Source: Bordetella genomosp. 2 (lineage in GTDB: Bacteria; Pseudomonadota; Gammaproteobacteria; Burkholderiales; Burkholderiaceae_B). Taken from it: a stretch of DNA of 64,000 nt. Shown here in pieces: positions 1-64,000 of the stretch (the first letter of the stretch is position 1; each line of letters opens with the position of its first letter). The stretch lies in NCBI RefSeq assembly GCF_002261345.1, contig NZ_NEVT01000008.1, positions 372,001 to 436,000 on the forward strand, in the 5' to 3' direction. A program made the position numbers and the translations under genes. Below the pieces are notes generated by a model. It did no database searches. It was not told the origin of the DNA and saw only the letters and a program-made list of their open reading frames with translations.

Positions 1-576
1 GTCGGCCATGGCCGGGCCGCTGCCCTTGTAGGGCACGTGCATGATGTCGACCTGCGCCATCGACTTGAACAGTTCGCCCGACAGGTGGTTGGTGGTGCCG
101 TTGCCGGCCGACCCCATGTTGAGCTGGCCCGGATTCTGCCGCGCGTAGGCGATCAGTTCCTGCACATTGCGGGCCGGCACGGCCGGGTTCACCACCAGGA
201 TGTTGGGCACGCCGGCGAACAGGCCCAGGGGCGTGAAGTCCTTGTCGATATCGAAGGGCAGCTGCTTGTACAGCGAGCCGTTGATGGATTGGGTGCCGAC
301 CGTGCCGAACAGCAGGGTGTAGCCGTCGGCCGGCGCCTTGGCCACCACGTCCGAGCCGATGACGCCGCCCGCGCCCGGCCGGTTCTCGACCACTACCTGC
401 CGTCCCAGGCTATCGGCCAGGCGCTCCGCGAATACGCGGCCGAGCAGGTCGGTGGTGCCGCCCGGCGGGAACGGCACGACCAGGCGGATGGGACGGTCCG
501 GGTACGCGCCTGCCTGCGCGCCGGCGGCGGCGACAGACAGCACGGCAATCGACAACATGCGGATGATGGCTTTCAT
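1..576 (-). CDS. Bug family solute-binding protein (tripartite tricarboxylate transporter receptor), C-terminus cut by window edge
   Basis: Periplasmic receptor of the Bug/TctC family that captures small carboxylated or amide solutes. The visible 192 residues start MKAIIRMLSIAVLSVAAAGAQA, a clear Sec signal peptide, followed by the family hallmark [16 protein letters not shown]. The VVENRPGAGG and VPYKGSGPA blocks are also present. Bug proteins are usually about 320-330 residues, so some 130 residues lie left of position 1. The start at 576 gives the signal peptide directly and sits behind a purine-rich stretch (AAGGGGAATC). It lies 43 bases downstream of the lyase gene on the same strand and is probably co-transcribed, so the lyase substrate is the likely ligand. 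That link is inference. Confidence 0.92.
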   Translation of the reverse strand, partial: MKAIIRMLSIAVLSVAAAGAQAGAYPDRPIRLVVPFPPGGTTDLLGRVFAERLADSLGRQVVVENRPGAGGVIGSDVVAKAPADGYTLLFGTVGTQSINGSLYKQLPFDIDKDFTPLGLFAGVPNILVVNPAVPARNVQELIAYARQNPGQLNMGSAGNGTTNHLSGELFKSMAQVDIMHVPYKGSGPAMAD

Positions 577-619
577 GATGATTCCCCTTGTTTGATGTTG
601 CGTCGTTGAACGGCCGCCT

Positions 620-2122
620 TCAGCCGGCGGCCAGGGCCTCCAATGCCTGCTCGCGGGATTGGGCGGCTTGCGCCAGGGCCGCGCGGCGCGCCGCCAGCCG
701 TTGGCGCGCCGCCCGCAGCGCGTCGTCCTGCTCGCGCGCCCGCGCCGCGACCCGCTCCGGCGCCGGCCCGCCCGGCACCGCCCGGGCCGCCACGCCGGCC
801 ACCGGATCGAGGCAGCGCGCCACGGTCCGCGGGTCCAGGCCCATCGGCCGGCCGAGTTGCTCGCGGCCGGCGGCATCGATCATCTGCGCCGTGATCGCGT
901 CGGCCGGCAGGCCCTGGTCCAGCGCCTGGCGCACCACCGCGCCGACGATATGGTGGGCCTGCCGGAACGACACATCGGCCTGGCGGACCAGCGCATCGGC
1001 CAAGTCGGTGGCCATGGAAAAATCCTGCCGCGCCCGCGCCTCCATGTGCGCGCGCAGCGGCCGCGCGGCGCCCAGCACCAGGCCGAACAGCCGGGCGCCC
1101 CGCTCGCATTCCTGCGCCGCCTCCCAGAAGCTGCGCATGCTCTCGCGATTGCCGTGGCCGGTATGCGTGAAGTTGGACTCTTTCACGCTGCTGAGCGCCG
1201 CCGCCTGCAGGCCGATCATGTGCCCGGCCTTGCCCTTCAAGTATTCGAGCACCACGGGGTTCTTCTTCTGCGGCATGATGCTGGAGGTGCCGGCCACGCT
1301 GTCGGGAAACTCGATCAGGCCGAACTCGGGCGTGGACCAGACGTAGAAGTCCTGCGCCACCCGGCTCCAGGTCACGGCCGCGACCGTCATCGCCGCCAGC
1401 AGTTCCCAGGCGAAGTCGCGCGAGGCGACCGAGTCCAGCGCATTGCTCGTGCAGGCGGCGAAGCCGAGCAGGCGCGCGGTTTCTTCGCGCTGGATCGGGA
1501 AGGCCGTGCCGGCCAGGGCGCCGGCGCCCAGCGGGCAGGCCTCCAGCCCCGCCAAGGCGGCTTCCAGGCGGCCCAGGTCGCGGCCCAGGGTCTCGGCGAC
1601 CGCCGCCAGGTAGTAGCCATAGGTAATGGGCTGGGCCGCCTGCAAGTGCGTATAGCCCGGCATGACCACGCCGGCGTACTCGCGGGCGCCGTCGAGCGCG
1701 CGCTGCCAGGCGTCGCAGACGGCGTCCATCAGTGCCAGGCCGGCATCGCGGGCCCGCAGGCGGTCGTGGGTGGCCAGGATGTCGTTGCGGCTGCGCGCAA
1801 TGTGCAGGCGGCCGCCCGCCTCGACGCCGGCCAGCTCGATCAGGCGCGCCTCGTAGTTGAAGTAGGCGTCTTCGCGCTGTGGGTCCAGCGGCACCGCGGC
1901 GGGCCCTTCCCGCTCCATCTGCCGCAGCACGCGCGCCAGTTGCGCGGCGGCTTGCGGCGCCAGCAGCCCGGCCCGGCGCAGCATCAGCAAGTGGGCCTGG
2001 TTGATCTGGGTGAGATACGCGAAACCGCTGGCGAACTCGCGCGCCAGGCGCGGCTCGTAGATGTATTCGCAGATTTCCGGCGCGGTGGCCTGCCGCAGGC
2101 GCCGGCTGACTTTCGATTCCAT
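620..2122 (-). CDS. Fumarase/aspartase superfamily lyase, argininosuccinate-lyase-like
   Basis: A 500-residue member of the superfamily that eliminates fumarate (or a related acid) from N-succinyl substrates. It carries the loop GTSSIMPQKKNP near residues 278-289, with the catalytic serine of that loop. Also seen are ARSRNDI (109-115) and GYTHLQAAQP (156-165), the histidine-containing region typical of argininosuccinate lyases. It is somewhat longer than housekeeping ArgH (about 460 residues), with an Ala/Arg-rich tail. Being paired with a Bug receptor and a divergent LysR gene, it looks catabolic rather than biosynthetic. Ethylenediamine-disuccinate-lyase-type or N-succinyl-amino-acid-lyase-type activity is possible. 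The start at 2122 is the first Met giving a normal N-terminus. The frame stays open far upstream on this strand, but that extension runs antisense to the LysR gene. Confidence 0.85.
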   Translation of the reverse strand: MESKVSRRLRQATAPEICEYIYEPRLAREFASGFAYLTQINQAHLLMLRRAGLLAPQAAAQLARVLRQMEREGPAAVPLDPQREDAYFNYEARLIELAGVEAGGRLHIARSRNDILATHDRLRARDAGLALMDAVCDAWQRALDGAREYAGVVMPGYTHLQAAQPITYGYYLAAVAETLGRDLGRLEAALAGLEACPLGAGALAGTAFPIQREETARLLGFAACTSNALDSVASRDFAWELLAAMTVAAVTWSRVAQDFYVWSTPEFGLIEFPDSVAGTSSIMPQKKNPVVLEYLKGKAGHMIGLQAAALSSVKESNFTHTGHGNRESMRSFWEAAQECERGARLFGLVLGAARPLRAHMEARARQDFSMATDLADALVRQADVSFRQAHHIVGAVVRQALDQGLPADAITAQMIDAAGREQLGRPMGLDPRTVARCLDPVAGVAARAVPGGPAPERVAARAREQDDALRAARQRLAARRAALAQAAQSREQALEALAAG

Positions 2123-2287
2123 GATGCGGTGTCCTTCATCCTCATGCGCGCCATTGCCGGCGCCGACTGCAGGCAGTATGGAAATCGCCTCATATACGGT
2201 CAAATCATTTGTTTTGTAGAATTCATACGGTTTTGATATGACCTTTCCGACACGCCGCCGCGCCGGCCGGCACACGTCTCCGCCGCC
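2123..2287. promoter_or_regulatory. Divergent promoter region of the lyase and LysR genes
   Basis: This 165-base gap separates the two divergent starts. It holds a direct repeat ATACGGT (2194-2200 and 2225-2231, 31 bases apart, about three helical turns). It also holds an inverted pair TCATAT (2190-2195) and ATATGA (2236-2241) in an AT-rich segment within a GC-rich background. This is what a LysR-regulated divergent promoter normally looks like. Binding is inferred. Confidence 0.45.
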
Positions 2288-3199
2288 ATGAACTTCAAGC
2301 AGATCGAGACTTTCCGCGCCGTCATGCTGACGCGCTCCATGACCGTGGCCGCGGCCCAGCTGCATACGTCGCAGCCCAATGTCAGCCGCGTGATCGCGCA
2401 GCTCGAGGCCGCCACCGGCCTGCGCCTGTTCACGCGGCAGTCCGGCCGCATCGAACCGACCGCCGAGGCGGAATTCCTGTTGCGCGAGGTGGAGCGCTCG
2501 TTCGTCGGCCTGGACAGCCTGCGCGACGCGGTGCGCGCCATCCGCCAGCAAGGCGCGGGCACGCTGCGCATCGGCGTGGTGCCCTCGCTGGCGATGAGCG
2601 TCATCCCGCTGGGCATCCGGCTGTTCCGCCAGCGGCATCCGCAAGTCCCCATCGCCGTGCATACCAGCGATTCGCCCACCGTCGCCAAGTGGACGGCCAC
2701 GCGCTTCTGCGATGTTGGCCTGGTGTCTTATCTTTCCGACGTGCCGGGCGTGCAAGCCCGCCTGTGGCATCGCGAGCAAGGCGTGTGCATCGTATCCGCC
2801 GGCCACCGGCTGGCGCGCAAGCGCCGCATCGCCAGCCGCGACCTCGATGGTGAAGAGTTCATTTCGCTCAACCATGGCGACGGCACGCGCGCCATCGTCG
2901 ACGCCGCCTTCGTGCCGGACCGCCGCCGCCTGACTTTGGAAACTCCCTACGCGGTCACCATCTGCACGATGGTCGGCATGGGCCTGGGCGTCAGCGTGGT
3001 CAACCCGCTGGTCGTTTCCAGCCTGCAGCTGCCCACCGTCAAGAGCCTGCCCTTCGAACCGGCCACGTTCTTCGAGAGCCATGTGCTGCACGCGCAGTCG
3101 CACGCGGAACCGGCGCTGGCCGGCGTGTTCATGGAATGCCTGCAGGAAGCGATCGACGCCGGCGCGCGGCCCGGCGACGCGCGGCGAGCGCGCCGTTAG
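2288..3199 (+). CDS. LysR family transcriptional regulator
   Basis: A 303-residue LysR-type activator. The N-terminal winged helix-turn-helix spans residues 1-60 (MNFKQIETFRAVM, then AAAQLHTSQPNVSRVIAQLE). The effector-binding domain starts near residue 90 (GTLRIGVVPSLAMSVIP). It is transcribed away from the lyase/Bug operon across a 165-base gap with repeats, the usual arrangement for a LysR protein controlling its divergent neighbour. The inducer is probably the lyase substrate or product. The sequence resembles the OccR/LysR branch (amino-acid or opine responsive), but I would not assign a named regulator. Confidence 0.92.
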   Translation: MNFKQIETFRAVMLTRSMTVAAAQLHTSQPNVSRVIAQLEAATGLRLFTRQSGRIEPTAEAEFLLREVERSFVGLDSLRDAVRAIRQQGAGTLRIGVVPSLAMSVIPLGIRLFRQRHPQVPIAVHTSDSPTVAKWTATRFCDVGLVSYLSDVPGVQARLWHREQGVCIVSAGHRLARKRRIASRDLDGEEFISLNHGDGTRAIVDAAFVPDRRRLTLETPYAVTICTMVGMGLGVSVVNPLVVSSLQLPTVKSLPFEPATFFESHVLHAQSHAEPALAGVFMECLQEAIDAGARPGDARRARR

Positions 3200-3225
3200 G
3201 GGGCGGCAAGCCCCCATCATCGGCA

Positions 3226-3252
3226 TGGCGACTGCTTGATATGAGTTGTCGC
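3226..3252 (+). promoter_or_regulatory. Putative AraC/GlxA-type operator, copy 1
   Basis: Two TG(G/T)CG half-sites 21 bases apart (two helical turns) flank the core CTTGATAT. A second 27-base copy with the same core and spacing lies at 6411-6437. This copy is 65 bases upstream of the amidohydrolase start. AraC-family regulators typically bind such two-turn direct repeats, and an AraC-type gene sits between the two copies (5340-6347). Assignment to that regulator is inference. Confidence 0.55.
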
Positions 3253-3316
3253 TTTGGTCGGAGGGAGCAAGCAAGGGAAACGTATATCTTCGTGTCGTTC
3301 TGATGAGCTGTCGGCC

Positions 3317-4219
3317 ATGACGACCTCCACGCCACGAATCGATGCACACGTGCATTTCTTTACCCTGCGGGACTTGCAACGCGCCGGAACCCGGCTTCCC
3401 TATGCGCTGCCCGCGCCGCACTCGCTGGGCGGCTATCTCGACCGGCTGATCGGCGCCGGGGTGCGCATGGCACTGCTCAACAATGTGCACCTGAGCATCT
3501 TGCCGGATTCCAGCCACGTATTCGCGTCGTTCGCCGAACTGGCGCAATTGCAGCGGCGCGATCCGGGCCGCTACGGCGGTATCCGGCTGGTAGGCACCAT
3601 TCTGGCCGACCCGGCCTACGCCACGGCGCAGCGCCTCGCCCACCCGCAAGTACAGGGCGTGCGCATCGTCCTGCACGATACCCCTGCCGATGCCATTCGC
3701 GACGATGCTTACACAGGGCCGGACTGGCAAGCCCTGTTCCACCGATTGCGCGGCGACCAGCACGTGCACATCTATGCGCAGCATGCACAGGCCAACCTGA
3801 AAGTCCTGCGCCAGTTGCCGCCGCTCGCGCGCGTGCTGATCGACCACCTGGGCACCTGCCACGCCGAGCGCGGCGCCGACGAACCGGCCTATGCCGAATT
3901 GCTCGACGAAGCCCGCCGGCGCGGCAATGTCTATTTCAAGGGCCCGGGCTACCGCACCGCGACCGATCCGGCAGTAGTCGCGCCGTTCGCGACACGCATC
4001 ATCGAACGGGTCGGCCCTGGCAGATTGCTCCTGGAGGCCAGCGATGCCCCTCACGTGGGCCGCGCGGCACGGGGCAGCGCCTATGCGGACCGCTTCACTG
4101 CCCTGGCCGCGCTCGATTTCTCGACGCGGCTCGCCGAGGCCGCCGCCAGGCGGACAGGCCTCGCCGCGGAGACCCTGCTGCGCGGGGCGTGCCCCGACCT
4201 CTTTCCCTCCTCTCGTTGA
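3317..4219 (+). CDS. Amidohydrolase_2 family metal-dependent hydrolase
   Basis: A 300-residue TIM-barrel hydrolase of the amidohydrolase superfamily. Metal-ligand candidates are the paired histidines His11 and His13 (RIDAHVHF), His151 and His177 (LIDHLG), and the barrel-end Asp243 (LLEASDAPH). Relatives hydrolyse lactones or amides, or decarboxylate small aromatic acids. No signal peptide is seen, so it acts in the cytoplasm. The start at 3317 puts the HxH motif at its usual position close to the N-terminus. It is followed after 18 bases by the frameshifted alpha/beta-hydrolase and preceded by an AraC-type site. This suggests a catabolic operon under the GlxA-like regulator. The substrate is unknown. 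Confidence 0.85.
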   Translation: MTTSTPRIDAHVHFFTLRDLQRAGTRLPYALPAPHSLGGYLDRLIGAGVRMALLNNVHLSILPDSSHVFASFAELAQLQRRDPGRYGGIRLVGTILADPAYATAQRLAHPQVQGVRIVLHDTPADAIRDDAYTGPDWQALFHRLRGDQHVHIYAQHAQANLKVLRQLPPLARVLIDHLGTCHAERGADEPAYAELLDEARRRGNVYFKGPGYRTATDPAVVAPFATRIIERVGPGRLLLEASDAPHVGRAARGSAYADRFTALAALDFSTRLAEAAARRTGLAAETLLRGACPDLFPSSR

Positions 4220-4237
4220 AACACTGCGAGCAAAACC

Positions 4238-5219
4238 ATGATGAACATCATCGAAGAAGACATTGCCTTTCCCGTTCCGTACCGCGATGGCGTCCTGCAA
4301 CTGCGCGGACGCGTGCTGCGTCCCGCCGATTCCGGCGGCGCGCAACCCGAACTGCCACCGGTCGTGTTCAACTCCGGCTTTACCGGCGGCGCCAGCATGT
4401 ACGGGCAATTGGTCGGCAAGGCGCTGGCCGAGCATGGCTACCGCGTCATGACGTACGACGTGGCGGGCTTCTTCAAGAACAAGGATGTGCGCAATACCTT
4501 CCGGCGCGACGGCCGCACGATTACCGATGTCGACCTCGAGGACCAGAAGATCGAAGTCCTGGCCGCGGTATCCTGGACACAACAGCGCTTTGGACGCATG
4601 CCGGTCGTCGCTTCCTGGGCGATGGGATCGGTGGCCAGCCTGGCGGCGGTCGCCGAACTGGCCCGCTCGGGCGGCGAACAAGTGCCCTTCTATGTGCCGA
4701 TGAACTACACGCGCATCGCGGCGCTGCAGGACCTGCGCGCCGACAAGGCCGCCGCCCACGCGGCGCTCATGCGGTTGGCCGATGACGACGGCATTCCGCC
4801 GTTCGATACCGGCACGGAGGCGACGCGGCTCGGCTACTACCCGCTCGATCCCGCCACGCAGGCTTATGTCGACCGCCAACTGGGGGGGGTACACGGATGC
4901 CGAAGGCGTCGAACGCTGGCCCGGTTGCGCCTACGTGAGCGCGAGATCCTACAAGGAAGGCATCGGCTTCGACCCGGAAGCCGGGCTGGGCGCCGCCGCC
5001 GGCCGCTTCCCGCCCGCGCTGATCATTCACGGCGCGCGCAATACCCTGCACATGCCGGGCGAGTCGATCCGGCTGCACCATGCCTATCCCGGCCAGAAGC
5101 AGGACCGGCCGCTGCTGATCGAGGATATGGAGCACGGCCAGCAGATGGCATCCGGGCATCCCGTGTTCCGCTACATGATCGGTCAGATCGACCAGGGAAT
5201 CCGCGCGCACTGCGCCTGA
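4238..5219 (+). pseudogene. Alpha/beta-hydrolase-fold protein, interrupted by a +1 frameshift in a G8 tract
   Basis: The first frame codes about 215 residues (VVFNSGFTGGASMYG, MTYDVAGFF, then VVASWAMGSVASLAAVA). After the G tract at 4882-4889 the homologous sequence continues in the next frame (NWGGYTDAEGVERWPG through DMEHGQQM) and stops at 5219. With seven Gs instead of eight the product would be a continuous protein of 326 residues. With eight Gs the first frame runs on without a stop to 5830, over the next gene. The nucleophile elbow has no canonical GxSxG: it reads VASWAMG around residues 124-130. The His of DMEHGQ could be the C-terminal catalytic histidine. The G8 run could be a true mutation, a phase-variable tract or a base-calling error. 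Confidence 0.75.
4882..4889 (+). repeat. Homopolymeric G8 tract at the frameshift
   Basis: Eight consecutive Gs sit exactly where the reading frame of the alpha/beta-hydrolase changes. Loss of one G restores the frame. Homopolymeric G/C tracts are known slipped-strand switches in Bordetella (bvgS and fim promoters). Whether this one switches is not shown. Confidence 0.7.
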
Positions 5220-5339
5220 GGCGCGCAAGCGCGGCGGCGCCCGCCGGCGCCGCCGCGGCAGTGGCCGGACGCGCCGCCTTTCTGCTATACACCAACTTCG
5301 ACACGGGCCACCGGCACTGGCAATGCAGAAAGGAGCACT

Positions 5340-6347
5340 ATGGGAAATTCGTCAGCGACGACGACCGGAATCGCGGACAGCGCAGCCCCGGCCTCTGCCA
5401 CGCCACGGCGCATCGGCCTGCTGATCTTTCCCGAGTTCTCCCTGATGGCGCTCGCATCCGCCATCGAGCCCCTGCGCGCGGCCAACCGGCTCGCCGACCG
5501 CCAGCTCTACACCTGGCATCTACTGTCGCCCGAGCAAGGCGGCGTATCTTCCAGCAGCGGATTCGAACTGCAGACCACGTCAATCGACGATGCGCCGCCA
5601 ATAGATCGCCTGTTCATCGTGGCCAGCCTGAGAATCGAGAAGCTGCACGATGCGCGCGTCAATCGCTTCCTGCAAAGGCTTGCCGCAACCGGGACCACGC
5701 TCGGGGCCCTGAGCACCGGCACCTTCGTGCTGGCGCGTGCCGGCCTGCTTTCCGGCCACCAATGCACGCTGCACTGGGAATCGCTGCGGCAGTTCGCCGA
5801 AGAGTTCCCTACCATACAAGTCTGCCGTGAACTGTACGTGCGCGACCGCACCCGCTGGACCTGCGCCGGCGGCACCGCGGCGATAGACCTGATGCTCGAT
5901 CAGATATCCAGCGACTACGGGGGCCAGCTGGCGGCCGACGTGGCCGAGCAGTTCCTGCACAGCCGCATCCGCGGCCCGCACGAGCACCAGCGCATGGCGA
6001 TCCAATGGCGCTATGGCGTGAACGATTCCCGCATCACCGCGGCAATCGCCTGCATGGAAGAAAACCTTGAGCATCTAGTCGCCATCGAGGATATCGCCAA
6101 GCGCTGCAACCTGTCCCTGCGACAGCTCGAACGCCTGTGGCACCATCACTTCGGCATGACGCCCCAGCGCTTTTACCTGGCCGTGCGGTTGAACGAGGCG
6201 CGCCGGCTGCTCAAGGAAAGCACGGAATCGATCTCGTCGATCGCGCTGCGCTGCGGGTTCGTCTCGGCTTCGCACCTGGGCAGCGCCTACCGCAACGCCC
6301 ACGGCCATACGCCCGGCGACGAACGTCGGAAATCCGACAATCGCTGA
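5340..6347 (+). CDS. GlxA/CdhR-type AraC family regulator with DJ-1/PfpI domain
   Basis: A 335-residue regulator. Residues about 23-190 form a DJ-1/PfpI-like class I glutamine-amidotransferase fold (IGLLIFPEFSLMALASAIEPLRAA, split here only by description). Residues about 225-325 form an AraC double helix-turn-helix (IEDIAKRCNLSLRQLERLW, then ISSIALRCGFVSASHLGSAYR). Members of this family (CdhR, GbdR, SouR, ArgR) sense carnitine, betaine, sarcosine or arginine derivatives and activate their catabolic genes. The start at 5340 follows GAAAGGAGC, a good ribosome site. Its position between two operons that share a 27-base motif, and the adjacent betaine-type ABC transporter, make it the likely activator of both. 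The exact inducer is unknown. Confidence 0.9.
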   Translation: MGNSSATTTGIADSAAPASATPRRIGLLIFPEFSLMALASAIEPLRAANRLADRQLYTWHLLSPEQGGVSSSSGFELQTTSIDDAPPIDRLFIVASLRIEKLHDARVNRFLQRLAATGTTLGALSTGTFVLARAGLLSGHQCTLHWESLRQFAEEFPTIQVCRELYVRDRTRWTCAGGTAAIDLMLDQISSDYGGQLAADVAEQFLHSRIRGPHEHQRMAIQWRYGVNDSRITAAIACMEENLEHLVAIEDIAKRCNLSLRQLERLWHHHFGMTPQRFYLAVRLNEARRLLKESTESISSIALRCGFVSASHLGSAYRNAHGHTPGDERRKSDNR

Positions 6348-6410
6348 ACAACCGCCCGGCGCTCCAGACTACGCGGCAAGGGGCTGGGCAGGCCGGCGCC
6401 CGGCGCATGA

Positions 6411-6437
6411 TGTCGGATTCTTGATATAGTCTGTCGG
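6411..6437 (+). promoter_or_regulatory. Putative AraC/GlxA-type operator, copy 2
   Basis: TGTCGG repeats 21 bases apart, with the same central CTTGATAT as at 3226-3252 and the same spacing. It lies 73 bases upstream of the ABC transporter operon. The flanks differ between copies while the half-sites and core agree, as expected for a binding site rather than a duplicated segment. Confidence 0.55.
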
Positions 6438-6510
6438 GCCATCGGTTCACCCCCGGGCGCCTCTTATAGCATCATCCCCCCCAAACCCCACCCGAGGGGA
6501 GGAGACGCAA

Positions 6511-7194
6511 ATGGAGACGCTTCGCTTCATCGGCGAGAACTTGCCGTTGATCGGCTCGCTGACGCTGCAGCACCTGGGCATCGTATCGGTGGCCGTCGGG
6601 CTCGCCGTGCTTACCGGCGTGCCGATCGGAATCGCAATATCCCAGCACGAACGCGGCGCGCGCGTAGTGCTGGCCGTCGCCGCGATCGTGATGACCATAC
6701 CGTCGGTCGCGCTGTTCGGCCTGATGATTCCCCCGCTTTCGCTCATCGGGCAGGGTATCGGCATGGTCCCGGCGATCATCGCGCTGTTCCTGTATTCGCA
6801 GTTGCCGATCATCCGCAACACCACCACGGCGATTTCCAACGTCGATCCGGCCCTGCGCGAAGCCGCGTACGGCATGGGCATGTCGTCATGGCAACGCCTC
6901 TGGAAGGTTGAACTGCCCATCGCCGTTCCGCTCATCATGGCCGGTGTACGCGTGGCCGTGGTCATCAATATCGGCATCGCGGCTATCGCCACCTACATCG
7001 GCGCCGGCGGATTGGGCGCCCTGATCAGCCGCGGCATTTCGCAATCCGATTCGCGCCAGCTACTGGCCGGCGCCCTGCTCATCAGCATCATCGCGGTGGC
7101 CGCGGACTACCTGCTGCACTGGCTTCAAGGCGCGCTGACGCCCGAGGGCCTGCGTCAGCCGGCGCGCGCCAGCCGCAAGGAAGCCATTGCATGA
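6511..7194 (+). CDS. Osmoprotectant/quaternary-amine ABC transporter permease (first)
   Basis: A 227-residue inner-membrane permease of the OpuCB/YehW/OsmW type. It has about five to six hydrophobic segments and the binding-protein-dependent transport (EAA-like) loop around ALREAAYGMGMSSWQRLWKV. The ribosome site GGGGAGGAGAC precedes the start. It opens an operon with the ATPase (4-base overlap), a second permease and a binding protein, the complete make-up of a glycine-betaine/choline-type importer. The neighbouring regulator and amide hydrolases suggest catabolic uptake rather than osmoprotection. That is inference. Confidence 0.92.
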   Translation: METLRFIGENLPLIGSLTLQHLGIVSVAVGLAVLTGVPIGIAISQHERGARVVLAVAAIVMTIPSVALFGLMIPPLSLIGQGIGMVPAIIALFLYSQLPIIRNTTTAISNVDPALREAAYGMGMSSWQRLWKVELPIAVPLIMAGVRVAVVINIGIAAIATYIGAGGLGALISRGISQSDSRQLLAGALLISIIAVAADYLLHWLQGALTPEGLRQPARASRKEAIA

Positions 7195-8195
7195 TCCAGA
7201 TCCAGAACCTCTGCAAGCGATACGGCGCCATCACGGCGGTCGAGGACGTCTCGTTCGAAGTCGAGGAAGGCCAAGTCTGCGTGCTGCTCGGCTCTTCAGG
7301 CTGCGGCAAGACGACGACGCTGAAAATGATCAACCGTCTGATCGAGCCCACGTCGGGCCGGGCGCGGATCGCCGGCCGTGACACGGCCGAGCTGGACTCG
7401 GTCACGCTGCGACGCTCCATCGGCTATGTCATCCAGCAAGTCGGCCTGTTCCCGAACATGACGGTCGAAGACAACATCTGCGTCGTCCCCAACCTGCTGG
7501 GATGGGACAAGCAGAAAAGCCGCCGGCGCGCCGCCGAACTGCTGGAGATCGTCGCGCTCGACCCGGCCATGTTCCTGAAGCGCTATCCGCGCGAACTGTC
7601 GGGCGGCCAGCAGCAGCGCGTCGGCGTGGCCCGGGCGCTGGCCGCCGACCCGCCTGTCATGCTGATGGACGAACCCTTCGGCGCGATCGACCCGATCAAC
7701 CGCGATGCCATCCAGGACGAGTTCATGCGCATCCAGCGGCAGGTCCGCAAGACGGTGCTGTTTGTCAGCCACGATATCGACGAGGCAGTCAAGATGGCCG
7801 ACTGCGTCGCCCTGTTCCGGGCTGGCCGGATCGAACAATTCGGATCGCCGGACGACCTGCTGGCCCGTCCCGCTACGGACTTCGTCGCGGATTTCATGGG
7901 CAGCGACCGCATCCTGAAGCGGCTGCGGCTGATGCAGGCGCACAGTATCGTGCGCCGCGATGCCGGGGCGGCCGGCGTGCCGCTGGAGATGGACCGCGAT
8001 GGCCGGATCATCGGCGCGGTGCCTCTGCGGGTGCGCCCCGCGGATGACCTGCGGCACGTGCTGTCGGCCCAGTTGGCGAGCCGCACCACCTGGGCGGCGT
8101 GCGTCGATGACGACCGGCGCTGCCTCGGCGTCGTGCTGCAGTCTGACATCCTGGCCAGGCTGACGGAACACCAGGCGACCGCGAGGCAGGCATGA
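7191..8195 (+). CDS. Osmoprotectant/quaternary-amine ABC transporter ATP-binding protein
   Basis: A 334-residue ABC ATPase. Walker A GSSGCGKTT is at residues 34-42, with signature [15 protein letters not shown], Walker B VMLMDEPFGAIDP and switch His in LFVSHDIDEA. After residue about 240 there is a short C-terminal regulatory region. It has a CBS-like segment (LRVRPADDLRHV, then LGVVLQSDILARL), as in ProV/OpuA ATPases, though only one recognisable CBS-like unit is visible. It overlaps the first permease by four bases (ATGA) and the second permease likewise. Translational coupling within the operon is therefore likely. Confidence 0.93.
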   Translation: MIQIQNLCKRYGAITAVEDVSFEVEEGQVCVLLGSSGCGKTTTLKMINRLIEPTSGRARIAGRDTAELDSVTLRRSIGYVIQQVGLFPNMTVEDNICVVPNLLGWDKQKSRRRAAELLEIVALDPAMFLKRYPRELSGGQQQRVGVARALAADPPVMLMDEPFGAIDPINRDAIQDEFMRIQRQVRKTVLFVSHDIDEAVKMADCVALFRAGRIEQFGSPDDLLARPATDFVADFMGSDRILKRLRLMQAHSIVRRDAGAAGVPLEMDRDGRIIGAVPLRVRPADDLRHVLSAQLASRTTWAACVDDDRRCLGVVLQSDILARLTEHQATARQA

Positions 8196-8905
8196 CGCGC
8201 AAGGGCCTAATCCTCGCTTGCGCCGCGCTGCTGATATCCGTGGCGTATTCGGCCCATGCAGGCGTGTGGACCGCCATGGGCGCCTATCGCGAAGACGTCG
8301 TCTACCTGTCTATCCAGCATATGCAGCTCGTCGCGATCTCGAGCAGCCTGGCGTTGGTCGTGGCGATTCCGCTGGGCATCTGGATGAGCCGCCCCGCCAT
8401 GTACCGGTTCACGCAGCCGATACTGCAGCTGCTGAATATCGGGCAGGCGATTCCCAAGCTTGCACTGCTGGCGCTGGCGATGAGTTTCGTCGGGCTGGGC
8501 GCGCCCTCGGCGATCTTCGGGCTGTGGGTGGCCACCCTGCTGCCGGTCGCCGTCAACACCTTCGAAGGCCTGCGGGCCGTGCCCGCCCATCTCGTCGAGG
8601 CGGCCGAAGCCATGGGCATGACGCGCGCGCAGATCCTCTGGCGCGTCGAGCTGCCGAATGCCCTGTATGTGATGTTCGCCGGCATCCGCACCGCGCTGGC
8701 GATCAATGTGGGAACGGCGCCACTGGCGTTCCTGGTGGGCGGCGGCGGCCTGGGCGAGCTGATTTTCACGGGGATCGACCTCATGGAACCCGGCATGCTC
8801 CTGGCAGGCGCCATTCCGACCGCCCTGCTGGCCGCGGCCGTCGACTTGCTCATCGGCCAGGTCCAGTTCTGGCTCATCCCGAAAGGGGTCAACCCGCTGC
8901 GCTGA
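8192..8905 (+). CDS. Osmoprotectant/quaternary-amine ABC transporter permease (second)
   Basis: A 237-residue permease paralogous to the product of 6511-7194. It has an N-terminal hydrophobic segment and five further membrane segments, plus the conserved loop LVEAAEAMGMTRAQILWRVELP that contacts the ATPase. Two different permeases with one ATPase and one binding protein is the usual OsmVWXY/YehWXYZ composition. It starts in a 4-base overlap with the ATPase gene. The binding protein follows after 36 bases. Confidence 0.92.
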   Translation: MTRKGLILACAALLISVAYSAHAGVWTAMGAYREDVVYLSIQHMQLVAISSSLALVVAIPLGIWMSRPAMYRFTQPILQLLNIGQAIPKLALLALAMSFVGLGAPSAIFGLWVATLLPVAVNTFEGLRAVPAHLVEAAEAMGMTRAQILWRVELPNALYVMFAGIRTALAINVGTAPLAFLVGGGGLGELIFTGIDLMEPGMLLAGAIPTALLAAAVDLLIGQVQFWLIPKGVNPLR

Positions 8906-8941
8906 CTGCGCGGCCTGAATCAACAACAGGGGATCAATACC

Positions 8942-9823
8942 ATGCTCACACGTACCTTTCATATTGCGGCGATGGTCGCCGGCGCGGTGCTATCACTGTG
9001 CGCGCAGGCCCAGACGATCGTCGTTGGCGGCAAGAATTTCACGGAGCAGCAGATCCTGGCGGAGATGACCGCGCAATACCTGGCCGGCAACGGTTTTACC
9101 GTGGACAAGCGGGTCGGCCTGGGATCGGCGGCGCTGCGCCAGGCGCAGGAAGCCGGCCAGATCGACGTGTACTGGGAATACACCGGCACATCCCTCGTCA
9201 CTTTCAACAAGATCAAGGAACGGCTGGATGCCAAGGCCACCTACGAGAAGGTCAAGCAGCTCGATGCCGCGAAAGGGCTGGTGTGGCTCAATCCGTCCAA
9301 GGTCAACAATACCTATGCGCTTGCCATGCGCCGCGCCGATGCGCAGGAAAAGGGCATCAAGTCGCTGTCCGACCTGGCCGCCAAGGTCGACGGCGGCGAG
9401 CCGCTCAAGTTCGGCAGCAATGCCGAATTCTATGCCCGCTCCGATGGCCTGCGGCCTCTGCAGGCCACCTATGGATTCGAATTCGGCCGGGCCAACATCG
9501 TGCGCATGGACAGCGGCCTGGTGTATCAGGCACTGCACGATGGACAGATCGACATCGGACTGGTCCTAGCGACGGACGGTCGTGTGCAAGCCTTCGATTT
9601 CGTCACATTGGTTGACGACAAAGGCCATTTCCCGAACTATGCGCTGACACCGGTCGTGCGGCAGGCCACCATCGACCGGCACCCGAAGCTGGCGCAGGCG
9701 CTGAACAAACTGTCGGCGAAACTCGACGACACGGTCATGACCGGTCTCAACGCCGCGGTCGATGTCAACAAGAAGAGCGTCGAAGAGGTCGCGGCCGGAT
9801 TCATCAAGGCACAATCTTGGTAG
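8942..9823 (+). CDS. OpuAC/OsmF-type substrate-binding protein
   Basis: A 293-residue periplasmic binding protein. Residues 1-23 are a signal peptide ending AQAQ. The mature start TIVVGGKNFTEQQILAEM is the hallmark of the YehZ/OsmF/OpuCC group, and VYWEYTGTSLVTF is the conserved ligand-domain segment. It captures quaternary amines or related zwitterions for the two-permease transporter encoded just upstream. The start follows CAGGGGATC. The nitrilase-family gene begins 14 bases after its stop, so the enzyme belongs to the same operon. Confidence 0.93.
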   Translation: MLTRTFHIAAMVAGAVLSLCAQAQTIVVGGKNFTEQQILAEMTAQYLAGNGFTVDKRVGLGSAALRQAQEAGQIDVYWEYTGTSLVTFNKIKERLDAKATYEKVKQLDAAKGLVWLNPSKVNNTYALAMRRADAQEKGIKSLSDLAAKVDGGEPLKFGSNAEFYARSDGLRPLQATYGFEFGRANIVRMDSGLVYQALHDGQIDIGLVLATDGRVQAFDFVTLVDDKGHFPNYALTPVVRQATIDRHPKLAQALNKLSAKLDDTVMTGLNAAVDVNKKSVEEVAAGFIKAQSW

Positions 9824-9837
9824 CTCGGGAGCAACCC

Positions 9838-10692
9838 ATGGCCGCCCGCCTGAAAGTCGCCGTCGCGCAGATCGCCTGCATCCCGGGCGATTTGCAAGCC
9901 AACCTGCTCAATCATCTGCGCATGGCCGAACAGGCTCGCCACGCGGGAGTCGACCTGCTGGTGTTCCCGGAACTGTCGTTGACTGATTATCTTCCGGCGC
10001 CTGATTGCGCCGCGCTGGCGCTGGGACGCGACGCCCCGGTTTTCGGCCAGTTGGCCCGGGCGGGCGGCAGCATGGCGATGTCGGCCGGCTTCATCGAACG
10101 GGGCGACGACGGACGCTACTACAACGCGCAGGCTTTCCTCGCGCACGGCCGCCTGCAGGCCGTGCATCGCAAGCTCTACCTGCCCGGCTACGGCACGCTG
10201 CGCGAAGACCGCGTCTATGCCAAGGGAGAACAGCTGCGCATCCAGGCGCTTGGCGACAATTGGCAGGCGGCTACGCTGATCTGCGCCGATCACTGGAATC
10301 CGGCCTTGCCGTGGCTGGCGGCGCTGGGCGGCGCCAACCTCATGCTGGTGCCAGCGGCGTCGGCGCGCGGCGCGGTCGGCGACGGCTTCGACAACCCGCG
10401 CGGCTGGGAGATCAACCTGCTGCATACCGCGCTGACCTACGGATTGCCTACCGTTTTCGCCAATCACTGCGGCCAGCGCGGCGACGCCGATTTCTGGGGC
10501 GGCTCCCGCATCCTGGATGCCTGCGGCCGCGAGCTGGCGTGCGCCGGCAGCGGGCCGGACCTCATCATGGCCGACATCTTCGCCGCCGACGGCGTGGCCG
10601 CCCGGCGGCGGCTGCCCACCGCGCGCGACAGCGACCCGGTGCTGGTCGGACAATTGCTGGCCCGCTACCCGGGCGCGCGCGACACGCCCTGA
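9838..10692 (+). CDS. Nitrilase superfamily carbon-nitrogen hydrolase (amidase-like)
   Basis: A 284-residue cytoplasmic hydrolase with the complete nitrilase triad: Glu45 (FPELSLTDY), Lys112 (HRKLYLPGYG) and Cys149 (LICADHWNP). It cleaves a non-peptide C-N bond, releasing ammonia or an amine. The ATG at 9838 is preferred over an in-frame TTG at 9817, because CGGGAGC lies at normal spacing before it and MAARLKVAVAQIAC is a normal nitrilase N-terminus. As last gene of the betaine-type importer operon, it probably acts on the imported compound or a derived amide. The specific substrate cannot be told from sequence. Confidence 0.9.
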   Translation: MAARLKVAVAQIACIPGDLQANLLNHLRMAEQARHAGVDLLVFPELSLTDYLPAPDCAALALGRDAPVFGQLARAGGSMAMSAGFIERGDDGRYYNAQAFLAHGRLQAVHRKLYLPGYGTLREDRVYAKGEQLRIQALGDNWQAATLICADHWNPALPWLAALGGANLMLVPAASARGAVGDGFDNPRGWEINLLHTALTYGLPTVFANHCGQRGDADFWGGSRILDACGRELACAGSGPDLIMADIFAADGVAARRRLPTARDSDPVLVGQLLARYPGARDTP

Positions 10693-10749
10693 AGAGTCCT
10701 CATTGCGCGACTTCGCGCCGGGCCCGCCGGTGCATCGGGCCCCCTGCTC

Positions 10750-10779
10750 TTGACCAATTGATAACTCATGATTTATGGT
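10750..10779 (+). promoter_or_regulatory. Probable sigma-70 promoter with AT-rich operator for the ArsR/SRPBCC pair
   Basis: TTGACC (10750-10755) and TATGGT (10774-10779) are 18 bases apart. They are followed by an unusually AT-rich stretch to the ArsR start, with repeated GGTTAATT and GGTTATTAATTT. Small ArsR repressors commonly autoregulate through such sites. Confidence 0.4.
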
Positions 10780-10808
10780 TAATTCATAACTTTCTGGTTA
10801 TTAATTTC

Positions 10809-11132
10809 ATGCCCCAACCGCCCGACCTCCTGTTCCGCACCTTGGCCGACCCGACCCGGCGGGCGATTTTCGAACGCCTGTGCCGTGACGGCGAACAGAC
10901 GGTGGTCGCGCTCACCGCGCCGTCCGGGATCTCCCAGCCGGCGGTTTCCAAGCACCTGGCCGTGCTGAAGCAGGCCGGCCTGGTGCGGGATCGCCGCGCG
11001 GGCCGGTCGACGCACTACAGCGCCCGGCCGGACGCGCTGGCCCCACTAGTGGACTGGACCAGCCAGATGACTGAATTCTGGGAACGCCGGTTCGATGCCC
11101 TCGATGACCTCTTGAAAAGGATGGACCAATGA
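10809..11132 (+). CDS. ArsR family winged-helix regulator
   Basis: A 107-residue ArsR-type repressor. The helix-turn-helix (SGISQPAVSKHLAVLKQAGLV, about residues 39-59) is followed by the wing RRAGRSTHYSA. No metal-binding CxC motif is visible, so it is unlikely to sense arsenic or other metals by the classical site. It overlaps the following SRPBCC gene by four bases. ArsR-SRPBCC (AHSA1) pairs are very common and the second protein may supply ligand sensing or be the regulated target. An AT-rich promoter-operator lies directly upstream. Confidence 0.9.
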   Translation: MPQPPDLLFRTLADPTRRAIFERLCRDGEQTVVALTAPSGISQPAVSKHLAVLKQAGLVRDRRAGRSTHYSARPDALAPLVDWTSQMTEFWERRFDALDDLLKRMDQ

Positions 11133-11560
11133 GCAATGCCGATACCGCCGCGCGTTCGGTCGTGGTCGAACGCGAATTTCCGCATCCGCCGGAAAAAATC
11201 TGGCGCGCCTTGACGCAGCCGCACCTGATCGCGGAATGGTTGATGAAGAACGATTTCCAGGCGGTGGTGGGCCACCGCTTCCATCTGAACGGCGATTGGG
11301 GCGGCACCCTGGACTGCGAAGTGCTCGCGGTCGAGCCGCCCGCGACGCTGTCGTACACCTGGAACTTCCCGAATGAAGACCCGGCCTACAACCTGCGCAG
11401 CGTGGTGACCTTCACGCTGGCCCCGACCGCCGCGGGCACGCGCTTGCGCGTCGAGCAGTCCGGCTTCGGCCCGGACCAGAAGCAGGCCTACGGCGGCGCC
11501 CGGGCGGGCTGGCCGCAGTTCCTGGACAAGCTCGAACAGGTGCTGGCCCGGGCCGATTGA
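11129..11560 (+). CDS. SRPBCC (AHSA1/START-like) domain protein
   Basis: A 143-residue protein of the AHSA1 subfamily. It opens with VVVEREFPHPPEKIWRALTQP, the standard first strand and helix, and ends in the long C-terminal helix GWPQFLDKLEQVL. The fold forms a hydrophobic ligand cavity. It is translationally coupled (ATGA overlap) to the ArsR regulator. Its ligand and exact role are unknown. The gene ends at a hairpin shared with the convergent flavoprotein gene. Confidence 0.9.
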   Translation: MSNADTAARSVVVEREFPHPPEKIWRALTQPHLIAEWLMKNDFQAVVGHRFHLNGDWGGTLDCEVLAVEPPATLSYTWNFPNEDPAYNLRSVVTFTLAPTAAGTRLRVEQSGFGPDQKQAYGGARAGWPQFLDKLEQVLARAD

Positions 11561-11645
11561 AACGGCGGGGGCGGGGCGCCCTGGCCGGCTGGCCAGCCTG
11601 CGCGGGTTGCTGGTCAAGATCTCGGACGGCAAGACGCACCAGGAC

Positions 11646-11667
11646 CCGGCCGCAGGCCCGCGGCCGG
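11646..11667. terminator. Hairpin between convergent genes
   Basis: CCGGCCGC (11646-11653) and GCGGCCGG (11660-11667) form a perfect 8-base stem with a 6-base loop. It lies immediately before the stop of the minus-strand flavoprotein gene and downstream of the SRPBCC gene. It has no T run, so it would be a weak bidirectional terminator at most. Confidence 0.35.
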
Positions 11668-11669
11668 CG

Positions 11670-12452
11670 TCACTCGCGCACGTGCAGCGCGAAGCCCTTC
11701 GCGCCGCGCCCGCCGAGTTCCGGACGCAGCTCCATGCTGGGGATGAAATAGTCGCCGCCATTCTGTTTGCGGTAGGGAATCGGCGGCGTGGTTGCCAGCG
11801 CGCGCATCCGTTCGCGCAGCGCCTGCGCCGTCGCGGCGAAGGCGGCCTCGTCCATGCGGTCGACCTTGTAGGCCACGAACGGCGGCAGCACGTCGTAGCC
11901 GGGATAGTGCAGGATGCCGTGATTGATGGGGAACAGCAGGTCGTCGATCGGGCCGTTGATGCCGCGCGCCGAATAATGTTCCTGCCAGCCGCCGGTGGTC
12001 ACGATCAGCATGGCGCGCTTGCCGGCGAAGACGCCTTCGCCGTACCGGTCGCCCCAACGAGTGTCGTTGTGCTCGCCCACGCCATAGGCAAAGCCGTACG
12101 AATAGACGCGGTCCACCCAGCCTTTCAGGATCGCCGGCATGGTGAACCACCAGAGCGGGAATTGCAGCAGCAGGGTATCGGCCCAGCGCAGTTTTTCGTG
12201 TTCCGCCTTGACGTCGGCGGTCAGGGCATCGGCGGCGTAGGCCTGCTTGGACGCGCGGCTGGGCTGCAGGCGCTCGGCCGCGTCCAGTTGCGGGAAATCC
12301 AGGCGGTCGATCTGGGCTTTCCAGCCGTCCGCGTACAGGTCGGACACGCGCACTTCGTGGCCGAGCGACACGAGTTCATCGACAGCGGCGTCGCGCAGGG
12401 CACCGTTCAGCGACCGGCGCTCGGGGTGGGCAAAGACCAGCAGTACTTTCAT
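11670..12452 (-). CDS. NAD(P)H:quinone oxidoreductase, flavodoxin-like fold (NQO1/MdaB/KefF type)
   Basis: A 260-residue cytoplasmic FAD/FMN enzyme. It starts MKVLLVFAHPERRSLNGAL, the phosphate-binding first loop. The middle has LLLQFPLWWFTMPAILKGWVDRV and TTGGWQEHYSARG, the conserved flavin/active-site blocks of NQO1-type reductases. These enzymes reduce quinones by two electrons and protect against redox-cycling compounds. It diverges from a LysR gene across a 97-base gap with an inverted repeat, so induction by quinones or electrophiles via that LysR is likely but not shown. Confidence 0.9.
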   Translation of the reverse strand: MKVLLVFAHPERRSLNGALRDAAVDELVSLGHEVRVSDLYADGWKAQIDRLDFPQLDAAERLQPSRASKQAYAADALTADVKAEHEKLRWADTLLLQFPLWWFTMPAILKGWVDRVYSYGFAYGVGEHNDTRWGDRYGEGVFAGKRAMLIVTTGGWQEHYSARGINGPIDDLLFPINHGILHYPGYDVLPPFVAYKVDRMDEAAFAATAQALRERMRALATTPPIPYRKQNGGDYFIPSMELRPELGGRGAKGFALHVRE

Positions 12453-12508
12453 GATCGGGAATCCTTCGGGGTAAACACTCAGGCCTCAAGCGTAGACAGC
12501 CCGCCGTC

Positions 12509-12549
12509 AATCCGGTAGATAGCTGGAATGGATATGATTCTGCCGGATT
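12509..12549. promoter_or_regulatory. Inverted repeat at the LysR start (divergent promoter)
   Basis: AATCCGG (12509-12515) and CCGGATT (12543-12549) are perfect inverted 7-base arms ending exactly at the LysR start codon, in the gap to the divergent quinone reductase gene. A LysR autoregulatory site is the simplest reading. Confidence 0.4.
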
Positions 12550-13482
12550 ATGGATAAATCAGACGTCACGCTCGAACGCATGCGCGCCTTTGTCCGGGTG
12601 GCCGAACGCGGCAGCCTGTCGGCCGTGGCGCGCGAGCTGGGCGTGGGCCAGTCGACCGTCTCGCGCCAGTTGAAAGAACTGGAGGAAGCCGTCGGCGTCG
12701 CGCTGCTGAGCCGCACCACGCGCCGGGTCACGGTGACCGACGAAGGCGGACGCTACTACGCCCACTGCGTGCAGATCCTGCGCCTGGTCGAACAGGCGCG
12801 CGAGGAAGCGCTGGGCGAGCGCGGCGCGGCCGCCGGGACCGTGCGCGTGTCATGCACCGCGGCCTTCGGCGTGCTGCACGTCAGCCGGCTGGTCTTCGCC
12901 TTCCAGGACCGCTTCCCGGATATCCGCGTCGACCTAGGCCTGACCGACGACCGCATCGACCTGGTGCGCGAAGGCGTCGATATCGCCCTGCGCCTCGGCC
13001 CGCTCGGCGACAGTTCGCTGAAGCTGCGGCCGCTCGGGCTGTCGCGGCGCCTGCTGGCGGCGGCCCCCGCCTACCTGGCGGCGCGCGGCACGCCGGCACG
13101 CCTGGCCGACCTGGCCGGCCACGAATGGATACGCATGTCGAACGTATCCGGCAGCGACAGCCTGGCGCTGCGGGGGCCGGACGGCAAGGAACACCTGGTG
13201 CCCATCGGCGGCCGGCTGCGGGTCGACCACGGGCTGGCCGCGCGCGAAGCCATCGCGGCCGGGCGCGGCATCGCGGCCGCCCACCAGTGGCTGGTCGGCG
13301 ACTTGCTGGCCAGCGGCGCGGTCAAGCCGGTGCTGCCGGGCTACGGCTTGCCGCCGGCGCCGCTGAACATGCTGATCGTTCCCGAACGAGCCGGCATTGC
13401 CCGCGTGCGGCTGTTGATCGACTTCCTGGCCGAACACATCGGCGCCCTGCCCGGCATCGAGGCGCCGCGCCGGGGCCGCTAG
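12550..13482 (+). CDS. LysR family transcriptional regulator
   Basis: A 310-residue LysR protein. Residues 1-65 hold the winged helix-turn-helix (SLSAVARELGVGQSTVSRQL). The effector domain begins at GTVRVSCTAAFGVLHVSRLV and contains IALRLGPLGDSSLKLRPLG, typical of the DsdC/AaeR-like group often annotated as oxidative or aromatic-responsive LysR proteins. It is divergent from the quinone reductase gene, its probable target. The gene ends 4 bases into the convergent zinc-ribbon gene. Confidence 0.92.
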   Translation: MDKSDVTLERMRAFVRVAERGSLSAVARELGVGQSTVSRQLKELEEAVGVALLSRTTRRVTVTDEGGRYYAHCVQILRLVEQAREEALGERGAAAGTVRVSCTAAFGVLHVSRLVFAFQDRFPDIRVDLGLTDDRIDLVREGVDIALRLGPLGDSSLKLRPLGLSRRLLAAAPAYLAARGTPARLADLAGHEWIRMSNVSGSDSLALRGPDGKEHLVPIGGRLRVDHGLAAREAIAAGRGIAAAHQWLVGDLLASGAVKPVLPGYGLPPAPLNMLIVPERAGIARVRLLIDFLAEHIGALPGIEAPRRGR

Positions 13483-13802
13483 CCGGAAGCGCCGGCCGGG
13501 CGCGCGGCGCCGCATTGCCAGCAAGTGGAGAACTGCGGCTCGAGCCATTCGCCGCAGGCATCGCAGTGCCAGTGCGGCAGGTCGCGCGCCGCGCCGGCAT
13601 ACCCCTCGATGAGGCGCATGGCGGCGGCGCGATCGTCCTCGTTGTCGATCCACAGGTCGGGGCCGCACTGGTCGACCGGGATCTCCCCGGCCGCCCCTTG
13701 CAGGTAGCGGCCACTGACGTGGCAGGCAATGCCGGCCTGCTGCAGCAGGTTGGCCCAGTGCTGGCCGAGCAGCAGGTCGGGAGCGCGGATCAAGCGGATC
13801 AT
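13479..13802 (-). CDS. DUF2007-like protein with C-terminal zinc ribbon
   Basis: A 107-residue protein. Residues 1-66 resemble the DUF2007 (putative signal-transducing) fold, starting MIRLIRAPDLLLGQHWANLL. The C-terminus has two cysteine pairs, Cys80/Cys83 (CDAC) and Cys94/Cys97 (CWQC), expected to bind one zinc. I chose the Met at 13802 because the fold normally begins there. An in-frame ATG at 13838 would add 12 hydrophobic residues without a clear ribosome site. Function is unknown; it is a standalone gene. Confidence 0.75.
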   Translation of the reverse strand: MIRLIRAPDLLLGQHWANLLQQAGIACHVSGRYLQGAAGEIPVDQCGPDLWIDNEDDRAAAMRLIEGYAGAARDLPHWHCDACGEWLEPQFSTCWQCGAARPAGASG

Positions 13803-13887
13803 CGGCACCACCAATGGAAGAAAGACCTCTTGCATCATAAAAGCAGATGCGAGCGGCTGTCCCGCGATGGCGCCGTGGCCCCGCGGC

Positions 13888-14883
13888 CTAGTCGAGCTTG
13901 ACCCCCGCCCGGCCGACCACCTCGGCCCACAAGGGCACCTCGCGTTCGATCAGGGCCTGCAGGTCGGCCGGACTGGACGACTCCAGCAGCAGGCCTTCCT
14001 CGGCGTAGCGCTGGCGGAACTGCGGGTCGTCGAGCGCCTTGGCCAGCATGGGCTGCAGCACGTCCACGACTTCCTGCGGGATTCCCTTCGGGCCGACCAC
14101 CGCATACCAGGTGGTGGCTTCGAGCCCCTTTACGCCCAGTTCGCCGGCGGTGGGAACATCGGGGATCACGGCGAGCCGCTGGTTGCCGGTGATGGCCAGG
14201 GCCTTGACCTGCCCGCCGCGATACTGCTGCAGCATCTCCGAGACCTGGGTCACGCCCAGGTCCAGCTCGCCGGACATGATGGCCATCAATACCGGCGCGC
14301 TGCCCTTGTAGGGCACGTGCACCATCGCGTTGCCCATCTGGGCGTTGAGCAGCTCGCCCGTCAGGTGCGTGATGCTGCCGGCGCCGGACGAACCATAGTT
14401 GAGCGCGCCGCGATTCGCGCTGGCGGAGGCGATCAGGTCGGTCAGCCGCTCGGCCGGCAGCTTGGTGCTGGCGGCGAACACCAGCGGGCTGCGCCCCACC
14501 AGGGTCAGGGGCGTGAAATCGCGGCGCGGGTCGTACGGCAGTTTGGAGTACAGGCTGGGCGCGGTCGCCAGCGTGGACACGTTGCCCAGCAGCAGCGTAT
14601 AGCCATCGGCCTCGGCGCGCGCCACGCTCGCGGTGCCGATGGTGCCGCCGGCGCCGGCGCGGTTTTCCACGACCACCGGCTGGGCGGTCTGTGCGCCGAG
14701 GTTCTTGGCCAGCGCGCGCGCCAGGGTATCGGCCGCGCCGCCGGGCGCGAAGGGAACGACCAGCCGGATCGGCTTCTCCGGGTACGCGGCGCCATGGGCG
14801 GCGAGCGGCCCCAGGGCCAGCAGCGCCGGCATGACGGCAGTGGCGAGCAAGCGCCTGCGGGCAGCGCGGAATGACGTAACCAT
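13888..14883 (-). CDS. Bug family solute-binding protein, ureide-operon associated
   Basis: A 331-residue periplasmic receptor. Its signal peptide runs MVTSFRAARRRLLATAVMPA to about AAHGA. Hallmarks are YPEKPIRLVVPFAPGG, VVENRAGAGGTIG, VPYKGSAPVLMA and DVPTAGELGVKGLEA. The start at 14883 is preceded by GAGGAGAAC. It lies 46 bases downstream of the allantoinase-like gene in an operon with ureidoglycolate lyase and a GntR regulator. Allantoin, allantoate or a related ureide is therefore a reasonable ligand hypothesis. Bug receptors work with membrane components encoded elsewhere, as none is present here. Confidence 0.93.
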   Translation of the reverse strand: MVTSFRAARRRLLATAVMPALLALGPLAAHGAAYPEKPIRLVVPFAPGGAADTLARALAKNLGAQTAQPVVVENRAGAGGTIGTASVARAEADGYTLLLGNVSTLATAPSLYSKLPYDPRRDFTPLTLVGRSPLVFAASTKLPAERLTDLIASASANRGALNYGSSGAGSITHLTGELLNAQMGNAMVHVPYKGSAPVLMAIMSGELDLGVTQVSEMLQQYRGGQVKALAITGNQRLAVIPDVPTAGELGVKGLEATTWYAVVGPKGIPQEVVDVLQPMLAKALDDPQFRQRYAEEGLLLESSSPADLQALIEREVPLWAEVVGRAGVKLD

Positions 14884-14929
14884 GGTGTTCTCCTCGTTCA
14901 GGTAGTTTGTGTTGTGGAAATGCCCCGCG

Positions 14930-15841
14930 TCAGGCAATGGGGGGATGCGTGGCCAGCCAATGGCGCGCCACATCGGCGCGCCGGCAGACCCAGACGTCCC
15001 GGTGGGCGGCCACGTGGTCCAGGAAGCGTTCCAGCCCGGCGGCCCGGCCGGGGTGCCCGGCCAGCCGCAAGTGCAGCCCGACCGACATCATCTTCGGCTG
15101 CGCGGCGCCTTCGCGATAAAGCATGTCGAAGGCGTCCCGCAGCGACTCGTAGAAATCATTGGCGGTGGCCAGCGCGCCGCGGATGAACTTGGCGTCGTTG
15201 TGGACCAGCCCATACGGCACGACCAGGTGCGCGCGCTGCTCGACCCGCACGTAATAGGGCAGCTCGTCGTTGTAGGCGTCGGAGTCATACAGGAACCCGC
15301 CTTCCTGCGCCACCAGCCGGCGCGTATTGACGCTGGGCCCGTAGCGGCAGTACCAGCCCTGCGGGCGCTGGCCGACGCTGGCCTGGATCGAGCGGACCGT
15401 GCGGGCGATGCGCTCGCGCTCCTCGTCCAGGCCGAGGTTCTGGTGGCGCTCCCAGCGCCAGCCATGCGCGCAGATGTCCCAGTCGCTTGCCCGGATGGCG
15501 CGGCAGACCTCGGGGTTGCGCTCCAGGGCCAGGGCGCAGGCGAACAGGGTGGCGGGAAACTGCCGCTCGCGCAGCAGCCGCGCGATGCGCCAGAAGCCCA
15601 CGCGGCTGCCGTACTCGAACATCGATTCGGCCGCCAGGTCGCGGCCGGTGAAGCCGCCAGCGCCGCCCTCCGTCAGGCCGGTTTCCGACGCCGGATCGCC
15701 ATCGGGCATCGACGGTTCGCCGCCCTCTTCGTAGTTGATGCAGAAATTCAGTGCCAGGCGCGCCTGCCCCGGCCACTTGGGATCGGGCGGATTGGCGCCG
15801 TATCCGACGAAATCGCGTGCGAGCGCATCGGCCAGGCTCAT
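14930..15841 (-). CDS. puuE: Allantoinase-like polysaccharide deacetylase family protein (PuuE type)
   Basis: A 303-residue NodB-fold hydrolase matching the cofactor-independent allantoinase PuuE. It starts DFVGYGANPPDPKWPGQARLALNFCINYEEGGE (residues 10-42, quoted in parts here). It then carries FEYGSRVGFWRI, DICAHGWRWE, WYCRYGPSVNTRRL and DSDAYNDELPYY, all PuuE-like blocks. It would hydrolyse allantoin to allantoate in the cytoplasm. The gene begins one base before the end of the ureidoglycolate lyase gene region (stop 15843), so the two are co-transcribed. A related N-carbamoyl/hydantoin-type substrate is the main alternative. Confidence 0.87.
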   Translation of the reverse strand: MSLADALARDFVGYGANPPDPKWPGQARLALNFCINYEEGGEPSMPDGDPASETGLTEGGAGGFTGRDLAAESMFEYGSRVGFWRIARLLRERQFPATLFACALALERNPEVCRAIRASDWDICAHGWRWERHQNLGLDEERERIARTVRSIQASVGQRPQGWYCRYGPSVNTRRLVAQEGGFLYDSDAYNDELPYYVRVEQRAHLVVPYGLVHNDAKFIRGALATANDFYESLRDAFDMLYREGAAQPKMMSVGLHLRLAGHPGRAAGLERFLDHVAAHRDVWVCRRADVARHWLATHPPIA

Positions 15842-15842
15842 G

Positions 15843-16364
15843 TCAGGCTCCTTCGGGCAGGGTTGCGGGCATCGTCACATGCACCGGCGCGGGCAACGGC
15901 CAGAACTCGTCGTCGCCGCCGTCGCCGGCCACCGCCATGGTCACCACGAATTCGGCCCCGCCCCGCATGGCCGACAAGCCATGGTGCCAGACGCCCGGCG
16001 CGTAGCTCACGCCCTGGCGGCCGGACGCCACGAAGGCCTGCAGCCGGGCCAGGTCCGGCAGGCCGTCGGGCAGCGAAGGCGCGACGATGACCAGGTACGG
16101 GCTGTGCGTCAGCGGAATGAAGGTCTGGGCGGAACGGACGTGGCGCTCGAGGGCGGTCACGCCGACCGGGCTGGCGAGGGGCTGCTCGACGCGCGAGATC
16201 CACATCTTGTGCTGCAGGCCGCCGGCCGCCATCGAATAAGGCGTGGAGACATAGCGGCGCCGCGCCGGCCCGGCGTGTTCGAGCACATCGCCATAGGGCG
16301 CGAACGCCTCTTGTGTCAGCGGGACCGCGCGCACGGCGGCGGGCGGGGAAGATATCTGCATCAT
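15843..16364 (-). CDS. allA: Ureidoglycolate lyase (AllA family)
   Basis: A 173-residue cupin-fold enzyme that cleaves ureidoglycolate to glyoxylate and urea. Family features are the N-terminal VRAVPLTQEAFAPYGDVLEH, then VTALERHVRSAQTFIPLT and APGVWHHGLSAM with the metal-site histidines. Start codons ATGATG overlap the stop of the upstream GntR gene (ATGA), indicating translational coupling. Together with the allantoinase downstream it forms two steps of allantoin catabolism. The allantoicase needed between them is not in this window. Confidence 0.88.
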   Translation of the reverse strand: MMQISSPPAAVRAVPLTQEAFAPYGDVLEHAGPARRRYVSTPYSMAAGGLQHKMWISRVEQPLASPVGVTALERHVRSAQTFIPLTHSPYLVIVAPSLPDGLPDLARLQAFVASGRQGVSYAPGVWHHGLSAMRGGAEFVVTMAVAGDGGDDEFWPLPAPVHVTMPATLPEGA

Positions 16365-17017
16365 TGCCCCAGGTAGCCGAGCGTCTTGAGATAGGCCTGG
16401 CGCACGTTGGCCAGGTGCGCCACCATGGCGGCACGCGCCGCTTCCGCATCGGCGCGCCCGAGCGCGTCGAGGATCGCGAGGTGCTCCTGGCGCGCCAGCA
16501 ACCAGCGGTCGGCGATCCGCTCTACGTTGCACAGCCGGGCGCGCAGGCGCACGTCGGCGATCATGGCCGCCATGGTGCGGTTGCCGCAATGCTGGGCCAC
16601 CAGGTTGTGCACTTCGTTGTCGTATGACCAGTCCTGCTGCTCGGTCAGCATGGTCTGCTCCAGGATGGCCTGCAACCGCTCGCGCACTTCTTGCAGCCGA
16701 GCGGGCGGGATTCTGCCGGCGGCCAGCGCGGCCGCCTCGCCTTCGAGCAGCGTGCGCACCTGCAGGAATTCCAGCAGCTCGGTGGCGCCGAAAGCTTTCA
16801 CGATGACCGAGCCGTTCGACAGGCGGGCCAGGATGCCTTCGCCCAGCAGGCGGTTCAGCGCGGCCCGCATGGGCGTGCGGGATACGGCCAGCTCATCGGC
16901 CAGGCGTCGTTCTTCCAGTACTTCGCCGGGGCCGATGCGCCGCGACACGATGCTGTCGAGGACCGCCTGGTAGGTACGCTCGGAGACGCTTTCCAGGGGT
17001 TTGGGTGGATACGGCAT
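16361..17017 (-). CDS. GntR family regulator, FCD subfamily
   Basis: A 218-residue repressor. The N-terminal winged helix (ERRLADELAVSRTPMRAALNRL) spans about residues 10-70, and an all-helical FCD domain follows (EVHNLVAQHCGNRTM with metal/ligand-binding residues). I start at 17017, because further-upstream in-frame Mets lie beyond a palindromic TGTATACA that resembles a GntR operator. It is the first gene of the ureide operon, so it probably controls AllA, PuuE and the Bug receptor in response to a purine-degradation intermediate. Confidence 0.9.
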   Translation of the reverse strand: MPYPPKPLESVSERTYQAVLDSIVSRRIGPGEVLEERRLADELAVSRTPMRAALNRLLGEGILARLSNGSVIVKAFGATELLEFLQVRTLLEGEAAALAAGRIPPARLQEVRERLQAILEQTMLTEQQDWSYDNEVHNLVAQHCGNRTMAAMIADVRLRARLCNVERIADRWLLARQEHLAILDALGRADAEAARAAMVAHLANVRQAYLKTLGYLGQ

Positions 17018-17342
17018 GTGTATACAGATGGGATCCCAATGGAATCCAATTGTAGCGGAAGTGCCGCCCTTGGCAAGCGCGGCCGTGTCCGCGGTCCGGA
17101 CCACCCGCGCAGGGAATCTCCATACAGTCATTACAATCCTGCCCATGCAGGCGGGCGGCCATGCCCCCGCCCGGCACACATATCCGGGCCCGTCCTCCCA
17201 CCCAGCGGCGGGCCCGTAGGGATGCCGACCCGCCTACGCGCGGACGGCATCCCATGATCGACCCGGCCCTACCCTGCGCTGCGATGTCGTTCTGATGATT
17301 TCCCGACCGATTCATTGAGAACCACGAAAAAAGGTATTTTTC
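17018..17342. promoter_or_regulatory. Divergent intergenic region between the ureide operon and a Bug gene
   Basis: These 325 bases hold no gene. The perfect palindrome TGTATACA (17019-17026) touches the GntR start and fits an FCD-GntR autoregulatory operator. An inverted-repeat-like patch with GGATCCC and GGAATCC follows. The right end carries a short A-rich leader with AAAGG before the Bug start. The rest shows nothing recognisable. Confidence 0.4.
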
Positions 17343-18314
17343 ATGTCGCAGCGACTCAAGCGCCTTGCCGGCCTTGCCGCCAATCTCCTCGTCAGCGCCG
17401 CGGGCGTCGCCCACGCCGCGTATCCCGAACGGCCGATCAACCTGGTGGTGCCCTTCCCGCCCGGCCAGGCCACCGACATCTTTGCCCGCATGGTGGCCGA
17501 GCAATTGGCCAAGGCAGTGGGGCAACCCGTCGTGGTGGAAAACAAGGCCGGCGCCGGCAGCAACATCGGCATGCAGCATGTGGCCCGCTCCGCGCCCGAC
17601 GGCTACACCCTGGTGGTGGGCGGCAGCGCGGCGGCGGTCAACCAGACGCTCTACAGCAACCCGGGCTATTCGTTGCAGGACGACTTCAGGCCGGTGGGCG
17701 GCATCTTCACCGTGCCGCTGATCTTCCTGGCCACGCCGCAAAGCGGCATCGCCTCGCTGGCGCAGCTGATCGAACAGGCCAAGGCCAAGCCGGGCGAACT
17801 GGCATACGCCAGCGCCGGCATCGGCGGCACGCAGCACCTGTCGGCCGAGATGTTCAAGGCCGACGCCGACATCGACCTGCGCCACATCCCCTACAAGGGC
17901 AGCGGCCCCGCCCAGGCCGATTTCCTGGGCAACCATGTGCCGCTGATGGTGGACTCGGTGACCGCCGCGCTGCCGCACGTGCAGTCGAAGGCGGCCGTGC
18001 CGCTGGCGGTGACCACCAGCCAGCGCGTGCCGCAATTGCCGGAGGTGCCGACCGTGGCCGAATCCGGCCTGCCCGGCTTCGAGGCGGTCGGCTGGGCGAT
18101 GATCTTCGCGCCCGCGCAAACGCCCGACGACGTGGTCGCCTACCTGAACCAGAAGGTCAACGCCATTCTCGAATCGCCCGAGATGGCGCGCGCCCTGGCG
18201 GAGCGCGGCGGCCAGCCGCTGGTCTACGCGCCCGAGGAAGGCCGGCGTTTCGTGGCCAACGAAGTGGAAAAATGGGGCAAGGCCGTGAAGCGGTCGGGCG
18301 CCTCGGTGGACTGA
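17343..18314 (+). CDS. Bug family solute-binding protein
   Basis: A 323-residue periplasmic receptor with signal peptide [20 protein letters not shown] ending near VAHA. Family blocks are [46 protein letters not shown] and [18 protein letters not shown]. It is followed after 29 bases by a LysR gene on the same strand, and the pair looks like a transcription unit. Ligand unknown; no enzyme gene accompanies it. Confidence 0.93.
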
Positions 18315-18343
18315 TCGTCCGCGCACGCCGCCGAGCCGCCGCC

Positions 18344-19252
18344 ATGCTGACCTTCAAGCAGATCGAAGCACTTTACTGGGTGGTGCAGCTCGGCGGCTTC
18401 GCCAATGCCGCCGAACGGCTCAACACGACGCAGTCGGCCATCACCAAGCGCATCCAGGAACTGGAAACCAGCTTCGACATCCAGATCTTCAACCGCAGCG
18501 GGCAGAAGGCCACGCTGACGCGCACCGGCGAGGAATTGCTGGAAATGGCCGCCGACCTGCTCGGCCGGCGCGACCAGATGCTGCTGAAGATGAAGGGCTT
18601 CAAGCCGTTTTCGGGTTCGCTGCGGCTGGGCATCACCGAGATCACGGCCATGACCTGGCTGCCGCAGTTGATGCAGGCCCTGCGCACTACCTTCCCCGAG
18701 CTGATCGTGCAGCCCAAGATCGGCATGGCGTGGCAGCTGCAGCAAAGCCTGCTGAACGGCCAGCTGGACATGGCGATCCTGCATTGGGAAATCCGCCATC
18801 CGCACCTGGAGATCGAACCGATTGCCCAGGTCGACTTCGGCTGGGCGGGCAGCCCGGCGGTGATTTCGCCGGCCAAGGTCTATACGCCGGAAGACATCTC
18901 GCGCATGAACATCATCCGGCAGGATCCGGATTCAGCCCTGAACGCCATTTACGACGAATGGCTGGCGCCCTATACCTCGCAGTCGAACCTGTTCACCATC
19001 AACAGCCTGCAGGCCATGGTGGGCCTGACCGTGGCGGGGTTCGGCGTGGCCTGCATCGCCACCGGGTATTTCTCGGACCTGTTCAAGAGCCGCAAGCTGG
19101 TGCTGGCGCGCACCACCAAGCCGATGCCCACGTCGATGTACTGCGCCATGTACGCCAAGCAATCGAACACCATGTTCTACCAGGAAATCGCCCGCATCGC
19201 GCGCGACGTGTGCGATTTCTCCCGGCCGTACGGCGGCGGCCTGGGCGCCTAG
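18344..19252 (+). CDS. LysR family transcriptional regulator
   Basis: A 302-residue LysR protein. The DNA-binding segment (MLTFKQIEALYWVVQLGGF, AAERLNTTQSAITKRIQELE) covers residues 1-60, and the effector domain starts at GSLRLGITEITAMTWLPQL. It lies directly behind a Bug receptor gene on the same strand, unlike the divergent LysR genes elsewhere in the window. It may regulate the receptor gene or a distant locus. Its start at 18344 lacks a strong ribosome site. Confidence 0.92.
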   Translation: MLTFKQIEALYWVVQLGGFANAAERLNTTQSAITKRIQELETSFDIQIFNRSGQKATLTRTGEELLEMAADLLGRRDQMLLKMKGFKPFSGSLRLGITEITAMTWLPQLMQALRTTFPELIVQPKIGMAWQLQQSLLNGQLDMAILHWEIRHPHLEIEPIAQVDFGWAGSPAVISPAKVYTPEDISRMNIIRQDPDSALNAIYDEWLAPYTSQSNLFTINSLQAMVGLTVAGFGVACIATGYFSDLFKSRKLVLARTTKPMPTSMYCAMYAKQSNTMFYQEIARIARDVCDFSRPYGGGLGA

Positions 19253-19274
19253 GCCGGCCGCAGGTTCCGCCGCC

Positions 19275-20183
19275 TCAGCGTGACAGGGCCGCGGCGACGA
19301 AGGCGGCCAGGTCGCGATTGAACCGCTCGGGCTCTTCCAGGAAAGGCGCATGGCCGGCATCCGCGTACAACCTGGCCTGGATGTCCGGGTTCAGGCTGGT
19401 GGCGCGGGCGATGGACGGGCCGGCTTGCACCAGGGCATCGTGGGCGCCATAGATCAGCAATAGCGGCACCCTGGCCTGGCCCAGGCCTTGGCGGGCCGCC
19501 ACGCTCATCGACGGAACCGCCCGCTGCATGTCCCATGCGGCCAGCGCCGCATTGGCCAGCAGCCGCTCGAAGGTAGGCGCGTCCGGCTGCGCATGGAAGC
19601 ACAAACGCAGGAACCGCCGCTGCCCATCCAGATGGGTCTTCAGGTCGGCCGACACCATGTCCCGGTATACCTCCGGGTGGGGCGCAATCTGGTCCGGGTG
19701 CAGCTCAATCACGCCGCCGACATAAAGCGCGCCGGCAATGCCTGCATCGCCATGGGCGGCCAGATAGTTCGAGATCACCGCGGCTCCCAGCGACCAGCCC
19801 ACCAGCACAGGCCGGCGCGCGCCCGAGGCAGCGATGACGGCGGCCAGGTCGTCGGCCCAGCGCCGGCCGTCGCGATAGGCCTCCAGCCCGGCGGGCTTGC
19901 CGGACAGGCCGTGGCCGCGCAGGTCATAGGTAATCAGCCGATAGCGCTGCAACGCCGGACTGGCGAGCTGCCGTTGCCAGCTCAGGTGACTGCCCAGCAG
20001 CCCGTGGACGAAAATGACTGGCGGGCCGGCAGGGTTGCCGGACTCCTGGACCGCCAGGCTGACGCCATCGGGCGCCGTGACGGTATAGGCCTTGATGCCG
20101 GCCTGCGCGCTCGGCCACCAGGCCAACAAGACGAACGCCGCAGCCACCATGGCACAGGCGCGGCGAAGCAGAAGGGAATACAT
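19275..20183 (-). CDS. Exported alpha/beta-hydrolase
   Basis: A 302-residue hydrolase with an N-terminal signal or anchor (MYSLLLRRACAMVAAAFVLL to SAQA). The fold shows VIFVHGLLGSHLSWQ (oxyanion region), the nucleophile elbow GWSLGAA, and YADAGHAPFLEEPERFN with the catalytic histidine. The family includes esterases, lactonases and haloperoxidase-like enzymes. I start at 20183 because longer versions from 20204 or 20210 would begin almost at the predicted transcription start and spoil the signal peptide. It is divergent from a MerR gene across an operator-like promoter, so MerR control is likely. Substrate unknown. Confidence 0.85.
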   Translation of the reverse strand: MYSLLLRRACAMVAAAFVLLAWWPSAQAGIKAYTVTAPDGVSLAVQESGNPAGPPVIFVHGLLGSHLSWQRQLASPALQRYRLITYDLRGHGLSGKPAGLEAYRDGRRWADDLAAVIAASGARRPVLVGWSLGAAVISNYLAAHGDAGIAGALYVGGVIELHPDQIAPHPEVYRDMVSADLKTHLDGQRRFLRLCFHAQPDAPTFERLLANAALAAWDMQRAVPSMSVAARQGLGQARVPLLLIYGAHDALVQAGPSIARATSLNPDIQARLYADAGHAPFLEEPERFNRDLAAFVAAALSR

Positions 20184-20217
20184 GGGTGAAGACTCCGCGA
20201 TCATTGACATACGCGCA

Positions 20218-20248
20218 GTCTCAACCCTGACACCAGTGTAAGAGTCAA
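20218..20248 (-). promoter_or_regulatory. MerR-type promoter/operator for the exported hydrolase
   Basis: Reading the minus strand, TTGACT (20248-20243) is followed by an imperfect palindrome CTTACACTGGTGTCAGG and then TTGAGA (20224-20219). The palindrome sits inside a long (18-base) spacer, the arrangement used by MerR activators that untwist the promoter. It lies between the hydrolase and the MerR gene. Confidence 0.6.
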
Positions 20249-20271
20249 GCGGGAAGTGCTATCTTTTCGCC

Positions 20272-20658
20272 ATGAACCCGACCACACCGTCAGGCCCCAT
20301 GTCGATCGGCGCGTTGGCGCGCGCAACCGGGGCCAGCATACGCTCCATCCGCCATTACGATGCGCACGGATTGCTGGCCAGCGACCGCGCGGCCAACGGC
20401 TACCGGACGTTCCCTCCTGCGGCCGTGGCGCAGGTCAGGCAGATCCAGCGCCTGATCGCGACCGGCTTCAGCCTGGCGGAGATCCGCGCATTCCCGGACT
20501 GCATGCGCATGATCGAAGGCGCCAGCGCCTGCCAGGAAACCACCGGCGCGCAGCGCCGGCGGCTCGCCTCGATCGAGCGGCAGATCGCCGACCTGGAACG
20601 CCGCCGCGCCCGGCTACTGGAGATGTTGGCCGCGGGCGCCGTCCCGGCGAAGCGCTGA
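20272..20658 (+). CDS. MerR family transcriptional regulator
   Basis: A 128-residue regulator. Residues 9-75 are the MerR winged helix (MSIGALARATGASIRSIRHYDAHGLL, quoted as two joined blocks). It then has the wing segment ANGYRTFPPAAVAQVRQIQRL and a C-terminal dimerisation coiled coil (IERQIADLERRRARLLEML). A lone cysteine pair typical of metal sensors is absent, so it probably senses an organic ligand or redox state. It is divergent from the exported hydrolase, with the MerR-type operator in between. Confidence 0.9.
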   Translation: MNPTTPSGPMSIGALARATGASIRSIRHYDAHGLLASDRAANGYRTFPPAAVAQVRQIQRLIATGFSLAEIRAFPDCMRMIEGASACQETTGAQRRRLASIERQIADLERRRARLLEMLAAGAVPAKR

Positions 20659-20663
20659 GCGCC

Positions 20664-21386
20664 TCAGTGCCGGATGTCGGCCAGGAACTTGCGGGCCCGC
20701 TCGGTGCCGGCCTGCGCGAAGAACTGCTCGGGCGGCGCCTGCTCGACGATGCGGCCGGCATCCATGAACCAGACGGTGTCGGCCACGTCGCGCGCGAAAT
20801 TCATCTCGTGGGTGACGCACACCATGGTCATGCCTTCGGCGGCCAGCGACTTCATCACCAGCAGCACCTCGTTGACCATCTCCGGATCGAGCGCGCTGGT
20901 GGGCTCGTCGAACAGCATGATGCGCGGCTTCATGGCCAGCGCGCGGGCGATCGCCACGCGCTGCTGCTGGCCGCCCGACAGCTCGCCCGGATAGGCGTCG
21001 GCCTTGTGCGCCAGGCCGACGCGCTCCAGCAGCGCCAGCGCGGTCTCGCCCGCTTCGCCCTTGCTCATGCGCTTGAGCATCACCGGCGCCATCATCAGGT
21101 TGTCCCGCACGCTCATGTGCGGGAACAGGTTGAACTGCTGGAACACGAAGCCGATGTGGCTACGCATCTCGTCCAGCGACTTGCACTGGTAGACATCCAC
21201 GCCGTCGACCAGGATGCTGCCCTTCTGGATGGGCTCCAGGCGGTTGATGGTGCGGATCAGCGTCGATTTGCCCGAGCCGGACGGCCCGCACACCACCAGC
21301 ACCTCGCCCTGGCGCACGCTGGCGTTGATGTCGTCGAGGGCGAGATACTCGCCATACCATTTACTGACGTTCTTGAATTCGATCAT
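20664..21386 (-). CDS. Polar amino-acid ABC transporter ATP-binding protein (GlnQ type)
   Basis: A 240-residue ATPase. It has Walker [14 protein letters not shown]-loop [17 protein letters not shown], signature [15 protein letters not shown], Walker [17 protein letters not shown] and the switch [18 protein letters not shown]. All are typical of the polar-amino-acid uptake family. It is the last gene of a six-gene minus-strand operon that also encodes two permeases, a binding protein, an aminotransferase and an RraA-type aldolase. Confidence 0.94.
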
Positions 21387-21409
21387 GAGAGTACCCAGGG
21401 GCGCCGCCG

Positions 21410-22102
21410 CTAGACCGTCACGATGCGCGTGCCGCGCATGCGGGTCTCGACGAGCTTGACGACGCCGGTAAGAATCAGGTTCAGCGCGAAGTAGGTCAGC
21501 GCCAGCAGCGTGAACACCTCGAACGGCTTGGTCAGCAGGATGTTATTGACCTGGGCGGCGGCGAATGTCAGCTCGTGCACGCTGATGACGAAGCCCAGCG
21601 AGGTCTCCTTCACCGTGGAGATGAACTGGCTGAGCATGCTCGGGATGGTGTTGTACAGCGCCTGCGGCAGCACGATCTTGCGCATGGTCTGCATATGGCT
21701 CAGGCCCAGCGACCGGCCGGCTTCCATCTGCCCCTTGGGCAGGGCCTGGATGCCGCTGCGGATGATCTCGGACAGGTACGCGCCCTCGTAGATGATCAGC
21801 GCGGCGGCCATGGTGACCACGCCGCTGACCGAGGCGCCGATCACCAACGGCAGGAAGAAATAGGCCCAGAAGATGAACATGATGAGCGGCAGCCCGCGCA
21901 CCACGTACACCACGGCCGTGGCCGGCCAGTAGAACACCCGGTGCGAGCTGATGCGGCCCAGCGCCAGCAGCACGCCAATGGGAAACGCCAGCGCCAGGCT
22001 GACCAGCGCCAGCCCCACGGTGGCCACCAGCCCGCCCATGGGGCCATTGGGCCACTGGCCCACCAGCAGCAGCAACCAGTTGTCGGAGAGAATTTCCAGC
22101 AT
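21410..22102 (-). CDS. Polar amino-acid ABC transporter permease
   Basis: A 230-residue HisM/GlnP-type permease with about five membrane segments and the ATPase-contact loop around [24 protein letters not shown]. It pairs with the permease at 22109-22813, forming the usual heterodimer. Only six bases separate the two. A second role is unlikely. Confidence 0.93.
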
Positions 22103-22108
22103 GACGAT

Positions 22109-22813
22109 TTACCGGGCCTTGGCCACGTAGGCGACCCGTTTGGACAAATAGGCGCCGGCCAGCATCAGCAGCAGCGAGATAGCGAGGTACAGCACCGTGA
22201 CCACGAAATAGATCTCGAAGGTCTTGAAGGTGGCGGACTCGATCTCGCGGCCCGCGCCGGTCAGCTCGATCAGGCCGATGGCCATGGCCAGGCTGGTGTT
22301 CTTGAACAGCAGCAGGGTCTGGTTGGTGAGCGGCGGGATCGAGATCTTGAAAGCCTGCGGCAGGATCACCTTGCGCATCGCCTGCAGATAGCCCAGGCCC
22401 AGGCTGCGCGCGGCTTCCATCTGGCCGCGTGGAATGGCGCGGATGGCGCTGCGCAGGTCTTCGCCCACATAAGCGGCCGTGACCAGCCCGATGGCGATCG
22501 TGGCGTAGAAGAACTCGCCGCCGATGATGTTGATGGCGTCGTTCAGGGCCGGCGGCACGATGGACGCCACCCCGAAGTACCACAGCAGAATGTGCACCAG
22601 CATCGGCACATTGCGGTGGAAGGCCACGTACACGGCGATCAGCCAGTTGAGCGGCCGCAGGTTGAGCATGCGCAGCACGGCCAGCAGGCTGCCCAGCGTG
22701 AACGCCATCAGCCAGGCCAGCAGGGTCATCTTCAGGGTGGTGGCCAGGCCACCCAGTATCAGGGTCGGGTAGCCGTTACTCAGTAACGCACCAAAATCCA
22801 ATGTGTATTTCAT
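22109..22813 (-). CDS. Polar amino-acid ABC transporter permease
   Basis: A 234-residue HisQ/GlnP-type permease. Membrane segments begin around LILGGLATTLKMTLLAWLMAF, and the conserved loop is MEAARSLGLGYLQAMRKVILPQ. It follows the binding-protein gene by 25 bases. Together with the second permease and GlnQ-type ATPase it completes the importer. Confidence 0.93.
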   Translation of the reverse strand: MKYTLDFGALLSNGYPTLILGGLATTLKMTLLAWLMAFTLGSLLAVLRMLNLRPLNWLIAVYVAFHRNVPMLVHILLWYFGVASIVPPALNDAINIIGGEFFYATIAIGLVTAAYVGEDLRSAIRAIPRGQMEAARSLGLGYLQAMRKVILPQAFKISIPPLTNQTLLLFKNTSLAMAIGLIELTGAGREIESATFKTFEIYFVVTVLYLAISLLLMLAGAYLSKRVAYVAKAR

Positions 22814-22838
22814 AACCAGCTACCCGCCACGCAGGCCA

Positions 22839-23669
22839 TCAGCCCTTGATTTCCTCGACCTTGAACGCGCGCTTGGTCGGGAACTTGGTGTCCGGGCCGA
22901 ACCAGCGGTCGAAGATGGTCTGCAGCTTGCCCGAGGTTTCCAGGTCGGCCAACGTCTTGTTGACCTCGTTGCGCAGGCCGTCCTCGCCCTTGCGCAGGCC
23001 GATGCCCCAGGGCTCGACGAACAGCGGCTCTTCGATGATGTCGAGCTTGACCGGCGACTTCTCGGCGTCCTGCTTGAACTTCAGCAGCATCAGCTCCGAG
23101 CCGACGAAGCCGGACACTTTCCTCTGCTGCAGGGCCATGAAGGCGGTCGGGGGATCCTTGAAGGTCACCGTGGTCACGTCGGGGATCAGGCGCTTGGCGC
23201 CGGCTTCCGACGACGACCCCGAGACCGCGCTGACGCGCTTGCCGGCCAGGTCGGCGGGCGTCTTCAGGGTGCCGGCGTCGTCGCGGCGGATCAGGATCTT
23301 CTGCGGGCTGACGTAGTGCTGGTAGCTGTAGTCGATCTGCTTGGCGCGATCGGCCGACCAGCCCAGGTTGGCCGCCACCAGGTCGACCCGCCCGCCGGCC
23401 AGCTCGGGAATGCGGGCCGCCACCGAGATCATCTTGATCTCCAGCTTCACGCCGAGGCGATCGGCGATCTCCTGGCACAGGTCCACCTCGTAGCCCACCA
23501 CCTGGCGGGTCTTCGGGTCCTGGAAGCTGAACGGCTCGGACGTGCCCAGCGTGCCGCACACCAGCGTGCCGCGCGCCTTGACGTCGGCCAGCGCGTCGGC
23601 CTGCGCCACGCCCGCCACACCCAGGGCCGCCAGCAGCGGCACGCACTTCAACAGGTTCTTCAATCGCAT
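22839..23669 (-). CDS. Polar amino-acid ABC transporter substrate-binding protein
   Basis: A 276-residue type-3 periplasmic binding protein. Its signal peptide (MRLKNLLKCVPLLAALGVAG to AQA) is followed by ADVKARGTLVCGTLG. The family signature region VGYEVDLCQEIADRLGVKLE is clear. It captures the amino acid for the importer encoded downstream. The ribosome site GGGAGAAAA precedes the start. The linked aldolase and aminotransferase suggest a hydroxylated dicarboxylic amino acid, which is inference. Confidence 0.94.
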   Translation of the reverse strand: MRLKNLLKCVPLLAALGVAGVAQADALADVKARGTLVCGTLGTSEPFSFQDPKTRQVVGYEVDLCQEIADRLGVKLEIKMISVAARIPELAGGRVDLVAANLGWSADRAKQIDYSYQHYVSPQKILIRRDDAGTLKTPADLAGKRVSAVSGSSSEAGAKRLIPDVTTVTFKDPPTAFMALQQRKVSGFVGSELMLLKFKQDAEKSPVKLDIIEEPLFVEPWGIGLRKGEDGLRNEVNKTLADLETSGKLQTIFDRWFGPDTKFPTKRAFKVEEIKG

Positions 23670-23687
23670 GGTTTTCTCCCTGAATAG

Positions 23688-24920
23688 TTATTTAAGTTGG
23701 CCGCATGCCCACGCCAGCTTTTCGCAACCGGTGCGGATCGTATCCAGGTCGGTGGCGAAACTCATGCGCATGTGGCCGGGGTTGCCGTAGGCGGAGCCGT
23801 CCAGGACGGCGACACCCGCGGCGTCGAGCAGGTAATGCACGAAATCCAGGTCATTCCCGATGGGCTTGCCCGCGGGCGTGCGCTTGCCGATGAAGCCCTG
23901 GATGCTGGGAAATACATAGAACGCGCCCGCCGGCCGCGGGCACGACATGCCCTCGATGCCGTTCAGCAGGTCGACGATCAGGTCGCGGCGTTCCTTGTAC
24001 AAGGCAATGATGTCGGCCACGCATTGCTGGTCGGCCGACAGCGCGGTGGCCGCCGCCACCTGGCAGATCTGGCTGGCGCACGAGGTGGACTGCGAAATCA
24101 GCGTCGAGATCGCCTTGACCAGCCAGGCCGGCCCGGCGGCATAGCCGACGCGCCAGCCCGTCATGGCATAGGCCTTGGACACGCCATTGACCAGCAAGGT
24201 GCGCGGCGCCAGCGCCGGCGCCACGGCCAGCGGCGAAACGTAGCGGCCATCGTAGCAAAAATGCTCGTAGATCTCGTCCACCATCAGCAGCACCTGCGGA
24301 TGCTTTTCCAGCACGGCCAGCAGTGCGGCCAGCTCCGCGTCGGTGTAGATGGCGCCGGACGGATTATTCGGCGCGTTGAGCAGCAGCCATTTGGTGCGCG
24401 GCGTGATCGCCGCTTCCAGCGCCGCCGGCGTCACCTTGAAGTCCTGCGCCTCGGTGGTCGGCAGGATCACCGGCTTGCCGTCATTGAGCAGCACCATGTC
24501 GGGATACGACACCCAGTAAGGCGTGGGGATGATGACTTCGTCGCCGGCATCGAGCGTGGCCTGCAGGGCCGAGAAAATCAGCTGCTTGGCGCCGGTGCCC
24601 GCCACCAGCTGGTCCAGCTCGAACGACAGCCCGTTCTCGCGCTTGAACTTCTGCTGCACGGCAACCAGCAGCTCGCGGATGCCGGACGACGAGGTGTACT
24701 TCACCGCGCCGCTCTCGATGGCGGCGATGCCGGCCTGGGCGATGTGGCGGGGCGTGCCGACATCCGGCTCGCCGATCGTGAAATCGACGATCGTCTTGCC
24801 CTCGGCGCGCAGCAGGTCGACCTTGCGCTTGGCCGCCATGCTGGGCGACGGCTTGATGGCGCCCATGCGCCGGGCCAGGAACGCGGCGGCCTGGTCCTGT
24901 TGATTCGGGGTTGCGGTCAT
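23688..24920 (-). CDS. Class I/II pyridoxal-phosphate aminotransferase (aspartate aminotransferase-like)
   Basis: A 410-residue fold-type I aminotransferase. It has DFTIGEPDVGTP near residue 46, NAPNNPSGA (182-190), the PLP-holding VDEIYEH, and the Schiff-base Lys249 in GVSKAYAMTGWRVGY. It swaps the amino group of an amino acid with a 2-oxo acid. Sitting between an RraA-family aldolase gene (8 bases upstream) and an amino-acid importer, it probably makes the 2-oxo acid that the aldolase cleaves. The specific amino donor cannot be read from sequence. Confidence 0.93.
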   Translation of the reverse strand: MTATPNQQDQAAAFLARRMGAIKPSPSMAAKRKVDLLRAEGKTIVDFTIGEPDVGTPRHIAQAGIAAIESGAVKYTSSSGIRELLVAVQQKFKRENGLSFELDQLVAGTGAKQLIFSALQATLDAGDEVIIPTPYWVSYPDMVLLNDGKPVILPTTEAQDFKVTPAALEAAITPRTKWLLLNAPNNPSGAIYTDAELAALLAVLEKHPQVLLMVDEIYEHFCYDGRYVSPLAVAPALAPRTLLVNGVSKAYAMTGWRVGYAAGPAWLVKAISTLISQSTSCASQICQVAAATALSADQQCVADIIALYKERRDLIVDLLNGIEGMSCPRPAGAFYVFPSIQGFIGKRTPAGKPIGNDLDFVHYLLDAAGVAVLDGSAYGNPGHMRMSFATDLDTIRTGCEKLAWACGQLK

Positions 24921-24928
24921 GTCGCGGC

Positions 24929-25597
24929 CTACAGCAGGTTCTTGGCTTCGAGGACGGGATGCAGCCAGCTCTGGCGCGCGGCGCCGCTGGCGATCTCCGC
25001 CATGATTCGTTCTTCCTTGGCGGCGTGCTCGCGCGCCTTCTGCACCAGCGCCTCGGCCTGGCTGGGCGGGAACGACACGATGCCGTCCTCGTCGGCCACG
25101 ATCACGTCGCCCGGCTGGATCACCTGGCCGCCGATATTGACCGGCACGTTGACCTCGCCCGGGCCGTCCTTGTAGGGGCCGCGATGCACGTGGCCGCGCG
25201 CGTAGCAGGGGAATTCATCGTTCTCGAACGCCGCCACGTCGCGGATGGCGCCGTCGACGATCAGGCCGGCGCAGCCGCGCTGCTGCAAATAGCTTTTCAT
25301 GATCTCGCCGACGCAGGCGTTGGTGAGGTCGCCGCCCGCATCCACCACCAGCACGTGGCCCGGCTGCACCAGGGTCATGGCGTGATAGATGAAGAGGTTG
25401 TCGCCCGGCCGCGTCTTGACGGTAAGCGCGCTGCCCACCAATTTGCCCCTGCGGTTGTAGCGGGTCAGCCCGACCACGCCGCGCTGGCGGTTCAGGTTGT
25501 CGCTCAGGTGCGGGGTGACGATCGACCGCAGCGCGGCGACCAGGTCGGCGCCCAGCACTGGCGGGGCGGGATTGAGAGTGAATGAAGGATTCTGCAT
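24929..25597 (-). CDS. RraA-family / HMG-CHA aldolase-like protein
   Basis: A 222-residue protein of the RraA fold that includes class II pyruvate aldolases for 4-hydroxy-4-methyl-2-oxoglutarate and 4-carboxy-4-hydroxy-2-oxoadipate. The Arg-Asp pair is at 119-120 (VDGAIRD), 21 residues after Glu98. This corresponds to the family D-X20-R-D metal-site motif with Glu replacing Asp. It also has VVDAGGDLTNACVGE, the substrate loop. The start follows CTGGAGTACGG. It is first gene of the operon with the aminotransferase and amino-acid importer. This favours a catabolic aldolase over a regulator of RNase E. Confidence 0.85.
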   Translation of the reverse strand: MQNPSFTLNPAPPVLGADLVAALRSIVTPHLSDNLNRQRGVVGLTRYNRRGKLVGSALTVKTRPGDNLFIYHAMTLVQPGHVLVVDAGGDLTNACVGEIMKSYLQQRGCAGLIVDGAIRDVAAFENDEFPCYARGHVHRGPYKDGPGEVNVPVNIGGQVIQPGDVIVADEDGIVSFPPSQAEALVQKAREHAAKEERIMAEIASGAARQSWLHPVLEAKNLL

Positions 25598-25949
25598 GGG
25601 TCCGTACTCCAGGAGTAGCGATCATGCAAAAAACCTCTTGAATCCTAAAGGGAATTTAAAGCTTAAGCTTTTATTCCCTGGAGGAATGAAAGTCGCCCGC
25701 CGGCCTTGCCTCCGGCACCGGGAATGAGCCCGATAGTTCCGCCAAAACAAGGGCTTACCGCCGCACGAGGCGGCCACGCCGACGGCTGCGCCGCGGCACC
25801 GCGCCGCACATTCGTGGCGCACCGGACGGCCGCGGGTTGGGGTAAATCCCCATACGGCGCGCGTCCGCCTGCCGCAACAGAAGCAGACGAATAAGAACCA
25901 TTTCCATTACTATTCATTTCCTGCTTCAACAATCCCGCAGGGTTCGATC
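25598..25949. promoter_or_regulatory. Divergent intergenic region, RraA operon / FecI
   Basis: No gene is seen in these 352 bases. Near the RraA side lies a nested dyad, AGGGAAT (25649-25655) with ATTCCCT (25673-25679) around the palindrome AAAGCTTAAGCTTT (25658-25671), a likely operator. The middle is featureless GC-rich sequence. The FecI side carries an AT-rich Fur-box-like stretch. Confidence 0.4.
25890..25908. promoter_or_regulatory. Putative Fur box upstream of the FecI-type sigma gene
   Basis: AATAAGAACCATTTCCATT matches 14 of 19 positions of the classical Fur consensus when read in the alternative hexamer frame. It is followed by further ATT-type hexamers to 25920. It lies 42 bases before the sigma-factor start, the usual place for iron repression. 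Confidence 0.55.
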
Positions 25950-26510
25950 GTGAGCGCCGCGCCCTTTCCCTACTCCTCCCCGCCGTCCATGGACGTGCTT
26001 TATGCGGATCACCACGCCTGGCTGCGCGCCTGGCTGCAGCGCCGCCTGGGCAACGCCGCCGACGCCGCGGACCTGGCGCACGAGGCGTTCCTGCGGCTGA
26101 TCCTCAAGCCGGCGCCGCGCGGCTTCGGCAGCCCGGGAGAAGCGCGCGCCTACTTGCGCGCCATGGCGCAGGGCATGTGCATCAATCTGTGGCGCCGTCG
26201 CGAAATCGAACAAGCGTGGCTCGACACGCTGGCGGCCCAGCCGCAGGCCCATGCGCCCTCGGCGGAACGGCAGGCGATCGTGCTGGAGGCCCTGCAGGAA
26301 ATCGCCGCGCTGCTGCTCGACCTGTCGCCCAAGGCGGCGCAGGCTTTCCTGATGTCGGCGGTGTGCGGCATGAGCGCGACCGAAGTCGGCGCCGAACTGG
26401 GCGTATCGTCGCGCATGGTGCGCAAGTATGTCGCCCAGGCCATGCTGCGCTGCATGCAGGGGCATGCAGCGCAGACGGCGGCCGCGCTGCGCCAGGCGGC
26501 CGCGCCTTGA
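25950..26510 (+). CDS. FecI-type ECF sigma factor
   Basis: A 186-residue ECF sigma factor. Region 2 spans LYADHHAWLRAWLQRRLGNAADAADLAHEAFLRL (residues 17-50, partly quoted: DAADLAHEAFLRL). Region 4 has AFLMSAVCGMSATEVGAELGVSSRMVRKYV. It directs RNA polymerase to the receptor gene when the cognate iron source is bound. The start used is GTG at 25950 behind GCAGGG. An ATG at 25989 (MDVLYADHHAWL) is a credible alternative. It overlaps the FecR gene by four bases. The sigma/FecR/siderophore-receptor order matches the bupI-bupR-bfrZ and hurI-hurR-bhuR layouts known in Bordetella. The siderophore-type receptor favours the former, but this is unproven. Confidence 0.9.
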   Translation: MSAAPFPYSSPPSMDVLYADHHAWLRAWLQRRLGNAADAADLAHEAFLRLILKPAPRGFGSPGEARAYLRAMAQGMCINLWRRREIEQAWLDTLAAQPQAHAPSAERQAIVLEALQEIAALLLDLSPKAAQAFLMSAVCGMSATEVGAELGVSSRMVRKYVAQAMLRCMQGHAAQTAAALRQAAAP

Positions 26511-27580
26511 GCGGCCCGCGCGCCCTGCCGGACACTCCCGCGGCCGCTGCCGCGCGCCGGCAGGCCGGCGGCGACGAGGCGCCGCCGCCGCACCATGTCA
26601 TGGAGCAGGCGGCGCAATGGTATGCGCTGCTGGTCTCGGGCGAAGCCAGCGCGGCCGACCAGGCCCGGTGGCGCGCCTGGCTGGCGGCGCATCGCCAGCA
26701 TCGCCAGGCGTGGCAGTACGTGGAATCGGTCAGCCAGCGCGTGCTGGCGCCGCTGCAGGACACGCCCGACCCGCGCCTGATGGCCAGCCAGGTGTACAGC
26801 GCCCATGCGCGGGTGCGGGCCCGCCGGCGCACCCTGGCCGCGTTGGGCGCCGTGGCCGCCACCGGCATCCTGGGTTGGGCGGGCCGACCCTGGCCGGCGC
26901 TGGAGGACGCCTATATAGCCTGGACCGCCGGCTACCGCACGGGCACGGGCGAGATCCGCGCTTTCACCCTGGAAGACGGCTCGCGCATCTGGCTCAATGC
27001 GGCCAGCGCGGTCGATGCCGATATGGGCGCCGGCATGCGCCGGCTGTACCTGGCGGCCGGCGAGATCCTGGTGGCCACCCGGTCCGGCGACCCGCGCCCC
27101 TTCATCGTCGATACGCCGCAAGGCCGCATGCGCGCGCTGGGCACCCGCTTCACGGTGCGGCGCGAGCCGGACCGCACCTTCCTGGCGGTGTACGCCGGCT
27201 CGGTGGAAATCCGCACCGCCGCCGATGCCGCATCGCGCGTCATCCCGGCCGGCCGGCAAGCCCGCTTCAGCCGCGACGCCATCCTGGCCAGCGCGCCGGC
27301 CGACCCCGCGCGCGAAGCCTGGAGCCGCGGCGAACTGATAGCCTGGGACTTGTCCCTGGCGCAGATCGTCGCGGAACTGGACCGCCATCAGGCCGGGCAC
27401 ATCAGCCTGGCCCCGGACGTGGCGCAGCGGCGCGTGTTCGGCACCTTTCCCCTGCATGACGTGGACGGCGCGCTGGCCATGCTGGCCGAAGCGGCCTCGG
27501 TGCGGGTCCGCCGGCCGCTGCCGTGGTGGATCTCCATCGAGGACCGCCCGCCGCAAGCGCCTGCCGGCCAGGGCTCATAG
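26507..27580 (+). CDS. FecR-type anti-sigma/transmembrane signal transducer
   Basis: A 357-residue inner-membrane regulator. The cytoplasmic part has the DUF4880 motif (AAQWYALLVSGEASAADQARWRAWL, about 35-60, quoted in part as ARWRAWLAAHRQHRQAW). One membrane segment lies near TLAALGAVAATGILGWAG. The periplasmic FecR domain carries FTLEDGSRIWLNAASAVD and VYAGSVEI. The start is taken as TTG at 26507, overlapping the sigma stop (TTGA). The first ATG is 31 codons later (26600), so the N-terminus is uncertain. It relays receptor occupancy to the sigma factor. Confidence 0.88.
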   Translation: MSGPRALPDTPAAAAARRQAGGDEAPPPHHVMEQAAQWYALLVSGEASAADQARWRAWLAAHRQHRQAWQYVESVSQRVLAPLQDTPDPRLMASQVYSAHARVRARRRTLAALGAVAATGILGWAGRPWPALEDAYIAWTAGYRTGTGEIRAFTLEDGSRIWLNAASAVDADMGAGMRRLYLAAGEILVATRSGDPRPFIVDTPQGRMRALGTRFTVRREPDRTFLAVYAGSVEIRTAADAASRVIPAGRQARFSRDAILASAPADPAREAWSRGELIAWDLSLAQIVAELDRHQAGHISLAPDVAQRRVFGTFPLHDVDGALAMLAEAASVRVRRPLPWWISIEDRPPQAPAGQGS

Positions 27581-27581
27581 G

Positions 27582-27620
27582 GCCGGGCGACGGGCGCGCC
27601 CGGGCGGACGGCGTTTTTTT
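27582..27620 (+). terminator. GC-rich hairpin with T7 between FecR and receptor genes
   Basis: An imperfect GC-rich dyad centred on CGGGCGCGCCCG (27591-27602) is followed by TTTTTTT at 27614-27620. It could terminate the sigma/FecR transcript, leaving the receptor to its own sigma-dependent promoter in 27621-27746. I cannot place that promoter securely. Confidence 0.4.
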
Positions 27621-27746
27621 CTGCCGGGCCGGGTTCCGCTTTTTGCCCTCTCGATTGATTTACAGGCAAAGAGGCCCGTATCGGCGCCCCGCGCGCGCCG
27701 ATACAAGCCGGCCACATCATCAGCCACCGTTCGAGAGGAAACCTTC

Positions 27747-30137
27747 ATGTCTCGCTGCCCAGAGCATGCCTCGCATCCAGCCCGCCACGGGATGCGCCTG
27801 GCGGTCTGCACGCTCATCCTGGCCGGCGCCTGCCTGCCGGCGCGCCCGGCCGGCGCGGCCGAGCCCGCTGCGCCCGACGCCGCGACGTCCGCCGGGCAGC
27901 GCCGCTACGACATCCCCGCCGGCCCGCTCAGGACGGTGCTGACGCGCTTCGCCAGCGAGGCCGGCATCTACCTGGCGGGCTCGATCGCACTCGCGGACGG
28001 CAAGACCAGCCCGGGCTTGCGCGGCACCTACACCGTCGCGCAGGGCCTGGCCAGCGTGCTGGCGGGCACCGGCCTGCAGGCGGTCCCCGACGCGGACCGG
28101 CGCTATGTGCTGCGGCCCCTGCCCGTGGCGGGCGTCAGCGAGCTGCCGACCGTCACGGTCACCGGCCAGGGAGAAAGCGCCACCGGGCCGGTCGTCGGCT
28201 ACATGGCGCAGCGCAGCGCCACCGCGACCAAGACCGACACGTCGATCGTGGAAACGCCGCAGTCCATCTCCGTGGTGACGGCCGAGCAGATCCGCGATAC
28301 GGGCGCGAGCTCGCTGGACCAGGCGCTGAGCTACACCGCCGGCGTGCGCACGTCGATCTACGGCGCCAGCACGCGCCTGGACGCGGCCGAGGTGCGCGGC
28401 GTGGAGATCGAGGACATCTTCCTGGACGGCCTGAAGGACCGCGTGAACTTCTGGACCAGCACGCCGCGCGTGGAACCCTACCTGATGGAACGCATGGAAG
28501 TGCTGCGCGGGCCGGCGTCCATGCTGTACGGCCAGGGCGGCACGGGCGGGCTGATCAACAATGTCAGCAAACAGCCCCAGGCCGAGGCGCAGCGCGAGAT
28601 CGGCGTGCAGGTGGGCAACCACGACCGGCGCCAGCTGCAGGCCGACCTGACCGGCCCGCTGACCGAAGACGGCACCTGGCTGTACCGCCTGGTGGCGCTC
28701 GGCCGCGAAAGCGGCACCCAGATGGACCACGGCCAGGACGACCGCCAGGTGGTGGCCCCTTCATTGACCTGGGCGCCCAGCGCCGCCACCGAACTGACCC
28801 TGCGGCTGAAATGGCAGAAAGACCGGGCCAGCGGCGACTCCGGCAGCACCCTGCCCTGGGAAGGCACGATCCTGCCGAATCCGAACGGGCGCATCGCGCG
28901 CCACACGTTCGTGGGCGAGCCCGGCCTGGACCACTTCGACGCCGACAGCTTGCAGGCCGGCTGGTCGTTCCGGCACGACCTGAACGACCAATGGACCTTC
29001 CGGCAGAGCACGCGCTGGACCGACAACCGCACCGACTACGCCGCCTTCGACGTGTATGCGCCCTACCTCGACGCCGAACAACGCGTCCTGGCCCGGGCCG
29101 GCTATTTCTGGAAGCACCGCACGCAGGTCCTGGCGGACGACCAGAACCTGCAGGGCAAGTTCTCGACCGGGCCGGTCGCGCACCAGTTGCTGGTGGGCGT
29201 GGACTTCCTGCGCTACCGGGACTCGGGCTCGGGCGTCGACGACTACACCGGGCTGGCGCCGATCGACGTCTACAACCCGGTCTACCAGGGCAATTACGAA
29301 CCGCCGCCGCGCGAGCCGATCGCCACCAACGGGATCAAGCAGCTGGGCGTCTACATACAAGACGAGATGCGCTGGCGCAACTGGATCCTGCTGGCCGGCT
29401 GGCGCCACGACGAAGTCAAGACCTGGGAAGACGGCGCCGCGGACCGCAATGACCGCGCCGATTCGCTGCGGTTCGGCCTGATGTACGAGATCGTGCCCGG
29501 CCTGCTGCCGTACATCAGCTATGCCGAGTCGTTCCTGCCCCAGGCCAATACCAGCCATGGCCAGCGCCTGCGGCCGCTGCGCGGCAAGCAGTGGGAGGCC
29601 GGCATCAAGTACGAGCCGCCAACGCAGAACTGGCGCGCGTCCGCCGCCGTATTCGACCTGCGCGAAGTCAACCGCACGGTGGAGATCTCCGAAACGGAAG
29701 TCTCGCAGCGCGGCAAGACCAAGAACACCGGCCTGGAGCTGGAATGGATCGGCTCCATCACGCCGCAGCTGGATATCAACGCCAGCTTCACCTATGTGGA
29801 TGTCGACAGCCAGCTGGCCGGCGTGCCCGAGCGCCAGGCCGCGCTGTGGAGCACCTACCGGTTCGCGCTGGGCAGCCTGGACGGCTTCACCGTCGGCGCC
29901 GGGGTGCGCTACGCCAGCGGGTTCGTCGACGATTCCAGCGCCGGCCTCGATGTGCCCCGCACGCCGTCGGCCACCCTGTTCGACGCCATGGTGGCCTGGG
30001 AAAACCGCCATTGGCGCGTCGCGCTCAACGCCAGCAACATCGCCGACAAGGAATACTACAGCCGCTGCTCGGAATGGGGCACGTGCGCGTACGGCGCGGG
30101 GCGGCTGGTGACGCTGACGACGTCCTATCGCTGGTAG
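27747..30137 (+). CDS. TonB-dependent ferric siderophore receptor with N-terminal signalling (STN) domain
   Basis: A 796-residue outer-membrane receptor and signal transducer. A signal peptide ends near residue 38 (AGAA). Residues about 52-125 are an STN domain (RRYDIPAGPLRTVLTRFASE), which contacts FecR. A TonB-box-like LPTVTVTG lies at 133-140. The plug follows (TPQSISVVTAEQIRD, MEVLRGPASMLYGQGGTGG), then a long barrel ending in aromatic Trp (SYRW), as porin-like barrels do. The ribosome site GAGAGGAAA precedes 27747. With the FecI/FecR pair it forms a cell-surface signalling system for a siderophore. BfrZ of Bordetella is the nearest organisation I know, but I do not claim identity. Confidence 0.93.
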   Translation: MSRCPEHASHPARHGMRLAVCTLILAGACLPARPAGAAEPAAPDAATSAGQRRYDIPAGPLRTVLTRFASEAGIYLAGSIALADGKTSPGLRGTYTVAQGLASVLAGTGLQAVPDADRRYVLRPLPVAGVSELPTVTVTGQGESATGPVVGYMAQRSATATKTDTSIVETPQSISVVTAEQIRDTGASSLDQALSYTAGVRTSIYGASTRLDAAEVRGVEIEDIFLDGLKDRVNFWTSTPRVEPYLMERMEVLRGPASMLYGQGGTGGLINNVSKQPQAEAQREIGVQVGNHDRRQLQADLTGPLTEDGTWLYRLVALGRESGTQMDHGQDDRQVVAPSLTWAPSAATELTLRLKWQKDRASGDSGSTLPWEGTILPNPNGRIARHTFVGEPGLDHFDADSLQAGWSFRHDLNDQWTFRQSTRWTDNRTDYAAFDVYAPYLDAEQRVLARAGYFWKHRTQVLADDQNLQGKFSTGPVAHQLLVGVDFLRYRDSGSGVDDYTGLAPIDVYNPVYQGNYEPPPREPIATNGIKQLGVYIQDEMRWRNWILLAGWRHDEVKTWEDGAADRNDRADSLRFGLMYEIVPGLLPYISYAESFLPQANTSHGQRLRPLRGKQWEAGIKYEPPTQNWRASAAVFDLREVNRTVEISETEVSQRGKTKNTGLELEWIGSITPQLDINASFTYVDVDSQLAGVPERQAALWSTYRFALGSLDGFTVGAGVRYASGFVDDSSAGLDVPRTPSATLFDAMVAWENRHWRVALNASNIADKEYYSRCSEWGTCAYGAGRLVTLTTSYRW

Positions 30138-30235
30138 CGGCGGCTGGCATGCCGCGCGCCAGGCCGGTGGCGCGCGGCGACGCGCTATGCTTGAGCCCTT
30201 CGCAGCGTCCGGCAGCGCCGGTATCGGGAAATTCC

Positions 30236-31129
30236 ATGGAAGTCATACTGCAGGCCGACACTCCGCTGTCGGACAGCTTCGCCGAGCGCGCCGCGGCGTG
30301 CGTCGGCGCGCCGTCCTACACGCGGGTGGACGAGGGCCAGGTACAGCTGCGGGCCACCGCTCCCGCAGCCGCCCAGGGCGGATGGCGCGACGCCCTGCTC
30401 GCGCTGTGCCAGCCACAGCGCGCCGACGTGGCCATGCTGCCGCAACGGCGCAGCCTGGCCGACTATCGGCTCATCGTGTTCGACATGGACTCCACCCTCA
30501 TCAATGTCGAATGCATCGACGAACTGGCGGCCTGCGTCGGGCGCGCGGCCGAAGTGGCCGCCCTGACCGACGCGGCCATGCGCGACCCGTCCATTCCCTA
30601 CGACGACAGCCTGCGCGCGCGCGTGCGCTGCCTGCGCGGGCTGCCGCTGGCGGACGTGCATCGCACTTATGAGCAGCGAGTGGCATTCAATCCCGGCGCG
30701 CGCGAGCTGGTCGCGCATGCGCGCGGCCTGGGCCTGCGCACCGCGCTGGTGAGCGGCGGGTTCGCCGAATTCGCCGAACCCGTCCGCCAGGCCCTCGGTA
30801 TCGACTACATGGTCTGCAACCGCTTGCAGGCCGCCGACGGCCTGCTTACCGGCGAACTGGTGGGCACATTGATCAACGCGCGCGAGAAAGCCAACGCGCT
30901 GCAGGCGCTGTGCGACCAATTGCACTGCCCCACCGCTGACGCCATTGCGGTGGGCGACGGCTCGAACGACCTCGGGATGATGGCATTGGCGGGTGTGGCG
31001 GTCGGTTATCGCGCCAAGCCGGTGGTGCGCCAGCGTGCCCACGTGCTGATCGACCATGGCAGCCTGCAGCGCCTGGCAAGCATGCTGGGCGGTCAGGCGG
31101 CTTCGGGCCGCGGCACCGAGTCCCGGTAG
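30236..31129 (+). CDS. serB: Phosphoserine phosphatase
   Basis: A 297-residue HAD phosphatase catalysing the last step of serine synthesis. Motif I is DMDSTLI at residues 83-89 with nucleophile Asp83, motif II has LVSGGFAEF (Ser in VSGG), and motif III/IV is AVGDGSNDLGMM. SerB-specific VECIDELAA and RVAFNPGARELVAHA-like segments are present. Residues 1-75 form an ACT-like or degenerate N-terminal part, as in other long SerB proteins. Its 3' end overlaps the convergent LacI gene by 37 bases. Confidence 0.95.
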   Translation: MEVILQADTPLSDSFAERAAACVGAPSYTRVDEGQVQLRATAPAAAQGGWRDALLALCQPQRADVAMLPQRRSLADYRLIVFDMDSTLINVECIDELAACVGRAAEVAALTDAAMRDPSIPYDDSLRARVRCLRGLPLADVHRTYEQRVAFNPGARELVAHARGLGLRTALVSGGFAEFAEPVRQALGIDYMVCNRLQAADGLLTGELVGTLINAREKANALQALCDQLHCPTADAIAVGDGSNDLGMMALAGVAVGYRAKPVVRQRAHVLIDHGSLQRLASMLGGQAASGRGTESR

Positions 31130-32109
31130 ACGAATTCGCCGGGAAACACGCGCATCTCCGGCTCGCTGGCCGAGCCCAGCAGCAGCTCCAGCGCGTTCTC
31201 GATCATGACTTCCACCGGCTGGCGGATCGTGGTCAGCCGGTACGCCTCGCGCGACGCCACCGGGTGATCGTCGAAACCCAGCACTTGCACGTCTTCGGGG
31301 ACGCGGCGTCCCAGGCCGAAGCGCAGCGCGTCCATCGCGCCGGCGGCGATCTCGTCATCGGCGCAGAACAGCGCATCGACGCCGGGATGCCGCTTCAGCA
31401 TGGCGAGCGCCGCCTCGCGCCCCCAGTCGTAGGTGTACTCGCGCTCCACTAGCGCGATCGGCGAGGTGCCGCGCTCGGCCAGCGCCTCGACGAAGCCCCG
31501 CTTGCGGTCGCGGTTGGTCGAGACTTCCGGGATGCCGCCGATGAAGCCGATCTCGCTGGCGCCGTTGGCCAGCAGGACGTCGGCGGCCATGCGCCCGCCC
31601 CGCACGTTGTCGCACGACACCGAATGTGCGCCGCCGACGCTGGAATAGCGATTGAACTGCACCACCGGCACACCGCGGCGCGCGCAGAGCTCGGCGCCGT
31701 GGGAAGACAGCGTGGCAGTGGTAATGATGACGCCGCGCACCCGGTACTGCAGCACCAGCGCCATCATGTCGTCCACGGTATGCGGAGGGGTGGCATTGAA
31801 CAGCAGCGCCTGCAGCCCGCGCGTATGCAATTCGCGGGTGATCTGCTCGAGCACGACCGGGTACCAGGGGTTGGTGATATTGGCCATGACGATGGCCACG
31901 ATGTCGAACCGCCCGCTGCTCAGGCCGCGCGCCAGCGGATCGGGCCGGTAGTTCACCATCTCCACGGCCTTGATGATGCGCTCCCGGACCTCTTGCGACA
32001 AACTGCCATGGCCGGAGATGAAGCGTGATACTGCGGCCTGCGAAACACCCGCGAACCGGGCGACGTCTTTCTGGGTAGGAGGTTTTTTCTTCACGACGAG
32101 ACAGCGCAA
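31093..32109 (-). CDS. LacI family transcriptional regulator of the dimethylformamidase-like operon
   Basis: A 338-residue LacI/GalR-type repressor. The helix-turn-helix is TQKDVARFAGVSQAAVSRFISG (about 12-33; recognition helix SQAAVSRFI). The hinge is PLARGLSSG, and a periplasmic-binding-protein-like effector domain starts at VAIVMANITNPWYPVVLEQI. It overlaps the end of the dimethylformamidase-like gene by 19 bases, so it is the last gene of that operon. Two copies of a perfect palindrome with the central CG step favoured by LacI proteins stand before the operon, probably its operators. A GTG at 32094 is an alternative start. Confidence 0.92.
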   Translation of the reverse strand: MRCLVVKKKPPTQKDVARFAGVSQAAVSRFISGHGSLSQEVRERIIKAVEMVNYRPDPLARGLSSGRFDIVAIVMANITNPWYPVVLEQITRELHTRGLQALLFNATPPHTVDDMMALVLQYRVRGVIITTATLSSHGAELCARRGVPVVQFNRYSSVGGAHSVSCDNVRGGRMAADVLLANGASEIGFIGGIPEVSTNRDRKRGFVEALAERGTSPIALVEREYTYDWGREAALAMLKRHPGVDALFCADDEIAAGAMDALRFGLGRRVPEDVQVLGFDDHPVASREAYRLTTIRQPVEVMIENALELLLGSASEPEMRVFPGEFVYRDSVPRPEAA

Positions 32110-34277
32110 CGGGTGTAGCGCCGCACGCAGTTCTGCAAGATGCGGGATACCCCGTTCTCGTATTGGTTATGGAACAGGCTACCCAGGAATGTAATCGATC
32201 CCGAGGCAAACAGCCCGCCGCCGCCGGCCGTCGTGCCGCACACCATGTGCGCGCAAATGCCCTCATAGGGGCGGGGCAGCCCGGCCGCCATGGTCCAGGT
32301 CAGGATCTCCTCGGGCACGGTCTTGAAGGACGGGCCGTGCCCCTGTGATACGGCGATCACGCGCAAGTTCTCGTCGCTGCCCAGGTCGAAGGCCCGCTGG
32401 TCCAGCTCGAAACCCGCCGCGCCGCCGCCCGACAGGCCGTAGTCGCCGATGCGCGCCTCGGCCACCCCCTCCAGCACCCAGGCCACGTCGGGATGCGTCG
32501 CCTCCTCGGTGCGCACATAGTAGCTGCCTTCGAAGTTGCCTTGCACCGCGAAGCCGACGCCGCCCACCACCTGGGGCGCCCGGCCGTTGCGGCGCCACAT
32601 GCCGCCGTACTCGCCGTCGAGCTGGTTGTAGTATTCGCCGGGCTCGCTGGCCCACGCACGGATCCCGCCCTCGGCGCGCCGTATTTCCATGACGTGCGGC
32701 AACGCGGCGTGGCGGGCGATCTTCCAGTAGAAGCCGTTGGCTCCCATGTACATGAAATTGCCGCCGCCCTCGCGGTAGGCCAGAATGGCGTCCAGCATGC
32801 GCCGGGTATGGTACTCGGGATGCGAGCCGGTGATCACCAGGTCATAGCCGCGCAGCGCCTCGACACCCTGCTCGTCCAGGTCCTCGTCGGTAATGACGTC
32901 GAAGGCATGCCCGTGCACGCGCAGCCAGTCCGTCAGGTGCGAGTCCGCCACGAAATGACGCAGGCCCGAGCCGCGCGGATCGGCGAACGTCAGGTAGCCC
33001 GGGCGCATCGTCAGTATGGGACGCAGGCGCGACGACAGGCTGATGCCCGAGCCGTCCGAATGCCGGTTGTAGGTCGACTTGCCGTACAGCGTGACGCGGT
33101 CGGGGTTGTGGGGATACGCTCCCCAGGCCGCCACGCGCTCGGCCAACGCTCCCTCGAAATTGCCGCGCGCATGGTTGGCATATGCCAGGTACGTCAGCGT
33201 GGAAGCCAGGTACAGGATCTTCCGGCGCGGCGCTGCCCGGCCGGGCAGCACGAAGAACGGGATAGTGTCGGCCCCTTCGGCGCTGCGCACCTCCAGCCCA
33301 TAGACGGCCGACTCGGCGTCGTCGGGAATGCGCAACGACACGCTGGTCTGCCACCCGCAGTCAGACAGGTCGTCGTCGTGGAAATGGATCGCGGCATATT
33401 GTTCGGGCGCGGCCTTCCAGTCCATGACCAGGCCGGTCCAGGCCGAAGAACGCACGGCGCGCACGGGCACGTTGACCAGCGCGAGGGCATGCCCCGGGTT
33501 GAGCCGGTCGGGCACCCGTTGCTCGGTCATGGCGTCGCCGAAATGCCAGTGCGCGGCGACTTCGAACGCCCCGTCGCCGCGCGCCAGCGCCAGCTCCGGA
33601 CCTTCGAACAGGCCATTGCAGCAATGCGCCGGATGGCCCTGCCAGATCGCCGCCACGCACAAGGTGTCCAGCGCCGCCGCGAGCGGAGCCCCGGGCACCT
33701 CGAAGGTGGTTTCCCGGTCCGCCGCGCGCGCGCCGCGACGGGTATCGGCGAGGCGCACGCGCACCCGGCCGGCGGCCACATCCCAGGTGGCCGTCACCAT
33801 GGTGTAGCGGCGGCTGGGCAAGCGCGGCCCATCCGGGGCCTCGCCGCCCACGGCCTGGCCATCGGCCAGCACGCCGCAGGCCAGCCGGCCGCGCCGCAGG
33901 CCCAGCCATACCCCTTGCCGGCCGGCGGCATCCTGCAGGCACCACAGCACTTGCGTCGCGTCGCGGTCCAGGGTCGGCTGCACCGCCAGGCGCACCCGCA
34001 GCGCCGTCGCGTCGCCCAAGGATGGCACGGCGCCCCATGCGCAGGAACCGGGGTACACGGGCTGCTCCTTGCCCGGATACCGGCCTTCCACGCCCATGGC
34101 GACCGGCGCCAGCTTCATGCCCGGCCCGGCGGGGTTCGGGTCGCAACAATCGATGCGCACCACGCGCGCCTCAAAGGGCAAGTCGGCGCGCGAGCTGACC
34201 TTGAATTCCAGCGTATCCCCCGGCCGGCCGCTCAGCGGCGTGACATAACCCACGATCGCAGGCACATACTCCATCAT
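32091..34277 (-). CDS. N,N-dimethylformamidase large-subunit-like hydrolase
   Basis: A 728-residue protein of the N,N-dimethylformamidase beta-subunit family. That enzyme is an amidohydrolase with an iron centre held by two tyrosines and a carboxylate. Residues about 80-250 form a LamG/ConA-like domain, and the C-terminal half is a glutamine-amidotransferase-like fold. Candidate iron ligands by motif are Tyr363 or Tyr366 (TYLAYANH), Tyr403 (STYNRHSDGSG) and Glu488 with adjacent His486 (GSHPEYH). These keep about the spacing known for the Paracoccus enzyme (Tyr399, Tyr440, Glu521). No small-subunit gene is visible next to it. Its place in an importer/aminotransferase operon suggests hydrolysis of an imported amide. 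Confidence 0.82.
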   Translation of the reverse strand: MMEYVPAIVGYVTPLSGRPGDTLEFKVSSRADLPFEARVVRIDCCDPNPAGPGMKLAPVAMGVEGRYPGKEQPVYPGSCAWGAVPSLGDATALRVRLAVQPTLDRDATQVLWCLQDAAGRQGVWLGLRRGRLACGVLADGQAVGGEAPDGPRLPSRRYTMVTATWDVAAGRVRVRLADTRRGARAADRETTFEVPGAPLAAALDTLCVAAIWQGHPAHCCNGLFEGPELALARGDGAFEVAAHWHFGDAMTEQRVPDRLNPGHALALVNVPVRAVRSSAWTGLVMDWKAAPEQYAAIHFHDDDLSDCGWQTSVSLRIPDDAESAVYGLEVRSAEGADTIPFFVLPGRAAPRRKILYLASTLTYLAYANHARGNFEGALAERVAAWGAYPHNPDRVTLYGKSTYNRHSDGSGISLSSRLRPILTMRPGYLTFADPRGSGLRHFVADSHLTDWLRVHGHAFDVITDEDLDEQGVEALRGYDLVITGSHPEYHTRRMLDAILAYREGGGNFMYMGANGFYWKIARHAALPHVMEIRRAEGGIRAWASEPGEYYNQLDGEYGGMWRRNGRAPQVVGGVGFAVQGNFEGSYYVRTEEATHPDVAWVLEGVAEARIGDYGLSGGGAAGFELDQRAFDLGSDENLRVIAVSQGHGPSFKTVPEEILTWTMAAGLPRPYEGICAHMVCGTTAGGGGLFASGSITFLGSLFHNQYENGVSRILQNCVRRYTRCAVSS

Positions 34278-34320
34278 GATTCCTCAAATTGATGACCAGG
34301 CGGGCCGCGGCGGCCGCCGC

Positions 34321-35022
34321 TCAATGCACCGCCAGATACTGTTCCAGCCGGGCGGGATCGGCGCGCGCGACGCCGGCATCGAACCGATCCGCCACGCTGC
34401 CGTTCTCGAGCACCACGATGCGGTCCGCCAGCTCGACCGCCATCTGCAGATTCTGCTCGACCAGGACGATGGTCAGGTCGTCGCCCTTGAGGGCGCCGAG
34501 CGCCTCGCTGACGGCCTTCACCATGATCGGCGCAAGACCCTGCGATGGCTCGTCGAGCAGAATCAGGCGCGGCCCCATGGCCAGCCCGCGCGCCATCACC
34601 ATCATCTGTTGCTGGCCGCCGGAGAGCTCGCTGCCTTTCTTGTCCAGCAATTCCTCGAGCAAGGGGAAAAGCGCCACCAGCCGGTCCAGGGGATAAGCGG
34701 AGCCCTTGCGCCACCCCAGCATGATGTTCTCGCGCACGGTCAGCAGCGCGAACGGATCGCGGGTCTCGGGCACCAGGGTCAGGCCCAGGCGCGCAATATG
34801 GTGCGGCGGCAGCGCGGCGATGTCCCGCCCGGCGAACAGTACGCGCCCGCGCGCCGGCGGGGTCAGGCCCATGATGGAGCGCAGCGTGGTGGATTTGCCG
34901 GCGCCGTTGCGGCCCAGCAGCGCCACCACCTCGCGCTCGCCCACCTCGAAAGAAACGCCATGGACGGCCTGGCTCTGGCCGTAGTAGGTGTCGATGTCCT
35001 GTACGCTCAATAGCATGCTCAT
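34321..35022 (-). CDS. Branched-chain-type ABC transporter ATP-binding protein LivF
   Basis: A 233-residue LivF-type ATPase. It has Walker A GRNGAGKSTTLRSIMGL, signature LSGGQQQMMVMARGL, and Walker B LILLDEPSQGLAPIMV; the LAP segment is diagnostic of LivF. It overlaps LivG by four bases. As part of the five-component HAAT importer in this operon it would carry an amide or amino-acid-like compound, not necessarily branched-chain amino acids. Confidence 0.94.
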   Translation of the reverse strand: MSMLLSVQDIDTYYGQSQAVHGVSFEVGEREVVALLGRNGAGKSTTLRSIMGLTPPARGRVLFAGRDIAALPPHHIARLGLTLVPETRDPFALLTVRENIMLGWRKGSAYPLDRLVALFPLLEELLDKKGSELSGGQQQMMVMARGLAMGPRLILLDEPSQGLAPIMVKAVSEALGALKGDDLTIVLVEQNLQMAVELADRIVVLENGSVADRFDAGVARADPARLEQYLAVH

Positions 35023-35765
35023 CGTCCGAAGTAAGCCCGGTGCACGTCTTCATTGGCGGCGATCTCGGCGGCGGTGCCGCTGGCGATCAGCGCCCCCCTG
35101 TTCATCACATGGATACGGTCGGAAATTTCCATGACCACGTTCATCTTGTGCTCGATCATGATGATGGTGTAGCGCGCCTTGATGTCCTGGATGAAGCGCT
35201 TGACGCGCTCGGTCTCGCGCTGCGACAGGCCGGCGGTCGGCTCGTCCAGCAACAGGATCTCCGGCCGGGTGGCCAGCGTGACGGCGATCTCCAGCAGGCG
35301 CTGGTCGCCATATGAAGTCTGCTTGGCCGGCAAGTCGCGATAGCCCGACAGCCCCAGGTCATCGAGGATGCGCGCGGCCTGTTCGCGCAGGTCGCCATAG
35401 GCGTGCACGGGCTTCCAGAAGCCGGTCCGGCCCATGCGGGCAGCCCGGTAGACCGCCAGCCAGACGTTTTCGAGAAAGCTCAGGTCCAGGTAGACACTGG
35501 AAATCTGGTAAGAGCGGCCGACGCCGCGCCGCGCGATCTGGTGCGGCTTGAGATGGCTGATGTCCTCGCCCTTGAGCAGGATGCGGCCGCCGGAGATCGG
35601 CAGGTCGCGCGTCAGCAGGTTGAACAGCGTGGTCTTGCCCGCGCCGTTGGGCCCGAGGATGCTGTGCAGGCGGCCGGCCTCGAAGCCGAGCGACAGGCGG
35701 TCGATGACGGTGTTGGCGCCGAACCGCTTGCTGACGCCATCGGCATGCAGCACGTAGTCGCTCAT
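35019..35765 (-). CDS. Branched-chain-type ABC transporter ATP-binding protein LivG
   Basis: A 248-residue LivG-type ATPase. It has Walker A GPNGAGKTTLFNLLTRDL, the LivG insertion GVGRSYQISSVYLDLSFLENV, and Walker B ILLLDEPTAGLSQRE. The signature is reduced to TSYGDQRLLEIAVTLA instead of LSxGxQ, a common LivG variant. Start 35765 overlaps the LivM stop. The reading frame is open upstream but only as a shadow of the permease gene. Confidence 0.93.
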   Translation of the reverse strand: MSDYVLHADGVSKRFGANTVIDRLSLGFEAGRLHSILGPNGAGKTTLFNLLTRDLPISGGRILLKGEDISHLKPHQIARRGVGRSYQISSVYLDLSFLENVWLAVYRAARMGRTGFWKPVHAYGDLREQAARILDDLGLSGYRDLPAKQTSYGDQRLLEIAVTLATRPEILLLDEPTAGLSQRETERVKRFIQDIKARYTIIMIEHKMNVVMEISDRIHVMNRGALIASGTAAEIAANEDVHRAYFGR

Positions 35766-36742
35766 TTGCCAGCCTCCCCGGCCCGCGCGGCCTTGCCGCC
35801 CAGCCGCGCGCAAAGACGTTCGAACAGTTCCACCACGCCCCCCTTCAGGAACAGCACGACCAGGATCACGAACACGCCGAACAGCAAGGGCCAGCGCGCC
35901 CAGATCAGGCTGAAGAAGCCTTGCAGCCAGATGAAAATGGCGGCGCCGAAAATCGGCCCCAGCATCGACGAAATGCCGCCGATCACGACCATGAACACGG
36001 CGTTGCCCGAATTGGCCCAGGACACCGCGTCGATGGGCATGATGCGGTAGAGCATGGCGAACAGCGCGCCTGCCAGGCCCGACAGCCCGCCCGCTACCAC
36101 GAACGCCAGCAGCTGGGCGCGATAGACCGAATAACCCAGCGAGGCAGTGCGCCGGGCATTCTGGCGGGCCGCTTCCAGCACCAGCCCGAGCGGGCTGTGC
36201 GTCAACCGGTAAAGCAGCAGGAACACCAGCAGGAAACACACGGCGGTCAACACATAGAACGCGTGGTGGTCGCCCAGGTCGAGGCTGCCCAGGCCCGGCA
36301 GCCACAATGCCGGACGACCGATGCCGCCCAGGCCATCCTCGCCGCCGGTCACCGACCGCCAGCTGTAGGCCAGGTAGTAGATCATCTGGTTGAAGGCGAA
36401 CGTGAGCATCATGAAATAGATGCCGGTGCGGCGGATACTCATGGCCCCGATTGCCGCCGCCAGCGCCGCGCCGGTCGCCACTGCCAGCGCCAGCCCCGCC
36501 AGCAGCGGCGCGTCGGTATGCACGAACAGGAACCCGGCCGCGTACCCGCCGGCGCCAAAGAACGCCGCCTGGCCGAATGAATAGAGCCCGGCCCGGCCCA
36601 CCAGCAGATTGGTCGCGAGGGCGAAAATACTGAAGATGAGGATCTCGGTGGCGATGTTCACCGGCAGCGCCAGCGGCGCAGCCACCGCGATGGCCACCAC
36701 GCTCGCCCCCTGCGCGAGCGCCCGTTTTTGCGTGTCGCGCAT
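35762..36742 (-). CDS. Branched-chain-type ABC transporter permease LivM
   Basis: A 326-residue permease with about eight to nine membrane segments. The family core is NLLVGRAGLYSFGQAAFFGAGGYAAG, then VLEAARQNARRTASLGYSVYRAQL and GGISSMLGPIFGAAIF. The start at 36742 shares a base with the LivH stop (TGATG arrangement), giving tight coupling. It forms the channel with LivH. Confidence 0.93.
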   Translation of the reverse strand: MRDTQKRALAQGASVVAIAVAAPLALPVNIATEILIFSIFALATNLLVGRAGLYSFGQAAFFGAGGYAAGFLFVHTDAPLLAGLALAVATGAALAAAIGAMSIRRTGIYFMMLTFAFNQMIYYLAYSWRSVTGGEDGLGGIGRPALWLPGLGSLDLGDHHAFYVLTAVCFLLVFLLLYRLTHSPLGLVLEAARQNARRTASLGYSVYRAQLLAFVVAGGLSGLAGALFAMLYRIMPIDAVSWANSGNAVFMVVIGGISSMLGPIFGAAIFIWLQGFFSLIWARWPLLFGVFVILVVLFLKGGVVELFERLCARLGGKAARAGEAGK

Positions 36743-37602
36743 CAGCGTTCTCCAAACAGGCCTTGCGGCCGGATCATGATGGTGGCGACCATCGCCACGT
36801 AGATCAGCACCGTACTGGCTTCCGGCACGAAGACCGACGAAACGCTCTGGATCACGCCGACGATGAGCCCGGCGGCGATGGCGCCGTAGATCGAACCGAG
36901 CCCGCCGATCACCAGCACCACGAAGGCGATCGCCAGCATGTCCTGTCCCATCGTGGCATTGGCGCCCAGCAGCGGCAGTACCAGCCCGCCCGCCAGCCCG
37001 GCCAGGCCGGACCCGAGCGCGAACCCGGCCGTCAACAGCCGGCCCACGTCGACGCCCAGGCATTGGGCCATTTCGCGCTTGTCGATGCCCGCGCGGATCT
37101 GCGAACCGATGCGCGTGCGTTCGATCAACAGATAGACTGCCGCGATCACCAGCCCCGCCATCACCGCGTTGAACACCAGATACCGCGGCAGGTAGGTGAA
37201 GCCCAGGTCGAACGCGCCCTGCAGGATCTCGGGCGGACTCATGCTCAGGCCTACCGTGCCCCAGGCGATGATGATGAGTTGTTCGAGAATGAGCGCAATG
37301 CCGAACAGGAACAACAACTGGTACAAGTACGACGAGGCCATCAGCCGCGCGACCCCCAGTTTCTCGACCAGCGCGCCCAGCAGGCCGGGCGCCACGAAGG
37401 CGCAGACCAGCGCCAGCGCGAAAGGCGCGCCGGCCTGGTGCGCCGCATAGCAGACATAGGCCCCCAGTGCGTAGAACGCGCCGTGCGCGAAGTTCGGAAC
37501 GTTGAGCAGCCCCTTGATGATGGACAGCCCGAAAGCCGTCAGTGCGTATAGCAGCCCGATGGCCAGGCCGTTGATCAATTGCGCCGCGAGTAAAGTCGTC
37601 AT
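36742..37602 (-). CDS. Branched-chain-type ABC transporter permease LivH
   Basis: A 286-residue LivH-type permease. The N-terminal LINGLAIGLLYALTAFGLSIIKGLLNVPNFAHGAFY region is diagnostic (quoted in part: NVPNFAHGAFYALGAY). Near the C-terminus is FVVLVIGGLGSIYGAIAAGLIVG. It follows the binding-protein gene by 24 bases. Confidence 0.94.
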   Translation of the reverse strand: MTTLLAAQLINGLAIGLLYALTAFGLSIIKGLLNVPNFAHGAFYALGAYVCYAAHQAGAPFALALVCAFVAPGLLGALVEKLGVARLMASSYLYQLLFLFGIALILEQLIIIAWGTVGLSMSPPEILQGAFDLGFTYLPRYLVFNAVMAGLVIAAVYLLIERTRIGSQIRAGIDKREMAQCLGVDVGRLLTAGFALGSGLAGLAGGLVLPLLGANATMGQDMLAIAFVVLVIGGLGSIYGAIAAGLIVGVIQSVSSVFVPEASTVLIYVAMVATIMIRPQGLFGER

Positions 37603-37626
37603 GAGGCGGTCCGGGATGGGCTGCGC

Positions 37627-38847
37627 TCAGGCGGCACGCTTGCACTCGTTGAGTTCGGCCGGCTGGGGTTTCTCGCCAGTGGCCACGATGGTGGCCAGGT
37701 CGAACTCATCCGCCATGTCCTGCTCCGCCTTGCACTGGATCACGTAGTACGGCCTGACGGTCTGGTGCGTGTGCGCATCGATCGAAGTCGCGCCGAAGAT
37801 GCTGTCGAAACTCATTCCCTCCAGCGTCTTGGCCACTGCTTCCACCTCCACGCTGTTGGCCCGCTCCATGGCCAGCAACAAGGTGCGGAACGAATCGTAG
37901 CCGTAGGCCGACGCATACGACGGCGCCGAGCGGTGGGCCTTCATGTAGCGCGCCACGAACGCCTTGTTCACCGGTGTGTCGATCGTGTGGTAGTAGTTCA
38001 GGCCCAGGATCATGCCGGCGCGCATGCTTGCCGACAGTTCTTTCATCTGCTCGACCTCCAGCGTCCACGGCCCCACCAGTTGCACCTGCTTGACCCCGAA
38101 ACTGTGGAACTGGCGCACCGCCGAGACGGCATCCGCGCCCGAGGTGAGCAGCAGGATGATGTCGGGGCGGGTCGAGAACGCCCTGGTGAAGTATTGCGTG
38201 AACTGTCGCTCGCCGGACGGATGGTTGGCGTTGCCGACCAGTTCCAGGTCCAGCTCCTTGGCGGCGACCTCGGTGTAATGCAGCAGCGACTGGCCGAAAA
38301 CATAGTCGGCGGTGATGGTGTAGATCTTTTTCTTGTCGGGCATGTGCTGCTTGACGTATTCCAGCGTGGCCCGCAGGGCCGTATACGCGTGGCACGACCA
38401 CTGGAAGGTATACGGGCTGCAACGCGCCCCGGTGAAGTCCTCGGAACCGCCCGCCGCGTATTGCAGCACCTTTTCCTGGCGGGCGACCTCGAGTTCGGCC
38501 AGGCCTACCGCGCTGGAAAAATTGCCGCCGAAGTAGCGCAGTTTGTCGGACGCGACCGCCTCGGTCAGGCGTCGCACGCCCACCGCGGGCTTGCCCTCGT
38601 CGTCGCGCGAGATCAGGTTGATCTTGTGGCCCAGTATCGTGCCGCCACGCTCTTCGACCGCCATCTGCGCCCCCTTGAGCACCAGCGGCCCGGTGTACGC
38701 GAACGTGCCGGTGTTCTGCGAAATGACGCCCATCGTCAATGTGCCGGCGCCGTCCTGCGCCCACGACAGGCCGGCCAGCGACGAGCCGGCCGCCGCCAAT
38801 CCCGCCTTGAGCAAGGCGCGGCGCGAGAGATCGGGTTGGAAGTCCAT
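37627..38847 (-). CDS. ABC transporter substrate-binding protein (LivK/AmiC-like), Tat-type signal
   Basis: A 406-residue type-1 periplasmic binding protein. The N-terminus SRRALLKAGLAAAGSSLAGL has a twin-arginine motif, so export may go through Tat. The fold begins TLTMGVISQNTGTFAYTGPLVLKGAQMAVEE (quoted in two blocks: MGVISQNTGTFAYTG and LKGAQMAVEERGG). These proteins bind amides, amino acids or urea-like ligands. It precedes LivH directly and follows the class III aminotransferase gene by 45 bases. The ribosome site CAGGGGAAC is good. Confidence 0.93.
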   Translation of the reverse strand: MDFQPDLSRRALLKAGLAAAGSSLAGLSWAQDGAGTLTMGVISQNTGTFAYTGPLVLKGAQMAVEERGGTILGHKINLISRDDEGKPAVGVRRLTEAVASDKLRYFGGNFSSAVGLAELEVARQEKVLQYAAGGSEDFTGARCSPYTFQWSCHAYTALRATLEYVKQHMPDKKKIYTITADYVFGQSLLHYTEVAAKELDLELVGNANHPSGERQFTQYFTRAFSTRPDIILLLTSGADAVSAVRQFHSFGVKQVQLVGPWTLEVEQMKELSASMRAGMILGLNYYHTIDTPVNKAFVARYMKAHRSAPSYASAYGYDSFRTLLLAMERANSVEVEAVAKTLEGMSFDSIFGATSIDAHTHQTVRPYYVIQCKAEQDMADEFDLATIVATGEKPQPAELNECKRAA

Positions 38848-38892
38848 ATGCGTTCCCCTGAGTTTTCTTCGGTGATGGAGGCAAAGTGCCAG

Positions 38893-40218
38893 TTACAACG
38901 GCAGCTGCATTTCCCGCGCGAACGACCGCAGTCCGGATTCCAGCCGATCGAGCAGGTCCTGCAATTCGGTCTCGGTGATCGTCAATGGCGGCGCCACCAG
39001 CGCCGCATTGTTGTAGGGCGCGATGCCGGCTCCGTAGACAATCAGCCCGGCATCAAAACAATGGGATACGAACCGGCTATTGGCTTGCCGGGCGGCGGGC
39101 AGCGGCTCGCGCGTGGCCGGGTCCCCGACGAACTCGAATCCCCACAGCAGGCCGCGACCGCGCACGTCGGCCATCCAGGGATAGCGCGCCGACAGGGCCC
39201 GCAGCCCTGCTTCGAGGCGGCGCCCCTGTGCCGCCACGTTGTCCAGCACCCGGTGCGACTTCATGTAGCGCACCACCGCCAGGCAGACCGCCGCACTGAG
39301 CGGGTTGTTGCTGAACGTGTGGCCGAACGGAGCCGCCTTGCTGCCGGCGCGCGAGGCGTCCACCAGCTTGTCGCGGAACAGTACCGCGCCCATCGGGGTG
39401 TAGCCGGATGTCATGCCCTTGCCGGTGGCGATCATGTCCGGCACGATGCCATCGTGCTGGCAGCCGAACCACTCGCCCGTGCGCCCCATGCCGGTGATGA
39501 CTTCATCGGCGATCAGCAGCACGTCGTGGCGGTCGCATATCTCGCGCAATGCGCGCAGGTAGCCCACCTCGGGCGTCAACGCGCCGCCGGCCGCACCCAC
39601 CACCGGCTCGACGATAATGGCGGCCACCCGTTCCGGGCCGTGCTCGCGCAGCACGCGCTCCCATGCGGCGGCGCCGTGCTGCCCGGCATCCTTGCCCTCA
39701 AGGGGGAAGCGGTAGGGATACGGCGGCGGCGCCACCGCGAAGGTGTGCAACAGCGTGCCGTAATCGGCGCGGCGCGCCGAGTGTCCCGACATCGACAGCG
39801 CGCCCATCGTCATGCCGTGATAGCTGATCCGCCGGCCAAGGATGTCCGTCTTGCCGGGCTGGCCCTGCTCGCGCCAGTACTGCAGAGCGGCCCGCATGGC
39901 GAGTTCGGTCGCCTCGGAGCCGCTGTTGACGAAGAAGGCGTGATTGAGGTCGCCCGGCGCCAGCCCAGTCAGCTCGGCGGCCAGTGTCTCGGCGGCCTCG
40001 CTGGTGAAATGTGAACGGTAGGTGTAGCAGATACGGCTTGCCTGGCTGGCCATGGCCTGCAGGACTTCCGGCACGCCGTGCCCGATCGAAACCGTCATGG
40101 CGCCGCCCGAGCCGTCGAGATACTGCCGGCCCGCGTCATCGTAGATGTACACGCCCTCGGCGCGCGCCGCCCTGGGCGGCTGCTGGTCTAGGGTCTGCTT
40201 CAATAAGGCGCTAGTCAT
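38893..40218 (-). CDS. Class III pyridoxal-phosphate aminotransferase
   Basis: A 441-residue omega-aminotransferase-type enzyme. It has YLDGSGGAMTVSIGHGVPEV near the N-terminus, FFVNSGSEATELAMRAALQYW, PLP-binding Asp238 in LLIADEVITGMGRTG, and Schiff-base Lys267 in ATGKGMTSGYTPMG. The family transfers terminal amino groups of amines, beta-alanine or 2-oxo partners. It is the first gene of the eight-gene importer/hydrolase operon. No Shine-Dalgarno precedes the ATG because the operator-like palindrome occupies that place; the message may be leaderless or very short-leadered. Confidence 0.93.
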   Translation of the reverse strand: MTSALLKQTLDQQPPRAARAEGVYIYDDAGRQYLDGSGGAMTVSIGHGVPEVLQAMASQASRICYTYRSHFTSEAAETLAAELTGLAPGDLNHAFFVNSGSEATELAMRAALQYWREQGQPGKTDILGRRISYHGMTMGALSMSGHSARRADYGTLLHTFAVAPPPYPYRFPLEGKDAGQHGAAAWERVLREHGPERVAAIIVEPVVGAAGGALTPEVGYLRALREICDRHDVLLIADEVITGMGRTGEWFGCQHDGIVPDMIATGKGMTSGYTPMGAVLFRDKLVDASRAGSKAAPFGHTFSNNPLSAAVCLAVVRYMKSHRVLDNVAAQGRRLEAGLRALSARYPWMADVRGRGLLWGFEFVGDPATREPLPAARQANSRFVSHCFDAGLIVYGAGIAPYNNAALVAPPLTITETELQDLLDRLESGLRSFAREMQLPL

Positions 40219-40231
40219 GAATACGTATTCA
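40218..40231. promoter_or_regulatory. LacI-type operator candidate O1
   Basis: TGAATACGTATTCA, a perfect 14-base palindrome with a central CG, begins at the start codon of the aminotransferase. Its 12-base core recurs at 40339-40350, with centres 120 bases apart. A repressor bound here would block initiation. Paired sites allow looping. Confidence 0.65.
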
Positions 40232-40575
40232 CATTAAGTTCGAAAAAAGGTGGATGAACTCCACCTGCGATAACCCAGCACTACGAACGCTTTGCAACAG
40301 ATCCGGCGCAAACCGGAGAGCATGAATCTGCCGTACTTGAATACGTATTCTGTTTGGTTTCCACCCTCCGCTGGAATTGGGGTTTTCCCCGTCACGCGCC
40401 GCGCATCCCCGCGCGGCGGGTTTTACTGCGCCGCCAGACTCGGGCAATATGGAAGCTCCTCCGTGGCGCCCCCCTGGCTTCGGCTCGAGAGCATGAATGC
40501 ATGGGGCGCCCGCCCATCTGGTCCGCGGCGATCTGCTCCGGTAGTGCCCGGCCTTTCATCTCAAGGAGTACATCC
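40219..40575. promoter_or_regulatory. Divergent intergenic region, aminotransferase operon / ppiC
   Basis: These 357 bases contain no convincing gene. The two palindromes at 40218-40231 and 40339-40350 belong to the minus-strand operon control. The stretch after 40351 must hold the ppiC promoter, which I cannot place exactly. AAGGAG at 40563-40568 is its ribosome site. Confidence 0.45.
40339..40350. promoter_or_regulatory. LacI-type operator candidate O2
   Basis: GAATACGTATTC is an exact second copy of the 12-base palindrome at 40219-40230. It lies 120 bases further upstream of the aminotransferase start. I see no other exact copy in the window. Confidence 0.65.
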
Positions 40576-40857
40576 ATGGCCCAAGCGAGCGCCCGCCATA
40601 TCCTGGTTTCGACTGAAGAGAAGTGCAACGAGCTCAAGGCCGCCATCGAAGGCGGCGCCGATTTCGCGCAGGTCGCGCGCGAACACTCCACCTGCCCCTC
40701 CAGCCGCGACGGCGGCAACCTGGGCACCTTCGGCCCCGGCCAGATGGTCAAGGAGTTCGACACGGTGGTCTTCAGCGCGCCGGTCAACGTCGTGCAAGGC
40801 CCGGTCAAGACCCAGTTCGGCTACCACCTGGTCGAAGTGACCGACCGCCAGGACTGA
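40576..40857 (+). CDS. ppiC: Parvulin-type peptidyl-prolyl cis-trans isomerase
   Basis: A 93-residue single-domain parvulin. It has ASARHILVSTEEKCNELKAAI, CPSSRDGGNLGTFGPGQMVKEFD and GPVKTQFGYHLVEVTDR, which cover the whole PpiC fold. It has no signal peptide and is cytosolic, as in E. coli PpiC (93 residues). The start at 40576 follows AAGGAG. A strong hairpin follows the stop. Confidence 0.95.
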   Translation: MAQASARHILVSTEEKCNELKAAIEGGADFAQVAREHSTCPSSRDGGNLGTFGPGQMVKEFDTVVFSAPVNVVQGPVKTQFGYHLVEVTDRQD

Positions 40858-40866
40858 TAAGCGGCA

Positions 40867-40889
40867 GGCCGGCGGCACGCCCGCCGGCC
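40867..40889 (+). terminator. Hairpin terminator after ppiC
   Basis: GGCCGGCGG (40867-40875) and CCGCCGGCC (40881-40889) form a perfect 9-base stem with a 5-base loop. It is followed by TTCT, 9 bases after the ppiC stop. Confidence 0.6.
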
Positions 40890-41096
40890 TTCTGCATTGC
40901 ACGGAATACAGCCGCCTCTACATGGCGATCGCCGGTCGGCACGCCTCAACGACAAGCAAAAGTTACCGTTCGTTGAGAAACACTTCCCGCCCGCGGTTCA
41001 TTAGGGTACGAGTGATATCCTCGACCGAACCCTCCATACGCCAGGCGGCGATGCGAGCCATCGGCCGGCCGGCACTTGATCGATAGGAATATCGCC

Positions 41097-41465
41097 ATGA
41101 AGAAAGCCCTCGCCACGACCCTGTGCCTGGTCTTCGCCGGCATCGGCGCCGCACACGCGCAGCAGTCGTCCGTGCCCCGCATCCATCATGCCCAGTTGGA
41201 ACCGCTGGACACCGACAAGAGCGGCGCCGTCAGCAAGGGCGAATACCAGACCTTCATGGGACAGGCCTTCGCCAAGCTGGACGTCAACGGCGACAAGCGC
41301 CTGAGCCAGGACGAATTGGCCAGCGTGGTGGCCCACGAACAGATCGTGGCGATGGACACCAGCCGCGACGGCAGCGTCGACCAGGCCGAGTTCATGAACC
41401 AGGTCATGGCGGATTTCACCGCCTCGGACACCGACGGCGACGGCCAGTTGCCCGTCACCCCCTGA
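41097..41465 (+). CDS. Periplasmic EF-hand calcium-binding protein
   Basis: A 122-residue exported protein. The signal peptide MKKALATTLCLVFAGIGAAHA (21 residues; cleavage after AHA) is followed by four calcium-loop-like stretches. They begin at Asp38 (DTDKSGAVSKGE), Asp62 (DVNGDKRLSQDE), Asp87 (DTSRDGSVDQAE) and Asp111 (DTDGDGQL, truncated). The start at 41097 follows ATAGGAAT and gives the cleanest signal peptide. Role unknown; calcium buffering or sensing in the periplasm is likely. Confidence 0.88.
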   Translation: MKKALATTLCLVFAGIGAAHAQQSSVPRIHHAQLEPLDTDKSGAVSKGEYQTFMGQAFAKLDVNGDKRLSQDELASVVAHEQIVAMDTSRDGSVDQAEFMNQVMADFTASDTDGDGQLPVTP

Positions 41466-41487
41466 CACGAACGCCAAGAGACGCCGC

Positions 41488-41652
41488 ATGCCGCGCCTGC
41501 TGATCGGCTGCGCCCTCGCGGCCATGGCCTGCGGCCTGCCCGCCAGCGCGGCCGAACGGATCCCGCCGCTGGCGCGCTGCCGGGCCGACCACGCTGCCGG
41601 CCCCGCAATAGGGCCGCGCGCCATGACGGCCGGCCAGCCGGACCTGCATTAA
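41488..41652 (+). CDS. Small exported ORF of unknown function
   Basis: A 54-residue ORF starting 22 bases after the EF-hand gene. The first 22 residues (MPRLLIGCALAAMACGLPAS, then AA) look like a signal peptide with a possible cleavage after SAA. The remaining 32 residues have no recognisable domain. AAGAGA lies at fair spacing before the ATG. It may be a real small secreted protein or chance. Confidence 0.35.
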   Translation: MPRLLIGCALAAMACGLPASAAERIPPLARCRADHAAGPAIGPRAMTAGQPDLH

Positions 41653-41661
41653 TATCAGCAG

Positions 41662-41676
41662 GTCCGCGTCGCGGAC
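41662..41676. promoter_or_regulatory. Perfect inverted repeat upstream of the second LacI gene
   Basis: GTCCGC (41662-41667) and GCGGAC (41671-41676) around GTC lie 35 bases before the LacI-type start. It could be an autoregulatory site or the end of the preceding transcript. Confidence 0.35.
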
Positions 41677-41711
41677 TCTGTTCTCGTCGGCTTCATCCCT
41701 GGTGTCCCGCC

Positions 41712-42770
41712 ATGACCCGAAAACTCACCAGCCTGGATATCGCGCGGCTGGCTGGCGTATCGCAAAGCACGGTATCGCGCGTCGTCCGCCAGTTGCCGAA
41801 CGTGGACGAGCAGACGCGCGAGCACGTGCTGCAGGTCATCCGCAAGCACCGCTATGCGCCCAGCGCGGCGGCGCGCTCCATGAAGACCAACCGCAGCGGC
41901 AACGTGGCGGTAGTGGTGGCCAACCTGGACAACCCGCTGTACCCGGCGCTGCTGCACCACCTGGTGGAGCAACTGGCCCGGCGCGGCCTGCGCACGACCG
42001 TCTGGGAGCCCGCCGGCGACCTGGACGCCGCCACCGCGTGCGCCATCGCCGAGAGCGCGGCGGACGGCGTGATCTTCACCACGGCGGTGGACGCGGCGCA
42101 ACTGCAGCACGAAGCCATCGCCCAGTCCAAGCCGGTCATTCTGATGAACCGCAGCCTGTCGGCCAAGCTCTTCGATGCGGTCGTCAGCGACAACCTGGCG
42201 GGCGGCAGGCTGGTGGCGCGGTACTTCATCGACGCGGGCCGGCGCAACATCGGCCTGATCTCGGGACAGTCGCCGGCCAGCACCATCCAGGAGCGCGAGC
42301 GCGGCTTCCTGCGAGAGCTGTCCCGGCACGGCAAGGCCCTGCGGTGCCACGCCTCGACGCTGCGCTTCGATGCGTTCAACTACGACAACGGCTACCGCGC
42401 CGCGCGCGACCTGCTGGCGCGCCATCCGGACATCGACGCGCTGTTCTGCAGCAATGACATCCTGGCGATCGGCGCGCTGGATGGGGCGCGCGCCGCCGGC
42501 CGCGCCATCCCGGACGACTTGTGGGTGGTCGGCTACGACGACATCCCCATGGCCGGCTGGGACGCCATCGGCCTGACCACGGTGCGCCAGCCGCTGCGGG
42601 ACATGACCGCGCGGGCGGTCGAGCGGCTATGCCAGCGCATGGCCCAGCCCGACCTGCCGCCGCGCACGGTCAAGCTGGCGAACGAGCTGGTGCCGCGCCG
42701 CTCAACCCGCCGGGCGGCTGGCCCGGCGCCGGCGCCTCAGCCACCCAGCATGGCATTGAACGTCACGTAG
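41712..42770 (+). CDS. LacI family transcriptional regulator of the dioxygenase/transporter operon
   Basis: A 352-residue repressor. The helix-turn-helix is TSLDIARLAGVSQSTVSRVV (about 6-25), the hinge AAARSMKTNRSGN, and the effector domain starts at VAVVVANLDNPLYPALLHHL. It is convergent with the Nramp-like gene, overlapping its end by 34 bases. Its target is probably the dioxygenase-transporter operon, whose promoter at 45114-45131 carries a near-palindrome with the TACGTA core used by LacI-type sites. Confidence 0.92.
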   Translation: MTRKLTSLDIARLAGVSQSTVSRVVRQLPNVDEQTREHVLQVIRKHRYAPSAAARSMKTNRSGNVAVVVANLDNPLYPALLHHLVEQLARRGLRTTVWEPAGDLDAATACAIAESAADGVIFTTAVDAAQLQHEAIAQSKPVILMNRSLSAKLFDAVVSDNLAGGRLVARYFIDAGRRNIGLISGQSPASTIQERERGFLRELSRHGKALRCHASTLRFDAFNYDNGYRAARDLLARHPDIDALFCSNDILAIGALDGARAAGRAIPDDLWVVGYDDIPMAGWDAIGLTTVRQPLRDMTARAVERLCQRMAQPDLPPRTVKLANELVPRRSTRRAAGPAPAPQPPSMALNVT

Positions 42771-44083
42771 GATCCCCAGATCGCCAGCAGCGTCAACAGC
42801 ACCAGCACGATGGTGTGCAGCTTGTTGCCCGCCAGGTCGCCCATCAGGTCCTTGCGGTTGATCAGCACGATCAGGCCGATCGACACCAGCGGCATCAGCA
42901 CGATTTGCGCGGCGTTGACGAATACCGTCAGCCAGATGAAGCCCGGCATGCCGGGAATGGCCCAGACCAGCGGCAGGATGGCGACCAGGAAATAAGCCAC
43001 CCGGAACGCCGGATCCTTGCTGGGCGCATCGCGGTATTTTTCCTTGCGGGCCGGCGCGACGCAGTACAGGCACTCCATGGCCATCTTGGGAAAGCCGTGC
43101 GCATAGCCGATGACGGAACTGAAGCAGGCGCACAGCACGCCCAGGTAGATGATAATCTCGCCCGCCCGGCCGGCCACCTGGCCCAGCAGTTGCGCCAGGT
43201 CGTTGAAGTCCTCGATGGTGATGCCGCGCGGATGCAGCACCTCGGCGCCCATGACCCAGACGGCCAGGTCCAGCACGATGATCACGAAGATGCCGAACAA
43301 CAGGTCATAGCGCTGCACGCGCCGGTGCTCGGGGCGGATGTAGCCCTTTTCCTTCATGAAGGTGGGGTACAGCAGGTTGGCCAGCGAGCCGCCCACCGCG
43401 CCGATCAGCGACACCACGATGACGACGGCGCCGAACGCGCCGACCTGCGTCGGCGTCTCGAAGGCGAACGTGCCCGTCACGATGGCGCCGACGTCGGGAC
43501 GCGCCATGATGGCCCCGCCGACCAGGCTGGCGGCCAGCACCACCAGGATCACTTTCTCGACGGTCTCCAGGTAGCGGTAGACCGCCTTGCCGGTGATGGC
43601 GACCGCCGCGATCACGGCGAACACGCTCCACAGCAGCACCGAGCCGCTTTCCCCGGTAAGGTGGTACAGCGCTTCACCCGAGCCCCGGATGGTGTACGAC
43701 TCATAGAAGTGGCCCAGCACGATGCCCCCCACGCCCAGCAGGATGGGGTAGTACTTCCAGACCAGCGCGTAGCCCTCGAATATGGTGTGCCCGCGCACAT
43801 TCATCAACTGGTAGTGGGCGATGATGCTGACCAGGAAATAGCGCACCAGCAAGGCCAGGGCCAGCCCCCACATGAGCGCGTAGCCATAGTGCGCGCCGGC
43901 CATGGCGTTGTCGACCAGGTCGCCCGCCCCCAGCCAGGTCAGCACCAGCACGATGCCGGGCCCGAACGATTTCACATAGCCCCAGAACGAAGTCGGAATC
44001 GGCGCGCCCATGGCGGACGCGGCGACGCCCGCACTCCGGGCGGGCAAGGCGGGCTGATGCACCGCCGACGGATCTGCACTCAT
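42737..44083 (-). CDS. Nramp-family-like transporter lacking canonical metal motifs
   Basis: A 448-residue membrane protein with about eleven hydrophobic segments and an Nramp-type start (GPGIVLVLTWLGAGDLVDN). Canonical Nramp proteins have DPGN in TM1 and MPH in TM6. Here TM1 reads GAGDLVDN and TM6 reads SLIGAVGGSLAN, so the usual Mn/Fe ligands are absent. It may carry another cation or an organic solute. It follows the TfdA-like dioxygenase gene by 118 bases on the same strand, behind GGGGAGAG. The pairing suggests it imports the dioxygenase substrate or iron, both inference. Confidence 0.85.
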   Translation of the reverse strand: MSADPSAVHQPALPARSAGVAASAMGAPIPTSFWGYVKSFGPGIVLVLTWLGAGDLVDNAMAGAHYGYALMWGLALALLVRYFLVSIIAHYQLMNVRGHTIFEGYALVWKYYPILLGVGGIVLGHFYESYTIRGSGEALYHLTGESGSVLLWSVFAVIAAVAITGKAVYRYLETVEKVILVVLAASLVGGAIMARPDVGAIVTGTFAFETPTQVGAFGAVVIVVSLIGAVGGSLANLLYPTFMKEKGYIRPEHRRVQRYDLLFGIFVIIVLDLAVWVMGAEVLHPRGITIEDFNDLAQLLGQVAGRAGEIIIYLGVLCACFSSVIGYAHGFPKMAMECLYCVAPARKEKYRDAPSKDPAFRVAYFLVAILPLVWAIPGMPGFIWLTVFVNAAQIVLMPLVSIGLIVLINRKDLMGDLAGNKLHTIVLVLLTLLAIWGSYVTFNAMLGG

Positions 44084-44201
44084 GATTGTCTCTCCCCATG
44101 TCGTTATGATGCGGTGCAGCGCCATGGCGTGCTCGCATGCGAGCACCGCCCGTGGGCGAGCCATGGCGGCGCGGGCCGGCCCGCGCGGTCCTGGCGGCGC
44201 G

Positions 44202-45071
44202 TCAGGCCGTGGCCAGTTCCAGGTCCAGCGTGGTGGTGCGGCGCAGTTCGCGCCGGTACTTCTTGTCGTCGAAGCGGCGGCCGCGATGCATGGTGGACCG
44301 GTTGTCCCAGATGACGAAGTCGCCCGGCCGCCATTCATGGCTGTAGACCAGTTCCGGCCGGGTGGCATGCTCGGTCAGGTCGCGCAGCAGCGCGCGGCCT
44401 TCCGGCACCGGCCAGTCGACGATGTGCGAGGCGTGCGAGGCCAGGTACAGCGACCGGCGGCCGGTGTTCGGGTTGACGCGCACCAGCGGATGCACGGCGC
44501 CCGGCAGCTTGCCCCGCTCTTCTTCCGAGAACTCGAAGCCGAGCACGTGGCGCGAGTACACAATGGAATGGAAGGCGCGCAGCGGCTCGATGAGCGCCTT
44601 GGTCTCGTCGTCCAGGGTGTCGTAGGCGGTGTACATGTCGGCGTATTCGGTATCGGCCCGCACCGGCGGGACGACCTTGCACGACAGCATCGAATAGCGC
44701 CCGGCCGGATCCTGGAACGACGCATCGGTATGCCAGAGCCGGTTGCTCAGCGAACTGACGCGGCGCCGGTCGTTGTCCTGCAGCAGCTCGCCCTTGTCGT
44801 TCACATTGGAGATATCCGTCAGGGCATCGCTGCCGAAGCGGTTCTTCTCCAGCACCGAGAGCGAGGTCTTGGTGTGCAGCACACCGTCGAAGCGCTGGGA
44901 AAACTCGAGCTGTTCCTCATTGCTCATGGGCTGGTCGTGAAATACCAGCACGCCGTAGCGGTCCATGCCGGCGCGCAATTGCGCCAGTTCGTCCTCATCG
45001 GCGCGGCGCAAGTCCACCCCCGCCACCTCGCCGACGAAACAGGGGTGAATCTGCTTGATCGAGAGTGCCAT
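44202..45071 (-). CDS. TfdA/TauD family Fe(II)/2-oxoglutarate-dependent dioxygenase
   Basis: A 289-residue dioxygenase. The iron facial triad is His114 and Asp116 (LWHTDASF) with His262 (NRSTMHRGR). The 2-oxoglutarate arginine is likely Arg278 in RRTTT. Length and residue spacing are very close to TfdA (2,4-D dioxygenase), closer than to TauD. It hydroxylates next to an ether, sulfonate or similar group, causing cleavage. The start at 45071 follows GAGGAGACA. Upstream in-frame Mets would cross the putative operator. It heads an operon with the Nramp-like transporter. Confidence 0.92.
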   Translation of the reverse strand: MALSIKQIHPCFVGEVAGVDLRRADEDELAQLRAGMDRYGVLVFHDQPMSNEEQLEFSQRFDGVLHTKTSLSVLEKNRFGSDALTDISNVNDKGELLQDNDRRRVSSLSNRLWHTDASFQDPAGRYSMLSCKVVPPVRADTEYADMYTAYDTLDDETKALIEPLRAFHSIVYSRHVLGFEFSEEERGKLPGAVHPLVRVNPNTGRRSLYLASHASHIVDWPVPEGRALLRDLTEHATRPELVYSHEWRPGDFVIWDNRSTMHRGRRFDDKKYRRELRRTTTLDLELATA

Positions 45072-45113
45072 GATGTCTCCTCGTGTTATGGCTCTATGGC
45101 TTCCAATCAGCTG

Positions 45114-45131
45114 CATGACTACGTAATCATG
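45114..45131. promoter_or_regulatory. LacI-type operator candidate upstream of the TfdA-like gene
   Basis: CATGACTACGTAATCATG is an 18-base palindrome with one mismatched pair. It is centred on TACGTA, the same core as the sites at 40218-40231. It lies 43 bases before the dioxygenase start, in the gap to the divergent membrane-protein gene. Confidence 0.5.
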
Positions 45132-45243
45132 TTTAAGCCGGCGCGGCGAAAAGTCAATGAGGAAGAATGCTACCGATTGATTCCGGCACGCCCGTCGGCC
45201 CCCTACAATTTCTGTCGCCATCACTCACTTATCGCGAGGCTCC

Positions 45244-45843
45244 ATGGACGTAGAGGTAGCGTTACCCGTAAATCGCGACGTGTTCGTGCATATACGCACC
45301 ATCCTGGGCATGGTGCTGGGCCTGAGCATGGCCCGGCTGGTCACCGGCCTGGCGCGCTTCGTACAGCATCCGCGGCGCGGGCAGATCTATCCGGTCCATA
45401 TCGGCTGGGTCGCCTTCCTGCTGCTGTCGCTGGTGCACTTCTGGTGGTTCGAATTCGGGCTTTCGACCCTGCGCCACTGGACGTTCGAGATCTATCTGTT
45501 CCTGATCCTGTACACGATCGTGTTCGCGATGCTGTCGGTGCTGCTGTTTCCCGACCAGATCGACGAATACAAGGGCTACGAAGATTATTTCCAGTCACGC
45601 CGGCGCTGGTTCTATTCGTTTCTGGCCTTGATCTTCGTGCTGGACGTGATCGATACCTGGATCAAGGGGCCGGAGCATTTCCGCGCCCTGGGCATGGAAT
45701 ACCCCATCCGCCAGGCGGTATTCGCGCTGTTTTCGCTGGTGGCGGTGTTCACGCCCAGCCAACGGTTCCAGGCTGCGTTCGTGACCGTGGGCGTGGTGTA
45801 CCAGACAACCTGGATCTTCCGGCAGTTCGACGTGCTGAATTGA
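45244..45843 (+). CDS. Inner-membrane protein of unknown function
   Basis: A 199-residue protein with about five membrane segments. These lie near residues 18-38, 53-72, 82-102, 121-141 and 158-190 by hydrophobicity (for example GWVAFLLLSLVHFWWFEFG and IYLFLILYTIVFAMLSVLLF). I do not recognise a named family. Similar small integral proteins are common in Burkholderiales. It is divergent from the TfdA-like operon and 68 bases before a GntR-type gene. Confidence 0.85.
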   Translation: MDVEVALPVNRDVFVHIRTILGMVLGLSMARLVTGLARFVQHPRRGQIYPVHIGWVAFLLLSLVHFWWFEFGLSTLRHWTFEIYLFLILYTIVFAMLSVLLFPDQIDEYKGYEDYFQSRRRWFYSFLALIFVLDVIDTWIKGPEHFRALGMEYPIRQAVFALFSLVAVFTPSQRFQAAFVTVGVVYQTTWIFRQFDVLN

Positions 45844-45886
45844 GCCGCCCGGCGGGGCGCCCGCCTTCTGTCGGGCTGGTCATCAC

Positions 45887-45900
45887 GACATCATGATGTC
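45887..45900. promoter_or_regulatory. Palindromic operator of the HutC-type regulator
   Basis: GACATCATGATGTC is a perfect 14-base palindrome followed by an extra half-site ATAATGTC. It ends 12 bases before the regulator's start codon, leaving almost no leader. Autoregulation is the natural reading. Confidence 0.6.
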
Positions 45901-45911
45901 ATAATGTCGAA

Positions 45912-46679
45912 ATGCCGCTCGATCCCGCCGCCCCGTTGCCCCTCTACTCCCAGGTCGAGCAGGCGCTCGCCCGCGAAATCGCCGCCGGCGAGCGCGTCCC
46001 GGGCGATCGCCTGCCCTCCGAAGACGAACTCGCCGCCCGCTTCGGCGTCAGCCGCATCACCATCCGCAAGGCGGTCGAAGGGCTGGTGGCGCGCGGGCGG
46101 CTGGAAATCCGCCGCGGCAAGGGCACCTATGTCGCCGAACCCAGAATCCGCCAGGAACTGACCGAGTTGAGCGGTTTCGTGGAAGACATGCAGGCGCTGG
46201 GGCGCACGCCCTCGGCGCGCCTGCTGGGCCAGCAGGTGGTGGCGGCCGACCAGGTGGTGGCCGGCAAACTGGGGCTGGCCCCCGGCGCGCAGGTCTACCG
46301 CATCGAGCGAGTACGGCTGGCCGACGGCGTGCCCGTGTCGTTCGACGAAACTTATCTGCCATTCGAGATCGGGCGCCAGGTGGTCGAGCACGACCTGGAA
46401 GCCGAGCCGATCTTTTCCCTGCTCGAGGAAAAACACGGCGTGCCGCTGGTCGAGGCCGAATACCAGCTCGAGGCGGCCGCCTGCGACAGCCACGTCGCCG
46501 CGGCGCTGGCCGTGGCGCCGGGCAGCCCGGTCTTCCTGATCGAACGCACGTCGTTTTCGCTGCACGGCCGGCCGGTCGATTACGAGCGCCTGTATTACCG
46601 CGGCGACCTGATCCGCTTCGTCACGCGCCTGGCCCGCCGGCCCAAGGACGCGCGGCGCGGCGAAGGCGCGGGCGCCTGA
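45912..46679 (+). CDS. GntR family regulator, HutC/UTRA subfamily
   Basis: A 255-residue repressor. The winged helix (LYSQVEQALAREIAAGERV, LPSEDELAARFGVSRITIRKAVEGL) spans residues 8-75, and a UTRA effector domain runs from about 95 to 240 (YRIERVRLADGVPVSFDETYLP). It is coupled to the TauE/SafE gene by a TGATG junction at 46679. It is thus likely to regulate that exporter pair and itself through the palindrome just upstream. Confidence 0.92.
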   Translation: MPLDPAAPLPLYSQVEQALAREIAAGERVPGDRLPSEDELAARFGVSRITIRKAVEGLVARGRLEIRRGKGTYVAEPRIRQELTELSGFVEDMQALGRTPSARLLGQQVVAADQVVAGKLGLAPGAQVYRIERVRLADGVPVSFDETYLPFEIGRQVVEHDLEAEPIFSLLEEKHGVPLVEAEYQLEAAACDSHVAAALAVAPGSPVFLIERTSFSLHGRPVDYERLYYRGDLIRFVTRLARRPKDARRGEGAGA

Positions 46680-47542
46680 TGACCATGGACCCGCGGTATT
46701 CGCTGGGCCTGTGCGCGGCCGCCTTCGGCGCCAGCGCGCTGGGCGGCGTGCTGGGCATGGCCAGCGGCATCTTCATCGTGCCGGCGCTGACGCTCTGGGC
46801 CGGCGTCGACATCCGCGTCGCCATCGGCGCCAGCATCGTCTCGGTGATCGCCTGTTCCTGCGGCAGCGCCGCGCCCTTCCTGAAAAGCCGGCTCACCAAC
46901 ATCCGCCTGGCGCTGGTGCTGGAAGTGGCCACCACCCTGGGCGCGCTGACCGGCGTCTTCCTGATCGGCCTGGTGCCGGTCGCCTATCTGTACGGCCTGT
47001 TCGCCGTGGTGCTGGCGGTTTCCGCGCGCCAGATGCTGGCGCGGCGCGCCGACCCGGCCGTGCCCGGCGCGCCGGCCGGCGGCCTGGCGACCGCGCTGCG
47101 CCTGCATGCCAGCTACCCGGACCGGGCGGCCGGCCGCGAGGTGAGCTACCAGGTCTGCCGCGTGCCCATGGGCCTGTCGCTGATGTACGGCGCCGGCCTG
47201 ATCTCGGCGCTGCTGGGCATCGGCAGCGGCGTGCTGAAAATTCCCGCCATGGACACGGCCCTGCGGCTGCCGATCAAGGTGTCGTCGGCCACGTCCAACT
47301 TCATGATCGGCGTGACCGCGGCCGCCAGCGCGGGCGCGTATTTCGTGCGCGGCGACATCGACGCGGCCATCGCCGGGCCGGTGGCGCTCGGCTCGGTGGC
47401 CGGCGCGCTGCTGGGCGCCCGGCTGCTGATGGGCCTGCCGGCGGACAAGCTGCGCCTGTTCTTCGTAATCGTGCTGGCGGCGCTGGCGGTCCAGATGCTG
47501 GCCAGCGCCTTCGGCCTGCACCTGACGGGGGCGCCGGCATGA
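46679..47542 (+). CDS. TauE/SafE family sulfite/organosulfonate-type membrane transporter
   Basis: A 287-residue protein with about eight membrane segments in two homologous halves. The first half has ALGGVLGMASGIFIVPAL and the second GAGLISALLGIGSGVLKIPAM, the paired glycine-rich motifs of this family. It moves small anions such as sulfite or sulfonates across the inner membrane. Its start overlaps the regulator's stop, and the DUF1634 partner overlaps its own stop (ATGA). Confidence 0.92.
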   Translation: MTMDPRYSLGLCAAAFGASALGGVLGMASGIFIVPALTLWAGVDIRVAIGASIVSVIACSCGSAAPFLKSRLTNIRLALVLEVATTLGALTGVFLIGLVPVAYLYGLFAVVLAVSARQMLARRADPAVPGAPAGGLATALRLHASYPDRAAGREVSYQVCRVPMGLSLMYGAGLISALLGIGSGVLKIPAMDTALRLPIKVSSATSNFMIGVTAAASAGAYFVRGDIDAAIAGPVALGSVAGALLGARLLMGLPADKLRLFFVIVLAALAVQMLASAFGLHLTGAPA

Positions 47543-47838
47543 GCCAGGCCGACACCACGCAATGGCGCGAACGCCGCATCGCCGGCTTGCTGCACCATGG
47601 CACCTGGCTGGCCTCGGCGCTGGTCGCCCTCGGCATGCTGGCCGCCTGGCTGGCCGGCGCCCCATGGGGCGCCACCCTCGTGCAGGCGGGCATCGGCCTG
47701 TTCATCGCCCTGCCGGTCCTGCGCGTGGCGCTGATGCTGGGCATGTTCCTGTATGAACGCGACTACCTCTACAGCGCGCTGGCGCTGACGGTGCTGGCCA
47801 TCATCGCGGCCGGGCTGGCGGTCGGCATTTACGGCTGA
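47539..47838 (+). CDS. DUF1634 small membrane protein
   Basis: A 99-residue protein with three hydrophobic segments (LASALVALGMLAAWLAG, QAGIGLFIALPVLRVALMLG and LALTVLAIIAAGLAVGIYG). DUF1634 genes regularly follow TauE/SafE genes, as here with a four-base overlap, and may form an accessory subunit. Function is not established. Confidence 0.9.
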   Translation: MSQADTTQWRERRIAGLLHHGTWLASALVALGMLAAWLAGAPWGATLVQAGIGLFIALPVLRVALMLGMFLYERDYLYSALALTVLAIIAAGLAVGIYG

Positions 47839-47844
47839 CGCGTC

Positions 47845-48318
47845 CTACCGCCACTCCTCCAGCGGCAGCATCCCTTCGCGGCTCTTGATCTTGCGCATGA
47901 CGATGTGCGAACAGAGATCGCGCACGCCGGGCATCTTGCTGAGCTTGTCTTCCACGAAGGCCGAGAAGGCAGCCAGGTTGCGGGTGCGCACCGTCAAGAT
48001 GTAGTTCGATGCGCCGGTGACGATGCTGGCTTCGGTGATCTCGTCGTGCAGCGCGATGCTGGCCAGGAAAGCCTCGTGCCAGCCGGCGCGCGACTGGTCC
48101 AGCGTGACGTGCACGATGGCCTCCAGCTCGAACCCCAGCTTCTCGGCGTCGAGCACGGCGCGGTAGCCCTTGATGAGCCCGTGCTCCTGCAGGGCGCGCA
48201 CGCGCCGCAGGCAGGCCGACGGCGACAGCGCGACCTGCTCGGCCAGCTCCTGGTTGCTGAGGTGGGCGTCGTCCTGCAGGCGGCAGAGAATGCGGCGATC
48301 AATCGTATCGAGCTGCAT
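47845..48318 (-). CDS. kynR: Lrp/AsnC family regulator, KynR-like
   Basis: A 157-residue Lrp-type protein. The helix-turn-helix is LSNQELAEQVALSPSACLRRVRAL, and the RAM ligand domain has SIVTGASNYILTVRTRNL. The start at 48318 (MQLDTIDRRIL) is the normal Lrp N-terminus. It is divergent from the kynureninase gene, the arrangement of KynR, which activates kynurenine-pathway genes when kynurenine is present. The name rests on this context, not on unique residues. Confidence 0.85.
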   Translation of the reverse strand: MQLDTIDRRILCRLQDDAHLSNQELAEQVALSPSACLRRVRALQEHGLIKGYRAVLDAEKLGFELEAIVHVTLDQSRAGWHEAFLASIALHDEITEASIVTGASNYILTVRTRNLAAFSAFVEDKLSKMPGVRDLCSHIVMRKIKSREGMLPLEEWR

Positions 48319-48335
48319 GGCGCAATCCAGTTGTG

Positions 48336-48358
48336 AAATTTCCGTATTTCCGCAATTT
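48336..48358. promoter_or_regulatory. Putative Lrp/KynR site in the kynU promoter
   Basis: AAATT (48336-48340) and AATTT (48354-48358) are inverted arms around TTTCCG-type repeats. The stretch is AT-rich and sits in the divergent gap between the Lrp-type gene and kynU. Confidence 0.4.
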
Positions 48359-48447
48359 ACTGCGATTACGAGCCGCCGGCACGGCCGCAATCGCAATCCT
48401 GCGCCGCCGCCGCCCTGCTAGTATTTCCCGGTAATCAAGGAGCCCCC

Positions 48448-49698
48448 ATGCGCACCCGCGAAGACTGCCTGCAGGCCGACCTGCACGACCCCCTGGCCCC
48501 GCTGAAACAGCAGTTCGAACTGCCGGCCGGCCTCATCTACATGGACGGCAATTCGCTCGGCGTGCTGCCGCGCGCGGCGGCGGCGCGCAGCGCGGCGGTC
48601 ATCGGCCAGGAGTGGGGCGCGGGCCTGATCCGCAGCTGGAACACGGCCGGCTGGTTCGAGCTGCCCGCACGGCTGGGCGACAAGCTGGCGCGGCTGATCG
48701 GCGCCGGACCGGGCGAGGTGGTGGTCACCGACACCACCTCGCTGAACCTCTTCAAGGCGCTGGCGGCGGCGCTGCGCATCCAGCAGCACGCCGCGCCGCA
48801 ACGCCGGGTCATTGTCTCCGAGCGCGACAATTTCCCCACCGACCTCTACATGATCCAGGGCATGATCGACCTGCTGCAGCAGGGCTACGAAATGCGCCTG
48901 GTCGACGAGACGCTGCCGCTCGAGCAGGCGTTGGACGATTCGGTGGCGGTGCTGCTGCTGTCGCACGTGAATTACCGCACCGGGCACATGCACGACATGG
49001 CGGCCGTCACGGCCCGCGCGCACGCGCGCGGCGCGCTGGCCATCTGGGACCTGGCGCACGCCGCCGGGGCGGTGCCGGTGGACGTGACCGGCGCCGACGC
49101 CGATTTCGCGGTGGGCTGCACCTATAAGTACCTGAACGGCGGGCCGGGCTCCCCTGCCTATATCTGGGTGGCCCCGCGCCACAGCCAGGACTTCTGGCAG
49201 CCGCTGTCGGGCTGGTGGGGACACCAGCGCCCCTTCGACATGGCGGTGGCCTACGAGCCCGCCGGCGGCATCCGCCGCTACCTGTGCGGCACGCAGCCCA
49301 TCGTGTCGCTGGCGTTGGTGGAGTGCGGCCTGGACATCAGCCTGGCGGCGGACATGGCGGAAGTCCGCAAGAAGTCGCTCGCCCTGGGCGACCTGTTCAT
49401 CCGCCTGGTCGAAGAGCGCTGCGCCGGCCATCCGCTGACGCTGGTGACGCCGCGCGAGCACGCGCTGCGCGGCAGCCACGTCAGCATCCGCCACCCGCAG
49501 GGCTATGCGGTCATGCAGGCGCTGATCGCGCGCGGCGTCATTGGCGACTACCGCGAGCCCGAAGTACTGCGCTTCGGACTCACGCCGCTGTACCTGGGCT
49601 ATGCCGACGTCTGGGACGCCGTCGAGGTCCTGAAGGACGTGCTCGATAGCGGGGCGTGGCAGCAGCCGGAGTATTCGCGCCGCACCGCCGTGACCTGA
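48448..49698 (+). CDS. kynU: Kynureninase
   Basis: A 416-residue PLP enzyme that splits kynurenine into anthranilate and alanine. Family features are [14 protein letters not shown] (31-44), [38 protein letters not shown], and the Schiff-base Lys227 in [15 protein letters not shown]. The start follows AAGGAGCC. It is controlled by the divergent Lrp-type gene and followed after 49 bases by an amino-acid permease. The usual partners kynA and kynB are not in this window. Confidence 0.95.
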
Positions 49699-49747
49699 CC
49701 GCCGGCGCGGCGCCCCCATACATAACAAGACCATCGAGGAGACACCC

Positions 49748-51163
49748 ATGCCAGACACCCCTGGCTTCGAGCATATCGCCGCGCGCGAACAAGGGCTCAG
49801 GCGCCGCCTGACCTCCGGCCAGATGGGCATGATCGCCATCGGCGGGGCCATCGGCACCGGCCTGTTCCTGGGCAGCAGTTTCGCCATCGGCTTCGCGGGC
49901 CCCAGCGTGCTGGTCAGCTATGCCATCGGCGGCCTGATCACGCTGCTGCTGATGGGCTGCCTGGCCGAGATGACGGTGGCCCACTCCACTTCCGGCTCGT
50001 TCGGCGCATACGCCGAGCACTACATCGGGCCGCTGGCCGGGTTTCTGGTGCGCTACGCCTATTGGTCGTGCATCGTGCTGGCGGTCGGCACCGAAGTGAC
50101 CGCGGTGGCGGTCTACATGAAGTTCTGGTTCCCCGCCGTGCCGGCCTGGGTATGGGTGTGCCTGTTCTCGGCGGCGCTGATCCTGATCAACGCGCTCAGC
50201 GTGAAGGCCTTCGGCACCATCGAGTATGGGTTCTCGGCCATCAAGGTGGGCGCGATCGTGGCGTTCATCCTGCTGGGCGCCTATGTGGTGTGGGGCAGCC
50301 CGGATTATGGCGCCGCGCTGTACACGGCCCACGGCGGGTTTTTCCCGAATGGCTGGCAAGGCACGTGGATCGCGGTGGTGATCTCGATCTTCAGCTATTT
50401 GAGCGTGGAGATGATCGCGGTGGCGGCCGGCGAGGCCGAACACCCCGAGCGCGCCGTGAAGCAGGCGTTCCGGGCCACGATTGTGCGCTTGCTGGTGTTC
50501 TATCTGCTGTCGCTGGCGCTGATCCTGGCCATTGTGCCGTGGGACCAGGCCGGCAAGGCGGGCAGCCCGTTCGTCAAGGTGATGCAGGCGCTGGCCATTC
50601 CCGGCGCGGCGGGCGTGATCAATTTCATCGTGCTGGTGGCGGCGCTGTCGGCCATGAACAGCCAGCTCTACATCACCACGCGCATGATGTTCAGCCTGTC
50701 GCGCGCGGGCCATGCGCCGGCGGCCATGGGCCGGCTGACGCGCCATGGCATTCCGCTCAATGCGCTGCTGTTGTCCACGGTGGGCATCGCGCTGGCCACG
50801 GTGCTGAATGTGCTGTACCCGGACGAGTCGTTCACGCTGATGATGGCCATTTCGATGTTCGGCGCCCTGTTCACGTGGATGATGATTTTCCTGACCCACT
50901 ATTTCTTCCGGCGCCGCTGGCGCCGCGAAGGCGGGCATGCCCTGTCGTTCCGCATGCCGGGGTTCCCGGTGCTGACGCTGGCGGGCTTCGTGCTGATGCT
51001 GGCGATCCTGGTCACCACGTACTTCACGGACGTGTTCAAGATGACACTGGTATTCGGCCTGCCCTTCCTGGCGTTGCTGTGCGTGCTGTACCGGGTGTTG
51101 TTCCGCGGGGCGCCGGCCACGCCGGTGGCGGCGGCGCGGGTAGCGGGGGATGAAGGGCTGTGA
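49748..51163 (+). CDS. Amino-acid permease of the APC superfamily (AroP/GabP-like)
   Basis: A 471-residue permease with twelve membrane segments. It has the signature MGMIAIGGAIGTGLFLGSSFAIGFAG (residues 25-50, partly quoted: AIGGAIGTGLFLGS) and the conserved FSYLSVEMIAVAAGEAEHPE. It imports an amino acid by proton symport. It follows kynureninase behind GAGGAGACA, so tryptophan or kynurenine is a likely substrate. Confidence 0.92.
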   Translation: MPDTPGFEHIAAREQGLRRRLTSGQMGMIAIGGAIGTGLFLGSSFAIGFAGPSVLVSYAIGGLITLLLMGCLAEMTVAHSTSGSFGAYAEHYIGPLAGFLVRYAYWSCIVLAVGTEVTAVAVYMKFWFPAVPAWVWVCLFSAALILINALSVKAFGTIEYGFSAIKVGAIVAFILLGAYVVWGSPDYGAALYTAHGGFFPNGWQGTWIAVVISIFSYLSVEMIAVAAGEAEHPERAVKQAFRATIVRLLVFYLLSLALILAIVPWDQAGKAGSPFVKVMQALAIPGAAGVINFIVLVAALSAMNSQLYITTRMMFSLSRAGHAPAAMGRLTRHGIPLNALLLSTVGIALATVLNVLYPDESFTLMMAISMFGALFTWMMIFLTHYFFRRRWRREGGHALSFRMPGFPVLTLAGFVLMLAILVTTYFTDVFKMTLVFGLPFLALLCVLYRVLFRGAPATPVAAARVAGDEGL

Positions 51164-51281
51164 TGCCGATGATGGGGTCACTGCTGGAACCGAGCGGATA
51201 CTGAGTTCTTGAGACGCCCGCGCGTGCCGGCTCGCAGTTTCTCTGGTCGGCACTCCGGTGCCGCATGTTCGTAGGTATGCA

Positions 51282-51344
51282 GGTGTCAGACACCCCCTGC
51301 ACGTCATCTCATGAGCAAGACAGTGCATAGGGGTGTCTGACACC
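51282..51344. repeat. Paired GGTGTCWGACACC palindromes, locus A
   Basis: GGTGTCAGACACC (51282-51294) and GGTGTCTGACACC (51332-51344) start 50 bases apart. Their extended forms (AGGTGTCAGACACCCC and its reverse complement) are inverted. The same pair occurs at 57975-58039. Confidence 0.75.
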
Positions 51345-51411
51345 TACCGACGAATCGCGAATCTCCCAGTCCTCAAAGGTTCAGCGGACCACCGCATGCC
51401 GCTGCTGTGAG

Positions 51412-51543
51412 TCCTGGGCGGGGCTGGGGAGTGCGGGACGGCCAGTTGGAGCGAGGGCAGCCCCCGCAGGGGGCCGAGGGCGCCTGGGGGCGCGCCCGAG
51501 CCGAGCGACGTGGCCGGCCCGCACTCCCCAGCCCCGCCCAGGA
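51412..51543. repeat. Long perfect inverted repeat (26-base arms)
   Basis: The arms 51412-51437 and 51518-51543 are exact reverse complements. Complementarity continues inwards with one mismatch (ACGGCCA versus TGGCCGG). The 80-base centre contains its own GCCCCC/GGGGGC hairpin near 51459-51473. Transcribed, it would form a very stable branched hairpin. It may be a bidirectional terminator or a dispersed repeat unit. Confidence 0.7.
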
Positions 51544-51635
51544 CGCCCCAAGAACGCATCCCTCGCCCGCCGACGTCCCAAGCACACACCGACACCTCAG
51601 CACACACCCACGCCCCGCATGCATGCCCCCACCAC

Positions 51636-53258
51636 CTAACCCCCCTCGCCCGCAGCATCCTCCAGAATCAAATCCGCCCCCTTCTCCGCCACCATCATCA
51701 CTGCCCCCTGCGTATTCCCCGACACCATCCGCGGCATGACCGAAGCATCCACCACCCGCAAGCCCGGCACCCCGCGCACCCGCAACCGCGAGTCAGTCAC
51801 GGCGGCCTCGTCGCTGCCCATCCGGCACGTGCCGATCGGGTGGTAGATCGTCTGCCCATTGCGGCGCGCGAAATCCAGCCATTCCTCATCGCTATCCACC
51901 CCGGCCCCCGGGCTGAGCTCCCGCTCCACATAGCGCTGCATCGCCGGCTGCCCGACAATGCGCCGGGCGATCTGCATCCCCCGCACCAGGCTGTCGCGGT
52001 CGACCTGCGCGCTCAGGAAATTGGGGCGGATCGCCGGCGGCGCCAGCGGATCGGCGGACTTGATATGAATGGACCCCACCGACTCGGGCCGCAACTGCGC
52101 CACGCCGATAGTCATGCCGGGGTGGCGGTCCAGTATGCGGTCCGCCGCATTCGCATAGCTGGCATGCACAAAGAAATACTGCACATCCGGTGTCGCCAAG
52201 TCCGGCCGCGTCTTGACGAAACCATGCACCAGGCCCGTGCCCAGCGTCAGGATGCCGCGCCGCGCCGCGTAATAGCGCGCCACCTGCGCCGCCAGCCGCC
52301 ACCCGCGCGACATCTCGTTGAGCGTGACCGCATTGCGCACGCGCCAATTCATGCGCGTGGCATAGTGATCGATGTAATGTTCACCCACCTGGCTGGCCGC
52401 CGCGCGCACCGGAATCCCCAGCTCCCGCAGCCGCGCCGGGTCGCCCACGCCCGACAGCTCCAGCAACTGCGGCGACTGCACCGCCCCCAGGCACACCAGC
52501 GTCTCGCGCGCCGCCCGCACCTCCACCTCGCGGCCATCGCGCCGATAGACCACGCCCGCGCAGCGCCGGCCCTCGAACAACAGGCGCAGCACATGGGCGC
52601 CGCTCTGCACCGTCAGGTTGGGGCGCCGCAGCGCCGGCTTCAGGTAGCCGTCCACCACGCTCCAGCGCCGGCCGCGCCGCTGCAGCACCTGGTAATGGCC
52701 GAAACCTTCCTGGTCCGGGCCGTTGTAATCGGGGTTGAGCGGCTGACCGTCTTGCACCGCCGCCCGCAGAAAAGCATCGGAAACCGGGTAGCGCTCGCGC
52801 ACCTGCTCCAGCACCATCGGCCCCGCCTTGCCGCGCCGCGCATCGCCCTGGGCATAGTTCTCGACCTTGCGGAAATACGGCTCGACCTCCGCCCATCCCC
52901 AGCCCTGCGCGCCATCGGCCGCCCAGGCATCGTAGTCCCGCGGCTGGCCGCGCACGTAGATCATGCCGTTGATCAGCGTGGAGCCGCCCAGCCCCTTGCC
53001 GCGCGGCACGGCGATCACGCGACCCTGCACGTTGTCCTCCGGCTCGGTCTGGAAGCGCCAGTTGAAATGCGGGTCCACCAGCAGCTTGCTGAAACCCGCC
53101 GGAATGGGAATCCACAGGCTGTCGCCCGCGCCGCCGGCCTCCAGCAACAGCACCCGGTAGCGGCCGCTGGCGCTCAGGCGGTTGGCCAGGATGCAGCCGG
53201 CCGTGCCGCCGCCGGCAATGACGAAATCGTATTCGCCCCTATGGTCCATCGACATCAT
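51636..53258 (-). CDS. GMC family FAD-dependent oxidoreductase (choline/alcohol dehydrogenase-like)
   Basis: A 540-residue flavoprotein. The N-terminal FAD motif is DFVIAGGGTAGCILANRLS, GMC signature 1 is PRGKGLGGSTLINGMIYVRG, and signature 2 is GAVQSPQLLELSGVGDPARL. The C-terminal active-site region includes YHPIGTCRMG and MVSGNTQGAVMMVAEKGADL. It oxidises an alcohol, passing electrons to quinone or oxygen. ATGs at 53258, 53255 and 53249 compete; a GGAAGGG lies just before them. It is last gene of the split-transketolase operon, 10 bases after the shikimate-dehydrogenase-like gene. Confidence 0.92.
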   Translation of the reverse strand: MMSMDHRGEYDFVIAGGGTAGCILANRLSASGRYRVLLLEAGGAGDSLWIPIPAGFSKLLVDPHFNWRFQTEPEDNVQGRVIAVPRGKGLGGSTLINGMIYVRGQPRDYDAWAADGAQGWGWAEVEPYFRKVENYAQGDARRGKAGPMVLEQVRERYPVSDAFLRAAVQDGQPLNPDYNGPDQEGFGHYQVLQRRGRRWSVVDGYLKPALRRPNLTVQSGAHVLRLLFEGRRCAGVVYRRDGREVEVRAARETLVCLGAVQSPQLLELSGVGDPARLRELGIPVRAAASQVGEHYIDHYATRMNWRVRNAVTLNEMSRGWRLAAQVARYYAARRGILTLGTGLVHGFVKTRPDLATPDVQYFFVHASYANAADRILDRHPGMTIGVAQLRPESVGSIHIKSADPLAPPAIRPNFLSAQVDRDSLVRGMQIARRIVGQPAMQRYVERELSPGAGVDSDEEWLDFARRNGQTIYHPIGTCRMGSDEAAVTDSRLRVRGVPGLRVVDASVMPRMVSGNTQGAVMMVAEKGADLILEDAAGEGG

Positions 53259-53268
53259 GCCCTTCCGT

Positions 53269-54084
53269 TCAGGCGCCCGGCACGCCCAGGGCACGCGCCA
53301 TCAGCGGAATCTGGCAGGCCAGCATGGGCGCGCCGTAATGCACCGGGCAGCCGCGCGCCTGCGCCGCCAGCAGCAAGGGCGTGTCCTTGGGCTGCATGAT
53401 GACTTCGCACACCAGCTGCGCCGGCTGCAGGCGTTCGGCATCGAGCGGCAGCGGATGCTCGGGCGCCATGCCCAGCGAAGTCGCGTTGACCACCAGGTCG
53501 TGCCCGGACGGGTCCGGCGTGCCGATATCGATGCGGGCCTGCGGATACACCGACAAAATACGCTGGCGCAGGTCCTCGGCCTTGGAGCGGGTGCGGTTGG
53601 CCAGTGTCAGGCGCGCCGCGCCGGCCGCCACCAGGGCGAAGGCAATGGCATTGGCCGCGCCGCCGGCCCCGGCCATGTAGGCGGACTTGCCGCGCACCTC
53701 GCGGCCGGCCTCCAGCAGCCCGCGCACGAATCCTTCGCCGTCCAGCATGTGCGCGGTCAGGCGTCCGTCGGGACCGCGCGACAGCACATTGGCCGCGCCG
53801 ATCTGCCGCGTGACTTCCGAAGCCTCGTCGCACAGCGCCAGCACCTCGGCCTTGTGCGGCATGGTGACGATCACCCCGCCCAGGTTTTCCATCTGGCGCA
53901 AGCCCGCCACGACGGCCGCCAGGCCCTCGGGCTTGACGTGGATGGGCACGCAGACGCCGTCGTGGCCGATCTGCGCGAAATAGGCATTCAGACGCTGCGG
54001 CGTCTTCACGTGATAGATGGGATCCGCCAGGATCCCGTACAGCCGGGTGTTGCCGGTAATCGTCTTCGGTTCGGTATCGCTCAT
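53269..54084 (-). CDS. Shikimate/quinate dehydrogenase-like protein (AroE family)
   Basis: A 271-residue NAD(P)-dependent dehydrogenase fold. The N-terminal substrate domain has GILADPIYHVKTPQRLNAYF. The catalytic Lys lies in VTMPHKAEV and Asp in MLDGEGF. The nucleotide-binding loop is YMAGAGGAANAIAFAL. Canonical AroE has the serine pair SxSP for shikimate carboxylate; here it reads VKTP. The substrate therefore differs, or the binding mode does. It is embedded in a catabolic operon, not with aromatic biosynthesis genes. It is 22 bases downstream of the transketolase C-subunit gene. Confidence 0.88.
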   Translation of the reverse strand: MSDTEPKTITGNTRLYGILADPIYHVKTPQRLNAYFAQIGHDGVCVPIHVKPEGLAAVVAGLRQMENLGGVIVTMPHKAEVLALCDEASEVTRQIGAANVLSRGPDGRLTAHMLDGEGFVRGLLEAGREVRGKSAYMAGAGGAANAIAFALVAAGAARLTLANRTRSKAEDLRQRILSVYPQARIDIGTPDPSGHDLVVNATSLGMAPEHPLPLDAERLQPAQLVCEVIMQPKDTPLLLAAQARGCPVHYGAPMLACQIPLMARALGVPGA

Positions 54085-54106
54085 CGGTGGACTCCATGGT
54101 TTCGGT

Positions 54107-55087
54107 TCATGCGGCCAGCAGCTCCAGCGCCACCTGCTCGACGCCGGGGCCGTCCAGCTTGTAGTGCGCGTACAGCGTGGTGGGCGGGGCGATCAGGCTG
54201 TATTCATCGTAGATGCCGTGGCGGCGCAGGCGCGCGCCGGCGCCGGATTCGGCCAGCACCTCGGCCACGGCCGAGCCCAGCCCGCCCAGCACATTGTGCT
54301 CTTCCACCGTCATCAGCAGGGGCGCCCGGCGGGCCGCGTCGAGCACCGCCTCGCGGTCGAGCGGCTTGATGGTGGGCATGTCGATCACCCCCACCGAATA
54401 GCCGCGCGCCCGCAGCCGCTCGGCGGCCTCCAACGCGGCGCTGACCGTGATGCCGCAGGCGACCAGGTTCAGGTCGCTGCCCTGCGAATGCCGCACCGCG
54501 CGGCCGAACGTGAACGGGCAACCGTCGGCATAGACCTGCGGGTCGCGCCCGCGGCCGATGCGGAAGTAGATGGGCTCGGGCCAGTCCACCGACGCCTTGA
54601 CCGCCGCCGCGAGCTGCGCGCCGTCGGCCGGCGACACGACGGTCAGCCCGGCGATGGCGCGCATGGCGGAAATGTCCTCGGTGGCATGGTGTGAGGTGCC
54701 GTAGAACCCCAGGCTGATGCCGGTATGGTGGCCGACCAGGCGCACCGGCAGGCGCGCGTAGGCCACGTCCATGCGGATCTGCTCGCAGCACAGCAGGCCC
54801 AGGAACGACGCGAAGGTGGCGACGAACGGCATCATGCCCGTGGTGGCCAGGCCCGCGGCGGCGGACACCATGTTCTGTTCGGCGATGCCGAACTGCACAT
54901 AGCGGTCCGGGTAGGCCTCGGCATAGCGGTTCAGGCCGTTGGAATACTGCAGGTCGGCCGCGCCGGCCACCACCGGATGGCCGGCGCGGGTCAGGTCGAT
55001 CAGGGCGTCGGCCAGGTAGGACAGGCCCGGCGTTACCGCGTTCAGCGCGCGATACTGCCAGGAATCGGGGGAAAGCATTTGTGCCAT
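54107..55087 (-). CDS. Transketolase-like C-terminal subunit
   Basis: A 326-residue protein with the pyrimidine-binding and C-terminal domains of transketolase. It has GAADLQYSNGLNRYAEAYPDRYVQFGIAEQNMVSAAAGL (quoted in part: FGIAEQNMVSAAAGL, with the catalytic Glu), GHHTGISLGFYGTSHHATED and MTVEEHNVLGGLGSAVAEVL. It needs the N-terminal subunit encoded just upstream (11 bases) to bind thiamine diphosphate. Split transketolases of this type act on unusual ketoses or in 1-deoxyketose and nucleoside-like pathways. Confidence 0.92.
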   Translation of the reverse strand: MAQMLSPDSWQYRALNAVTPGLSYLADALIDLTRAGHPVVAGAADLQYSNGLNRYAEAYPDRYVQFGIAEQNMVSAAAGLATTGMMPFVATFASFLGLLCCEQIRMDVAYARLPVRLVGHHTGISLGFYGTSHHATEDISAMRAIAGLTVVSPADGAQLAAAVKASVDWPEPIYFRIGRGRDPQVYADGCPFTFGRAVRHSQGSDLNLVACGITVSAALEAAERLRARGYSVGVIDMPTIKPLDREAVLDAARRAPLLMTVEEHNVLGGLGSAVAEVLAESGAGARLRRHGIYDEYSLIAPPTTLYAHYKLDGPGVEQVALELLAA

Positions 55088-55098
55088 GTCGTGCAGCC

Positions 55099-55953
55099 TC
55101 AGATGTCGCGTGACTGGATTTCGGCGATCGCGGCCTGCGCATCGGCCGGCGCCAGGTAGCCCAGGTGCCAGCCCGGCTCGGTTTCCATGAACGACACGCC
55201 CTTGCCCTTGACGGTGCGGGCGATGACGCAGGCCGGGCGGGTGCGCGCGGTATCGGCTTTCAGCCGGGACAGCAGCCCGGCCAGCGCGCGCAGGTCGTGG
55301 CCGTCGACTTCGTGCGTCTCCCAGCCGAACGCCGTCCATTTGTCCTTGAGCGGCTCCACGCCGATGACCTCGTCGACCTTGCCGTCGAGCTGGTAGCCGT
55401 TGCGGTCCACGATGGCGATCAGCCGGCCCAGCCGGTGGTGGGCGGCGAACTGGGCGGCCTCCCAGACCTGCCCTTCCTGCATTTCGCCGTCGCCCAGCAT
55501 GACGAACACGCTGAACGGCAGGCCCTGCATGCGCCCGCCCAGCGCCATGCCGGCACCATTGGACAGGGCGTGGCCGATCGAGCCGGAGCTGAAGTCGACG
55601 CCGGGCACCTTGCTCATGTCGGGGTGGTCGCCCAGCGGGCTGCCGAGACGGGTATAGCGGTCCAGCAGTTCCGCCGGGAAGAAACCCAGGTCGGCCAGCA
55701 CCGGGAACAGCCCCACCGCCGCATGCCCCTTGCCCATCAGGAACCGGTCGCGCCCTTCCCAGCGCGGCTCGCCGCGCCGCAGGCTCATGACGTGGTAGTA
55801 CAACGCGGCGAAGATCTCCGCGCAGGAAAACACCGAGCTGTAGTGGCCGACCTTGGCGATCTCGATCAGCCGGATGGTCTCGAGCCGGATGAAGCGGGCT
55901 TTTTGGCGCAGCAGGCTCAACTGCGCGTCGGTGGGGGCGTGCGGCGCTTGCAT
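55099..55953 (-). CDS. Transketolase-like N-terminal (thiamine-diphosphate-binding) subunit
   Basis: A 284-residue protein. It has the diphosphate/Mg motif GDGEMQEGQVWEA followed by VDRNGYQ, plus GHAAVGLFPVLADLGFFP and GSIGHALSNGAGMALGG. All belong to the first transketolase domain. It is first in a four-gene minus-strand operon behind an AT-rich promoter with an FCD-GntR-like operator. With the C-terminal subunit it would transfer two-carbon ketol units. Confidence 0.93.
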   Translation of the reverse strand: MQAPHAPTDAQLSLLRQKARFIRLETIRLIEIAKVGHYSSVFSCAEIFAALYYHVMSLRRGEPRWEGRDRFLMGKGHAAVGLFPVLADLGFFPAELLDRYTRLGSPLGDHPDMSKVPGVDFSSGSIGHALSNGAGMALGGRMQGLPFSVFVMLGDGEMQEGQVWEAAQFAAHHRLGRLIAIVDRNGYQLDGKVDEVIGVEPLKDKWTAFGWETHEVDGHDLRALAGLLSRLKADTARTRPACVIARTVKGKGVSFMETEPGWHLGYLAPADAQAAIAEIQSRDI

Positions 55954-55980
55954 CGCGTCTCCTCGCTGCCGTGTTATTTA

Positions 55981-55993
55981 ATATATGATATAT
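55981..55993. promoter_or_regulatory. Operator-like 13-mer, copy 1 (split-transketolase promoter)
   Basis: ATATATGATATAT, in an AT-rich island between the transketolase operon and the divergent GntR gene. Its exact reverse complement occurs at 58293-58305 before the ABC transporter operon. AT-rich TGAT-centred near-palindromes fit FCD-GntR sites. Confidence 0.6.
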
Positions 55994-56067
55994 AATATAG
56001 CCCATGCGCTCAGAAATGGCTATGGCGAGCTAGAATTCATGCGTCCTGTTCCCCGCCGTCCACCGTC

Positions 56068-56799
56068 ATGTCCAGCCTGAAACCGGTAAAAAAAGAAAAC
56101 CTCTCCGTCAGGGTCTACAACGAGATTCGCAATGCCCTGATCAACGGGCAATACGAGCCGGGCGAACGCCTGATCATCGGCGAACTGGCGCGCCAGATGG
56201 GCGTGTCCATTACGCCGGTGCGCGAAGCCATCTTCCGCCTCATCAGCGAGCAAGGACTCGAAATGCAGGCCGCCACCGCGGTGTACGTGCCCTACGTCAA
56301 TTCCGAGAAGTTGCGCGAAATCCAGCAGATCCGCTTCCACCTGGAAGGCATGGGCGCGGCCGAGGCCGCGCGCAACATCACGCCGAAACAGCTCGACAAC
56401 CTGGTCGCGCTGCAGAAGGAATTCCTGTCCTACACGGCCACCGACCCCAAGCGGGCCAGCTACCTGAACCGCAAGTTCCACTTCTCTATCCTCGAAGCCA
56501 GCAACAAGCCCATCCTGCGCAACACGGTGGAATCGTTCTGGGTCATCACCGGCCCGATCCTGAAGGTGTTCCACATCAAGACCGCCGGGCTGGACTACTC
56601 CACCGACGAGCACCGCCACGAGGCGGTGCTGGCCGCGCTCAAGGCGCGCGACCCGGAAGCCGCCGCCAAGGCCATCCAGGCCGACCTGGTCTGGGGCGGC
56701 GAAATCATGATCGACTGGCTGGTCCAGCGCGAACAAGAGCAAGCCGAACAGGAACGCGAGCAGGGGCGGCGCCAGGCCGCGGGCCGGGCGCGCCGATAA
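56068..56799 (+). CDS. GntR family regulator, FCD subfamily
   Basis: A 243-residue regulator. The winged helix has VRVYNEIRNALINGQYEPGE and IGELARQMGVSITPVREAIF, followed by an FCD domain from about residue 85 (LREIQQIRFHLEGMGAAEAAR; NRKFHFSILEASNKPIL). The C-terminus is a charged coiled tail (QREQEQAEQEREQ). It is divergent from the split-transketolase operon and followed by the GldA-like gene after 10 bases. The shared 13-base motif at 55981 and 58293 suggests it controls both flanking operons. Confidence 0.93.
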   Translation: MSSLKPVKKENLSVRVYNEIRNALINGQYEPGERLIIGELARQMGVSITPVREAIFRLISEQGLEMQAATAVYVPYVNSEKLREIQQIRFHLEGMGAAEAARNITPKQLDNLVALQKEFLSYTATDPKRASYLNRKFHFSILEASNKPILRNTVESFWVITGPILKVFHIKTAGLDYSTDEHRHEAVLAALKARDPEAAAKAIQADLVWGGEIMIDWLVQREQEQAEQEREQGRRQAAGRARR

Positions 56800-56809
56800 G
56801 GAACCTTCC

Positions 56810-57877
56810 ATGCTGAAGATCTTCGGCGGCCCCAGCCGCTATATGCAGGGCGCCGGCGCGCTGGAGCGCCTGGGCGAAGTGGCCGCCTGGTTCGGCAAGC
56901 GCGCGGTGCTGGTGGCCGACAGCTACGTGCACGGCGTGCTGGGCGGACGGCTGGCCGCCCTGTGCGCCGGCCACGGCGTCGCGCTGCGCCCGCTCATCGT
57001 CGACAGCGACCTTACGCCCGACCTGGTCGAGCGGCTGCGCGCGCAAGCGGCCGCCCAGCCGTTCGAACTGGTCATCGCGGCCGGCGGCGGCAAGTCGCTG
57101 GACGCCGGCAAGGCGGTGGCGCACGCGGCCCATTGCCACCTGGTCACCGTGCCCACCGTGGCATCGAACGACGCGCCCACCAGCAAGAACTACGTGCTGT
57201 ACGACGCGCACCATCAGTTGCTGGCGGTCGAGCACATGGCCTTCAACCCGACGGCCGTCATCGTCGATACCGCGGTCATCGCCACCGCCCCGCCGCTTTT
57301 CTTCCGCGCCGGCCTGGGCGACGCGATCTCCAAGAAATTCGAGGCCGCGCAATGCCTGGGCGCCGGCGGGCGCAACATGTACGACGGCGCCTCGACCCTG
57401 ACAGCGCAGTACATCGCCGACGGCTGCCTGGCCACGCTGCTGGCCGACGGCGAGGCCGCCCTGGCGGCGGCCGGCACCGGCCAGCCCACGCCCGCCTTCG
57501 AGCGCGCGGTCGAGGCCATGATCCTGATGAGCGGCCTGGGCTTCGAAAGCGGCGGGCTGTCCATCGCCCATGCGCTGACCCGCGGCCTGCCCCGCATCGC
57601 CGGCGTCGCCACCGCCCTGCACGGCCTGCAGGTGGCGGTGGGCCTGCTGGTGCAGCTGGATCTCGAACAGCGCGACGACGACATGCTGGCCCGCTTGCGG
57701 CGCTGGTACGGCAAGGTCGGCCTGCCGGCCAGCCTGCGCGACCTGGGCGCCACCACGCCGGACCGCCAGGCCATCGACGAAGCCGCCGCCCTCACCCTGA
57801 AGGCGCGCCATGCCGCCCATTTCGCGCGCACGCTGACACAGCGGGAACTGGCCGACGCCCTGCTGCGCCACTTCTGA
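56810..57877 (+). CDS. Glycerol-dehydrogenase-like iron/zinc alcohol dehydrogenase (GldA type)
   Basis: A 355-residue NAD-dependent polyol dehydrogenase. It has the NAD-binding AAGGGKSLDAGKAVAH (91-106) and metal ligands Asp171 (GLGDAISKKFEA), His254 (GLSIAHALTRG) and His271 (ATALHGLQVAVG). Members oxidise glycerol or longer polyols to ketones. This product would be a plausible ketol donor or acceptor for the transketolase encoded on the other side of the regulator. Whether it uses glycerol itself is unknown. Confidence 0.92.
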   Translation: MLKIFGGPSRYMQGAGALERLGEVAAWFGKRAVLVADSYVHGVLGGRLAALCAGHGVALRPLIVDSDLTPDLVERLRAQAAAQPFELVIAAGGGKSLDAGKAVAHAAHCHLVTVPTVASNDAPTSKNYVLYDAHHQLLAVEHMAFNPTAVIVDTAVIATAPPLFFRAGLGDAISKKFEAAQCLGAGGRNMYDGASTLTAQYIADGCLATLLADGEAALAAAGTGQPTPAFERAVEAMILMSGLGFESGGLSIAHALTRGLPRIAGVATALHGLQVAVGLLVQLDLEQRDDDMLARLRRWYGKVGLPASLRDLGATTPDRQAIDEAAALTLKARHAAHFARTLTQRELADALLRHF

Positions 57878-57900
57878 CGCACCCTCAGCCAGCCGGCGCA

Positions 57901-57970
57901 GAACAGTGCAGGTCGGCGCAGGTTGGTGCAGGTCGGTGCAGGTCGGTGCAGGGCAGTGCAGGGCAGTGCA
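57901..57970. repeat. Tandem array of seven 10-base units
   Basis: Seven consecutive decamers of the form GGTCGGTGCA, varying at one to four positions, without interruption. They lie just after the GldA-like gene stop. Their helical period would place every copy on the same DNA face. Confidence 0.75.
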
Positions 57971-57974
57971 TGCA

Positions 57975-58039
57975 GGTGTCTGACACCCCAGGCGAAACCG
58001 CCGGCATGCCAGGACCGCCTAATTGGGGTGTCAGACACC
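57975..58039. repeat. Paired GGTGTCWGACACC palindromes, locus B
   Basis: GGTGTCTGACACC (57975-57987) and GGTGTCAGACACC (58027-58039), starting 52 bases apart. They have the same inverted flanks (AGGTGTC...CCCC and GGGGTGTC...CACCT) as locus A. The sequence between the palindromes differs from that at locus A. Confidence 0.75.
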
Positions 58040-58042
58040 TAC

Positions 58043-58078
58043 CGCACCTACGGCACCTAGGGCACCTACGGCACCTTC
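58043..58078. repeat. Tandem array of four 9-base units
   Basis: Four units of GGCACCTAC (first and last slightly altered) follow the palindrome pair. On the other strand they read GTAGGTGCC and share GGTGC with the decamers to the left. The two arrays flank the pair in opposite orientation. Confidence 0.7.
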
Positions 58079-58222
58079 GGACGATTCGAGAACCGCGCTC
58101 GGGCCCACAATTTCCACCCTTCCCGGCATGCGACAGAGATATAAGATATATGACAAAGATTGGCTCGCCGACCCCAACAACGCCGCACTACCGCAAAAAA
58201 ACACTTATCTGACGCGGATTTA

Positions 58223-58241
58223 GGGAAATCCCTGATTTCCC
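58223..58241. promoter_or_regulatory. Perfect inverted repeat upstream of the ABC transporter operon
   Basis: GGGAAATC (58223-58230) and GATTTCCC (58234-58241) around CCT. It could be an operator or a short terminator for read-through from the repeats. Confidence 0.4.
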
Positions 58242-58292
58242 GGCCTGCCATGCCAACTAGAATCAGGTCGGAGTTTTTCGAACTGGGATCAC

Positions 58293-58305
58293 ATATATCA
58301 TATAT
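58293..58305. promoter_or_regulatory. Operator-like 13-mer, copy 2 (ABC transporter promoter)
   Basis: ATATATCATATAT is the exact reverse complement of the 13-mer at 55981-55993. It lies 63 bases before the binding-protein start. Confidence 0.6.
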
Positions 58306-58368
58306 TCTTTAACAGGCCGGCTGCGGGCTTGATCGGCCCCCATCCATACCAACAACAGGAGACAGGCA

Positions 58369-59568
58369 ATGTTCAAAATCCGGAAGTTCGCCCTGGCGCT
58401 GGGCATCTGCGGCGCGCTCGCCAGCGGCAGCGCGGCGGCCGACATGAAAATCGGCGCGCTGTTCCCCTTCAGCGGCGCGCTGGCGCTGCTGGGCCAGGAA
58501 AGCTATCGCGGGCTGGAATTGGCGGTCAACGAGATCAACGCCGCGGGCGGCATCAACGGCGAGAAGATCGAAATCCTCAAGGCCGACGCGGTCGATCCCA
58601 CCCAGGCGGTGTCGGAAACCAAGCGCCTGATCTCCTCCGAGGTCGTCGCGGTGTTCGGCAGCTACGCGTCCGGCATCTCGTACGCGGCGTCGCCGGTGGC
58701 CGAGCTGGCCGGGGTGCCCTACTTCGAGCTGGGCGCCACTGCCCACAAGATCACCACGCGCGGCTACAAGTACCTGTTCCGCAGCAATCCCAACACCGCG
58801 CTGTACGGGGTGGCGGTGGTCGACGCGCTGCACGAGATCATCGGCCCCGGCATGGGCCTGGACCCGAAGCAGATCAAGATCGGCATCATCCACGAAGACG
58901 GCCCCTACGGCACCGACGTGGCCGCCACCGAGAAACAGCGCGCGCAGGAACTGGGCTACACCGTGGCCGAAGTGCTGCCGTATTCGGCCAAGACGGTCGA
59001 CCTGTCCTCGCTGATCCTGCGCCTGAAGGGCGCGGGCGTCGACGTGGTGCTGCAGACGGCCTACCAGAACGACGCCATCCTGTATTTCCGCCAGGCGCGC
59101 GCCGCCAACTTCAAGCCCAAGGTGGTGATCGGCGCCGGCGGCGGCTATTCGCTGGCGGACACCGCCAAGGCGGTGGGCGCCGACATGAACGGCGTGTTCG
59201 ACCTGGACTTCCCCCAGGCGTCCATCAACCCGGCCGGCGCGCCGGGCCTGGACAAGTTCCTGGAGGCCTACAAGACCACCTACAAGAGCGACCCGCAGTC
59301 GGGCCACAGCCTGACCAACTACGTGGGCGCCAAGGCCTTCTTCGAAGCCATCGCCAACGCCAAGTCCACCGACGCCGACAAGATCCGCGAGGCCGTGCTG
59401 GCCTACAAGAAGCCGGCCGGCCAGAGCGCCAACGGCTGGGGCTTCGCCTTCGACGAGGAAGGCCAGAACACGGCCTCGACGTTCTATGTGATGCAGTGGC
59501 AGGACGGCAAGCTGGTCACCATCGCGCCGTCCAACCTCGCGCTCGGCAAGCCGATCTTCAACAAGTAG
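58369..59568 (+). CDS. Branched-chain-type ABC transporter substrate-binding protein
   Basis: A 399-residue type-1 periplasmic binding protein. The signal peptide ends at AAA near residue 24. The fold shows MKIGALFPFSGALALLGQESYRGLELAV (quoted in part: IGALFPFSGALALLG) and VFGSYASGISYAASPVAEL. It delivers ligand to the LivH/LivM-LivG/LivF components downstream. It begins behind CAGGAGA. A strong stem-loop after its stop probably sets its expression above that of the membrane parts. The ligand may be the polyol or sugar acid handled by the neighbouring enzymes. Confidence 0.93.
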   Translation: MFKIRKFALALGICGALASGSAAADMKIGALFPFSGALALLGQESYRGLELAVNEINAAGGINGEKIEILKADAVDPTQAVSETKRLISSEVVAVFGSYASGISYAASPVAELAGVPYFELGATAHKITTRGYKYLFRSNPNTALYGVAVVDALHEIIGPGMGLDPKQIKIGIIHEDGPYGTDVAATEKQRAQELGYTVAEVLPYSAKTVDLSSLILRLKGAGVDVVLQTAYQNDAILYFRQARAANFKPKVVIGAGGGYSLADTAKAVGADMNGVFDLDFPQASINPAGAPGLDKFLEAYKTTYKSDPQSGHSLTNYVGAKAFFEAIANAKSTDADKIREAVLAYKKPAGQSANGWGFAFDEEGQNTASTFYVMQWQDGKLVTIAPSNLALGKPIFNK

Positions 59569-59584
59569 GGCGTACTGCCAGCCG

Positions 59585-59618
59585 GGAAATCCGGGCCCGC
59601 GCGGGAGCCCGGATTTCC
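59585..59618 (+). terminator. 12-base perfect stem-loop between binding-protein and permease genes
   Basis: GGAAATCCGGGC (59585-59596) pairs exactly with GCCCGGATTTCC (59607-59618) over a 10-base loop, without a T run. In binding-protein operons such structures act as attenuators or mRNA 3'-end stabilisers. Confidence 0.6.
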
Positions 59619-59638
59619 GCATCTGACGAGGTTGCACA

Positions 59639-60505
59639 ATGGATATATTCGTTCAACTGGTCATCAACGGCCTGTTGCTGGGTGGCGCCTACACCATCAT
59701 CAGCCTGGGCCTGACGCTGATCTTCGGCGTGGTGCGCGTGGTGAACTTCGCGCACGGCGAATTCCTGATGGTAGGCATGTACCTGGTCTACCTGATCGCG
59801 GTGCAGTTCGGCCTGCACCCCTATGCCGGGCTGATCCCGGTGGCGGTCATCCTGTTCGCGCTGGGCGTGCTGACGCAGCGCGCCATCATCCAGCCGCTGC
59901 TCAATGCCGACGAGCATATCCAGATCTTCGCCACCGTGGGCGTGTCGACCATCCTGCTGAACCTGGCGCTGGTCATCTTCGGCGCCAACGTGCTGCGGCC
60001 GCCGGTCGAGCTGGGCACGCACTCGTTCAGCGTCGGCCCCTATTCCATGGTGACCGGCCAGCTCATCACCTTCGTGGTCGGCATCACCCTGGCCGTGCTG
60101 CTGCACCAGTTCATGCACCGCACCTACCTGGGCCGGGCCCTGCGCGCCGTGGCCCAGCACCGCTACGCGGCCATGCTGATGGGGGTCAATGTGCACAGCG
60201 TGTACGCCATCGCGTTCGGCCTGGGCACCGCGTTCGTGGGCATCGCCGCCGGCCTGCTGGCGCCCCAGTACCCGGTGTTCCCCACCGTGGGCACCTACTT
60301 CGTGCTGACCGCCTTCGTGATCGTGGTGCTGGGCGGCCTGGGCAGCCTGTACGGCGCGGTGGCCGGCTCGATGATCCTCGGCATCGTCGATACGCTGGCC
60401 GGCTACTACATCGCGCCCGACCTGAAGGAGGTGGTGTATTTCGGGATCTTCCTGCTGATCCTTGTCCTGCGTCCCACCGGCCTGTTCGGCATCGGCACAG
60501 AATAA
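59639..60505 (+). CDS. Branched-chain-type ABC transporter permease LivH
   Basis: A 288-residue permease. It has the diagnostic TLIFGVVRVVNFAHGEFLMVG near the N-terminus and FVIVVLGGLGSLYGAVAGSMILG near the end, with about eight membrane segments. It starts 70 bases after the binding protein, behind GACGAGG. It pairs with the LivM part of the following fusion protein. Confidence 0.94.
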   Translation: MDIFVQLVINGLLLGGAYTIISLGLTLIFGVVRVVNFAHGEFLMVGMYLVYLIAVQFGLHPYAGLIPVAVILFALGVLTQRAIIQPLLNADEHIQIFATVGVSTILLNLALVIFGANVLRPPVELGTHSFSVGPYSMVTGQLITFVVGITLAVLLHQFMHRTYLGRALRAVAQHRYAAMLMGVNVHSVYAIAFGLGTAFVGIAAGLLAPQYPVFPTVGTYFVLTAFVIVVLGGLGSLYGAVAGSMILGIVDTLAGYYIAPDLKEVVYFGIFLLILVLRPTGLFGIGTE

Positions 60506-60515
60506 GGAGCGCGCC

Positions 60516-62297
60516 GTGTTTCCCGACTTCCGCAGCCCCAAAGCCTACGTCAGCCTGCTGCTGCTGATCGCCATGTTCCTGGTGCCCGCCATCATGGGCA
60601 CGCCCTTCTGGACCAACCTGTTTGTCCTGCTGTTCGTGTTCGCCGCCCTGTCGGTGGCATGGAACATCGTGGGCGGCTATGCCGGCCAGCTCTCGCTGGG
60701 CCATGCCGTGTTCTACGGCATCGGCGGCTATACGGCCACCTTGCTGACCCAGAACTTCGGCATCACGCCCTGGCTGGGCATGCTCGCCGGCGCGCTGATC
60801 TCCGGCGCGGTGGCGGTGGTGATCAGCTACCCCACCCTGCGCCTGCGCGGCCCGTTCTTCGCGCTGGCCACCATCGCCATCCTCGAAGTGGTGCGCCTGC
60901 TGGTCATCCATGAAGAAAGCTGGACCGGCGGCTCCAGCGGCATCAGCCTGCCGCTGAACATCGGCTGGACCTGGATCGTCTTCCGCGAGAAGCTGAACTA
61001 CGTCATCATCGCCTTCGCGCTGCTGCTGCTGGTGTTGTGGGTGTCGTGGTTCATGCGCAAGTCGCGCGTCGGCCACTACCTCATCGCCATCCGCGAACGC
61101 GAGGACGCGGCGCTGGCGGTGGGCATCCACACCGTGCGGGTGAAGATCCTCGCCGCGGTGGTGTCGGCCATGCTCACCAGCATCATCGGCACCTTCCACA
61201 TCACCTACCTGACCTTCGTCGATCCCAGTTCGGCCTTCTCGCTGGAGCTGTCCATCCAGATCGCCATGTTCGCCCTGATCGGCGGCCTCGGCACGGTGGC
61301 CGGGCCGGTCGCCGGCACCTTCCTGGTGCTGCCCATCGCCGAAATGGCGCGCGGCTGGCTCAGCGCGGTCGGCAACGGCATGCACGGCCTGGTCTACGGC
61401 CTGATCCTGGTGGTGGTGGTGCTGACCATCCCGCGCGGCCTGGCCGGCGCCTTCGGGCCGGCCATCGAGCGCCTGCTGGCGCGCCTGCCCTACCTGGGCA
61501 CGCCGCGCGCCCGCCGCGAATACCCCGAGCACGGCATCGCGCGCGACCCGTCGCGCGACGGCCAGCCGGTGCTCAAGGCCGAGAACCTGCACAAGCGCTT
61601 CGGCGGCCTGCGCGCCACCAACGACGTGTCGCTGACCCTGCACCAAGGCGAGATCCTCGGCATCATCGGGCCCAACGGCGCGGGCAAGACCACCGTCTTC
61701 AACCTGCTGTCGGGCTTCCTGGCGGCCGACCAGGGCAGCGTCACCCTGCTGGACCACCATGGCCGCTGGGTCTCGTGCAAGTCGCCCGACGCCTTCGCGC
61801 ACCACGGACTGGGCCGCACTTTCCAGATCGCCAAGCCGTTCACCGGCCTGAGCGTGCTGGAGAACATCATGCTGGGCGCGTTCATCCGCACCGCCAACCG
61901 CGACGAAGCGGAACAGATCGCCCGCCGCGTGGCCGAGCAGACCGACCTGACCGCCGCGCTTGACATCGAGGCGCGCAGCCTGACCGTGGGCGGCATGAAG
62001 CGGCTGGAAGTCGCCCGCGCGCTGGCCATCCAGCCGAAGATCCTGCTGCTGGACGAAGTGATGGCGGGCCTGAACCCGACCGACATCGAAAAAGCCATCG
62101 CCATGATCCGCCGCATCCGCGACAGCGGCGTGTCGGTGCTGCTGATCGAGCACATGATGCGGGCCACCATGGCGCTGTCGGACCGCATCATCGTCATCAA
62201 CGAAGGCGCGGTGCTGGTCAGCGGCAAGCCGCAGGAAGTGGTGGAGAACCCGGCCGTCATCGAGGCGTACTTGGGCAAGGAGTACCAGGATGCTTAA
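60516..62297 (+). CDS. LivM-LivG fusion: ABC transporter permease joined to ATP-binding protein
   Basis: A 593-residue fusion. Residues about 1-325 are a LivM permease (NIVGGYAGQLSLGHAVFYGIGGY; GGLGTVAGPVAGTFLVLPIAEM). Residues about 350-593 are a LivG ATPase with Walker A GPNGAGKTTVFNLLSGF, LTVGGMKRLEVARALA as signature, and Walker B ILLLDEVMAGLNPTD. The start is GTG at 60516, six bases after AAGGAG. It overlaps LivF by eight bases. In the operon at 35019-36742 the same two functions are separate genes. Confidence 0.93.
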   Translation: MFPDFRSPKAYVSLLLLIAMFLVPAIMGTPFWTNLFVLLFVFAALSVAWNIVGGYAGQLSLGHAVFYGIGGYTATLLTQNFGITPWLGMLAGALISGAVAVVISYPTLRLRGPFFALATIAILEVVRLLVIHEESWTGGSSGISLPLNIGWTWIVFREKLNYVIIAFALLLLVLWVSWFMRKSRVGHYLIAIREREDAALAVGIHTVRVKILAAVVSAMLTSIIGTFHITYLTFVDPSSAFSLELSIQIAMFALIGGLGTVAGPVAGTFLVLPIAEMARGWLSAVGNGMHGLVYGLILVVVVLTIPRGLAGAFGPAIERLLARLPYLGTPRARREYPEHGIARDPSRDGQPVLKAENLHKRFGGLRATNDVSLTLHQGEILGIIGPNGAGKTTVFNLLSGFLAADQGSVTLLDHHGRWVSCKSPDAFAHHGLGRTFQIAKPFTGLSVLENIMLGAFIRTANRDEAEQIARRVAEQTDLTAALDIEARSLTVGGMKRLEVARALAIQPKILLLDEVMAGLNPTDIEKAIAMIRRIRDSGVSVLLIEHMMRATMALSDRIIVINEGAVLVSGKPQEVVENPAVIEAYLGKEYQDA

Positions 62298-62994
62298 GGT
62301 ATCGAATCTGAGTTCCGGATACGGCAAGAGCCAGGTGCTCAACGGGCTGGACTTCGAAGTCCACCCGGGCGAGATCGTCACCCTGATCGGCGCCAACGGC
62401 GCCGGCAAGACCACCACCCTGAAGACCCTGTGCGGCATCATCCCCGCCACGGCCGGCACGGTGGAATTCGAGGGCCGCGACCTCACCAACCATACGCCGT
62501 ACGACATCGTCGACGCCGGCATCACCATGATCCCCGAAGGCCGGCAGCTGTTTCCGCACTTCACGGTGCACGACAACCTGCTGATGGGCTCCTACAAGCG
62601 CGCCGCGCGGCCCATCGTGCAGCGCAAGCTGGACGAAGTGCTGGCCCTGTTCCCGCGCGTGCGCGAACGGCTGCGCCAGTACGCCGGCTCGCTGTCCGGC
62701 GGCGAGCAGCAGATGGTCGCGATCGCCCGCGGCCTGATGGCCGACCCGAAGCTGCTGGTGTTCGACGAGCCGTCGCTGGGGCTGTCGCCGCTGCTGGTGC
62801 AGCAAATGTTCGACACCATCCGCAACGTCACCCAGCACGGCGTCACCGTGCTGCTGGTGGAGCAGAACGTCTTCCGCACGCTGCGCCTGGCCGACCGCGG
62901 CTACGTGCTGGAGAACGGCGCGATCGTGCGGCGCGGCACCGGACAGGAACTGCTCAACGACCCCCATGTGAAAAAAGCCTACCTGGGCCACTGA
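62290..62994 (+). CDS. Branched-chain-type ABC transporter ATP-binding protein LivF
   Basis: A 234-residue ATPase. It has Walker A GANGAGKTTTLKTLCGI, signature LSGGEQQMVAIARGL, and Walker B LLVFDEPSLGLSPLLV. It overlaps the fusion gene by eight bases, so translation is coupled. It completes the importer. The quinone oxidoreductase gene follows after 14 bases. Confidence 0.94.
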   Translation: MLKVSNLSSGYGKSQVLNGLDFEVHPGEIVTLIGANGAGKTTTLKTLCGIIPATAGTVEFEGRDLTNHTPYDIVDAGITMIPEGRQLFPHFTVHDNLLMGSYKRAARPIVQRKLDEVLALFPRVRERLRQYAGSLSGGEQQMVAIARGLMADPKLLVFDEPSLGLSPLLVQQMFDTIRNVTQHGVTVLLVEQNVFRTLRLADRGYVLENGAIVRRGTGQELLNDPHVKKAYLGH

Positions 62995-63008
62995 CCGAGG
63001 ATTTCCGC

Positions 63009-64000
63009 ATGACCGACACCTGCATGTATATCGACCACGGCCAGGGCGGCGCGCCCGCCTGCCTGGTGCCGGCGACCCGCCCGGTGGAACGGCCCGCCGG
63101 GCGGCAGGTACTGATCGAGGTCGCCTATGCCGGCGTGAACCGGCCCGACGTGCTGCAGCGCGCGGGCGCCTATCCGCCTCCGCCGGGCGCTTCCCCATAC
63201 CTGGGCCTGGAAGTGTCCGGCCGCATCGTCGCCGTCGGCCCCGATGCGCGCGACCGCAAGGTGGGCGAGCAGGTCTGCGCCCTGACCCCCGGCGGCGGCT
63301 ACGCCGAGTACTGCCTGGCCGACGAACGCCATTGCCTTCCCGTGCCGCGCGGCCTGAACCTGCTGGAAGCAGCCGCGCTGCCCGAAAACTATTTCACGGT
63401 CTGGACCAACGTGTTCGAGCGGGCCCGGCTGCGCGCCGGCGAAACCTTCCTGGTGCACGGCGGCTCCAGCGGCATCGGCCTGACCGCCATCCAGCTCGCG
63501 CAGGCCTTCGGCGCCGAGGTCTGGACCACGGTCGGCACGGCCGCCAAGGCCGACGCCTGCCGGCAGGCCGGCGCCGCCCACGCCGTGCTGTACCGCGAAC
63601 AGGACTTCGAGGAGCAGATCCGCGCCGCCACTGGCGGCAAGGGCGTGGACGTCATCCTCGACATGGTGGGCGGCCGCTACATGAACAAGAACCTGCGCAC
63701 CCTGGCGCTCAACGGCCGGCTGGTGCAGATCGCCTTCCTGGAGGGCAGCAAGGCCGAGATCGACGCCATGCCCATCATGCTCAAGCGCCTGTCCTTCACC
63801 GGCTCTACCCTGCGTCCGCGCAGCGACGAAGACAAGGGCGCTATCGCGCAGGCCCTGGCCGACAAGGTCGTGCCGCTGCTGGAAGCCGGCCGCTGCCGGC
63901 CGCGCATCCATGAAGTGTTCCCCCTGGCGCAGGCCGCGCAGGCGCACGAACTGATGGAAAGCAGCCGCCACATCGGCAAGATCATGCTCAAGGTAAAGGA
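63009..64000 (+). CDS. NAD(P)H:quinone oxidoreductase, zinc-free MDR family (QOR/PIG3-like), 3' end cut
   Basis: Visible 330 residues of a medium-chain reductase. It has ATRPVERPAGRQVLIEVAYAGVNRPDVLQRAGAYPPPPG (quoted in part: AGVNRPDVLQRAGAYPPPPG), typical of PIG3/TP53I3-like quinone reductases. The NADPH motif is FLVHGGSSGIGLTAIQLA, and LRPRSDEDKGAIAQAL is also typical. Relatives are about 325-335 residues, so only a few codons lie beyond position 64000. Zinc ligands are lacking. It is last visible gene of the ABC operon and may reduce an unsaturated or quinone intermediate. Confidence 0.9.
   Translation, partial: MTDTCMYIDHGQGGAPACLVPATRPVERPAGRQVLIEVAYAGVNRPDVLQRAGAYPPPPGASPYLGLEVSGRIVAVGPDARDRKVGEQVCALTPGGGYAEYCLADERHCLPVPRGLNLLEAAALPENYFTVWTNVFERARLRAGETFLVHGGSSGIGLTAIQLAQAFGAEVWTTVGTAAKADACRQAGAAHAVLYREQDFEEQIRAATGGKGVDVILDMVGGRYMNKNLRTLALNGRLVQIAFLEGSKAEIDAMPIMLKRLSFTGSTLRPRSDEDKGAIAQALADKVVPLLEAGRCRPRIHEVFPLAQAAQAHELMESSRHIGKIMLKVK

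Follow-up and report, generated by a model that had tools for sequence, protein, structure and literature searches.

An eight-gene operon of Bordetella genomosp. 2 probably serves to take up and break down an N-acyl amino acid, perhaps one derived from a beta-amino acid, as an inducible scavenging route that joins an ABC importer, a hydrolase with the dimethylformamidase (DMFase) fold, a class III aminotransferase and a LacI regulator. The operon lies in a stretch of 64,000 nucleotides, hereafter the window, which is part of a 5.02-Mb genome with one match to the Pfam family DMFA2_C and 13 class III aminotransferase matches. The genes and candidate operators are listed below in window coordinates.

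40338..40351, no strand: distal candidate operator, differing from the 14-base palindrome by one mismatch and lying 120 bases upstream of its proximal counterpart
40218..40231, no strand: proximal candidate operator TGAATACGTATTCA, a perfect 14-base palindrome beside the aminotransferase start (pattern search)
38893..40218, minus strand: class III (PLP) aminotransferase, 441 aa, operon gene 1 (Pfam PF00202, 333.7 bits)
37627..38847, minus strand: Tat-type periplasmic binding protein of a HAAT (amino acid/amide) ABC importer (Pfam PF13458, 266 bits)
36742..37602, minus strand: importer permease, LivH/UrtB-like (PF02653; UrtB model 177.6 of 250.3 bits needed)
35762..36739, minus strand: importer permease, LivM/UrtC-like (PF02653; UrtC model 124.3 of 296.2 needed)
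about 35019..35765, minus strand: importer ATPase, LivG/UrtD-like (PF00005, PF12399; LivG 191.6 of 362 and UrtD 191.5 of 304.1 needed)
about 34321..35022, minus strand: importer ATPase, LivF/UrtE-like (PF00005; UrtE model 218.1 of 285.8 needed)
32091..34277, minus strand: amidohydrolase with the DMFase fold, 728 aa, predicted to deacylate N-acyl amino acids (PF20254)
31093..32109, minus strand: LacI-family regulator, overlapping the hydrolase end by 19 bases (Pfam LacI and Peripla_BP_3)

All eight open reading frames were found at these positions in the ORF list of the window, and each product was recognised by Pfam in a profile search, in agreement with the set of importer, binding protein, aminotransferase, hydrolase and LacI regulator that a sequence-only reading had named. 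The intergenic gaps in operon order (45, 24, 2, −4, −4, 43 and −19 bases) make a single transcript for the eight genes likely. No sigma-70-type promoter was found before the operon, and the one site returned by the scan lay inside a gene and was no more than chance would give.

The hydrolase scored 281 bits against PF20254 (DMFA2_C; curated cut-off 27) and thus belongs to this family. Its closest relative among the PDB sequences is the N-acetyl-(R)-beta-phenylalanine acylase with 565 bits, against 355 bits for DMFase, and the predicted fold closely matches both solved enzymes. The description "dimethylformamidase-like" is therefore right as to Pfam domain, fold and ligands and misleading as to the nearer relative. 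When the residue positions given for DMFase in PMC7686228 were used for alignment, Y399, Y440 and E521 of parDMFase fell on Y366, Y403 and E488 of the hydrolase. By alignment, the two Tyr and one Glu metal ligands are present and invariant together with His486, Asn514 and Glu624; Y366, Y403, E488, H486 and N514 were conserved in 97/97 family rows (93 distinct proteins) and Y363 in 90 of the 97. The predicted metal site consists of Tyr366, Tyr403 and Glu488, which upholds the proposed Tyr/Tyr/Glu ligation except for Tyr363, which is not a ligand. A quick tree placed the acylase with the cassette hydrolases on one branch of 57 rows (support 97) and dmfA2 on a separate branch with the relatives L041, L042, L043 and L044 (support 100); the long end branches of both reference proteins, the acylase and dmfA2, make their placement less sure. 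The hydrolase thus resembles the acylase in full-length sequence, in fold and in tree branch. We take the solved acylase to come from a Burkholderia strain, and to our knowledge only two activities are known for the DMFase-type iron-hydrolase fold.

The conservation of the operon was monitored in 250 genomes of the same family, the window's own included. A hydrolase match at E ≤ 0.001 was present in 22 of them, and full-length orthologues in 10 including the window's, the other nine being 57–59% identical; the best segments in the remaining twelve were at most 47% identical. Exactly the same 10 genomes, and 0/240 others, gave matches to the binding protein at E ≤ 1e-80 and to the aminotransferase at E ≤ 1e-105. 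At the nine non-self loci all eight genes, from the aminotransferase through the importer subunits and the hydrolase to LacI, were found on one strand in the window's order. Furthermore, the full cassette was present at 4 of the 80 best named loci from species genomes, namely three of Achromobacter and one of Herbaspirillum autotrophicum; the hydrolases of the three Achromobacter loci are already represented among the nine, which leaves eleven distinct cassettes. Gene order and a palindrome pair are common to all 10 family genomes and Herbaspirillum, and the operon is a heritable unit. Seven listed genomes of the window's own genus gave no hydrolase match and the eighth (G156) only more distant relatives, and at the level of the order any hydrolase match was found in 15/399 genomes including the window's, the others with at most 44% identity. 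Genes for HAD-type phosphatases were seen near the LacI end in six loci (L029–L032, L034 and L037), and, by eye, the window ORF that ends at 31129 looks like a SerB-type HAD phosphatase. The phosphatase near the LacI end in both the window and its relatives suggests that the cassette occupies an old chromosomal site.

The importer had been described as Liv-type. It is an ABC importer of the HAAT type, and its subunits scored best, or level with the best, against the urea-type (Urt) NCBIfam models, all below cut-off (UrtA 93 of 493 bits; UrtB to UrtE as listed above). A urea transporter was rejected because every subunit stayed under the curated UrtA–E cut-offs. The binding protein had its best PDB match in 4maa (223 bits), and the twin arginine of its Tat-type N-terminus was kept in 11/11 cassettes. 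The aminotransferase score (PF00202 cut-off 30.5) and the motif residues Lys267 and Asp238, which we take to be PLP-site residues, place it in class III. Its best NCBIfam model, NF005375, gave 498 bits, below the 535 needed, and the family is broad; its best PDB match reached 268 bits, and omega, putrescine and polyamine transaminases gave 255, 248 and 245 bits.

In one scan of species genomes, at least 560 places encode relatives of the hydrolase. Their neighbourhoods were counted in 75 of the 80 best named loci, after setting aside the four full cassettes and L097, whose hydrolase was missed by the gene caller. Class III aminotransferases occupied 10/144 positions next to the hydrolase and 5/620 of those at a distance of three to ten genes (Fisher p = 5e-5, with related loci unmerged, both strands counted and L142 counted on both sides). 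The adjoining aminotransferase lies on the hydrolase strand in six loci. Among these six, it is 58% identical to that of the window in Salipiger (L112), where the LacI protein is 48% identical, and 38–39% identical in L082, L084 and L094, with PRK07483 as the best NCBIfam model. In L097, the binding protein, permeases and ATPases (52–58% identical) and the aminotransferase (42%) all precede the hydrolase, and a nitrilase-family gene lies between, its best model being N-carbamoylputrescine amidase, below cut-off. A GSAM-like aminotransferase, so called from family models run on L038 and L040, adjoins the hydrolase in L039 and L040 and follows it by three genes in L038; the L040 hydrolase scored 660 bits against the acylase. 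An identification of the L038–L040 enzymes as beta-phenylalanine aminotransferases is not put forward, the best PDB matches of the L040 enzyme being 6k8h and ForI, with 4ao9 fourth. Most other hydrolase relatives examined have no adjacent aminotransferase, and the commonest close neighbour is an SBP_bac_5 (Opp/Dpp-type) binding-protein gene, found within two genes in 19/75 loci.

Four Rhizobiales relatives (L076, L077, L079 and L080; 52–54% identical) fell inside the supported cassette clade of the quick tree and have no aminotransferase. The L079 operon encodes a trans-3-hydroxy-L-proline dehydratase (611 bits, cut-off 540), LhpI (424, cut-off 400), a SolA-like oxidase (298, cut-off 257), a GNAT protein, a malate/lactate-type dehydrogenase and an importer with a family-3 (amino-acid type) binding protein and permeases; most of its gene clusters are common to the other three loci. 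These relatives point to imino acids, and therefore beta-amino acids are not singled out. Amidases of the hydantoinase/carbamoylase family come after the LacI gene in Achromobacter and, in L039 and L040, after the aminotransferase; TIGR01879 (cut-off 204) was passed in L074 (Achromobacter denitrificans), L039 and L040 with 252, 208 and 212 bits. The best reading of these neighbourhoods is that the hydrolases of the family would free amino or imino acids from N-acyl compounds, the next step varying by operon.

The same neighbours bear on the possibility that the hydrolase cuts another type of amide (an N-carbamoyl compound, a lactam, an N-acylated diamine or an omega-amino acid amide) and that the aminotransferase takes an omega-amine or polyamine. 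The top scores of the importer subunits with urea-type models, the closeness of the omega, putrescine and polyamine transaminases, the nitrilase-family gene in L097 and the carbamoylase-family amidases beside other members all agree with such a substrate; nevertheless, we consider it unlikely, as the nearest relative of solved structure bears the name of an N-acetyl amino acid acylase and the related operons contain amino-acid catabolic genes. It is less likely still that the genes share only promoter and inheritance, with the aminotransferase working in a different step, for instance on the importer ligand, and the hydrolase deacylating a by-product. Sequence cannot give the order of reactions, and in many relatives no aminotransferase accompanies the hydrolase, which would suit this arrangement, but the co-occurrence of hydrolase, binding protein and aminotransferase, and the recurrence of hydrolase–aminotransferase adjacency in other arrangements, argue for linked steps.

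DMFase has a small subunit, and in Paracoccus aminophilus its gene, dmfA1, is located directly upstream of the large-subunit gene. Searches with dmfA1 gave no significant match in either the window or the cassettes; in the whole genome there was none at E ≤ 1, a search of limited sensitivity as it had no positive control. The gaps flanking the hydrolase gene are also too small for a small-subunit gene, so the earlier statement that none lies beside it stands, and a two-subunit DMFase-type enzyme was rejected because the gene was found neither in the window nor in the genome. In L042 a weak dmfA1 match (E 0.03) immediately precedes the hydrolase gene, and L043 has a 102-aa ORF in the same place, with a relative in L044; these distant hydrolases may possess a small subunit. 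A transaminase requires a primary amine, which makes a dialkylformamide substrate unlikely. A role for the hydrolase in cleaving small N,N-dialkylamides, dimethylformamide or dimethylacetamide for instance, is highly improbable despite the DMFase-like Pfam domain, ligand residues and fold, since the small subunit was found neither in the window nor in the genome and the large subunit alone is reported to be inactive (PMC7686228), the hydrolase groups away from DMFase, and a dialkylamine cannot be transaminated, which would leave the conserved aminotransferase without a role.

LacI operators are commonly palindromes with a central CG. The last gene product of the operon has the LacI helix-turn-helix and a periplasmic-binding-like domain in Pfam and is 63–70% identical across the 10 other cassettes, and a central-CG palindrome precedes the operon, as expected of a LacI-family regulator. 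Two copies with at most one mismatch to GAATACGTATTC were present in 11/11 cassettes, 120–133 bases apart, and one copy in the more distant Salipiger operon. The palindrome pair likely represents LacI operators, to which the regulator would bind. The proximal copy is readable by eye as part of the aminotransferase coding start in several loci and not in the window, L035 and L075 (Herbaspirillum autotrophicum), and so coding does not explain its conservation. The spacings (120, 120, 121, 121, 127, 130, 130, 131, 131, 132 and 133) lie near two classes one DNA turn apart, with 127 as an outlier (0.009 under a uniform model); as the genomes are related, this is only a hint of helical phasing. The pair may form a DNA loop. 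At ≤ 1 mismatch to the 14-base pattern the genome holds three sites, the operator pair and one inside an ORF, and no further LacI targets were found at this threshold. The third site sits within an ORF that reads by eye as a TRAP binding protein, and another with two mismatches (C2:95009) lies between LacI-like and amidase-like ORFs, also by eye.

Taken as a pathway for an N-acyl amino acid, the operon would work as follows. The substrate would be N-acylated and most likely not an ordinary alpha-amino acid, for example an N-acyl-beta-amino acid. Captured by the binding protein on the outer side of the inner membrane, it would enter the cell through the ABC importer. The hydrolase would use one iron on Tyr366, Tyr403 and Glu488 as a Lewis acid, with Glu624 as the likely base and Asn514 as oxyanion helper, and would need no small subunit to cleave the amide bond. 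The freed amino acid would then lose its amino group to the class III aminotransferase, which would pass an oxo acid to general metabolism, and LacI, bound to two operators about 120 bases apart, would repress the operon and its own gene until substrate or product appears. The proposed sequence of an imported amide, hydrolysis and transamination is partly supported; it fits the findings and gains strength from the conserved gene order, the joint occurrence and the shared operator pair. Against the N-acyl amino acid reading, the chemistry is defined by two solved relatives, and the acylase is only 42% identical. The breadth of the aminotransferase family, the many hydrolase relatives with no aminotransferase next to them, the Opp/Dpp-type neighbours, the imino-acid setting in Rhizobiales and the lack of a promoter match also weigh against it.

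In the open-licence PMC literature searched, no account of this gene set and no paper on the solved acylase were found, and titles and abstract starts of open-licence papers mentioning dimethylformamidase held no operon of this kind. Each part belongs to a known family and the set appears undescribed in that literature, in line with the initial impression that no described pathway has it. More broadly, we tentatively suggest, as an attractive possibility short of the probable, that DMFase-fold iron hydrolases are widespread, overlooked N-acyl amino acid deacylases in varied catabolic operons, and that the cassette is a dedicated importer–deacylase–transaminase pathway, under a private LacI operator pair, whose substrate is a natural N-acyl (beta-)amino acid not yet described. 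The catabolic partners in such a scheme are class III transaminases of two types, trans-3-hydroxyproline genes and carbamoylase-type amidases. As the conserved operon couples the hydrolase with a single importer, transaminase and regulator, the natural substrate of the enzyme becomes testable, because binding protein, enzyme and repressor should respond to linked compounds. Such hydrolases could also yield enzymes for single-handed amino acid production.

Among known systems, the acylase (PDB 8i5a, 8huy and 8i59) is the best match by sequence and by fold, with full-length homology, the same fold and about 42% identity. The DMFase large subunit (PDB 6lvb; dmfA2 of Paracoccus aminophilus pAMI2) shares the Tyr, Tyr and Glu iron ligands, the catalytic His, Asn and Glu and the fold; it is about 32% identical and lies on a separate tree branch. 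UrtABCDE, the urea/amide branch of HAAT importers, gives the top NCBIfam score for each of the five subunits except one ATPase, which ties with LivG, but the scores are far below the curated cut-offs, so by that test the importer is not a urea transporter. Paraburkholderia transaminates free beta-phenylalanine (PMC6150868, abstract); that abstract names neither an importer nor an acylase, and the idea shared between its beta-phenylalanine catabolism and the operon is a transaminase acting on a free beta-amino acid.

The cassette, an eight-gene operon for an aminotransferase, a binding protein, an importer, a DMFase-like hydrolase and a LacI regulator, is flanked in the window by the following features.

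Window 25950-30137: consecutive genes for an ECF sigma factor, a FecR-like regulator and a TonB-dependent siderophore receptor
Window 41712-45224: adjacent genes for a second LacI-family protein, an Nramp-type transporter and a TauD-family dioxygenase
Window 45116-45129: palindrome TGACTACGTAATCA

The first of these is a FecIR-type iron uptake locus. Among the relatives, a histidinol-dehydrogenase-like gene was located on the opposite strand upstream of the aminotransferase gene in L030, L031, L034, L073, L074, L075 and L078, several of which also contain a second LacI-like gene upstream of the cassette. A different palindrome, of TGCAT-CGTATGCA type, was found upstream of the cassette in four of the loci examined.

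Amidases of the hydantoinase/carbamoylase subfamily adjoin the hydrolase-aminotransferase set at three loci.

L074 (Achromobacter denitrificans, full cassette): 13278-14561
L040 (GSAM-like aminotransferase beside the hydrolase): 12229-13536
L039 (likewise GSAM-like): 6369-7691

These amidases belong to one common subfamily, the top model being PRK12891 with a score under its cut-off, and are placed beside the set in two distinct arrangements.

Directly upstream of distant DMFase-like genes, which share a branch with dmfA2 in the quick tree, were observed:

L043, 11192-11500: small ORF
L042, near 11245-11463: weak match (E 0.03) to dmfA1, the DMFase small subunit of Paracoccus aminophilus

Both are possibly divergent small subunits. 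In the Rhizobiales loci L076, L077, L079 and L080 (Agrobacterium, Shinella, Phyllobacterium), a DMFase-like hydrolase is encoded within an apparent operon for trans-3-hydroxy-L-proline catabolism. Dimethylformamide is a tertiary amide, and so are N-acyl imino acids.
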